34,000 nt of DNA from an uncultured Acidimicrobiales bacterium (GTDB taxonomy: Bacteria; Actinomycetota; Acidimicrobiia; Acidimicrobiales; SHLQ01), in contig CALLAA010000266.1 in the NCBI GenBank assembly GCA_938002955.1, positions 1 through 34,000 on the forward strand, written 5' to 3'. The notes beneath the pieces were generated by a model. The model had not been told where the DNA came from, ran no database searches, and saw only the letters and a list, made by a program, of their open reading frames with translations. Position numbers and translations under genes: made by a program. This document shows, in pieces, positions 1 to 34,000 of this stretch. Each line of letters starts with the position of its first letter. The first letter of the stretch is position 1.

Positions 1-1040
1 ATCTCCCACCAGAGCGCATCGCCGGCGGCTATCCGGCCGGGCATTGCGAATGGGGCGGTGAACGGAATCCAGCTCACGACCTTGGCGGCGAGCCCGTCGG
101 GTTCACCCGCAGCGATGATCGACGCCACGTAGCTCAGCATCAAGATGACGGTCACCGGAGCGAGGGTCGACTGAGCGTCTTCCTGGCGAGGAGCCAATGA
201 CGCTCCGGCAGCAAACACCGCCCCATACAACAGGTAACCAAGCAGGAACCAGATCACTGCCGTGCCGAGCAACGATGCGCTCAATGCCGGAAGCGCCGAC
301 GAACCAAAGATCGACGCTGCGGCCAGGGCGCTACCGGCGAGCAAGACGACCTGGACGATGCCCAAGACCGCAATGCCGAGCACCTTGCCAGCGAGCAGGT
401 AGCGGGCCTTGATCGACGACAACACCAGCTCGACGACCTTGCTGCTCTTCTCCTCGAAGACGCCCATCATGATGTAGGCACCGGCGACCTGCACGGCGAT
501 GAACATCAGCACGACACTGGCGCCTGCGACCGCACGGCGAGGTCCCGAGTCAGGGTCGGGGTTGAGCTCTTCTATGGAGAGGGGCGCGGCGTCGGAGAGC
601 GCGGTGCCGACGTCGCTATTGCTCAGGCCGACATCCCGCAGGCCGTCGACCAGGCTCGCCTGCTGCCACGCCGGCGTCAGGAGTTGCACGACTTCCTCGT
701 CGACCTCATCCATCAACATGACTTCGCCATCGATCACGGCAACGTCGAGGTCGCCCTCTTCTATCGCGATCGCGGCGTTCTCTCGAGAGTCGAAGGTCTG
801 GACCTCTACCTCGGTCTCGGTTTGCTCAGCGAGAGCCTCGAGCGTCATCTCGGCGTTCGTCGGCTGGTCGCCAACCAAACCAACCCGCACCGGGTCGTCG
901 TTGTCCAAGAACGTCACCAGTCCAAAGATCGCGAAGATCAACCCGACCGTCGTGACTTGGGCGATGAGGAACGCCTTCGACAGCAAGCGCTGGTTCATCT
1001 CGCGCCGCATTACTAACCACACCGCACGTCCTCGGCTCAT
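1..1040 (-). CDS. ABC-2 type transporter permease, C-terminus beyond window
   Basis: Membrane half of an ABC export system of the NatB/YhaP type. The protein begins MSRGRAVWLV and has one N-terminal membrane segment (about residues 20-42). A soluble, acidic extracytoplasmic domain of about 130 residues follows. After that come several membrane segments (a VVLMFIAVQVAGAYIMMGVF stretch, then more), with the loop FEEKSSKVVELVLSS typical of the family between them. The ATG overlaps the stop of the ATPase gene as ATGA (1037-1040), so the two are co-translated and surely partners. The reading frame is open to base 1, where the protein is cut by the window edge, so the true C-terminus is not visible. 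The substrate cannot be read from the sequence. NatAB-type systems export sodium or drugs/peptides, and the divergent two-component system next door may control it. Confidence 0.9.
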   Translation of the reverse strand, partial: MSRGRAVWLVMRREMNQRLLSKAFLIAQVTTVGLIFAIFGLVTFLDNDDPVRVGLVGDQPTNAEMTLEALAEQTETEVEVQTFDSRENAAIAIEEGDLDVAVIDGEVMLMDEVDEEVVQLLTPAWQQASLVDGLRDVGLSNSDVGTALSDAAPLSIEELNPDPDSGPRRAVAGASVVLMFIAVQVAGAYIMMGVFEEKSSKVVELVLSSIKARYLLAGKVLGIAVLGIVQVVLLAGSALAAASIFGSSALPALSASLLGTAVIWFLLGYLLYGAVFAAGASLAPRQEDAQSTLAPVTVILMLSYVASIIAAGEPDGLAAKVVSWIPFTAPFAMPGRIAAGDALWWE

Positions 1041-1954
1041 GCCGACACCTCCACTTCTTCGTTACTCGCGTTCACGATTGACGCGAACCGCTCTTCGAGC
1101 GACGGCAGGTCGTAGTCGAAGCGGACGATCGGACCAGCCTGACGAGCCTTAGCCAACACCGCTTCCAATTCTTCGTCCCCGCTCACCCGCACCGTGGCCG
1201 ACTCGGTGGTCGACGTCATGACGGTGTCGGGGTCGAGGGCATCGATGATCGGCATGATCGGTCGATCGACTTCGATCGTTACGTGTCGATCGCCGCCCGC
1301 CGCTCGGACATCACGAACGCTGCCGCGGGCCAAGATCTGACCGTTCACGATCACCACAATTTCATCGCAGACCCGTTCGACCAGATCGAGCTGATGCGAA
1401 CTGAACAGGACGCCTGCACCTGCCGAAACCTGCTCGGCCAGCACTTCCTGAAGCGTGATGACCGCAACCGGATCGAGGCCATTGAACGGTTCGTCCAACA
1501 CCAACAGTTCGGGGTTGTTCACCAGACTCACCGCAAGCTGAACGCGTTGCTGGTTGCCATGGCTTAGCTTCTCGAGCGGATCATCGAGACGGTCGCCGAG
1601 GTCGAGCGAAGTGAGTAACGCCTCGGCCTGCATTCGCGCCTGCTTGGCCGGGACATGCTTGAGCTCGGCGAAGAACGACACCTGTTCGGCGATCTTCATC
1701 TTGGGATAAAGGCCGCGCTGTTCTGGCATGTAACCGAAGGAACGCATGTGGTTCTGCTCGACCGTTTCGCCGTTCCAGCGAATCGACCCCGCGTCGGGAG
1801 CGACCAACCCAAAGATCGATCGCATCGTCGTCGACTTGCCTGCGCCGTTCGGTCCGACGAAGCCGACAATCTTGCCGGGTTGTACGTCGAGCGAAACGTC
1901 ATCGACCGCAACGAGTTCGCCGTATCGCTTGGTGAGGTTTTCGATGTGCAACAT
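1037..1954 (-). CDS. ABC transporter ATP-binding protein
   Basis: ATPase of the ABC-2 exporter, 305 residues from the ATG at 1952-1954. It begins MLHIENLTKRYGELVAVDDV. Walker A is GPNGAGKST, the signature is LSHGNQQRVQLA (LSGGQ variant with His), and Walker B is LLVLDEPFNGLDP, followed by SSHQLDLVERVCDE with the switch His. A C-terminal regulatory extension of about 90 residues (DRHVTIEVDRP onward) is common in NatA-like ATPases. An upstream in-frame extension exists but codes for unlikely sequence, so I chose the start that places beta-1 at the N-terminus. There is no good Shine-Dalgarno sequence. A TACGGT hexamer lies 16 bases upstream on the coding strand (1971-1976). The stop overlaps the permease start (ATGA). 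Confidence 0.93.
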   Translation of the reverse strand: MLHIENLTKRYGELVAVDDVSLDVQPGKIVGFVGPNGAGKSTTMRSIFGLVAPDAGSIRWNGETVEQNHMRSFGYMPEQRGLYPKMKIAEQVSFFAELKHVPAKQARMQAEALLTSLDLGDRLDDPLEKLSHGNQQRVQLAVSLVNNPELLVLDEPFNGLDPVAVITLQEVLAEQVSAGAGVLFSSHQLDLVERVCDEIVVIVNGQILARGSVRDVRAAGGDRHVTIEVDRPIMPIIDALDPDTVMTSTTESATVRVSGDEELEAVLAKARQAGPIVRFDYDLPSLEERFASIVNASNEEVEVSA

Positions 1955-2085
1955 GGCAACAGTCTGTTCGACCGTATGAAACAGCGCATCGCCACCAGTG
2001 CGGGTTTGCCCTCCGCCCCACGGGGTAGCGCGCTCTCCCCCTTGAGACGGATCCACCGATTCGCCGCAATGACTACGGTAAGGAG
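1955..2085. promoter_or_regulatory. Divergent promoter region, ABC exporter / NarL-type two-component system
   Basis: This is a 131-base gap between divergent genes. On the plus strand TACGGT (2074-2079) lies exactly six bases before the ATG at 2086, the geometry of a leaderless actinobacterial promoter. On the minus strand another TACGGT (1971-1976) lies 16 bases before the ATPase ATG. No convincing -35 hexamers are seen. The shared location suggests the two-component system could regulate the exporter, as in LiaRS/DesKR-type loci. That is inference. Confidence 0.45.
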
Positions 2086-3399
2086 ATGTCCTGGATCGAC
2101 CGCTTCGTGAGCACCTTGCATATTCCGACGCGCAAGTCCTTAGTGATCGAATTGTTCCTCATGGCGCTGGGCGTTGGGCTTGCCATTCTCTTCGCAGTCG
2201 TACTGCTCGAGGACAAGCCACCCGGTGTGGAACCGGCCAGCCTCACGATGACCCTGGCGCTCATCGTGCCAGCACTGTTGGTCCTTCTCGGCCGTCGGCG
2301 CTGGCCACTCACCATCTGTCTCATCAGCGGCATGCTGCTCTCGGCAATCCGACTGCTCGACGTGCCCGAGCTGCAGATCAGCTCGATCACGATCGTCATC
2401 GGCTTCTTCGCCGCCGGCCGCTACGGCGCTCCCGTTCGCCGCGACATTGTTCGCGGCGTCGTCGTGCTCATGATGATCGCCATCATTGCGTGGGAGGCCC
2501 GCGACGTCTGGAGCAACCTCGCCCGATACGGGCTCACCGAACGATTCTTCTTGCTGAGCCTCCTCGGCGGAGTCGCGGCGAACATCGTGCTCTTCGTCGC
2601 CACATGGTTCGCCGGCGACGCATTCCGACGCCGCGTCGAACGCGAGAAGGAACTTGCAGCCCGCACCCTCGAGCTCGAAATGTCACGGGAAGAGAACGCT
2701 CGACGGGCCGTCATGGACGAACGCGTTCGCATCGCGCGAGAGATCCACGATGTCGTTGCTCATCACGTGAGCGTCATGGGACTTCAGGCTGGCGTTGCCC
2801 GTCAGTTGTCCAAGTCCGACTCGGCCGACATCGGCGAACCGCTTCTCGCTATCGAAGAGTCCAGCCGCCAGGCCGTGACCGAGCTCCACCGGCTGCTCGG
2901 GTTCCTGCGCCGCGTCGACGAAACCGACCCCGACGGACTCTCCGCCGACGCGCTCACCCCGATCCCGGGACTGCATCGCTTGCCCGACCTTCGTAGCCAA
3001 CTCGCCGGAGCGGGACTTGCACTGCACCTCGAAATCACCGGTGAGGAACGAGACCTTCCACCGAGCGTCGACCTCAACGCCTATCGCATCTTGCAAGAGG
3101 CACTGACCAACTGCTTGAAGTATGCGGGCGTCGACAGCGCCGACGTGCTCATCGACTACGGCACCGAGCAGCTGTCCCTCGCCATCCTCGATCGCGGCCG
3201 CGGCCCGAACGCCGAACCGAGCATGATCAGCTCAGGCTCTGGCCTACCCGGCATGGCCGAACGAGTAGCGCTACTCGGCGGCACACTGCATCATGGGCCC
3301 CGCACCGGCGGCGGATTCGAAGTGCGTGCCACGCTGCCCTACGAGGGCCACTCGTCGGCAGCGCCGAGCGCCACGGTTCCCGAAGCGGTCACACAATGA
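2086..3399 (+). CDS. Sensor histidine kinase, NarL/DesK (HisKA_3) family
   Basis: 437-residue membrane sensor kinase. The N-terminal half (about residues 20-178) has five or six hydrophobic segments and no large outer loop, so the stimulus is probably sensed in the membrane. A short coiled coil (about 181-212) leads to the phosphoacceptor helix AREIHDVVAHHVSVMG with His221. The C-terminal HATPase has an N box (EALTNCLKYAG) and a G box (GSGLPGMAERVALLGG). The last four bases overlap the response regulator start (ATGA at 3396-3399), so kinase and regulator are made together. The start at 2086 has AAGGAG touching the ATG, which is too close for a ribosome site, but fits a leaderless transcript from TACGGT (2074-2079). 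A GTG at 2107 is the alternative. It is divergent from an ABC-2 exporter, its likely target. Confidence 0.92.
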   Translation: MSWIDRFVSTLHIPTRKSLVIELFLMALGVGLAILFAVVLLEDKPPGVEPASLTMTLALIVPALLVLLGRRRWPLTICLISGMLLSAIRLLDVPELQISSITIVIGFFAAGRYGAPVRRDIVRGVVVLMMIAIIAWEARDVWSNLARYGLTERFFLLSLLGGVAANIVLFVATWFAGDAFRRRVEREKELAARTLELEMSREENARRAVMDERVRIAREIHDVVAHHVSVMGLQAGVARQLSKSDSADIGEPLLAIEESSRQAVTELHRLLGFLRRVDETDPDGLSADALTPIPGLHRLPDLRSQLAGAGLALHLEITGEERDLPPSVDLNAYRILQEALTNCLKYAGVDSADVLIDYGTEQLSLAILDRGRGPNAEPSMISSGSGLPGMAERVALLGGTLHHGPRTGGGFEVRATLPYEGHSSAAPSATVPEAVTQ

Positions 3400-4037
3400 T
3401 TCGGGTGGTGCTCGTCGACGACCAAGAGATGGTGCGCAAAGGACTCGCCATGTTGCTCGGCAACGAGGACGACATCGAGATCGTGGGGCAGGCCGCCGAG
3501 GGAAGCGGTGCGATCCAGGTGGTCGAACGCGAGACTCCCGACGTCGTGTTGATGGACGTGCAGATGCCCGGCATGGACGGCCTCGAAGCAACCAAGCAAC
3601 TGCTCGACAACGGCTCCGCGTCGCGCATCGTGATCCTCACCACGTTCGAACGCGACGAGTACATCTTCGAAGCGCTACGACTCGGAGCGTCGGGTTTCCT
3701 TCTCAAGAACGCCCCGCCCGAAGAATTGATAGACGGCGTCCGGATCGTCGCCTCGGGACAGGCGCTGCTCAGCCCGAGCGTGACTCGACGGGTCATCGGT
3801 AGCTTCTCTGGCGGCAGCGCCCCAACGGAAGCACCAAACGGCCTCGAACACCTCACCGACCGAGAGTCCGAGGTACTCCAGCTCATCGCAGAGGGGCTCT
3901 CCAATGCCGAGATCGCCGAGCGCCTCATCGTCGGCGAAGCCACCGTCAAAACCCACGTGTCGAACGTGCTCTCCAAGCTTCACTTACGCGACAGAGTGCA
4001 AGCGGTCGTGCTCGCACACCGGCACGGCCTGGTCTGA
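3396..4037 (+). CDS. Response regulator, NarL/LuxR family
   Basis: 213-residue partner of the preceding kinase. The receiver domain (about 1-120) shows the acidic pair VDDQ (D8, D9), the phosphorylation site Asp54 in VLMDVQMPGMDG, a TTFERDEY switch region and the conserved Lys in GFLLKNAPPEEL. A Gly/Ser linker precedes a LuxR-type helix-turn-helix (LTDRESEVLQLIAEGLSNAEIA, then VKTHVSNVLSKLHLRDRVQAV). It starts at an ATGA overlap with the kinase stop. The family dimerises on phosphorylation and activates transcription. The divergent ABC exporter is the obvious candidate target, but no operator was identified with confidence. Confidence 0.94.
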   Translation: MIRVVLVDDQEMVRKGLAMLLGNEDDIEIVGQAAEGSGAIQVVERETPDVVLMDVQMPGMDGLEATKQLLDNGSASRIVILTTFERDEYIFEALRLGASGFLLKNAPPEELIDGVRIVASGQALLSPSVTRRVIGSFSGGSAPTEAPNGLEHLTDRESEVLQLIAEGLSNAEIAERLIVGEATVKTHVSNVLSKLHLRDRVQAVVLAHRHGLV

Positions 4038-4104
4038 GCAAACCGGGCGAGTACTATCGGCAGACGAATCGCCGTCTGCCCGCCCTCCGGCACGGAGCCC
4101 CCCA
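4038..4104 (+). promoter_or_regulatory. Promoter with inverted repeat upstream of OmpR-type regulator
   Basis: TACTAT (4052-4057) is a good -10 hexamer, although no clear -35 is visible. Just downstream lies a perfect 7-base inverted repeat, GGCAGAC (4059-4065) and GTCTGCC (4074-4080), with an 8-base spacer. It covers the expected transcription start, which fits a repressor operator or a short leader hairpin. CGGAG (4093-4097) is a plausible ribosome site for the TTG at 4105. Confidence 0.4.
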
Positions 4105-4800
4105 TTGTCTGCAGCAAACCGAACCCACCGACTCCTCATCGCCGAGGACGATCCGGAAATTCGCCAGGCCCTCGAACGAGTCCTGACCTATGAGGGTTAC
4201 GACGTCGTGACCGCCAACGACGGTCCCGCCGCGCTCGCCGCCGTCCTCGAACACCAGCCCGACGGCATCCTGCTCGACGTCATGATGCCGTTTCTCGACG
4301 GACTCGGCGTGTGCCGCAAGCTTCGAGAGCGCGGCGACCGAACGCCGGTCCTCATGCTCACCGCCAGACACGAACTCGACGATCGAGTTGCCGGACTCGA
4401 CGCTGGCGCCGACGACTACGTCACCAAACCCTTCGAGCTCGAAGAGGTCCTCGCCCGGGTTCGAGCACTCGTCCGCCGATCGGACTCGGGCCCGAGCGAC
4501 GTTCTCGCCGCCGGCCCATACACATTGGACGTCCCCCGCCATCAAGTCACCGGGCCGAGCGGACCAATCGATCTCACACAGACCGAGTTCGCGATCCTCG
4601 AACTGCTCATGCGCAACGAAGGCATCGTTCTCGAACGGTCGGTCATGTACGACCGGATCTGGGGCTACGACTTTGGCGACTCATCACGCGCACTCGACGT
4701 GCACGTTGGCTATCTCCGCCGCAAACTTGAAGCTGACGGATCGCCACGCATTATCGCAACCGTCCGCGGCCTTGGCTTCGTGCTCCGAGTGGACCAGTAA
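4105..4800 (+). CDS. Response regulator, OmpR/PhoB family (MprA-like)
   Basis: 231-residue winged-helix response regulator. The receiver carries AEDD (acidic pocket), Asp58 in LLDVMMPFLDG, MLTARHELDDRVAGLDAGADDYVTKPF (switch Thr and conserved Lys) and a linker. The C-terminal Trans_reg_C domain has LTQTEFAILELLMRNEGIVLERS and the recognition region SSRALDVHVGYLRRKLE. I chose the TTG start at 4105: it has CGGAG seven bases upstream and leaves only ten residues before the first beta strand. The frame is open further upstream, but that would run through the previous gene. The stop TAA overlaps the kinase ATG (TAATG, 4798-4802). The overall layout resembles mycobacterial MprAB. Direct repeats at 6190-6207 may be its binding site. 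Confidence 0.93.
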   Translation: MSAANRTHRLLIAEDDPEIRQALERVLTYEGYDVVTANDGPAALAAVLEHQPDGILLDVMMPFLDGLGVCRKLRERGDRTPVLMLTARHELDDRVAGLDAGADDYVTKPFELEEVLARVRALVRRSDSGPSDVLAAGPYTLDVPRHQVTGPSGPIDLTQTEFAILELLMRNEGIVLERSVMYDRIWGYDFGDSSRALDVHVGYLRRKLEADGSPRIIATVRGLGFVLRVDQ

Positions 4801-6164
4801 TGGGACTCGGTGCCCGACTAGCGATCGTCTTTGCGACGGTCGCAGCAGCAACGGCACTCCTCGTCGGCGCGGCATCGTATGTAACCGCCGACCGACAGGT
4901 CATCGCCGAGATCGACAGCTTCCTCAAGGAACGTGTCGATGAGATCACGGGCGGCCAACGTGAACAACGCAACGGCCGCGGCAACGACGGGCGCAACAAT
5001 GGGGACGACGGAGACGCGACGCTCACCGCGACCGCCCCCGATGTATTTAGTCCCGACTCCGAAGTTCAGTTTCTCGATCGTGAAGGCAACGTGACCTCTC
5101 GCTCTGGGTCGACGATCGTGATCCCCGTCGACGAAATCGATATCGAAATCGCCGATCGAGATGTCGACACCGTGATCCGAACGATCGACATCGACGGCAC
5201 CGACTTCCGCCTCATCACCGAACACATCGACGGCGTCGGCGCAGTTCAAGTCGCCCGGTCGCTCGATGAGTCCGTCGGTCTTCTCGGCGTACTCCAAACC
5301 CGGCTCGTATTCATTGCGCTGTCGCTCGCCCTCCTCGCAGGAGCGGTCGGTTGGATCGTCGCACAACGAACGACGAGGCCCCTCCGCGCCCTAACCAACG
5401 CGGTCGACGAAGTGGCCGAAACCCGCAACTTCTCGGTGCCGGTCCCGGCCAAGGGCAACGACGAAGTCGGCCGACTCGCCGGAGGCTTCAACCGCATGCT
5501 CGACGCGTTGCAGCTCTCCCAAATGCAACAGCGGCGACTCGTGCAGGACGCCGCACACGAACTTCGCACACCACTGACGAGCATTACCGTCAACGTCGAC
5601 TGGCTCATGATGGCCTCCGATCTCGACGAGAACGCTCGCACCGAAACACTGGGCGGAATTCGTCGCGAACTCACCGCGCTCAACGGTGTGATCGCCGAGA
5701 TTATCGACGTGGCCACCGACTCCTATGTCGCTGCCGAGTTCGTCCCCACCGACCTCGTCAGCGTCGCGAACGACGCCATTGCGCAATTCCACGAGCGAAC
5801 GGGCCGCGAGGTCACCGTGAACGCCCAGCCAACACGGGTCATGGGCGACCCAGCGTCGCTCGATCGAGCGATTACGAACCTGCTGAGCAACGCCGACAAA
5901 TACAGTCCCGCCGATGGCGCCATCACCGTCGACGTCGCCAACGGTTCGATCTTCGTAAACGACTCGGGACCAGGCATCCCCGAAGCCGACCGCCAACTCG
6001 TCTTCCTCCGGTTCTACCGCCGAGACAACGATCGGTCGAAGCCGGGATCCGGACTCGGCCTCTCGATCGTGTCCAGCATCGTCGAACACCACGGCGGTCG
6101 AGTCGACCTAGGCGATTCGTCTCTCGGCGGGGCCCGAATCGGCTTCGTCTTGCCGGAGATCTAA
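4800..6164 (+). CDS. Sensor histidine kinase with HAMP domain (MprB-like)
   Basis: 454-residue kinase. TM1 is about residues 5-27. The outer domain (about 28-167) contains an Asn/Gly/Asp-rich stretch (RNGRGNDGRNNGDDGDA) and an acidic region rich in Ile-Asp pairs. TM2 is about 168-188, followed by HAMP (RTTRPLRALTNAVDEVAE) and HisKA with His253 in DAAHELRTPLTS. The HATPase has the N box (NLLSNADKYSP), the G1 box DSGPGIP, the F box (FLRFYRRD) and the G2 box GSGLGLSIV. It is co-translated with the OmpR-type regulator (TAATG). The Asn/Gly-rich outer stretch echoes the much longer Asn/Gly tail of the Ser/Thr kinase encoded just downstream, hinting that both face the same extracytoplasmic environment. 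That link is inference. Confidence 0.93.
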   Translation: MGLGARLAIVFATVAAATALLVGAASYVTADRQVIAEIDSFLKERVDEITGGQREQRNGRGNDGRNNGDDGDATLTATAPDVFSPDSEVQFLDREGNVTSRSGSTIVIPVDEIDIEIADRDVDTVIRTIDIDGTDFRLITEHIDGVGAVQVARSLDESVGLLGVLQTRLVFIALSLALLAGAVGWIVAQRTTRPLRALTNAVDEVAETRNFSVPVPAKGNDEVGRLAGGFNRMLDALQLSQMQQRRLVQDAAHELRTPLTSITVNVDWLMMASDLDENARTETLGGIRRELTALNGVIAEIIDVATDSYVAAEFVPTDLVSVANDAIAQFHERTGREVTVNAQPTRVMGDPASLDRAITNLLSNADKYSPADGAITVDVANGSIFVNDSGPGIPEADRQLVFLRFYRRDNDRSKPGSGLGLSIVSSIVEHHGGRVDLGDSSLGGARIGFVLPEI

Positions 6165-6189
6165 CGCCCCAGGGGTGCCAAAGCGCATC

Positions 6190-6207
6190 CTGTCACAACC
6201 TTGTCAC
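6190..6207 (+). promoter_or_regulatory. PHO-box-like direct repeat upstream of the kinase operon
   Basis: CTGTCAC (6190-6196), four bases AACC, then TTGTCAC (6201-6207). The two 7-mers differ at one position and repeat at 11-base period, one helical turn. This 7-4-7 design is that of PhoB/OmpR-family operators (the PhoB box is CTGTCAT-N4-CTGTCAT). The site lies in the 109-base gap between an OmpR-type regulator/kinase pair and the six-gene kinase operon, so it is a good candidate operator for that or another OmpR-family regulator. Confidence 0.45.
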
Positions 6208-6273
6208 TTTGTTGATCAAGCACGGTCAGTCCTTCTCGAACATGGAGTTACACCCCATGAAAGGACCTCACCC

Positions 6274-7734
6274 ATGTTTGATCCAGAAGCTGACGACCCA
6301 ACCAACGAAACCACCGGAAACACGCCGATGGTCGCCGGGCTCGAGATTCTCGATGTCATCGCAAGCGGTGGACACGGAACCGTCTACCGAGCTCGCCAAC
6401 AAGAACACGATCGTCTGGTTGCGCTAAAGCTCCTCGACGCTCGATTCGTCGACGACACGACCCGCCGGCGCTTCGACCGCGAGCGTGTTGCGCTCGGACG
6501 GATCTCGGATCATCCCTCGATCGTGTCCCTTCTCGACAGTGGGTACACCGAAACAGGGGCCCCGTACCTGCTTCTCGAATTCGCACCCGGCGGATCTCTC
6601 GCCGAACGTATTGCGCAAGGCCCGCTCGCTCTCGACGAAGCCACTGCGCTCGTGATTGGTTTGGCGGCCGCGACCGAACGCACCCATTCGGCGGGCGTTG
6701 TCCACCGGGACATCAAGCCAGCGAACATCTTGCGCTCGGCCTATGACCACTGGATGCTGAGCGACTTCGGCATTGCCTCCCTGCTCGACCGGTCGGCGAC
6801 GGGCGTGGTGCACGCAAGCTACGCACACACCGCCCCCGAAACCTTCGACGGCAACTCGCCGACTCCGGTCGCCGATGTGTACTCCCTCGCGAGTGTCCTC
6901 GCGACCTGCCTGACCGGGAGCGAGCCTTTCGAAATGGCCGAAGGCGAAGCGGCGGTCTCGGTAATGCGCCGGGTCATGAGCGATCCGTATCCCGATCTGC
7001 GTCGTGCTGGCGTCGCCAACGACCTCGCCGGACTGCTCGAGATGGCACTCAGCAAGGAGCCAGCACAACGGCCGGTTTCGGCACGTTCCTTCGCGGCGGC
7101 CCTCAACGACATCCGTATCGCACACGGCCTGATGCCGGTCGCCATCCGTACCGGCGAAGAAGCATCACCGGACTCGACGGTAGTTGTCGATCATGACGAC
7201 GCAGTCGCTGCGGCGGCATCGAATTGGTCGAGCAGCGACCCCGACGCACCTCACGAGTTTCGAGCACCGAAGCGCCGCATGCGAGCGTTCGCCGCGGCTG
7301 CATGTTTGGTGTTTGCGCTCTTCGGGCTCAGCTTCGCGATTCCATCGGTCACCGGGGTTGGTGACGGCCAGACTGCACTCGCCGCAGTATTCGATGGTGT
7401 CTTCGACGACGACAACGGAGGCAACGGCAATAACAACGGTCCCGGCAACGGCGGCCCAAACAACAACGACAATGCCGACGATGCCGACAACGATGATGAT
7501 GACGGTGCCCCAGTAGCTGCCCAGATTGCCGATGGAGATGGCGACGGCAACAACAACAACGGCAACGGCAACGGAAACGGCCCGGGTAACAACAATGGCA
7601 ACGGTCCTGGCAACGGTGGCCGCGGTGGCAATGGTGGCGGTAATGGCGGTGGCCCCGGAAACGGTGGCGGCAATGGCAATGGCGGAGGCAATGGCCCAGG
7701 CAACGGCGGCGGTAATGGTCCAGGTGGCAACTAA
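6274..7734 (+). CDS. Membrane Ser/Thr protein kinase with Asn/Gly-rich C-terminal tail (PknB-like)
   Basis: 486-residue kinase. The catalytic domain (about 22-285) is complete: Gly loop ASGGHGTVY, Lys52 in VALK, HRDIKPAN (Asp146, Asn151), DFG (164-166), TAPE, and DVYSLASVLATCLTG. A juxtamembrane linker follows, then basic PKRRMR and one membrane segment (about 338-360). The last 110 residues lie outside the cell: acidic NADDADNDDDDG, then DGDGDG, then Asn-Gly-Pro repeats with no PASTA or other known sensor domain. The start at 6274 is set by AAAGGA eight bases upstream. An upstream in-frame start at 6175 codes for unrelated sequence. The stop overlaps the flavoprotein ATG (TAATG at 7732-7736). 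It is the first gene of a six-gene co-translated operon and presumably phosphorylates the downstream products. The FHA protein is the natural reader. Confidence 0.93.
   Translation: MFDPEADDPTNETTGNTPMVAGLEILDVIASGGHGTVYRARQQEHDRLVALKLLDARFVDDTTRRRFDRERVALGRISDHPSIVSLLDSGYTETGAPYLLLEFAPGGSLAERIAQGPLALDEATALVIGLAAATERTHSAGVVHRDIKPANILRSAYDHWMLSDFGIASLLDRSATGVVHASYAHTAPETFDGNSPTPVADVYSLASVLATCLTGSEPFEMAEGEAAVSVMRRVMSDPYPDLRRAGVANDLAGLLEMALSKEPAQRPVSARSFAAALNDIRIAHGLMPVAIRTGEEASPDSTVVVDHDDAVAAAASNWSSSDPDAPHEFRAPKRRMRAFAAAACLVFALFGLSFAIPSVTGVGDGQTALAAVFDGVFDDDNGGNGNNNGPGNGGPNNNDNADDADNDDDDGAPVAAQIADGDGDGNNNNGNGNGNGPGNNNGNGPGNGGRGGNGGGNGGGPGNGGGNGNGGGNGPGNGGGNGPGGN
7408..7731 (+). repeat. Low-complexity GGN/AAY tandem-like region coding Asn-Gly repeats
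   Basis: This is the 3' end of the kinase gene. It consists of short degenerate units of the form GGCAACGG / GGCAATGGTGGC, densest from 7540 to 7731. They code for runs of Asn-Gly, Gly-Gly-Asn and Gly-Pro-Gly-Asn. The region is purine-rich on the plus strand and gives long antisense open frames that are artefacts. Such repeats tend to expand and contract, so length may vary between strains. Confidence 0.8.
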
Positions 7735-9284
7735 TGGATACCGCCCGCGGCATCGCTGATCCCACAGGCACAGCACCTATGACCGCAGACGATCTCCCTG
7801 CCGTGGTCTCGGCCAGCGACATTGCTCGAACCGGACGACGAGTCCTTCGCCGTCGGTTCGTCACCGTCGGGGCCGGGATGGGCTCGCTGGCCATGGTGCA
7901 CATGTGGCGCCTGGCCGGCGTAGCCGATGACGACCTCTGTGCCGTTGGACCCCTCCGCTCACCGAGCGACACCTATGAGTACCTTGCCACCAACAGTCAG
8001 ATTCCTCGGACAGAACGGCTTCGCTCAGACTCGGGGTCGACCATCGACGCCATCTGGGGATGGCCGGGATATGCCCTTCGAGAATCGGTCGAAGATCGCA
8101 ACCCAACACAGGCCCTCCGGGTACTCGGCGAACCCATCGTGAGCGAGTTCTTCACCCCGAAGGCCGGCCAGGTCTACCGCTCGGTCGAACGTGAGACCGA
8201 GCGGATTGGATGGGATCGCATCCTCCAACCGGGCTGGGTGCGACTCATTCGCCGAGCCGAGAGCGGTGGCTACTGGATCATCGTCGACTCGCTCGAACAC
8301 GGCGAGCTCGCCATCGCCGCCGAGCACGTGCACATCGCTGTCGGGTACCCCGGCGTTGCGCTGCTCCCCGACCTCCAAGAGTTTCGAACCGACCACCCCG
8401 AAGCCGGCTACCGCATCGTGAACAGCTACGAACCACACGAGTACTTGTACGACGAACTCCGTCAACGCAAGAGCGTCGTACTCGTTCGCGGCAGTGGCAT
8501 CGTCGCGAGCCGAGTGCTGCAGCGCCTGCTCGATGACATCGAACAACATGGCGCGAAAACAGAGGTCATCCATCTCTTTCGAACGTACGTCGGCGACTCC
8601 CAAGGAACCAGTGCCCGATTCCGCCGGCCCGGCGGCGGCGGGTTCGCCTACCAGGCGTTCAACTATCCAAAGTCGAGCTGGGGCGGGCAGCTACGAGCCG
8701 AACTCGAAACGCTCGACGGCGAACAGCGCGCTGCGCTCATCGACAAGATGGGCGGAACAAACACCGCACCGCGCCGCAGCTGGAGACGCCAGTTGAAGCG
8801 TCATACCAAGACGGGAACGTACCGCCAAGTTCATGGCGTCGTCACCGGCGTCGCCCCAATCGACGAGGCCATCAGAACCACAATCCGTCGACAAGACGGC
8901 TCGGTCGGCGTGCTCGACGCCACGTACGTACTCGACGCCACTGGCCTCCAAGCCGACCCAGCCACACATCCCCTGTACGCCGACCTCATCGCCCGTTCCG
9001 GCGCACGCCGAAACCCCAAAGGCCGACTCGCCGTCGAGCCGACGTTCGAGGTGACCGGAACCGCATCAGGGTCTGGACGGATGTACGCCTCTGGCGCAAT
9101 GACACTAGGTGGCGTGTACGCGGGGGTCGATAGCTTCCTCGGACTTCAATACGCCGCGCTACGCGCCGTCGACCACATGGCCGAGATCGGCGCATTGCCA
9201 CGCATTGGACCGATCCGTTCGGCAACGGGCTGGCTGAAGTGGGCCACCAACCGGCCCTACCGACCCGACGGAGATTCGCGATGA
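7734..9284 (+). CDS. Rossmann-fold FAD/NAD(P)-binding oxidoreductase, unassigned
   Basis: 516-residue soluble protein. The first dinucleotide-binding loop is VTVGAGMGS (about 43-51), probably for FAD. A second, VLVRGSGIVAS (about 249-259), probably binds NAD(P)H, and YVLDATG later resembles the FAD-contacting strand of two-dinucleotide-binding flavoproteins. The first 40 residues are a non-conserved, Arg-containing extension. The arrangement is that of flavin monooxygenases and glutathione-reductase-like enzymes, but no redox CxxxxC motif is seen and I do not recognise a substrate. It starts at TAATG overlapping the kinase stop, with AGGTGG six bases upstream, and ends by ATGA overlap with the 4-TM protein. 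Its position between a protein kinase and a TauE/SafE permease suggests phospho-regulated redox chemistry on a transported compound. That is inference. Confidence 0.8.
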   Translation: MDTARGIADPTGTAPMTADDLPAVVSASDIARTGRRVLRRRFVTVGAGMGSLAMVHMWRLAGVADDDLCAVGPLRSPSDTYEYLATNSQIPRTERLRSDSGSTIDAIWGWPGYALRESVEDRNPTQALRVLGEPIVSEFFTPKAGQVYRSVERETERIGWDRILQPGWVRLIRRAESGGYWIIVDSLEHGELAIAAEHVHIAVGYPGVALLPDLQEFRTDHPEAGYRIVNSYEPHEYLYDELRQRKSVVLVRGSGIVASRVLQRLLDDIEQHGAKTEVIHLFRTYVGDSQGTSARFRRPGGGGFAYQAFNYPKSSWGGQLRAELETLDGEQRAALIDKMGGTNTAPRRSWRRQLKRHTKTGTYRQVHGVVTGVAPIDEAIRTTIRRQDGSVGVLDATYVLDATGLQADPATHPLYADLIARSGARRNPKGRLAVEPTFEVTGTASGSGRMYASGAMTLGGVYAGVDSFLGLQYAALRAVDHMAEIGALPRIGPIRSATGWLKWATNRPYRPDGDSR

Positions 9285-9718
9285 CCCCCACCCTTCTCGG
9301 ACGGCTACAGACCCGCTGGGTCATGGTGTGGACGGTGGGCCTCGCGTGGCTCCTCCTCGTCGGGCCGTGGCTACCGCTCGCCGGCCCAACGACCTCGGCG
9401 GTGTACTTCACCGGCATTACGACCCTCGTCCTTGTCTCGGTCATCGGAACGGGCTGGGAACTCATCTACCACGCAATTCAGCAATATCGCTGGGACAAGG
9501 ACTGGCCGACATTGCTCGGTCTACTCGTTGGACTCACCGAGGGCGCCGTCATCTATCGCTTACTGTCACTCGACATTCCGTGGGATGTCGACCCCATCAC
9601 ACCCGCACCGTTCGCCTGGCAGTTCGGCAGCGTCTGGCTCGCCATCTGGGCGGTCACCAACGGTCCCATCAGAATTCTCTTCCCACGCTGGCGATTCGCC
9701 GGAGGGCGATTCTGGTGA
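9281..9718 (+). CDS. Small integral membrane protein, four predicted TM segments
   Basis: 145-residue hydrophobic protein with no family that I recognise. Four membrane segments are visible: WTVGLAWLLLVGPWLPLAG; VYFTGITTLVLVSVIGTGWEL; LLGLLVGLTEGAVIYRLLSL; and FGSVWLAIWAVTNGPIRIL. A short charged loop (YHAIQQYRWDKDWP) separates the second and third. The ATG overlaps the flavoprotein stop (ATGA), with GGAG seven bases upstream. The stop overlaps the GTG of the permease gene. Given strict co-translation with a TauE/SafE permease, it may be an accessory subunit of that transporter or a membrane anchor for the flavoprotein. Neither can be shown from sequence alone. Confidence 0.8.
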   Translation: MTPTLLGRLQTRWVMVWTVGLAWLLLVGPWLPLAGPTTSAVYFTGITTLVLVSVIGTGWELIYHAIQQYRWDKDWPTLLGLLVGLTEGAVIYRLLSLDIPWDVDPITPAPFAWQFGSVWLAIWAVTNGPIRILFPRWRFAGGRFW

Positions 9719-10833
9719 CCGCAACACTTCCCCTCATCGACCAGGCACGCGCCCGTCGAGCCGAACTGCAACGCATCGGGCAACGGCGCAGCCTTGCACT
9801 CGCCACATCGATCGTGCTCACCTGGATCGCCGTCGTTGTCAGCACCGCCCAACTCGACCGGGTCCTCGACAACAGCGCCGCAGCATTCACCATGATCTTT
9901 GGAAGTTTCGTCGCTGGTTCAACACCACAAGGCGGAGGAGCCGTCGCGTTTCCGGTGTTCACCAAAGTCCTCGGCGTCTCGGCCACCGACGCACGAACAT
10001 TCAGCCTCGCTATCCAAGCCATCGGCATGGGTTCGGCCTCGACGATCATTGCATTGACCGGTCGAGCCGTCGACCGAGCTGCACTCCGACGTACGGTCCC
10101 TGCGGCAATCACTGGCTTCCTTGGCGGTACTGCGCTCTTCGCCCTGGTCACTCCCCCGGCCGCCTACCTCAAGGTCGTCTTCACCCTGCTCGTCGTCGTC
10201 GCCGGCGCATCGACCTGGTTGAGTCGACGCGGCGCGGTCGTCGAGCAGCTCCAGTTCGCCCCACTGCGCAGCACCATGGCCCGCTACTCAATCGTCGGAA
10301 TCGCAGCGCTTGGCGGGTTGGCCTCAGCGCTCTTTGGCAGCGGCGCAGACGTCGCCGTCTACCTATTGCTCACAATCGTTCTCGGTGTACGGCCGAGCAT
10401 CGGCGTGGCGACCTCGGTCGTCACCATGGCGTCGGTCTCGATCGTCGGCCTGATCCTGGCGTTGTCGACAGGCCAGCTGAGCAGCGCAAGCTCCGCACTC
10501 GCTGATTATGACCTCTTTGGCATGTGGTTGGCGGCCATACCCGTCGTGGTCATCGGCGCACCGCTCGGAAGCTGGTTCGCCCAGCGGGTGACCGCCGAAA
10601 CACTCACCCGGTTCATCGGGGTCCTCGCCTCCCTCGAGCTCGTATCGACCGCCCTATTCCTCGACGAACTGCGCACGAACCCAGCGCTTGCGGCATTCGC
10701 AGTCATCGGCCTGGCCATGTCCCTCATCGGAGTACGCCAGATCGTGGCACTTCGAGAACACCTCGCCACCACCCGTCAACCACTCTCCGGCAGCGTTCGC
10801 CGGCTCGATCTCGAAATGGAGTTCACCCAATGA
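9715..10833 (+). CDS. TauE/SafE family membrane permease
   Basis: 372-residue transporter of the sulfite exporter TauE/SafE superfamily. About eight membrane segments form two similar halves. Each half opens with a Gly/Pro-rich motif: GSFVAGSTPQGGGAVAFPVF near residue 60 and GGLASALFGSGADVAVYLL near 200. Such paired motifs are typical of the family, which moves organic or inorganic sulfur oxyanions. I chose the GTG start at 9715 because GGAGGG lies eight bases upstream and it overlaps the previous stop (GTGA). The first 40 residues are basic and cytoplasmic (IDQARARRAELQRIGQRR). The stop overlaps the pseudokinase ATG. The substrate is unknown. The link to a flavoprotein and kinase pair is unusual for this family. 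Confidence 0.87.
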   Translation: MTATLPLIDQARARRAELQRIGQRRSLALATSIVLTWIAVVVSTAQLDRVLDNSAAAFTMIFGSFVAGSTPQGGGAVAFPVFTKVLGVSATDARTFSLAIQAIGMGSASTIIALTGRAVDRAALRRTVPAAITGFLGGTALFALVTPPAAYLKVVFTLLVVVAGASTWLSRRGAVVEQLQFAPLRSTMARYSIVGIAALGGLASALFGSGADVAVYLLLTIVLGVRPSIGVATSVVTMASVSIVGLILALSTGQLSSASSALADYDLFGMWLAAIPVVVIGAPLGSWFAQRVTAETLTRFIGVLASLELVSTALFLDELRTNPALAAFAVIGLAMSLIGVRQIVALREHLATTRQPLSGSVRRLDLEMEFTQ

Positions 10834-11639
10834 AACAACCCGAAATCCTCGGACCATGTCGACTTCTGGCCGACCTCGAGCCGGGCTCGCTCGGGCGACG
10901 GTACCGGTCGATGTTCGACGGGCAGAAAGCGATCGTCGAGACCACCTCGATCCGCGGCGACGGCGAACTCTTCGAACGATCGCTCCGTCGCATCGAGGTC
11001 ATGACGATGGTCGACCATCGTCACCTCGTCCCGATACTGCACGCCGGAATCGAACGAGACGAGCTCTTTATCGTGACCCCCGAGCCGGACATGACCGCCG
11101 ATCGGTGTGCGCCGCTCGGTCTCGACGCCCGAGAGATCATCGGCCAGGTAGCTCGGGGCCTCGCACACCTCCACCAGAACGGAGCTATCCACCGCGACAT
11201 CCAGCGCCGACACATCGGCATGTATGACGGTGTCGTCAAGCTCGGCGGCTTCGCTCTATCCGACATCGACGGCCCCGGCAGTACGCAAGGCGTCGGCCCG
11301 ATCGGCGGGGTGCTCACGATGGCACCATCGATCGTTCGTGGTGAAGCTGCGACAACCGGATCGGACCTCTACAGCCTGGGCGCAACCTTGCACCTGCTCG
11401 CGACCGGCATCGCCGTACATCCCGAGCGGTCCGAGTCACTTGCAACGCGTGTGCTTCGTCTCGCGACCGACGAGCCAACGATCGACCCGCTCCTTCCCAA
11501 GCCACTGGATTCGCTCGTTCGATCGATGCTCGCCGCCGACGGTCTCGACATCGACCACGCCTGCACCGGTCTGATCGCTGAACTCGCAACAACCACGCCC
11601 AGCCACCGCCCCTCAACCACAGGAGACACAGCCCCATGA
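10830..11639 (+). CDS. Protein kinase-like protein, predicted pseudokinase
   Basis: 269-residue soluble protein with a kinase fold but a dismantled active site. The catalytic-loop region is HRDIQRRHIG: HRD is kept (Asp123), but the Lys is Gln125 and the Mg-binding Asn is His128. The DFG triad reads GFA (140-142), the beta-3 Lys position reads Glu37 (AIVE), and the APE Glu is Ser167 (MAPS). The Gly loop is weak (LEPGSLGRRY). Helix F (SDLYSLGATLHLLATG) is well kept, which confirms the family. ATP transfer should be impossible or nearly so, making this a scaffold or allosteric partner. GGAG lies eight bases before the ATG, which overlaps the permease stop. The gene ends by ATGA overlap with the FHA gene. 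The active kinase at the operon start and the FHA protein are the likely partners. Confidence 0.85.
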   Translation: MKQPEILGPCRLLADLEPGSLGRRYRSMFDGQKAIVETTSIRGDGELFERSLRRIEVMTMVDHRHLVPILHAGIERDELFIVTPEPDMTADRCAPLGLDAREIIGQVARGLAHLHQNGAIHRDIQRRHIGMYDGVVKLGGFALSDIDGPGSTQGVGPIGGVLTMAPSIVRGEAATTGSDLYSLGATLHLLATGIAVHPERSESLATRVLRLATDEPTIDPLLPKPLDSLVRSMLAADGLDIDHACTGLIAELATTTPSHRPSTTGDTAP

Positions 11640-12076
11640 AGGCCAAACCAACCCTCACCCCAACGGCGTTGTACTGCCGTTCCACGGGCCGCCGGCTCGC
11701 ACCCGCCGCCGCCTTGGAACCCGCAGAAGGCTCCCCCATCGCAATCGCTGTATTCCACGACGGCCGAACCATTCCGCTCTCCGGCGACACAATTCTCGGC
11801 CGCGCCCCAGACCTCGATCGTCGAGTGATCTCCGGCGACGCAGCCGCAATTACGCTCGATGACCCCACGCGACAACTCTCTCGATGTCATGTTCTGCTGC
11901 GAGTGGATCGTTGGCAGATCGAGGTCATCGACCTCGGATCTCGAAACGGCACGGCGATCTGCGATGAAGACGGCCACTGGCATTCGCTCATGCCCGGCAT
12001 CGGCACGGCGCTCGAAGACGGACAGCTCGTCGGGCTCGCATCCTCGGTCATGCGCGTACATCGCCTCGTGCGGTAG
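11636..12076 (+). CDS. FHA-domain protein
   Basis: 146-residue soluble protein. Residues about 35-143 form a forkhead-associated domain: LGR (54-56), SRCH (82-85) and SRNGT (102-106) are the canonical phosphothreonine-binding loop residues. The N-terminal 34 residues are Ala/Pro-rich with a single Cys (ALYCRSTGRR). FHA domains bind phosphothreonine peptides, here most simply those made by the membrane kinase that heads the operon. AGGAG lies ten bases before the ATG, which overlaps the pseudokinase stop. This is the last gene of the chain: the following MFS gene is 51 bases further on and not overlapped. Confidence 0.92.
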   Translation: MKAKPTLTPTALYCRSTGRRLAPAAALEPAEGSPIAIAVFHDGRTIPLSGDTILGRAPDLDRRVISGDAAAITLDDPTRQLSRCHVLLRVDRWQIEVIDLGSRNGTAICDEDGHWHSLMPGIGTALEDGQLVGLASSVMRVHRLVR

Positions 12077-12127
12077 CGACCACGTTCCCGTCACACCCGG
12101 AGGGAAAACCTGAATCGGGTGGTTTGA

Positions 12128-13399
12128 ATGGATGTGATGTCGGGTCGGTTCGCAGCGTTGTCACAACGAGACTTCCGGACGCTGTGGACGGGCGGCCTCT
12201 TCAGCTTCATGGGCGTGCAGATGCAGTTCTTCCTGCGCGGCATCCTGGCCTGGGACCTCACCGAACGTAAGGACGCTCTCGGTCTCGTCTACTTCATCTT
12301 CGGCCTCTCCTTACTGATCTCCACACCCCTCGGTGGGGTGGCGACCGACCGCCTTCCAAAGCGAATGGTCATGCTCGTCAGCCAGCTCGGCATCGTCGCT
12401 TCGGCAACCGGCATGGCAATCGCAGTGCTCACCGACATCGTTGCCTTCTGGATGTTGCTCGTCGCTTCGGTGCTCCAAGGCTTGGCGTTCGGATTCTTTG
12501 GACCGGCACGGGTTGCGATGGCGAGCGACCTGGTCGGCCGAGAGAACCTCGGCAACGCAATCAGCCTGCAATCGCTAGCAATGAACGGCACCCGAGTCTT
12601 CGCCCCGAGCCTCGCCGGCGCCCTGGTCGGCTGGTCGCTCGTCGGCATTGGCCCCACCTACGTGCTCGCTGCCCTGCTCGCCGTCGGCAGCCTCATCGCG
12701 ACCGCGATGCTGCCCAACCCGCCAGCCGCACTGACGGGATCTGCCCGACCGTTCGCCGACATCGCCGACGGCGTTCGGTACGTCCGTGCGACCCCGCCGA
12801 TCCGAAACATCGTGCTCACGGCCTTCGCCGTGCTCATGTTCGCCTTCAGCTACGTCAGCTTCATCCCGGCACTTATCGAGGGCGAGTTCGGCCTCGAGGA
12901 GCAACACGTTGGGTACTTCACGTCGGCGTCATCAGCGGGGGCCTTGATCGCCGGGTTCTGGGTTGCTGGCCTTGCTGACTCACCTCGGGCGCGAAACATC
13001 ATGACCGCTGCTGGTGTCCTGTTCGGTGCGATGGTCATCGCGCTTGGGCTAGCGCCTGGTTTCACTGCGGCGGTCGTCATTGCGGTGATCGCGGGCGGCG
13101 GAACAACCACCTTCCAGACCCTGTCGAACACCCTTGCGCTTCGCGATGCAAAAGACGAGTTTCAAGGTCGCGTGCAGTCGATCATGCAGCTCGGTTTCGC
13201 CGGTTTTGGCATGACCGCGCTGCCGCTCGGGGTTCTCGCCGAGCAAATCGGCTTGCAGTCGACGCTGGTGCTCATGGGCTCGATCGCCGCGCTCGCCGTC
13301 TTGTCCTACGGCATGATCGACGGTCGTCGCGATCGACCCGATCAACCACCATCCACCGGCGACCCCCAACAGACGGTCACACCAATCGCCCGTCAATAA
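12128..13399 (+). CDS. MFS transporter, EntS/MFS_3-like exporter
   Basis: 423-residue major facilitator protein with about twelve hydrophobic segments. It opens with LSQRDFRTLWTGGLFSFMGVQ, typical of the EntS (enterobactin exporter)/MFS_3 group. The loop GGVATDRLPKRMVML corresponds to the family motif A between TM2 and TM3. The C-terminus is hydrophilic (RRDRPDQPPSTGDPQQ). Start choice is uncertain between ATG 12128 and ATG 12137, as the GGAGGG at 12099-12104 is too distant from either. It may be expressed from the 51-base gap or by read-through from the kinase operon. Transport direction and substrate are unknown. It converges on the GGDEF gene with six bases between stops. Confidence 0.9.
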   Translation: MDVMSGRFAALSQRDFRTLWTGGLFSFMGVQMQFFLRGILAWDLTERKDALGLVYFIFGLSLLISTPLGGVATDRLPKRMVMLVSQLGIVASATGMAIAVLTDIVAFWMLLVASVLQGLAFGFFGPARVAMASDLVGRENLGNAISLQSLAMNGTRVFAPSLAGALVGWSLVGIGPTYVLAALLAVGSLIATAMLPNPPAALTGSARPFADIADGVRYVRATPPIRNIVLTAFAVLMFAFSYVSFIPALIEGEFGLEEQHVGYFTSASSAGALIAGFWVAGLADSPRARNIMTAAGVLFGAMVIALGLAPGFTAAVVIAVIAGGGTTTFQTLSNTLALRDAKDEFQGRVQSIMQLGFAGFGMTALPLGVLAEQIGLQSTLVLMGSIAALAVLSYGMIDGRRDRPDQPPSTGDPQQTVTPIARQ

Positions 13400-13405
13400 T
13401 CGAGC

Positions 13406-14347
13406 CTAAGCAGCCTCGGTAACTTCTCGCCTCGCCTGCTTCTGGCTATACATCATTCGATCCGAGCGACGAAGCCAGCTGGCCATCGATTCACCCGGCA
13501 GGCGACGAGTAGCACCGTACGAACAATGCGGTTTCAATTCGATCTGATCGATCGTGACCGATTGATTCGCGACACGACCGATTTGTTCGAGGCGTTCTTC
13601 AAATTTGGCCTCGTCGATTTCGGGAATGATGATCGCAAATTCATCCCCGCCGAGACGAGCGAGAAGGTCGTCTGTTCCCATTGCCGAGGAGAGGTTCTTT
13701 GCGACCGCCTTCAGCAAACCGTCGCCGGCGACATGGCCATAGGTGTCGTTGACCGCCTTGAAATCGTCGATGTCGAGCATGACGAGCCATGCATCCGCGT
13801 CCATCTCCTGCACCATCTCCATCGCGGAGTCGAACGCACCGCGGTTCGGAATCGACGTCAGTGGATCGGTCAGCGACTGCATCCGCAGTTCCTCCGACAT
13901 CGCAATGAGCTCGCTCGTCCGTTGGAACTCGACCGTGACGTCGCGCTCGACCACATAGAACTTCATATCCTTCGCGGAATAGCTCACGCGAAGCTGGAGA
14001 TAGACCGTCGAACCATCGTGACGGATTGCCTTGAGCTCCATGGTGTCCGTGGAGTCAACTCCGCCGAGGTACATCGCCATAGCTGCGTCGATCATCTGCT
14101 GGGCACTCGACGGGTGGAGGAACTCGGCGCAATTGCGGCCGATGTAGTCGGCGGTGACACCGCCGTGCATCTCTGCCGCTGCGCCGTTCACATCGAGGAT
14201 GACCCCGTATGTATCGAGCACGATCAAGATGTCCTGCGCGAGGTCCATGAGTCGTGAACGATGTACCAGCCGCTCATACTCTTCTTGCTCCAACTCCATA
14301 GTCAAGACGTCGGAAATACCGCCAGAAGTCTTGAGTTTTGGGGGCAT
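13406..14347 (-). CDS. PAS-GGDEF diguanylate cyclase
   Basis: 313 residues from the ATG at 14345-14347 (a TTG at 14359 and an ATG at 14299 are alternatives; none has a good ribosome site). A PAS domain covers about residues 25-145 (ILIVLDTYGVILDVNGAAAEMHG; YVVERDVTVEFQR). A GGDEF domain covers about 150-310, with LTDPLTSIPNRGAF, MLDIDDFKAVNDTYGHVAGD and the active-site loop ARLGGDEFAIII. The motif is intact, so cyclic-di-GMP synthesis is expected. The inhibitory-site Arg upstream of the loop appears to be lost (GTDD-LLAR where RxxD is usual), suggesting no product feedback at that site. There are no membrane segments, so this is a cytosolic sensor. It lies downstream of putA on the same strand, 87 bases away. 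Confidence 0.93.
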   Translation of the reverse strand: MPPKLKTSGGISDVLTMELEQEEYERLVHRSRLMDLAQDILIVLDTYGVILDVNGAAAEMHGGVTADYIGRNCAEFLHPSSAQQMIDAAMAMYLGGVDSTDTMELKAIRHDGSTVYLQLRVSYSAKDMKFYVVERDVTVEFQRTSELIAMSEELRMQSLTDPLTSIPNRGAFDSAMEMVQEMDADAWLVMLDIDDFKAVNDTYGHVAGDGLLKAVAKNLSSAMGTDDLLARLGGDEFAIIIPEIDEAKFEERLEQIGRVANQSVTIDQIELKPHCSYGATRRLPGESMASWLRRSDRMMYSQKQARREVTEAA

Positions 14348-14434
14348 ACGGGACCCCAAATGTGGGCAGAACAGCCCGAAATCGGCGCCTATGCCGGCCT
14401 CGAGGTACCAACATTGATATTGGCGCTCAAGCCG
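14348..14434 (-). promoter_or_regulatory. Gap between putA and GGDEF gene with near-palindrome
   Basis: Read on the minus strand, TTGAGC is followed by 17 bases and then TACCTC, a possible -35/-10 pair. The spacer is almost filled by a near-perfect 16-base dyad (plus-strand 14408-14423, CCAACATTGATATTGG, one mismatched pair). It could be an operator of the GGDEF gene or a weak hairpin after putA. No T-run follows, so a classical terminator is unlikely. Confidence 0.3.
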
Positions 14435-17400
14435 TTACGAAACGAGATTGCCGAAGCGATGCAAGGTCGTGCTGATCGCCTGTTCGCGGACATAGTGCAA
14501 CAGTTCGATTCGACCCACCGGGAGCACCGGCTGATCGGCGATGTGAATCGCAGCCTCGGCCGCTGCTCGACGCGTTTCGCGCTCCAACGGTTGCCCGACC
14601 ACCCGCAGCCGTTCGGCCGCCATCTTGCCGAGGCGCTGGCGGAACGCTTCCTCGGTCTCGGTAGCAACATTCGACTCGATCAGCCGAACACCGGTGACCT
14701 GACTCGCTCGGCGGATGAGTGCAATTTCCCGCTCGGACGCGTTCTCTTGGATCCGCACGATGACCGCGTCCATCGCCCGGTACCGAAAGACATTCGCTTC
14801 GCAGAACAACCCTGTCGGATCGTGCTCGACCGCGAAATGCTCGGCCCAAACGTCGGCATAATCGTCGGGCGCTGAGTCGTCGCCGGTCCACGTGCCGAGT
14901 TGGGCCACATAATTCGGCCCACCGGCCTTGGCGCCGGGGCCGACCGACGATCGTTTCCAGCCACCGAATGGTTGCCGCTGAACGATCGCTCCCGTGATAG
15001 CCCGGTTGATGTAGCCATTTCCTACCTCGACGGTCGAGGACCACCGTTCGATCTCACCGGGGTCGAGGGAATGGATCCCACCCGTGAGTCCAAAGGCGCT
15101 CGAGTTCTGAATCTCGATCGCCTCGTCGAGGTCGCTCGCAAACATCAACCCAAGAACGGGTCCGAAACACTCGGTTGCGTGGAACCACGATCCCGGAGTC
15201 ACTCCGTCTCGAACCCCTGGCGACCACAGCGACCGACCTTCGAGCGGATGCTCGACGGGAGCAACGAGCCACGACTCCCCAGAATCCAACTCGGACAAAC
15301 CCTTCATCAACCGCTCGTTCGGGTGGCCGATCAGCGGACCCATGGAGGTCTCGATCGCTGTCGACGGACCAACCTCGAGGCTCTCGACCGCATCGATCAG
15401 CTGGCGGCGGAACCGTGGGGACTCATAGACATCGCCGACAAGGATGGCGAGGCTCGCGGCCGAGCACTTCTGTCCGCTGTGTCCGAACGCGGACTGGACG
15501 AGGTCGGCTACCGCCAGATCGATGTCTGCATTCGGCGTGATGATCAGCGCGTTCTTGCCGCTGGTTTCGGCGAACAGCTTCATGTCCGGCTTCCACGAAC
15601 GGAAGAGATCGGCGGTCTCCGATGCGCCGGTCAAAATGACGGCATCGGCCGAACTGATGAGATGTTGTCCTACCGCGTTCTCCGGGACCAGGGTGAACTG
15701 CACGAGGTCGTCAGGCAGGCCAGCCGCCCAACAGGCTTCAGCCACGATCTCCGCGCACCGCTGCGTTTCGGGCGCTGGCTTGAACAACACTGCGTTGCCT
15801 GCAGCGATGCTCGATAGAACCCCGCCGGTCGGAATAGCGACCGGGAAGTTCCACGGTGGAACGACCGCAACGACACCGAGCGGAGTGAACGTTGCCCCAA
15901 ACGAATCGAGCTCGACTGCCCGATCGCCGTAGTACCGCGCAAAGTCGATCGCTTCGGCCACTTCGCCGTCTGCTTCAACGAAGGTCTTGTTGGCTTCGTG
16001 CACCATTGTCGTGATGAGCTCACCTCGGCGCGCGGCGAGTTCATCTGCGATTCGGTGAAGTGCTCGTTGACGCTCCGATAGCGGCATCTGAGTCCAGTTC
16101 GTCTGAGCGGCGTTTGCCCGTGTCAACGCTGCATCTACGCCCTCCACCGTGTCGATGGTCTCGGCCTGAACCGAGAGTGCCGATGCGGACATCACCTGGT
16201 CGATCCACTTCTGGTTGCCGGCAAGCGTCGGATCGGTTTCGGGCTCGTTAAGGAACGGCTCACCAATGGCGTACGCAGCGGTCGGCTCGTCGAGTCGATT
16301 CTGCGTCCGGCGCGGCGTCGACCCTACGTCACTGCGCCGTGCCAGCGAGGAGCGAAAGATCTCGGCTTGGGTGAGGAAGGTCTCCGAACCAGGTTCGAGA
16401 TCGAAGAGATGTCGCAAGAAGTTGTCATCGGCCGCCGTCTCTTCGAGACGTCGGAAGAGATAGCTGATCGCAACGTCAAAGTCCGAGGCGGCGACGGCCG
16501 GGGTGTACAGCAACATCGGCGAAACATCGCCGGACTGCTCGGTCGTCTCGCGCACGGTCAGCGCTTGTGCTGGCGCCATGCCCTGCAACATCTCGAACTG
16601 CACCCGGTCGCTGACCCCGCGCTCGTTTGCGAGCAGATGTGTCCACGCAACGTCGAACAAGTTGTGGCTCGCGAGACCAAGTCGCACGCCCTGGGTCCGT
16701 TCGGGCGTGAGGAGCCAGTCGAGGCATCGCTTGTAGTTGGCGTCAGCCTCGACCTTCGTTGCATACGGCGCCTGTTCCCAACCGTGCATGGCCGCGTCGA
16801 CACGTTCCATCGCCAGGTTCGCACCTTTGACCAAACGGACCTTTACTTCACCGCCATCGCTGGCATGGCGGTCGTTGGCCCAACCGACCAGCTCCTGCAA
16901 CGCAGCGAACGAGTCCGGAAGGTAAGCCTGCAAGACAATGCCTGCATCGACCGAGCGGAGATGCGGCTCGCTCAACACACTCATGAACGCACGAAGCGTC
17001 AGATCGAGGTCGTGGTACTCCTCCATATCGAAGTTGATGAACGTGGGGCTCGATGCCGTCGAGGCGGTCTCGACCAGTAGCCGAAGCTTCTCGGTGACTC
17101 GACGAAGGCTGTCGGCATGGGCGAAGTGGTTGAGCTGCGAAGCCACCGCCGAGATCTTCACCGACACGTAGTCGATGTCGGGTTGTTCGACGAGTGCAAT
17201 CAGTTCTTCAAGACGACGCTTGGCTTCGCGCTCGCCGAGGACGGCTTCGCCGAGCAGGTTCACGTTCAGCGCAAAGCCATCGGCACGAGTCCGGCCGAGG
17301 TGCGCGGCGAGCTTGTCATTCTCGGCGGGGGCCACGAGGTGTCCCACGATCGATCGCATGCGTCGCCGAGCCAACGGCAAAACGATGCCCGGGAGAAGCG

Positions 17401-17692
17401 GACCGAGTCGAGCACCGGCTTGGAGCAACGTCTTGTCGATCGGCGACAGAAAACCTGGTAGCCGTCGTTCTGCGACGATGGCCGCCAACTGATGAGCGGC
17501 GACCCGGTTGTCGTCCGGGCGAACAACCCGGTCGACGAACTGCATCACGAAACCAACGCCGTCGGCATCGGTCACGATCCCTTCGAGCTGCTCCATGGTT
17601 TCCGCGCTCTCGGAAGTCTCGTGCTGGGGTGCTCGTACCAACCAGCGCTCCACGAGAGCGATGGCCGGGTCTGCAAGATCGTCGGCGTTCAT
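14435..17692 (-). CDS. putA: Bifunctional proline dehydrogenase / glutamate-semialdehyde dehydrogenase
   Basis: 1085-residue PutA, which oxidises L-proline to P5C (FAD) and then to glutamate (NAD). The N-terminal half is a proline dehydrogenase TIM barrel: LPGIVLPLARRRMRSIVGHL, DYVSVKISAVASQLN, FINFDMEEYHDLDLTL, VKVRLVKGANLAMERV and LASHNLFDVAW. The C-terminal half is an aldehyde dehydrogenase with PWNFPVAIPTGG, LFAETSGKNALIITP (the general-base region) and GHSGQKCSAAS (catalytic Cys). The final ~140 residues are a C-terminal extension. The start is MNADDLADPAIALVERWLV at 17690-17692; in-frame sequence upstream overlaps the divergent regulator. There is no DNA-binding ribbon-helix-helix N-terminus as in enterobacterial PutA, so regulation is probably by the divergent AraC-type protein. 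A hairpin with a TTCG loop lies eight bases before the ATG. Confidence 0.95.
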   Translation of the reverse strand: MNADDLADPAIALVERWLVRAPQHETSESAETMEQLEGIVTDADGVGFVMQFVDRVVRPDDNRVAAHQLAAIVAERRLPGFLSPIDKTLLQAGARLGPLLPGIVLPLARRRMRSIVGHLVAPAENDKLAAHLGRTRADGFALNVNLLGEAVLGEREAKRRLEELIALVEQPDIDYVSVKISAVASQLNHFAHADSLRRVTEKLRLLVETASTASSPTFINFDMEEYHDLDLTLRAFMSVLSEPHLRSVDAGIVLQAYLPDSFAALQELVGWANDRHASDGGEVKVRLVKGANLAMERVDAAMHGWEQAPYATKVEADANYKRCLDWLLTPERTQGVRLGLASHNLFDVAWTHLLANERGVSDRVQFEMLQGMAPAQALTVRETTEQSGDVSPMLLYTPAVAASDFDVAISYLFRRLEETAADDNFLRHLFDLEPGSETFLTQAEIFRSSLARRSDVGSTPRRTQNRLDEPTAAYAIGEPFLNEPETDPTLAGNQKWIDQVMSASALSVQAETIDTVEGVDAALTRANAAQTNWTQMPLSERQRALHRIADELAARRGELITTMVHEANKTFVEADGEVAEAIDFARYYGDRAVELDSFGATFTPLGVVAVVPPWNFPVAIPTGGVLSSIAAGNAVLFKPAPETQRCAEIVAEACWAAGLPDDLVQFTLVPENAVGQHLISSADAVILTGASETADLFRSWKPDMKLFAETSGKNALIITPNADIDLAVADLVQSAFGHSGQKCSAASLAILVGDVYESPRFRRQLIDAVESLEVGPSTAIETSMGPLIGHPNERLMKGLSELDSGESWLVAPVEHPLEGRSLWSPGVRDGVTPGSWFHATECFGPVLGLMFASDLDEAIEIQNSSAFGLTGGIHSLDPGEIERWSSTVEVGNGYINRAITGAIVQRQPFGGWKRSSVGPGAKAGGPNYVAQLGTWTGDDSAPDDYADVWAEHFAVEHDPTGLFCEANVFRYRAMDAVIVRIQENASEREIALIRRASQVTGVRLIESNVATETEEAFRQRLGKMAAERLRVVGQPLERETRRAAAEAAIHIADQPVLPVGRIELLHYVREQAISTTLHRFGNLVS

Positions 17693-17744
17693 ACCCCAAG
17701 CGTGGCGAACCACGCCAAAAACGTCTTGTACGATGCCGACCACA
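17693..17744. promoter_or_regulatory. putA / AraC-regulator divergent promoter with perfect palindrome
   Basis: 52-base gap. GCGTGG (17700-17705), CGAA, CCACGC (17710-17715) is a perfect 16-base dyad, overlapped by TGGCG-N5-CGCCA (17703-17717). It is a candidate operator for the divergent regulator. In the putA transcript the same bases would form a hairpin closed by a UUCG loop, just ahead of the start codon. On the plus strand TACGAT (17729-17734) is a possible -10 for the regulator gene. Confidence 0.45.
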
Positions 17745-18485
17745 ATGACGAGCGAATCCACCAATTTTCTCTTTGACTGCCAACCGGAGTTGGTTGCGCT
17801 GTACGAGACGCTCGTCGACGTCATGTTCTGCGCCAAGAATCTCGATGGCGCCTATGTCGAAGTGAACTCAGCATTTGTCCGACGGACCGGTCGCAACTCC
17901 AAACGCGATGTCATTGGCGCACAGGCGAGCGAACTCTTTATCCCCGAGCTCGCCGAGCGATACGAAGAGCAGGACACCGGCGTCTTCACCACCGGAGAAC
18001 CACTCACCGATCAGCTCGAGGTCATCCGGCGACCCACCGGGGAACTCGGTTGGTACTTGACGACCAAACTTCCCGTTCGCAACGACGAGGGAGAGGTGAT
18101 TGGGTTGGTCTCGGTCAGTCGCGACCTGCGCACGCCAAGCGCCGAGAAAATCACGTTCGAAGGTCTGCAAAACGTTGTCGACTATGTGCGCACCAATCTG
18201 GCCAAGTCGATCCGTGTTGCAGAACTCGCTGAACAAGCCACCTGTTCAGAAGCACAGCTCGAGCGACGGATGCGAAAGGTGTTCGGTGTAACGCCGACCC
18301 AATACATCCTTCGTGTCCGTGTGGAAGCCGCCGCCGCCATGTTGCGGGAGAGCACCGACAGCATCGCCACGATCGCAGCGTCCTGTGGCTTCTACGACCA
18401 GCCCGATTTCACTCGACGTTTCGCGCGGCTGACGAACGAGACACCGGCACAGTTTCGGAGTAGATCGGGCCGGCAAGCCTCATGA
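17745..18485 (+). CDS. PAS domain-containing AraC family transcriptional regulator
   Basis: 246 residues from ATG 17745 (ATG 17733 is an alternative). The PAS domain (about 15-130) has ALYETLVDVMFCAKNLDGAY, RDVIGAQASELF, GWYLTTKLPVRNDEGEVIG and LVSVSRDLR. The AraC-type double helix-turn-helix (about 140-240) has RVAELAEQATCSEAQLERRMRKVFG and SIATIAASCGFYDQPDFTRRFA, close to consensus. The PAS-fold ligand is unknown. It is divergent from putA by 52 bases and co-translated with the AcnX large subunit (ATGA at 18482-18485). This strongly suggests it controls both sides of the locus in response to proline, hydroxyproline or a pathway intermediate. Confidence 0.9.
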   Translation: MTSESTNFLFDCQPELVALYETLVDVMFCAKNLDGAYVEVNSAFVRRTGRNSKRDVIGAQASELFIPELAERYEEQDTGVFTTGEPLTDQLEVIRRPTGELGWYLTTKLPVRNDEGEVIGLVSVSRDLRTPSAEKITFEGLQNVVDYVRTNLAKSIRVAELAEQATCSEAQLERRMRKVFGVTPTQYILRVRVEAAAAMLRESTDSIATIAASCGFYDQPDFTRRFARLTNETPAQFRSRSGRQAS

Positions 18486-19744
18486 CGGTGCAGCTCACCA
18501 ACGAAGAGCAGCTCGTACTCGACGGCTCGCGCGGGCCAGGTGTTGCGATGGCTATGCGTCTGGTTCGGCGGCTCGGCGAAGCAATGGGCGCCACCGAGTT
18601 GCGGCCGATCTCGGGAGCCCATATCGACTCGTGTCTGTACCACGGGCAATCCGGACTCGATTTCGTGAATGCGCTCGTGAACGGCGGCGCCGAAGTGGTT
18701 GTGCCGACCACGTTGAACGTGTCGAGTCTCGATCTGCTGCACCCGGAGCTTTTCCTCGGCGATGAGGAAACCCGGACATCGGCGACCGCGCTTATGGATG
18801 CCTATGTCGCCCTTGGTTGCGAACCGACGTGGACGTGCGCTCCCTATCAACGCACGGTTCGTCCCACTGTCGGCGACGATATTGCATGGGCCGAGTCGAA
18901 CGCGATCGTGTTCGCCAACAGCGTGCTCGGTGCCCGTACCCATCGCTACGGCGACTTCATCGACATCGCCGCAGCCGTCACCGGCCGTGTTCCGAACGCC
19001 GGGCTCCACCTCACCGAGAACCGTTACGCCTCGCTCGTCATCGACGTGAGCGAACTCTCGGCCGAGCTGCTCGCCACGAGTGCGGTGTTCCCGATGATCG
19101 GTCTGCTCGTCGGACGCTCCGCTGGAAACGACATCCCCGCGGTTGTTGGACTGCCGCCCACGACGACCGAGGACGACCTCAAGGCGCTCGGCGCAGCGGG
19201 TGCCTCGTCGGGAAGCCTGGCCATGTTCCATGCGGTCGGGCTGACGCCCGAGGCGCCGACCCTCGATGCGGCCTGCGGTGGCCACGTTCCCCAGCACACC
19301 ATCACGGTGAGCGCAGCCGACATTCGGGCTGCCCGCGACGAACTTTCGCAGACGACCAGCACAACCCTCACCAGCATCAACCTCGGAACCCCGCACTACT
19401 CGGTGAGCGAAATCGGCAAGCTCCACCGGGCCATGACGGGCAAGACCGTGCACGAGTCGGTCGCCTTCTACGTGTCGACCGGTCGTGACGTGCTTGCCGA
19501 AGCTGGGCTTCGTGGATGGGTCGCTCCACTCGAAGCCGCCGGCGTCACCTTCGTTACCGATACCTGCACCTACATCACACCGATCGTGCGAGACACGACC
19601 GGCGTCGCCATGAGCGATTCGGCGAAGTGGGCGTACTACGCACCCGGCAACATCGGCGTCGAGTCGATCTTTGCGAGCTTGGGCGAGTGCGTGGAGTCCG
19701 CGGTGGCCGGACGAATCATCCGAGATGATCGGTTGTGGGCATGA
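18482..19744 (+). CDS. Aconitase X (AcnX) large subunit, probable cis-3-hydroxy-L-proline dehydratase
   Basis: 420-residue DUF521/AcnX catalytic subunit. Family landmarks: LTNEEQLVLDGSRGPGVAMAMRL at the N-terminus; GAHIDSCLYHG (Cys51); PTTLNVSSLD; CEPTWTCAPYQ; WAESNAIVFANSVLGARTHRYGDF; TENRYASLVIDV; and TDTCTYI near the end. The Cys-containing motifs are those expected to hold the iron-sulfur cluster. Characterised bacterial AcnX enzymes dehydrate cis-3-hydroxy-L-proline to pyrroline-2-carboxylate; the archaeal form is a phosphomevalonate dehydratase. The neighbouring putA favours the proline reading. The ATG overlaps the regulator stop and the gene ends in ATGA overlap with the small subunit. 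A pyrroline-2-carboxylate reductase, needed to reach proline, is not in the window. Confidence 0.9.
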   Translation: MTVQLTNEEQLVLDGSRGPGVAMAMRLVRRLGEAMGATELRPISGAHIDSCLYHGQSGLDFVNALVNGGAEVVVPTTLNVSSLDLLHPELFLGDEETRTSATALMDAYVALGCEPTWTCAPYQRTVRPTVGDDIAWAESNAIVFANSVLGARTHRYGDFIDIAAAVTGRVPNAGLHLTENRYASLVIDVSELSAELLATSAVFPMIGLLVGRSAGNDIPAVVGLPPTTTEDDLKALGAAGASSGSLAMFHAVGLTPEAPTLDAACGGHVPQHTITVSAADIRAARDELSQTTSTTLTSINLGTPHYSVSEIGKLHRAMTGKTVHESVAFYVSTGRDVLAEAGLRGWVAPLEAAGVTFVTDTCTYITPIVRDTTGVAMSDSAKWAYYAPGNIGVESIFASLGECVESAVAGRIIRDDRLWA

Positions 19745-20142
19745 TGCGGGTACCGGTTCGCTGCATCGTGAGCGGCACCGTTTCGGCTCCAGCGATCGTG
19801 CTCGACGAACCCGTCAGCTTTTGGGGTGGCTTCGATGCGCACTCCGGCCGCATCATCGACCAGCAGCACCCACAATGCGGGCTGTCGCTCACCGGTGCAG
19901 TGGTGTTCATGCGTTCGGGCCGGGGGTCGAGTTCGGCGTCCTCGGTGTTGGCCGAAGCCGTCCGACTCGGCACGGCACCGGCGGCGTTCGTGCTGCAAGA
20001 AACCGACGAGATCCTCACCCTTGGGGCACTCGTCGCCGAAGAGGTCTACGGCACCGTAACCCCGATCGTCATCGCCGGCGATCTCACCGACATCGAGCCG
20101 GGCCAAACCGTCACCATCGACGGCGACACGCTCACCCTCTAA
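19741..20142 (+). CDS. Aconitase X (AcnX) small subunit (DUF126)
   Basis: 133-residue swivelling-domain subunit. Motifs: FWGGFDAHSGRIIDQQHPQCG, then GAVVFMRSGRGSSSASSVLAEAVRL (the Ser-rich active-site loop) and APAAFVLQETDEIL. In some AcnX types the two subunits are fused; here they are separate, with ATGA overlap between the genes (ATG 19741). A GTG six bases earlier is an alternative start. It acts with the large subunit as one enzyme. Its stop codon is part of a hairpin shared with the convergent DinB-like gene. Confidence 0.92.
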   Translation: MMRVPVRCIVSGTVSAPAIVLDEPVSFWGGFDAHSGRIIDQQHPQCGLSLTGAVVFMRSGRGSSSASSVLAEAVRLGTAPAAFVLQETDEILTLGALVAEEVYGTVTPIVIAGDLTDIEPGQTVTIDGDTLTL

Positions 20143-20180
20143 CCCCCGTATCAACGGGTCAGACCCGCGTTATGGGGTTA
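20140..20180. terminator. Bidirectional terminator-like hairpin containing both stop codons
   Basis: Outer arms TAACCCC (20140-20146) and GGGGTTA (20174-20180) pair perfectly. An inner stem CGGGT (20155-20159) with ACCCG (20163-20167) closes a 3-base CAG loop, with internal mismatches between the stems. The TAA stop of AcnX small subunit and the TAA stop of the convergent DinB-like gene form the base of the stem on either strand. There is no T-run, so it may act as an mRNA 3' end stabiliser or a weak bidirectional terminator. Confidence 0.55.
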
Positions 20181-20711
20181 GCTTGCGCGGTCTCGGTACA
20201 GGTCGCGTAGTAGCGCTATCTCCGCTGCGTGATGGACCATCTCGTTGCTTGCATGCATTGCCATGTCGGCCACACAGCTATTGGACCAATGTTCCCAATT
20301 CGGGCCGAGCGTGTCGAAGAAGTCCCGGCTCGATATCACTGACCGGTAGGCCGTCCACGAACGGTCGATCGCGACAATTGCCTCGCCGGGGTCGACGGTC
20401 CATGTGTTGGGAGCGTCACTATCGTCGCCCGCGAACCGGCGGGTGTAGTCGTCAAAGCAGTCGATAGCGATATGCCACGTACGCCATGCGATCGTCGTGA
20501 CCGGCGGCGGATCGATCTGGCGCACGCCAGCACCGTCCACCACCGCTACTCCATCGACATCGCGAACCGACCACATGCCACCAACGGGCTCCCACAGGAA
20601 CTCTTCAGCGCTCAATCCTTCGAGGCGCGCCACAAAGGCGTCGTACATCCGATCCATCGACAAGAGCAGCACGTCAGCAACTTCGGTCGTTGGACGAGTG
20701 GTTGGATCCAT
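20178..20711 (-). CDS. DinB/YfiT-like four-helix putative metalloprotein
   Basis: 177 residues from the ATG at 20709-20711 (an in-frame TTG at 20723 is the alternative; neither has a ribosome site). The helical DinB-like pattern is clear: VLLLSMDRMYDAFVARLEGLSAEEFLWEP at the N-terminus, WRTWHIAIDCFDDYTRRF in the middle and MAMHASNEMVHHAAEIALLRDLYR at the end. The His residues in the second and last of these sit where DinB-fold enzymes bind a divalent metal. The superfamily includes mycothiol- and bacillithiol-dependent transferases, but no substrate can be assigned. It converges on AcnX small subunit, sharing the terminator hairpin. Its upstream region (77 bases) is shared with the divergent amidohydrolase gene. 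Confidence 0.75.
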   Translation of the reverse strand: MDPTTRPTTEVADVLLLSMDRMYDAFVARLEGLSAEEFLWEPVGGMWSVRDVDGVAVVDGAGVRQIDPPPVTTIAWRTWHIAIDCFDDYTRRFAGDDSDAPNTWTVDPGEAIVAIDRSWTAYRSVISSRDFFDTLGPNWEHWSNSCVADMAMHASNEMVHHAAEIALLRDLYRDRAS

Positions 20712-20776
20712 ATGGTCAGTCAATCAGATCGACCGAACCCTCGCTGGACAACCCACCCGCATAACAACGGGTCGTC

Positions 20777-20782
20777 TAGCGT
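20777..20782 (+). promoter_or_regulatory. Leaderless-type -10 element for the amidohydrolase gene
   Basis: TAGCGT lies exactly six bases before the ATG at 20789, so transcription would begin at or next to the start codon. No ribosome site is present. A matching -35 hexamer is not evident. Confidence 0.4.
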
Positions 20783-20788
20783 CGGTGT

Positions 20789-21598
20789 ATGGCGATCGTC
20801 GACAGTCATGTTCATCTGATGCCGCCTCGGCTTGCGAGAGCGATCCGTCGCTTTTTCGAGCAACACATCGGCGACCAACTGGTGTATCCAGCCGAGATCG
20901 AAACGGTGCTCGACCGCCACGAGGCCGATGGCGTGGCTGCGGTGTGGAACCTTCCCTATGCCCACAAGCCAGGTATGGCCGATGACCTCAACGCTGGCAT
21001 GGCCGAGGTATCGGCAGCCTTCGCCGACCACACGATCGACGTCGTCAACGGCTGCACGATCCACCCCGACGACCCAGCGCCAGGCGACACCGTGATTCGC
21101 GCCCACGAACAACATGGCGCTCGTGTTCTCAAGCTCCATTGTTCCGTCGGCAACTACGACGCTGACGACGTGCGGCTCGACCCCGTGTACGAGGCTGCCG
21201 GAACCGTGAACATGCCGATCGTGGTTCATGTCGGCCACGACGTGACCGGCCATACACACGACCACGAGCTACAGACGATCGACACCGCCGCGGGCCGCCA
21301 TGGCGACACCACAATGATCGTTGCCCACTGCGGGCACTACGGCCACGCCGAGACGCTCGAGCTCATGACGAAACACGCCAACCTGTGGGCCGACCTCACA
21401 CCCGTCGTATTCGAACGACCCGCACTCACGGCGACCGACTTCGAACAGTTCGGCGACCGACTACTCCTCGGCACCGACGCACCCAACGTTGGCCTCACGC
21501 TGGCATCCCACCTCGAGTGGCTACGCGACCTCGGCCTCGATGACGGCACACTCGCCGGGGTGCTCGGCGAAAACGCCGACCGGCTCGTACCGCGGTAG
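20789..21598 (+). CDS. Amidohydrolase family protein (TIM-barrel, Amidohydro_2-like)
   Basis: 269-residue predicted metal-dependent hydrolase or decarboxylase. The N-terminal metal motif is DSHVHL (His7, His9). Further barrel ligands are KLHCSVGNYD, VVHVGHDVTGH, IVAHCGHYGH and the C-terminal GTDAPN with its catalytic-type Asp. The C-terminus (LAGVLGENADRLV) is typical of the family, whose members include ACMSD-like decarboxylases and lactonases. No substrate can be inferred, and the extra His-rich VGHDVTGHTHDHE is notable. The start follows a TAGCGT-N6-ATG leaderless layout. A short CGCC-TTT-GGCG hairpin (21614-21624) separates it from the convergent deiodinase-like gene. Confidence 0.85.
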   Translation: MAIVDSHVHLMPPRLARAIRRFFEQHIGDQLVYPAEIETVLDRHEADGVAAVWNLPYAHKPGMADDLNAGMAEVSAAFADHTIDVVNGCTIHPDDPAPGDTVIRAHEQHGARVLKLHCSVGNYDADDVRLDPVYEAAGTVNMPIVVHVGHDVTGHTHDHELQTIDTAAGRHGDTTMIVAHCGHYGHAETLELMTKHANLWADLTPVVFERPALTATDFEQFGDRLLLGTDAPNVGLTLASHLEWLRDLGLDDGTLAGVLGENADRLVPR

Positions 21599-21613
21599 AG
21601 GTAGCGGCGCTGA

Positions 21614-21624
21614 CGCCTTTGGCG
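21614..21624. terminator. Short hairpin between convergent genes
   Basis: CGCC-TTT-GGCG, weakly extended by flanking CTGA/TTAG, occupies most of the 28-base gap between two convergent stop codons. There is no T-run; it is only terminator-like. Confidence 0.3.
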
Positions 21625-21626
21625 CG

Positions 21627-22364
21627 TTAGTTGGCGGTCGGCAGCTGCTCGACGCGAACCATGACGTCGTCGAGCGATTTACGGCCGAGGTCGGGGACGC
21701 GAACCCCGTCGAGTGGCCGGCCTACGGGGAAGAGCACGAACGGGCGCTCATTTTCGGGCCGGCCGAGCACCTTGGTCAGGAACGCCATCGGAGACGGTGT
21801 GTGCGTGAGCGTGGCGAGACCCATGGTCTGTAGCGAGGCAATGAACAAGCCAGCGGCAATGCCGCAGCTCTCCTTCACGTAGTAGTTCTTCCGCTTCTCA
21901 CCATCGGGGCGAAGCTCGTAGCGCTGCTCGAACAACACCACGATCCACGGAGCGATCTCGAGGAACTCCTTATGCCAGTCGGTACCGATCGGGGCGAGCG
22001 CTTCCTGCCACTCATCGTTCATCCGGTTGTCGAGGTAGTTCGTGCGCTCCTCCTCTTCGGCTGCCTCCCGGATTGCTCGTTTCACCTCGGCGTTATTCGT
22101 CGCGACGAACGTCCACGGTTGCTTGTGGGCGCCCGACGGGGCGGTGGACGCGGTCATAATCGCCCGCTCGATTAGCGAGACATCGATCGGTTCGTCACTG
22201 AACAGGCGTACCGATCGGCGGGCATCCATCAGGTCAAAGAAGCGATCGCCGCGCTCGGCCATCTGGTCGGCATCGACCGTCTCCGCAACGTATGGCACGA
22301 ACGGAAACTGCGCAGCGTGTTCCTCGGACGGATAGGGGTGCTGATACAGCGGCTCACCGGTCAT
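21627..22364 (-). CDS. Nitroreductase-fold flavoprotein, iodotyrosine deiodinase-like
   Basis: 245-residue FMN protein that matches vertebrate iodotyrosine deiodinase (IYD) along its length rather than ordinary nitroreductases. Examples: ARRSVRLFSDEPID, TAPSGAHKQPWTFVA, EEEERTNYL, GTDWHKEFLEIAPW, YYVKESCGIAAGLFIASLQ, TLTHTPSP and PVGRPLDGVRVPDLGRKSLDDVMV. The three residues that in human IYD grip the halotyrosine zwitterion (Glu157, Tyr161, Lys182) correspond to Glu106, Tyr110 and Lys132 here. Reductive dehalogenation of halotyrosines is therefore plausible. There is no membrane anchor, so it is cytosolic like the known bacterial homologues. The start has TACAGT-N6-ATG and no ribosome site. 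It lies 24 bases downstream of the cap-like gene. Confidence 0.85.
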   Translation of the reverse strand: MTGEPLYQHPYPSEEHAAQFPFVPYVAETVDADQMAERGDRFFDLMDARRSVRLFSDEPIDVSLIERAIMTASTAPSGAHKQPWTFVATNNAEVKRAIREAAEEEERTNYLDNRMNDEWQEALAPIGTDWHKEFLEIAPWIVVLFEQRYELRPDGEKRKNYYVKESCGIAAGLFIASLQTMGLATLTHTPSPMAFLTKVLGRPENERPFVLFPVGRPLDGVRVPDLGRKSLDDVMVRVEQLPTAN

Positions 22365-22370
22365 TGGCGC

Positions 22371-22376
22371 ACTGTA
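22371..22376 (-). promoter_or_regulatory. Leaderless-type -10 element for the deiodinase-like gene
   Basis: Read on the minus strand, TACAGT is followed by six bases and the ATG at 22364. The upstream gene on the same strand ends 13 bases away, so this promoter would uncouple the two genes. Confidence 0.4.
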
Positions 22377-22388
22377 ACAAAGGCGGTC

Positions 22389-23015
22389 TTAGCCCAAGAC
22401 CGCCAGCGTGACCGGCGCGGTGCCGCGCTGCCACGTGCCAGAGAGCGACGACGCAACGGCCTCAACCTCGGGAACGAGCAGGTGACGAACCGTTACCGAA
22501 ACGACCCCAGCATCGATATGGGTCTCGGTGCCGTCGCGAGAAACCTGCAGCGCTTCGAGAACCGGAACCGCGTTCCCCGCAGCTCCACTCCCGCGCACAT
22601 TGACGCTCGGGTCGCGCGGCACCTGACCCTCAGGCGTCTCGACAATCTCGGCAACTTCGGACCCACCGGTCACGATTGTTCGAACCAGCTCGCCGATATA
22701 GATCGGGTCGATACATGCGTCGTAGACAAACCGCTCGCCGAGAACCGAATGCTGCATGGTCCCGAGCAACGACTGCTCCGCGCCGTCGAGCGCCTCGTTG
22801 CGATAGACCACGGGCACCTGCAAGGTCTCGCCCGAGTCGCTGGTGAGCAGATGCGTCTCGATACCAACCTGACCGGCTGGATCATCGAACCGGTACGCAC
22901 CGACCTGACGAAGCTCGCCGCTGACATGACCGGCCAGCGCAGGCACCGCCTGCACATGTGCGGTGAGCAGCTCCAACTTCGATGGAGACAACGTGGCTTG
23001 GTGAATGATCGCCAT
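22389..23015 (-). CDS. Maltokinase N-terminal cap-like domain protein
   Basis: 208-residue protein resembling the N-terminal cap domain of actinobacterial maltokinase (Mak_N_cap; the corynebacterial CG0192 group): MAIIHQATLSPSKLELL, VGAYRFDDPAGQVGIETHL, LQVPVVYRNEALDGAE, LLGTMQHSVLGERFVYDACIDP and VRTIVTGGSEVAE. The kinase catalytic part is absent, so it is a free-standing cap-type protein as in other actinobacteria. Its biochemical role is not established. The start ATG (23013-23015) has TACATT-N6-ATG upstream, so it is probably leaderless. It is divergent from sodN across 108 bases. Confidence 0.78.
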   Translation of the reverse strand: MAIIHQATLSPSKLELLTAHVQAVPALAGHVSGELRQVGAYRFDDPAGQVGIETHLLTSDSGETLQVPVVYRNEALDGAEQSLLGTMQHSVLGERFVYDACIDPIYIGELVRTIVTGGSEVAEIVETPEGQVPRDPSVNVRGSGAAGNAVPVLEALQVSRDGTETHIDAGVVSVTVRHLLVPEVEAVASSLSGTWQRGTAPVTLAVLG

Positions 23016-23123
23016 GACGCAAATGTACTGCACAACAGAACTTCAAATGAGGCAACGCACCCCACCGCACACAGCACTAGAGTGCGATTCACGAACACGT
23101 CTCAACGAAGAAGAGGACACCTC
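23016..23123. promoter_or_regulatory. Divergent promoter region, cap-like gene / sodN
   Basis: On the minus strand TACATT (23022-23027) lies six bases before the cap-like ATG. On the plus strand TAGAGT (23078-23083) is a possible -10 for sodN, leaving a leader of about 34 bases. AGAGGA (23112-23117) is the sodN ribosome site, six bases before the ATG. No convincing Nur-type nickel operator was identified by eye. Confidence 0.4.
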
Positions 23124-23576
23124 ATGTTCAACGTCATGGCAACACTCGCCAACCGTCTCCCTGCCGACGAAGTCAGCGCTCACTGCGACGGACCATGCGG
23201 CGTCTACGACCCAGCATCGGCACGAGTCGCAGCTGAAGCTGTGCTGTCGATGACCAAGAAGCTCGTCGACGCAGGTCCAGCGACCACGCTCGAAGCGCAG
23301 AACACGCAGAGCCGCTACATCGCAATCAAGGAGCAGCAGGCACACCTCGCAAAGGAAGAGCTGCTCGTGCTCTGGACCGACTACTTCAAGCCACCTCATC
23401 TCGAGGCATACCCAGACCTTCACACCACCTTCTGGAACGCAGCGAAGCTGTGCTCAGAGGCAAAGGTTCACTGTGACGTTGAGGTTTCGACCAAGCTCCT
23501 CGCAGCTGTCGAAGAAATCCACAACATCTTCTGGGCAACCAAGGGCCGCGACGACGCTTGGGTAACCGCTAGCTAG
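23124..23576 (+). CDS. sodN: Nickel superoxide dismutase precursor
   Basis: 150-residue precursor of Ni-SOD, which dismutes superoxide. A 19-residue propeptide (MFNVMATLANRLPADEVSA) precedes the nickel hook HCDGPCGVYDPA. After cleavage His1, Cys2 and Cys6 bind nickel and Tyr9 guards the site; all are present. The rest is the usual four-helix bundle (LAKEELLVLWTDYFKPPHLE; TFWNAAKLCSEAKVHCDVEV; LAAVEEIHNIFWATKGRD). It is followed by sodX, which removes the propeptide, with a hairpin terminator in between. AGAGGA lies six bases before the start. Codon use is noticeably biased to a few codons compared with neighbours, as expected for a highly expressed protein. Confidence 0.97.
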   Translation: MFNVMATLANRLPADEVSAHCDGPCGVYDPASARVAAEAVLSMTKKLVDAGPATTLEAQNTQSRYIAIKEQQAHLAKEELLVLWTDYFKPPHLEAYPDLHTTFWNAAKLCSEAKVHCDVEVSTKLLAAVEEIHNIFWATKGRDDAWVTAS

Positions 23577-23591
23577 TCGACACTCCTCGTT

Positions 23592-23634
23592 GACATCGGG
23601 CGCTCGACTCACGTCGGGCGCCCGTTGTCGTTTT
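23592..23634 (+). terminator. Rho-independent terminator between sodN and sodX
   Basis: GACA (23592-23595), T, CGGGCGC (23597-23603), a loop, then GCGCCCG (23618-23624), T, TGTC (23626-23629), G and TTTT (23631-23634). An eleven-pair stem with one T-T mismatch is followed by a short T-run. It ends seven bases before the sodX ATG, so sodX depends on read-through or on a promoter within this region. Confidence 0.75.
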
Positions 23635-23640
23635 CTCCCA

Positions 23641-24009
23641 ATGGCTCATCCACCCATCCCCACCGCCACACGAAGCGACCTGCTCCGATGGCTCCTTCGA
23701 CGCCTCCGGCGCGTCCGCGTGGTCGGCGCGTCGATGACACCGACCCTGCTCGATGGTGAGGTGGTCCTCGTCGACCGGAACGTCTCGGGATTGCCGGACG
23801 ACGGAGCCGTCGTCGTTGTCCGACATCCTCAGCAGCCCACGATCGAGATCGTGAAACGCATCGAGTTCACCGACGACACCGGGATGTATCTACGAAGCGA
23901 TAACGCTGACGAACCCGAGGCGGCGGACTCGAGACGATTCGGAATGGTGCCGGTCGATCACCTCGTAGGCCATGTGATCTCGAAAATCGATCGCGATGAA
24001 GCACACTAG
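23641..24009 (+). CDS. sodX: Nickel-type superoxide dismutase maturation protease
   Basis: 122-residue S24/S26 (signal-peptidase-like) protease that trims the SodN propeptide to expose the nickel-binding His. The catalytic Ser31 lies in VVGASMTPTLLDGE and Lys72 in IEIVKRIEF; the later YLRSDNADEPEAADSRRFG is also typical of the family. No membrane segment is present, so it acts in the cytosol, as expected for SodX. The start at 23641 is set by the family length; there is no ribosome site and a terminator sits immediately upstream. The 3' end overlaps the lipoprotein gene by 14 bases. Confidence 0.92.
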   Translation: MAHPPIPTATRSDLLRWLLRRLRRVRVVGASMTPTLLDGEVVLVDRNVSGLPDDGAVVVVRHPQQPTIEIVKRIEFTDDTGMYLRSDNADEPEAADSRRFGMVPVDHLVGHVISKIDRDEAH

Positions 24010-25438
24010 GGACGTGCGGATTTCGATTCTTCTCCTGCTCGCGCTGCTGAGCACAGCGTGTGGGCCCTTTGGTGACGGTTCGGCCGCCGAGCAAGACTCG
24101 AAGACGGTCGACGTGGCATTCGGCGATCAGGAGAACTTCGCCAAAGACGACGACGCGCCAATCGAGGCCGTAGAACCTCCAAGCGAACCCGCCGAGCCGC
24201 CTCCGACATCAGAACCCGACCCGGCCGAAACCGAACCCGCGCCACAACCAACGCTCACCGAGTTCAGCGACGAGATCCGGCGCCGCTCGATTCCCGGAGC
24301 CCGAGAGGTCACGATCGAGCAGATCTACCTCGTCGAACAGTTCTGGCACGAAGCCGCAGTCGCCATTGGCCACGAGTACGAACCACTCGACAACGCTCGA
24401 CTCTTTACACGCAGCGAACTCGAACAGGGGCCGCGTCAAGACTGCGGCTTCGATGGCGACCTCGAAACGCTCGACCCCGACGATGTCGAATTCAATGCCT
24501 TCGTAGCGCCATGTGATGAGGGTGTCACCGTCGTGTGGGACGACATCGATCTCGGCGAAGACCTCGAAGCTCGCTTCCCCGGTGCCGGCATAGCCATGCT
24601 CATGGCCCACGAATGGGGACATGTGATTCAGTTCCAGCGTGAGCAATGGGACCAGAACAGCATCCTCGCTGAGCAGCAAGCGGACTGCTACTCGGGTGCG
24701 TACGCCAAGTGGGCCGAAGACCGCCAGCTCTGGCCATTCGTTTCGCCCCAAGCGCTGGACTTTGCAATCATCTCGACGCTTGAAGCTCGCGACGAAATCG
24801 GGGTTCGACCCGAAGACTTCGATGCCCATGGAAACGGATTCGACCGCGTCCGTGCCACCCAAGACGGCTACGACCGCGGCGTCGAGTTCTGCGCGAACTA
24901 CGACTCGGTGTCACCACCGCTGACCCAAATGGGGTTCACCTCCGAACGCGACCGGGCCAACGAGGGCAACCTTCCCTACCAGCCGGCCTTCGATCTCCTC
25001 ATTCCCGCAATCACCGACTGGTACGAGTCGCTCGTCGACGAACCCCTCGAACCGTTCGTCGATCTTCCAAGCGAGACGCTCCTTCGAGAACTGCACGGGT
25101 CCGTCGGTGATGCATCGATGTTGGCCGAGTACGGCCTGCGTTACGGCTTCGCAGTCCAAGAGGTCCTCGGCGAAGAAACCAGTGGCGAGGGGGCTGCGCT
25201 CCAACGCGCTTGTCTCGTCGGCGCCTACCTCAACGATGCGCTGACGAACGGCATCGGTGACGACGGCACCGGAACTGGCACCGCAGCTGGTTCGTTGTCT
25301 CCGGGAGACCTCGACGAGGTCATCATCACGTTGGCGAGCTCGGACGAACTCCTCGCAAACCCGGGCCTCGTGTTCGAGATGGTGGCCTCGATGCGCGTCG
25401 GCACCCTGCAAGGCCTACAGTCCTGCAGCTTGTCCTAA
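23996..25438 (+). CDS. Secreted lipoprotein, putative neutral zinc metallopeptidase
   Basis: 480-residue protein. The lipoprotein signal has lipobox LSTAC (Cys22), so the mature protein is anchored outside the membrane. An acidic, Pro/Glu-rich linker (about 55-88) leads to the catalytic domain with HEWGH (205-209) and the downstream AEQQADCYSGAYA, whose Glu/Asp residues complete the site. This is the YpfJ/KPN_02809-type pattern (HExxH...ELQADC). Several Cys (150, 173, and later ones) may form disulfides. The start is either ATG 23996 (14-base overlap with sodX) or GTG 24014; both keep the signal peptide. The substrate is unknown. The tail converges with the PIG-L gene six bases away. Confidence 0.85.
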   Translation: MKHTRDVRISILLLLALLSTACGPFGDGSAAEQDSKTVDVAFGDQENFAKDDDAPIEAVEPPSEPAEPPPTSEPDPAETEPAPQPTLTEFSDEIRRRSIPGAREVTIEQIYLVEQFWHEAAVAIGHEYEPLDNARLFTRSELEQGPRQDCGFDGDLETLDPDDVEFNAFVAPCDEGVTVVWDDIDLGEDLEARFPGAGIAMLMAHEWGHVIQFQREQWDQNSILAEQQADCYSGAYAKWAEDRQLWPFVSPQALDFAIISTLEARDEIGVRPEDFDAHGNGFDRVRATQDGYDRGVEFCANYDSVSPPLTQMGFTSERDRANEGNLPYQPAFDLLIPAITDWYESLVDEPLEPFVDLPSETLLRELHGSVGDASMLAEYGLRYGFAVQEVLGEETSGEGAALQRACLVGAYLNDALTNGIGDDGTGTGTAAGSLSPGDLDEVIITLASSDELLANPGLVFEMVASMRVGTLQGLQSCSLS

Positions 25439-25444
25439 GCACGA

Positions 25445-26236
25445 CTAGGCGGTATCGAGAACTCGGTACGCCTCGGCCAACAGGTTGCCGGCAGTCCCTG
25501 GATCGCCGTTGCTGTCGAAGTGTTCGACACCGTTCTTTGCCGCAACACCGGCAAGACGTTCGCCCCATTCGCGCATTACCTTCGCAAGGTCGAACTCGGC
25601 GTCACGCTTTGCGACCTGAGACTGGTGTGAACGAAGCGCTCGAAGTTTGGCATCGAAGGAGTCGGTGACATCGACGAACATGGTTGGATCGACCTGTCCG
25701 AGCCAGACATGGTTCACCGTGTGCGGCTCGAAACCCTGGTCGAGGAGTTCCTCGGTGAACGCTCGCGGGTTGCGGGCATCGGGGTACACGGCTCGCAAGG
25801 TCGCTTCGGCGGTTTCGATGTGATCGGGATGGCTGCCGTACACCGAGTCGTAGTTGCGCTCCGGTGACTGTGTGATCACCACATCGGGCTTCTCGATGCG
25901 GATGATCCGAGAGATGTCGCGGCGCAGCGCAAGGTTTGCCTCGACCATGCCATCGGGGTGACGCAAGAAGTGCAGGGTGTCGACCCCAACCTCGGACGCT
26001 GCCGCCGTCTGCTCGGCTTCGCGCATGTCGCGCAACTCATCGGCGGTGACGGTCATGTCGTCCTCGCCCGCCTCCCCTGATGTCACCAAGCAGTAGGACA
26101 CGTACGAGCCAGCCTTCGTGAGCTCGCAAACGGTCCCGGCGACACCGAAGTCGATGTCGTCGGGGTGCGCCACCACCACGAGTACGCGCTCGGGAATCTC
26201 GATCGGGCCATCAGCGGAGAAGAACTGTGCGGTCAT
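25445..26236 (-). CDS. PIG-L/LmbE family N-deacetylase
   Basis: 263 residues from the second of two adjacent ATG codons. The zinc-binding motif AHPDDIDFG is followed by VTSGEAGEDD, then LHFLRHPDG and the His motif GSHPDHIETAEATLRAVYP. The family removes N-acetyl groups from sugar conjugates: MshB and Mca in mycothiol metabolism are the best-known actinobacterial members. The length fits, but mycothiol-specific assignment is not possible from sequence alone. The promoter TAGCGT (26243-26248) lies six bases before ATG 26236, which favours that start over ATG 26239. The long C-terminal Asp-containing helix (LRALRSHQSQVAKRDAEFD) resembles Mca/MshB-type proteins. Confidence 0.87.
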   Translation of the reverse strand: MTAQFFSADGPIEIPERVLVVVAHPDDIDFGVAGTVCELTKAGSYVSYCLVTSGEAGEDDMTVTADELRDMREAEQTAAASEVGVDTLHFLRHPDGMVEANLALRRDISRIIRIEKPDVVITQSPERNYDSVYGSHPDHIETAEATLRAVYPDARNPRAFTEELLDQGFEPHTVNHVWLGQVDPTMFVDVTDSFDAKLRALRSHQSQVAKRDAEFDLAKVMREWGERLAGVAAKNGVEHFDSNGDPGTAGNLLAEAYRVLDTA

Positions 26237-26242
26237 CATGTA

Positions 26243-26248
26243 ACGCTA
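26243..26248 (-). promoter_or_regulatory. Leaderless-type -10 element for the PIG-L gene
   Basis: On the minus strand TAGCGT is followed by six bases and ATG 26236 (the ATG at 26239 falls inside those six). The geometry matches the other leaderless-type starts in this window. The rest of the gap up to 26314 contains a CCGCGG pair (spaced 14 bases), possibly a hairpin after the lipoprotein gene. Confidence 0.4.
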
Positions 26249-26314
26249 ACGGTGAAGCCGCGGGTCTGGGCCGTCGACCGCGGGAGTCTCTCGAGTATCT
26301 ACCCGGTCACAGAG

Positions 26315-27520
26315 CTACTTGGAGAAGATGTCGTCCACCATGTCGGTGACGTCTTCAGCTTCAGGAACGACGATCGCTGGTGCAGCGCCATAGTCGTGAA
26401 ACTCTTGCCAGTTACTCAGCACGACACCCAAACCATCGGGGCCGAACAGTGCGCCGATATCCACCTGGGGCGGACCCTCGGTTCCGGACAGCTCGACCGA
26501 TGACTCGAACAGGGCAACAACCACATCGGTGACATCGAGCGTGGTCGATACCCGACGAACCCGACCATCGTCGTCGACCGAAATCTCCGCGTTCATGTCG
26601 AGTGTTTCGAGCAATGGAATGAGCCCGGAGATTGCTTCGGCTTCGCTCTCGGCAAGCCCGAGGCTTTCGATCGTCGACAACTGATCAGATGCGCTCGCCC
26701 CGATTGCCGCGTAGTAGTCGGCAACAGTGAGGGTGCTTGCGTACACGGTGACGGGAATGTCTCCGAGCATCGCTGGACCAACCTCTTGGCCTTCGCTCAG
26801 CGTCTGTAGCGCATCGAACATCGCGTTGGGATTCGTAATCTGGGACCCTTGGCCGAACTGGCGAGCAACAGCATTCATATCGACGCTTGTCGCATCACTC
26901 ACGGTCACGCTGACCGGCCCCTCGGTCAGTGGCTGCGCTGTTTCCCCAACGATGTCGATATCGGTGAGGTCCATGGTCAGCGTGCTGTCATCGGACCACA
27001 CTTCGAACTTTTGGCCGACGAGCTCTCCGGGACCGAGGCCAAATCCGGCCAGGCTTCCCATCGATTCGGCAACGAACGTCTCCAAGTCGACGAGCACATG
27101 GGTCTGGCCATCGACAACCTCGCCAAATGCGTACGGTGCCGAGTCGGGCGCAGGCACCCCTGCAGGCCCGATGTTGATCGATAGGCCTTGAGTGAACGTG
27201 AAGCTCTCTTGGTCGGACGCATCGATTGCGAATGCCAGCACCGTCGTGAGATCGCGCGACTCGACCGGTACGGCGTCAGTGTCACCGGCGACGTCCTCGA
27301 GCGACTCGTCGCTCGACACATCCTCGCTCGTGCTCACGACCGCAGCAGTGGTAGTGGTAGTGGCAGTGGTAGTGGTAGTGGTCGCTTGGTCCTCAGTCGA
27401 TGAGCCTGCGTCGCTCGTGTCGACGGTGCCGCCACCACATGCCGTTGCGGTTAGCGCGAGCGCAACCAACGCGGCGCGGGTGCGTCGTGTTCGTGTTGTC
27501 ATCAAAGAGTGGGCAGCCAT
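26315..27520 (-). CDS. Acidic lipoprotein with Thr-rich linker, paralogue 1
   Basis: 401-residue secreted lipoprotein. The start is set by GGAGGA five bases before ATG 27520. The signal peptide is MAAHSLMTTRTRRTRAALVA with lipobox LTATAC (Cys28). A linker with a Thr run (residues 47-58) and acidic Ser/Glu/Asp sequence follows, then a globular domain that repeats the layout of the next upstream lipoprotein: FTFTQGLSINIG, YAFGEVVDGQTH, VWSDDSTLTMDL, RQFGQGSQITNP, VADYYAAIG and WQEFHDYG. The fold may be of the LppX/LprG (LolA-like) type, but I cannot confirm this. It lies 89 bases after its paralogue on the same strand. Confidence 0.82.
   Translation of the reverse strand: MAAHSLMTTRTRRTRAALVALALTATACGGGTVDTSDAGSSTEDQATTTTTTATTTTTAAVVSTSEDVSSDESLEDVAGDTDAVPVESRDLTTVLAFAIDASDQESFTFTQGLSINIGPAGVPAPDSAPYAFGEVVDGQTHVLVDLETFVAESMGSLAGFGLGPGELVGQKFEVWSDDSTLTMDLTDIDIVGETAQPLTEGPVSVTVSDATSVDMNAVARQFGQGSQITNPNAMFDALQTLSEGQEVGPAMLGDIPVTVYASTLTVADYYAAIGASASDQLSTIESLGLAESEAEAISGLIPLLETLDMNAEISVDDDGRVRRVSTTLDVTDVVVALFESSVELSGTEGPPQVDIGALFGPDGLGVVLSNWQEFHDYGAAPAIVVPEAEDVTDMVDDIFSK
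27347..27382 (-). repeat. Six-base simple sequence repeat coding Thr run
   Basis: Plus-strand GTGGTA units (with one GTGGCA variant) code on the minus strand for Thr repeats in the linker of lipoprotein paralogue 1. Units are in multiples of three, so slippage would change linker length but keep the frame. Confidence 0.7.
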
Positions 27521-27609
27521 GGAAGTCCTCCAACGTTCTTCTACGAACATCGGTGGCCTTCCACGGCTGCTTAAGTACTGGATTGATAGGTCGGCATAGC
27601 CCGAACGGA

Positions 27610-28980
27610 CTAGCTGGCGAGAAGCTCAGGAAGTTCCGAACTGACGTCGACCGCATCGGGAAGCACGATGCCGAATGCCTCTCCGTAGTTGTCGAATTCT
27701 TGCCAGGTCTCCACGACCATCTCGATGCCGCCGCCGAGAGCAAACTCCATCTCGGCCTGAAGGTCGTCGACGCTCTGTCCGTCTTCGGCAGCGATAGCCC
27801 CGAGCAAGTCTGGGTTTGCAAACATGGCGTCGAGCATGGCGCCCATGTCGATCGTGGTTTCCATGCGACGGACCAGGTCTTGATCGTCGATCATGACGAC
27901 CAGTTCGACCTTGAGATCATCGAGCGCCGGCAGCACTGACTCGACGAGGTCAAGCTCAGCGCCGCTGAAGTCGCCAAGATTCGCGGCATCGAGCTGCTCA
28001 TCGATGTCGATATCGAGAGCGGCGTAGTAGTCGGCCATCGACATGTCGGCGGTAAAGACACGTACAGCGACACCATTTACCGAGTCGGTGCCAGTCTCGC
28101 TCACCGCATCGACGTCACGCAGTGCCTGCAACAATTGTGCCGGATCGGTTACCTGAGCACCCTGGCCGAATTGGTTTGCGAGCATCGTTGCATCGACGCC
28201 GTCGAGCTGAGTGAGGTCGATCTTCACCGGCCCATCGGCAAACGCATCGAGCTCGGCGCCAGCTGCTGGGTCGAGTCCGCCCATAAAGCTCGCCAGCTCG
28301 CTCATATCCATCACGAGCGTCGACTCATCGGCCCACATTTCCATGGACGCTCCGCCAAGATCGGCGAAGATCTCGTTGAACGGAGGCTCATTGATGTCGA
28401 TGCCGAGTGAATCGAACGTGGCGGCCATGATGACGCCAATATCGGCTCGGATATGGGTCGTGTTTCCTTCGACTTCACCAAAGACATACGCCTCGTTCGG
28501 GGCAATGCTGAGATCGAGCCCAGCGACGTTCATGCGCATCGCCATACCCTGAGTGAACGAATAGCTCTGGGATTCGCTCGCCTCCAGCGCAAACGCCAAG
28601 ACCTGTGACAGCGGATCGGCTGCTCCAGCGGCGGCATCGGTTGATTCATCCGACGATGGCCCTTCAACAGAGTCCGTGGCGTCGCCGGCCGACGAATCGT
28701 CTACTGCTGCAACGTCCTCGATGATGTCGTCGGAGCCGGAGTCCTCGTCGATCACGTCATCTTGTGCTGGTGCTGCCGCGTCAGAATCGTCATCGATTGC
28801 TGTTTCGTTCGACACGGGTTCGACGACCGCTGAGTCTTCGACGACAGCGCTTTCGAGTTGATCGGCGGCCGTTTCGGTCGCCTCCGTTCCGCCACAAGCG
28901 GATGCGATGAGCGCCAGCAGCGCAACGAGCGCTCCGAGCAGCCGGGATGTCTTACGAGTTGAGCGGGGTGAGCCAGCCAT
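27610..28980 (-). CDS. Acidic lipoprotein, paralogue 2
   Basis: 456-residue lipoprotein. The start ATG 28980 has GGAGGA five bases upstream; longer in-frame starts run into the aminotransferase gene. The lipobox is LIASAC (Cys29). A very acidic linker (about 31-125, rich in Asp, Glu, Ser and Ala) follows. The globular domain has the same signposts as paralogue 1: YSFTQGMAMRMNVAG, YVFGEVEGNTTH, MWADESTLVMDM, NQFGQGAQVTDP, MADYYAALD and WQEFDNYGEAFG. Function is unknown. The gene overlaps the 3' end of the aminotransferase gene by 29 bases, and an inverted repeat next to the ribosome site may control translation. Confidence 0.82.
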   Translation of the reverse strand: MAGSPRSTRKTSRLLGALVALLALIASACGGTEATETAADQLESAVVEDSAVVEPVSNETAIDDDSDAAAPAQDDVIDEDSGSDDIIEDVAAVDDSSAGDATDSVEGPSSDESTDAAAGAADPLSQVLAFALEASESQSYSFTQGMAMRMNVAGLDLSIAPNEAYVFGEVEGNTTHIRADIGVIMAATFDSLGIDINEPPFNEIFADLGGASMEMWADESTLVMDMSELASFMGGLDPAAGAELDAFADGPVKIDLTQLDGVDATMLANQFGQGAQVTDPAQLLQALRDVDAVSETGTDSVNGVAVRVFTADMSMADYYAALDIDIDEQLDAANLGDFSGAELDLVESVLPALDDLKVELVVMIDDQDLVRRMETTIDMGAMLDAMFANPDLLGAIAAEDGQSVDDLQAEMEFALGGGIEMVVETWQEFDNYGEAFGIVLPDAVDVSSELPELLAS

Positions 28981-29974
28981 GTTTGTCCTCCGATATACCA
29001 GACTGGATATCGGTGAGGGCTTCCCGCAGCTTGAGGGTTGTTCCGCCCGGCTGACCATCACCGATCGTGATGGTCTCTCCCTGGGTGATGACCGTGCCGA
29101 TCGGCGCGATAACCGCCGCCGTGCCCGAGAGGAACATCTCGCCGTGTTCAGCCCAAGCCCGGAGCTCTGCGACGGGAATCGACCGCTCCTCGATCTCCAT
29201 ATCCATGTCGCGTGCGATCTGCAGAATCGACGAGCGGGTGATTCCATGGAGGAACGAATCATCGAGATTGCGTGTGATCAGTCGCTCACCGTCGCACAAG
29301 AAGAAGTTCGCGGCGCCGGTCTCGGTGACGTCATCACCGCTCGCAAAGAGCACCTGGTCGGCGACGTGGTCTCGTTTGGCATCGAGTGTCGGTCCAAGCG
29401 CCATCACATAGTTGGCGCCGCTCTTTACCGAACCGAACTGCGGGGTGGTGCGAGGCATATCCGTCTCGATGAAGATCGTCAGCGGGCGAACACCACCAGC
29501 GAAGTAGTCACCGACCGGGGAGTTGATGCAATACAACATGGCCTCCGTACTCGGCGTGGCCGCAGCGCCAATGTTTGGCGCGGTACCAATAAACGTCGGC
29601 CGAATATAGAGCGACCCAGGAGCATCCGGCGTGAAGGACGCGTTCGCTGTTGTCGCATCGATGATGAGCTGGCGGAGCATTTCGGCGGAGGGTGGGGTCA
29701 TACGCAGCTTCTCGATGCTGCGAATCATGCGCGCCACCGAGTCGTCAAGGCGGAAGATCGCAACCGACCCGTCGGGCTGGCGATGGGCCTTGAGGCCTTC
29801 GAAACACTCGCTCGCATAGTGCAATGCGTGTGTTGCCGGGTGCAGAGAGAAGTTCTCGAGCGGCACTGCTGCACCGGGGTAGTCGTACACACCATCGACG
29901 TACGTAGCCACGGCCATGTGGTCACCAAAGAGGGTGCCAAAGGGTGCGTTGAATGGATCCTGCTTCTCGCTCAT
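28952..29974 (-). CDS. ilvE: Branched-chain amino acid aminotransferase
   Basis: 340-residue PLP class IV aminotransferase, transferring the amino group between glutamate and the 2-keto acids of leucine, isoleucine and valine. Signposts: ATHALHYASECFEGLKAHR; FRLDDSVARMIRS; YIRPTFIG; the PLP Lys184 in GSVKSGANYVMAL; VTETGAANFFL; and FLSGTAAVIAPIG near the C-terminus. The length and order match bacterial IlvE of the ~340-residue type. The start has TATGAA six bases before the ATG and no ribosome site. Divergent from the enoyl-CoA hydratase-like gene over 74 bases; its 3' end overlaps the lipoprotein gene. Confidence 0.93.
   Translation of the reverse strand: MSEKQDPFNAPFGTLFGDHMAVATYVDGVYDYPGAAVPLENFSLHPATHALHYASECFEGLKAHRQPDGSVAIFRLDDSVARMIRSIEKLRMTPPSAEMLRQLIIDATTANASFTPDAPGSLYIRPTFIGTAPNIGAAATPSTEAMLYCINSPVGDYFAGGVRPLTIFIETDMPRTTPQFGSVKSGANYVMALGPTLDAKRDHVADQVLFASGDDVTETGAANFFLCDGERLITRNLDDSFLHGITRSSILQIARDMDMEIEERSIPVAELRAWAEHGEMFLSGTAAVIAPIGTVITQGETITIGDGQPGGTTLKLREALTDIQSGISEDKHGWLTPLNS
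28986..29013 (-). promoter_or_regulatory. Inverted repeat abutting ribosome site of lipoprotein paralogue 2
   Basis: CCGATAT-A-CCAG-A-CTGG-ATATCGG (28990-29013) is an 11-pair dyad with one extra base and a one-base centre. On the minus strand its 3' arm runs into GGAGGA (28986-28991), the ribosome site of the lipoprotein gene. It lies inside the coding end of ilvE. It could be a repressor operator or an RNA hairpin that hides part of the ribosome site. Confidence 0.45.
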
Positions 29975-30048
29975 TTGCTATTCATACTCGGTTCCCGCTC
30001 CTTTCGCCATGACGTACGCGAGATGTGGGACTGCTACGTTCGCGGGCG
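29975..30048. promoter_or_regulatory. Divergent promoter region, ilvE / enoyl-CoA hydratase-like gene
   Basis: On the minus strand TATGAA is six bases before the ilvE ATG. On the plus strand TACGTT (30035-30040) is eight bases before the ATG at 30049. Both imply leaderless or nearly leaderless transcripts. Confidence 0.4.
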
Positions 30049-30804
30049 ATGGCTAGCGCAATCACCTCGACGACTTCCAATGGCATTGTCACGATCTCGA
30101 TAGACCGTGCTCCGGTGAACGCCTTGCCACCCGACGACTGGGCCGCGCTCAGCTCGTTGGTCGACGCTGCGAGCGCCGATCTCGACGCTCGTGCCGTTGT
30201 TATCAACGGTGGTATCGGACGGTTCTGTGCCGGTGCCGACATCCGGGTGCTCACCGAACCGAGCGACGACCCCGCAATGATGCTCACGATCGTGGGTACG
30301 GCATGCGCGGCGATCCGGTCGTGCCGAGTTCCCGTGATCGCAGCAATCGACGGGCCCAGCCACGGAGGCGGCTTAGAACTCGCACTCGCCTGCGATGTCC
30401 GTATTGCCTCTCCCAAGGCGACCTTTTCGGCGTCCGGCGTGAACATGGGTCTGGTCGCCAGCGTCCAATCTCTCGTACACGTGGTCGGCGACACCCGAGC
30501 TCGCCTCATGTTGTTCACCGGCGAACGCTTCGACGCGAAACTCGCCGAGGAGTGGTCGCTCATCACGCTCGTCGACGACAACCCGCATGCAGCCGCATAT
30601 GCCATCGCCGAGACCATTGCGAAGAAGGCCCCGCTCGCAATCGAGGCGAACAAGACCGCGCTTCACGCGGCGAGCTCGTTGTCGAACGAGGACCATGCAG
30701 CGCTCATGACCGAGCTCTTTGGCGAACTCGCTGGAACGGCCGATCACCAAGAGGCCATCAACGCCTTCTTAGAAAAGCGTCCACGGTCCTTCAACCGCAA
30801 GTAG
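30049..30804 (+). CDS. Enoyl-CoA hydratase/isomerase family protein
   Basis: 251-residue crotonase-fold protein. Signposts: ITSTTSNGIVTISIDRAPVNAL at the N-terminus; the oxyanion-hole region GRFCAGADIRVL; DGPSHGGGLELALACDVRIAS, with one catalytic-type Glu; and KKAPLAIEANKTALH. The second Glu of true hydratases (normally in the PEV/PEI motif) is not present: the equivalent reads FSASGVNMG. A strict 2-enoyl-CoA hydratase role is therefore doubtful, and an isomerase or other crotonase reaction is possible. ATG 30049 fits the family N-terminus and lies eight bases after TACGTT. It is adjacent to ilvE, but divergent. Confidence 0.85.
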   Translation: MASAITSTTSNGIVTISIDRAPVNALPPDDWAALSSLVDAASADLDARAVVINGGIGRFCAGADIRVLTEPSDDPAMMLTIVGTACAAIRSCRVPVIAAIDGPSHGGGLELALACDVRIASPKATFSASGVNMGLVASVQSLVHVVGDTRARLMLFTGERFDAKLAEEWSLITLVDDNPHAAAYAIAETIAKKAPLAIEANKTALHAASSLSNEDHAALMTELFGELAGTADHQEAINAFLEKRPRSFNRK

Positions 30805-30818
30805 CGCGACTCGCCGAA

Positions 30819-31616
30819 CTAGCCGAGGAGATCGGGCAGGGGCCGGTCGTGCACGATGATCAGGTGATCGGTGGTTCGGGTCAGGGCGACGTAGAGCAGC
30901 CCCAGGCCGTGGCTTTGCTCGAGTATCGCGGCGGGTTCAACGACGACAACCCCATCGAACTCCATGCCTTTCGCGTTGCCCGGCGTGAGCGAGCTGATCT
31001 GTCGGTGATCGACGGTGATCGGATCGACGCTCAAAATCGCGACCCGGCCACCGTCGACCTCATCGACCAGCTCGTGTGCGAGCGCCACCGCTCGCGACAC
31101 GTTGGTTTCGATTCGGACCGGATGGCCGGACTCTCGAATAGCGATTGGCTGTGTCAGCGTTGGGTCGATCTGTCGAAGCACGGCCGTTGCGAACGGCGTG
31201 ATCTCGTCGGGTGACCGGTAATTCGTGCTGAGGTCGAATCTGTTGACCTCGCCGAATTCGGGCGGCAGGAGTTCGTCCCAACTCCCAGCTTCACCTGTCG
31301 TGCGCTGTGCAACATCGCCGACGATCGTCATCGAATGGCCCCGAGCTCGTCGTGCGATCATGCGCCATTGCATCGGCGTCAGATCTTGGGCTTCGTCGAC
31401 GATGACATGTCCAAAGCGCCAGGCCCGCTCCCCCGCCGCACGTTCCTCGATGGTCATCGTGTCGGCGAGCTCGAGGTAATCGTCGGCTTCGAGTTCGGCG
31501 ATCGGCAGTCCGTCCGGATCGGAGATGACCTCGCCGGTGATCTCGTCTCGCACCGGGTAGTTCAGGTGGGATTCCTGTTTGAGGGCCTTGCCTACGGCGT
31601 CATTATCTATGCCCAC
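30819..31616 (-). CDS. HelD-family ATPase, C-terminal part (helicase motifs II-VI)
   Basis: 265 residues from a GTG at 31614-31616. Contains the Walker B motif VIVDEAQDLTPMQW (DEAQ 74-77), GDVAQRT (motif III), LSTNYRSPDEI (motif IV), GMEFDGVVVVEP (motif V) and YVALTRTTDHLII (motif VI). It lacks Walker A, which is on the preceding frame, so on its own it cannot hydrolyse ATP. The GTG has GAGGAG eight bases upstream and lies ten bases inside the end of the first frame. It may be the second half of a two-chain enzyme made by re-initiation, the product of a -1 frameshift, or a gene broken by mutation or sequence error. It converges on the crotonase gene. Confidence 0.85.
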   Translation of the reverse strand: MGIDNDAVGKALKQESHLNYPVRDEITGEVISDPDGLPIAELEADDYLELADTMTIEERAAGERAWRFGHVIVDEAQDLTPMQWRMIARRARGHSMTIVGDVAQRTTGEAGSWDELLPPEFGEVNRFDLSTNYRSPDEITPFATAVLRQIDPTLTQPIAIRESGHPVRIETNVSRAVALAHELVDEVDGGRVAILSVDPITVDHRQISSLTPGNAKGMEFDGVVVVEPAAILEQSHGLGLLYVALTRTTDHLIIVHDRPLPDLLG

Positions 31617-33247
31617 AGGTCTTGCTCCTCGTCGCCTTCGCGCCAGTCGTCGTAACTCTCGATCTCGGGTTCGCCAGGTTCGGGTTCGAGCTTTTCCTCG
31701 TCGTCCTCGCCGTCGATATCGGGATCGTCGCCACGCGCTTCGTCGACCGTAAAGACATCGTCCTCATCGGAGAATTGATGTTCCATGTCGGACTCGACCT
31801 CGGTCGCTTCCAACACGTCGCCGAGGAGCCACAAGAGCTCATCGAGCAGGGGAACGTCGCTACGGAACCAACGACGGCGCCAGAGGTCTCGTTGTTTCGC
31901 ACGCTTGCGAAAGAGCAGCTCTGGGGCATCGGTGTCGAGTCCAGCAGCGTCACACGATGCCTTGAGGAGAGCGGACGATCCGAACAGGTCGTTGAGCATC
32001 TGTTCGGGGGTGAGCACCGGCCAGTGCGCTTCACAAAACAGCGTGACGTCACTCGACTCGGCAATGGCCTGGAGGATTTCGTCTCGCCCGCCAAAGCCTG
32101 GTTCGTGGACCTCGGAGATCACCCGGTCGAGCACCAAGCGTCGCAACATTCCTGCGCCTGCGTTGTGCGTGGACTGGCGCTTGGCGAGCGACACAAAGTG
32201 CTGCAGGTCCTCGGTCGAGATGGTGACGCGGCGGCTGCCGTACCACGCGGTGAGCGGTTCCTTTGGCGTTCGTTGGCGTCGGGCCACCGCGTCCGACAAG
32301 ACCGTGGCCATCGCCGCGCTGCCTTTGAGGTCGGCGACCGCCTCGGATTCGTCCGGGTCTGTGAGCACACCGGGGAAGAGACGGTCTGCCGTCACCGACA
32401 CCACGCCGCTCTCGCCGAGCGATGGCAATACGTCGCTGATGTAGGTGAGGAATTCTGGGCTCGGCCCGACGATTAGCACGCCGGTCTCGGCAAGCGCTGC
32501 TCGGTCGGCGTACAGGAGATACGCAGCCCGATGGAGCGCAACGACGGTCTTACCAGTGCCGGGCCCACCTTGAACGAGCAATGGACCCTTTGCCGATGCG
32601 CGAATGACCGCGTCCTGTTCGGCTTGGATCGTGGCGACGACGGTTTGCATACGACCATCTGAGCGCGCAGCGAGCGTCGCGAGGAGCGCCGCCTCACCCC
32701 GCAGCGATTGATGATCGCCGATGTTCTCGGTGTCGAAGACTTCGTCGCTGTAGTTGGTCAGCTCGGTGTCGGTGTAGTGCAGGTGGCGTCGATGTGTAAC
32801 GCCGAGCGGCTCGAGCGGAGTCGCTCGGTAGAACGGTTCGGCCGCCCGCGCACGCCAATCGATCAGGTAGACCTCGTCGCCATCGATGACGCTCATGCGG
32901 CCGATGTAATCGGTGCCGAACTCTTCGGTCGTTAGCCGTCCGAAGGCGAGGGCATCGCCGGCATCTTCGAGCTCGCGCACACGCTTCCAGGCCAGCAGTG
33001 TCCGGCCCGCGGCCGCTCGCGCAGTCGCTGCCTCTACGGCAGCCTCAGAATCCTCGTCACCAACTTCGGCTTCGGTTTCACGCGGGCCCTCCTCGGAAAG
33101 AAAGGAGGCTTCGTCGGCAAGCCCGGTTGCGTACCGGCGAGCGGATTCGACATGGGCCCGATGCGCGGCCTGGATTCGCGCCACAGCAGCACGTTCACTG
33201 TCGAGTTCATCGGGAGCTACATCGGGCTCCGCAGCCGCATCGGTCAC
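31607..33247 (-). CDS. HelD-family ATPase, N-terminal part (Walker A)
   Basis: 546 residues from GTG 33247. HelD proteins are UvrD-like ATPases that strip RNA polymerase from DNA; the actinobacterial form (HelR) gives rifampicin tolerance. The N-terminal coiled-coil arm (about 14-50) is followed by YIGRMSVIDGDEVYLIDWRA, ATIQAEQDAVIRAS (Q motif) and VQGGPGTGKTVVALHR (Walker A, about 226-240). A long insertion domain (about 280-470) follows, and an extremely acidic tail (DEDDVFTVDEARGDDPD onward) ends in TAG at 31607. The remaining motifs are in the next frame, overlapping by ten bases. TATAAG lies three bases before the start and no rifampicin-associated element was seen upstream. Confidence 0.88.
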   Translation of the reverse strand: MTDAAAEPDVAPDELDSERAAVARIQAAHRAHVESARRYATGLADEASFLSEEGPRETEAEVGDEDSEAAVEAATARAAAGRTLLAWKRVRELEDAGDALAFGRLTTEEFGTDYIGRMSVIDGDEVYLIDWRARAAEPFYRATPLEPLGVTHRRHLHYTDTELTNYSDEVFDTENIGDHQSLRGEAALLATLAARSDGRMQTVVATIQAEQDAVIRASAKGPLLVQGGPGTGKTVVALHRAAYLLYADRAALAETGVLIVGPSPEFLTYISDVLPSLGESGVVSVTADRLFPGVLTDPDESEAVADLKGSAAMATVLSDAVARRQRTPKEPLTAWYGSRRVTISTEDLQHFVSLAKRQSTHNAGAGMLRRLVLDRVISEVHEPGFGGRDEILQAIAESSDVTLFCEAHWPVLTPEQMLNDLFGSSALLKASCDAAGLDTDAPELLFRKRAKQRDLWRRRWFRSDVPLLDELLWLLGDVLEATEVESDMEHQFSDEDDVFTVDEARGDDPDIDGEDDEEKLEPEPGEPEIESYDDWREGDEEQDLWA

Positions 33248-33371
33248 CCTTATAGGAAACCAGCTTGGAAGGACGAATCACCTCTCCCACGCCGCGAACT
33301 ACCACGGAAGCAAGTTCGGCTGGTCAGCACGTCCGATTCTGTTCGAACACTCAACCAATACGATGAGGCGT
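33248..33371. promoter_or_regulatory. Divergent promoter region, HelD / Fic-like gene
   Basis: 124-base gap. TATAAG (33249-33254 on the minus strand) is a possible -10 for the ATPase gene. On the plus strand TACGAT (33359-33364) lies seven bases before ATG 33372. No 19-base rifampicin-associated element of the GGGGCTTGC-N3-GCAAGC type is present. Confidence 0.35.
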
Positions 33372-33977
33372 ATGGACCCGAGCGATATCCCGTCCCTGGG
33401 ACACGATCCCGCACCCTGCGATGTCGTGACCCACCTGGAATGGACGCTGGCGATCAACTGGCGCACTGCGTTGGCGAGCCACCTACCCGACCCAGCTATG
33501 GACGAACGCGGTTTGCAACCCGGATGGAAGAAGCGCGCCTCGTCATGGCGCACCGGGCAGGAGGGCACCGATGCCTGGGTTGACTCGCTCGATGCTTCCC
33601 AGACGCCATCTTGGAGCGCATTACAGGCAGCGCACACGGCAGCCGGCCTGAACTCTGCGTTTCGGGCTGGACCAGCGACCATCAACGGCCGACATTACGG
33701 CTGGTATCAGGATCTCGAACGCCGGATGATCCGCAAGTTCGATGTCGACGGACACAACGACGTACCGCCTATGGCGCGAGCGATCCGTGGGTTCCTCGAC
33801 ATCACGCACACTCGACCGTTCGCGGCGGGCAACACGCGCGCCGCGTGTACGTGGCTGGTATGGAGTTTGGTTGGAGCCGGAATCGACATTCCGGACCTGG
33901 GACCGCTCATCGATCTACCGAAACCGCCGGCCGAGGACGACGTGGTCTTCGACATGGTCGAGCTGTTGGTCGCCTGA
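33372..33977 (+). CDS. Fic-like protein with degenerate active-site motif
   Basis: 201 residues from ATG 33372 (ATG 33363 is nine bases earlier). The only recognisable motif is THTRPFAAGNTRAA (about 145-158). It resembles the Fic motif HPFxDGNGRxxR, but the catalytic His is Arg148, the acidic residue is Ala152, GNGR is GNTR (153-156), and the last Arg is Cys. The arrangement around it (ARAIRGFLDIT before, ACTWLVWSLVGAGIDI after) fits the helices flanking a Fic loop. An AMP-transfer role is unlikely if this alignment holds. The rest, including DLERRMIRKFDVDGHND, is not assigned. It is divergent from the split HelD gene and complete within the window. Confidence 0.5.
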   Translation: MDPSDIPSLGHDPAPCDVVTHLEWTLAINWRTALASHLPDPAMDERGLQPGWKKRASSWRTGQEGTDAWVDSLDASQTPSWSALQAAHTAAGLNSAFRAGPATINGRHYGWYQDLERRMIRKFDVDGHNDVPPMARAIRGFLDITHTRPFAAGNTRAACTWLVWSLVGAGIDIPDLGPLIDLPKPPAEDDVVFDMVELLVA

Positions 33978-34000
33978 ACCAGCGCCATCGGCAATGGTGG

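Follow-up and report, generated by a model that had tools for sequence, protein, structure and literature searches.

The window analysed here, 34,000 nucleotides of a contig (CALLAA010000266.1) from an uncultured Acidimicrobiales bacterium, raises the question of what a Ser/Thr kinase, a flavoprotein, a 4-TM protein, a permease, a pseudokinase and an FHA protein do together. Their six genes (6274-12076) follow an upstream control region:

6165-6273, + strand: upstream control region of the unit, with a direct repeat and a partly kept element
6274-7734, + strand: kinase K1 (PF00069 at 132.6 bits, above cut-off)
7734-9284, + strand: flavoprotein (FAD) with two dinucleotide-binding folds, from an AlphaFold model and Foldseek
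9281-9718, + strand: 4-TM protein (TM4), four long helices in a model of pLDDT 88.1
9715-10833, + strand: TauE/SafE permease with a GTG start (PF01925 at 68.2 bits, cut-off 32.6)
10830-11639, + strand: pseudokinase (PF00069 at 58.9 bits, above cut-off; catalytic motif residues E/D/H/G)
11636-12076, + strand: short FHA protein (PF00498 at 28.2 bits, cut-off 20.7)

An earlier note on this DNA had claimed that the six genes are chained by five stop/start overlaps (TAATG, ATGA, GTGA, ATGA and ATGA, in gene order), and direct reading of the open reading frames and junctions confirmed this. A promoter and terminator inside the chain, which the earlier note would have counted against its reading, were looked for: positions 6000-12300 held no sigma-70-like promoter (shuffle mean 1.2; for this lineage, a search by sigma-70 consensus has little power) and four terminator-like sites, every one of them minus-strand (mean of 3.5 in shuffles). 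The layout is beyond chance, because the order and mostly 4-base overlaps recur where the flavoproteins are ~50% identical; at 24 chosen loci, overlaps of exactly four bases were found at 15 of 19 TM4/TauE, 17 of 19 TauE/kinase and 17 of 22 kinase/FHA junctions. Going by the gene structure alone, such overlaps would keep the module's products in step.

Relatives of the unit were counted by profile search, since the gene caller used is crude. Of 482 matches, the best 80 make up the set of named loci, a choice biased to closer relatives and including some loci that share an isolate; the related genomes in all counts are not independent. All six genes occur in order at nine of these best 80 loci, and the last five at 19. 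The recurrence that the earlier note had named as support is therefore seen, including in the same genus (L016) and in another family (L018, genome G042). The flavoprotein/4-TM/FHA/kinase/transporter unit is far wider than the full set. Nearby genes were counted at the 64 loci (from the best 80 of 482) where 6.5 kb or more follows downstream: an FHA gene lay nearby in 63 and a kinase in 53. All eight Nocardia loci carry the flavoprotein, TM4 and FHA genes, with kinase and transporter absent within 7.5 kb, and the distant relatives L023-L026 have the flavoprotein and TM4 alone in the stretch covered. Given that kinase and transporter are missing near these Nocardia loci and L023-L026 pairs, they are not essential to the core; the core of the module is the flavoprotein and TM4, not the kinase pair. 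Neighbours in the distant clade (a beta-propeller protein, amine oxidases, TldD/PmbA and sulfite reductase) were considered as a functional clue and set aside, as they share no common theme.

The pairing of flavoprotein and TM4 is strongly supported by co-occurrence. Separate profiles of the two, that of TM4 built from TM4s beside flavoproteins, picked out identical sets of genomes, 31 of 248 in the order and 4 of 197 in the phylum as a whole, both counts including the window's own genome. The two genes are adjacent in 28 of the 31 genomes of the order, the exceptions being unlinked in one genome (G020), ~9 kb apart in another (G408) and on separate contigs in a third (G026), and TM4 is the next gene after the flavoprotein in 80 of 80 loci (best 80 of 482).

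Neither Pfam nor NCBIfam gave a family for the flavoprotein at E up to 0.1. Its AlphaFold model (pLDDT 86.9) matched PvdA, SidA, putrescine hydroxylase and DfoA best in Foldseek (E from 4.8e-17; TM by target 0.58-0.74 for the N-hydroxylating monooxygenase (NMO) hits shown), with NMO folds ranking ahead of lipoamide dehydrogenases. The likeness to NMOs is one of fold only, at 12-16% identity, and is confirmed by no curated sequence family. Across 44 aligned rows, G46, G48, G50 and S51, R252, G253 and G255, and D401, T403 and G404 are invariant, and these may, under assumed motif definitions, correspond to the FAD, NAD(P) and ATG motifs; a further conserved stretch (298-310) has low model confidence. 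TM4 likewise matched neither database at E up to 0.1, nor any PDB sequence, and Foldseek found nothing below E 2.9 for its model, the top matches being globins (E 2.9 or worse). Sixteen of its 20 invariant residues sit at the N-terminus, in the stretch linking helices 2 and 3, or beyond helix 4; with the N-terminus inside, these positions would share one side of the membrane. The protein also has an RW(E/D)KDWP loop.

The transporter varies in kind. The window's permease belongs to TauE/SafE by its PF01925 score, and at the 64 loci (from the best 80 of 482) TauE was nearby in 16, a Na+/H+ exchanger in 35 and neither in 13, with no locus holding both. Reading this exclusivity as many events was rejected, as the tree needs one change, with a branch support of 58 and long-branch warnings. 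The one CPA2 exchanger scanned (L054) has a USP-like tail and gave no match to KTN up to E 0.5.

K1 comprises a kinase domain, a single TM segment as judged by eye, and a Gly/Asn/Asp-rich outer tail. Its catalytic residues K, D, N and D are intact, as in Hanks-type Ser/Thr kinases, and by these motif residues K1 is active-looking. The earlier note had proposed that the outer tail senses something, a suggestion not favoured by its low complexity, shared with 6 of 13 related kinases, namely all those nearest the window. Another six of the 13 have a common aligned ectodomain, whose best PDB hit was at E 0.23 with nothing above Pfam cut-off, and one has a different ectodomain. The product of 10830-11639 retains the kinase fold and has lost catalytic residues, as bacterial pseudokinases do (VAIK Lys to Glu, catalytic-loop Asn to His, DFG Asp to Gly; HRD Asp retained), and is a degenerate member of a small-kinase family that is intact in most relatives. 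A quick tree of this family gave six changes of catalytic state, some of them mild substitutions. An association of pseudokinase decay with the presence of a kinase upstream was rejected: Fisher's p of 0.003 came from raw counts of same-strand downstream kinases, which left out gapped rows and loci whose kinase lies upstream or on the opposite strand (Nocardioides, L046 and L049 among them), and independent tree pairs were unsupportive. The L105 kinase in that count is of another type. With regard to an anti-phage role (PD-T4-6, MADS), the matches of K1 and the pseudokinase to many kinase models are generic domain hits; the other four proteins had no PADLOC match at E up to 0.01.

The last product is an FHA-domain protein by its PF00498 score and its GR, S-x-x-H and NG residues, presumably those that bind phosphothreonine. 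It is stripped down, without the N-terminal domain and zinc ribbon present in most relatives; the N-terminal domain of the family gave one PDB hit (E 0.06), which was not FhaA.

Upstream of the chain, an exact direct repeat with an 11-base period (TGTCAC-N5-TGTCAC) lies at 6191-6207. It matches once in the window, while 22 of 100 shuffles held at least one match at up to one mismatch; exact sites number two in the 3.93 Mb genome, compared to none for the reversed control, and no further exact copy occurs in 2.0 Mb of compared sequence including the sister loci. The element CTTGTCACTTTGTTG is partly kept in three sister loci (alignment A7, four sequences). The OmpR/HAMP pair to which the earlier note drew attention proved to be a neighbour and not a conserved member, with both genes best-hit together at 2 of the best 80 loci (of 482) and no homologue at two same-genus loci. 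NarL-type pairs are common in general, and one resembling the window's 2086-4037 pair recurs at 15 of the best 80 loci (of 482), ~2-5 kb upstream of the module on the opposite strand; 14 of the 15 are one group, Streptosporangiales, and we read the pair as local synteny. The MFS gene at 12128-13399 was rejected as a seventh member, having no homologue at 12 relatives' loci and being best hit in none of the best 80 (of 482).

Taken as a whole, the unit is best explained as a phospho-regulated membrane redox/transport module, a reading we hold tentatively and with slightly less than even confidence; its substrate and regulation we infer as follows. The flavoprotein, with its two-Rossmann NMO-like fold, is probably an FAD enzyme that depends on NAD(P)H. 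It would dock on TM4's conserved, presumably cytoplasmic face and work only when paired with TM4, its target being a substrate or electron carrier in the membrane. The permease, or the Na+/H+ exchanger in other orders, may move the product or balance the ion or proton cost. By analogy, K1 would phosphorylate threonines on the pseudokinase and/or the permease, and the FHA protein would bind these phosphorylated threonines, with the pseudokinase as a scaffold, together gating the flavoenzyme-transporter assembly. That phosphorylation controls the redox/transport unit, as the earlier note supposed, is plausible. On a bolder reading, to which we give even odds, the flavoprotein and TM4 are obligate partners in a new kind of membrane flavoenzyme that is widespread in Actinobacteria; phospho-signalling and a slot for exchangeable transporters would have been added to it, and the small kinase would have lost catalytic residues repeatedly and been kept as a scaffold.

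Other explanations were weighed. A membrane NAD(P)H:quinone oxidoreductase, passing electrons from the flavoprotein to menaquinone on the 4-TM protein while the transporter uses or offsets the ion flux, would suit the pyridine-nucleotide oxidoreductase type of the fold, and KefF, a quinone-reducing flavoprotein that activates a CPA2 exporter (as the cited part of PMC10224563 has it), offers a precedent. A profile match to the quinone reductase FSP1 is weak and non-significant (E 0.086), and the Nocardia flavoprotein/TM4/FHA trio lies near complex I-like genes, although this neighbourhood was observed in that genus only. Since the best folds are NMOs, ahead of lipoamide dehydrogenases, and the TM4 model has no significant structural match, we consider this rather unlikely.

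The NMO-like fold and a permease of the TauE family would instead suit N- or S-oxygenation of a substrate, small or lipid-linked, that TM4 presents, with TauE exporting a sulfur-containing or acidic product. The divergent L026 pair does adjoin sulfite/nitrite reductase and F420 FrhB-type genes; however, it is a single case, no biosynthetic genes were seen travelling with the module, and the same flavoprotein family has the exchanger or neither transporter at the 35 and 13 loci noted above (of 64, from the best 80 of 482), so that we rate it as distinctly unlikely. A conserved flavoprotein/4-TM pair that simply shares transcription with signalling and transport genes of a general kind, with no joint mechanism, would accommodate the distant pairs without kinase, FHA or transporter and the Nocardia pair without kinase or transporter, but the order and overlaps are preserved across long divergence and the FHA gene is almost constant (63 of 64 loci, from the best 80 of 482), making this very unlikely. 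If the phospho-regulated redox/transport reading is true, two nameless protein families travelling together across Actinobacteria would gain a function, and kinase-pseudokinase-FHA control, described for cell wall synthesis, would reach membrane redox chemistry as well; the transporter exchange and the recurrent decay of kinase catalytic residues provide ready comparisons between related species.

Among known systems, PvdA, SidA and DfoA share the overall fold and two dinucleotide-binding domains with the flavoprotein, which differs in its low identity to them (12-16%), its lack of a Pfam match and its fixed 4-TM partner. In KefF-KefC, a flavoprotein oxidoreductase gene likewise overlaps that of a proton-coupled transporter (CPA2), but KefF is a small FMN quinone reductase and the cited part of the article describes no kinase or FHA protein with it (PMC10224563); the module is not of this type, given its TauE permease, a flavoprotein of another fold and an L054 exchanger without a KTN hit. 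PknF-Rv1747 is, in the portion of PMC3908365 cited, a two-gene operon in which the kinase modulates the transporter, with FHA domains involved (PMC5549992, in part). A kinase and a transporter thus share one operon, but Rv1747 is an ABC transporter with its own FHA domains, and the operon is without flavoprotein, 4-TM protein or pseudokinase; the window's six genes, with a TauE permease and no ABC domain, are not of the PknF-Rv1747 type.

The earlier note had regarded kinase, dead kinase and FHA together as an unfamiliar combination, for which a precedent exists in the trio of PknB, the MviN pseudokinase domain and FhaA, as described in the cited parts of PMC12599244 and PMC11898655, according to which it is disputed whether FhaA inhibits or promotes wall synthesis. 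That trio is without a flavoprotein, and its pseudokinase domain belongs to a transmembrane flippase, unlike the window's. In ActPs3 (MviN-type) pseudokinases, VAIK, HRDxxxxN and DFG are all divergent (PMC12599244, in part), whereas the window's retains HRD and so falls outside that type. FhaA (PMC11898655, in the part cited) and the module's larger FHA proteins are laid out alike, with a linker joining a C-terminal FHA domain to an N-terminal domain that has no known relatives. The likeness is of an active kinase, a pseudokinase domain and an FHA reader acting on a membrane protein, and by analogy the gating of the module would resemble the action of PknB-MviN-FhaA and PknF-Rv1747 on other membrane proteins.

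The earlier note's description of the six-gene module (6274-12076) proved exact when read in sequence, with six open reading frames on the forward strand and five overlapping junctions. A pattern scan found no promoter within the gene chain and no terminator-like site on the module strand. The positioned features are:

6274-7734, forward strand: K1, the upstream Ser/Thr kinase
7734-9284, forward strand: flavoprotein
9281-9718, forward strand: TM4, the 4-TM protein
10830-11639, forward strand: pseudokinase, the window's downstream kinase
12128-13399, forward strand: MFS gene, starting 51 bases past the FHA stop
14435-17836, reverse strand: open reading frame of 1133 aa, resembling (judged by eye only) a bifunctional proline/P5C dehydrogenase

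No terminator-like site was found by pattern scan between the FHA stop and the MFS gene, and the latter may be co-transcribed with the module. Pfam assigns four of the six module proteins; no Pfam or NCBIfam model matched the flavoprotein or TM4 at E up to 0.1. By motif inspection, the K1 catalytic residues are intact. The pseudokinase retains the HRD aspartate, with the VAIK lysine changed to Glu, the catalytic-loop Asn to His, and the DFG aspartate to Gly.

The flavoprotein was present in 12 of 59 whole genomes searched (own genome included), and scanning named genomes with a profile yielded 482 relatives; the best 80 loci among them (isolates partly duplicated) were retained. Titles among these 80 include Acidimicrobiales, Ilumatobacter, Thermoleophilia, Miltoncostaeaceae, Nitriliruptoraceae, Streptosporangium and Micromonospora (both with kin), Nocardioides, Geodermatophilus, Nocardia, Gordonia, and Parafrankia. 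By profile synteny, TM4 is the next same-strand gene after the flavoprotein at all of the best 80 loci. All six genes recur in the window's order at 9/80 of these loci, and the last five do so at 19/80. At 15 of these 80 loci (L055, L057, L060, L061, L063, L064, L067, L069, L070, L072, L076, L082, L085, L089, and L093), the opposite strand upstream of the flavoprotein carries a NarL-type histidine kinase/regulator pair resembling that at 2086-4037 in the window.

Separate runs of the flavoprotein and TM4 profiles returned identical genome sets. Both genes occur in 31 of 248 genomes of the order, which, being related, do not represent 31 separate events, and in 4 of 197 of the phylum (own genome included in each); either alone occurs in none, with the TM4 profile built from TM4s beside flavoproteins, such that a far-diverged lone TM4 could escape detection. 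The two are adjacent in 28 of the 31 genomes, the exceptions being G020 (far apart), G408 (~9 kb), and G026 (separate contigs). Distant loci L023, L025, and L026, with only these two genes in view, retain the 4-base overlap. We infer that the pair is the ancestral unit. L026 also carries a second, divergent pair (8906-14281), closely followed by a sulfite/nitrite reductase and an F420 FrhB-type gene. The distant pair genes of L024, L109, L110, L111, L113, and L118 adjoin or neighbour a related 413–461 aa protein, which in L024 shows Pfam beta-propeller similarity.

Neighbours were counted within 7.5 kb at the 64 of the best 80 loci for which 6.5 kb or more of downstream sequence was available. 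FHA accompanies the flavoprotein at 63 of these, a kinase at 53, a Na+/H+ exchanger at 35, and TauE at 16, with neither transporter at 13; none of the best 80 carries both. The second common layout is flavoprotein-TM4-FHA plus exchanger plus kinase. On a quick flavoprotein tree the transporter switches once (branch support 58), and this single change points to one exchange rather than many. All eight Nocardia loci among the best 80 (L059, L081, L088, L094, L096, L100, L102, and L104) have flavoprotein-TM4-FHA, with kinase and transporter absent within 7.5 kb. RuBisCO, CbbX, FBPase, and phosphoribulokinase-like genes lie downstream of the trio in L059 and NuoA/B/D-like (complex I-like) genes upstream in L102; with genes named by eye, these clusters were found again in most other Nocardia loci.

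Junctions were compared at 24 chosen window-like loci of the best 80 (TauE loci L039, L046, and L049 left out), using a script that picked the start closest to overlap spacing and is thus biased toward overlap. An exact 4-base overlap was seen at TM4/TauE in 15/19, TauE/kinase in 17/19, and kinase/FHA in 17/22; starts lay −20 to +15 from the stop at flavoprotein/TM4 in 19/24 and kinase/flavoprotein in 9/11.

In most relatives a CxxC zinc ribbon precedes the FHA domain and the N-terminal part of the protein is longer (~150 residues in ten examples, with no solved relative). The window and L028-L030 retain just a remnant of the ribbon, and cysteines have been lost in L033, L035, and L044. Among 13 related upstream kinases, six have a common aligned ectodomain, L062 a different one, and six (L027-L031, L037) tails of low complexity, which in L027 and L029 are partly masked. 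Fourteen of 53 scorable downstream kinases (window included) deviate from K/D/N/D, although mild substitutions (D to E) and a possible alignment shift in L031 mean that truly dead kinases are fewer; the state changes six times on a quick tree. Judged by these sequences, the window's FHA and kinases appear to be a derived state.

The flavoprotein model (pLDDT 86.9) best matched PvdA, SidA, putrescine hydroxylase, and DfoA (E from 4.8e-17; TM by target 0.58–0.74; 12–16% identity), with lipoamide dehydrogenases ranking next. Residues 286–290 and 306–312 have low model confidence, yet R298, G303, Y306, Q307, F309, and N310 of this stretch are invariant across 44 alignment rows, as would be expected of a partner- or substrate-binding loop. 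The TM4 model (pLDDT 88.1) has four long helices and matched nothing in the PDB better than E 2.9, the top matches being globins; of the 20 positions that are invariant in TM4, 16 fall in the N-terminal end, the segment joining helices 2 and 3, or the part past helix 4.

The region separating the HAMP kinase from K1 contains TGTCAC-N5-TGTCAC (6191-6207), with the 11-base period typical of OmpR/PhoB direct-repeat sites. Only two exact copies exist genome-wide (the other at G000:C230:18388, in the own genome), but the repeat is absent from sister loci, which share with the window a nearby CTTG-C-TT-GTTG element; the adjacent regulator may thus control the module locally in this species.

Beyond the observed gene structure, conservation, co-occurrence, motif states, and fold similarity, the flavoprotein would dock on TM4 and act on a putative substrate, phosphorylation would gate the module, and transport would be coupled to it. 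By analogy, precedents exist for each half of this mechanism. The MviN pseudokinase domain is phosphorylated by PknB and recruits FhaA (PMC12599244, PMC11898655), which is argued to promote rather than inhibit wall synthesis (PMC11898655), the transporter Rv1747 is positively modulated by PknF (PMC3908365), and KefC is activated by KefF, a quinone-reducing flavoprotein (PMC10224563). Our search of a literature library found no description of the module, which is real and conserved. Its wiring represents a variant of the kinase/FHA control already known; the new part is the flavoprotein/TM4 core pair, absent from the PknB-MviN-FhaA, PknF-Rv1747, and KefF-KefC systems considered.
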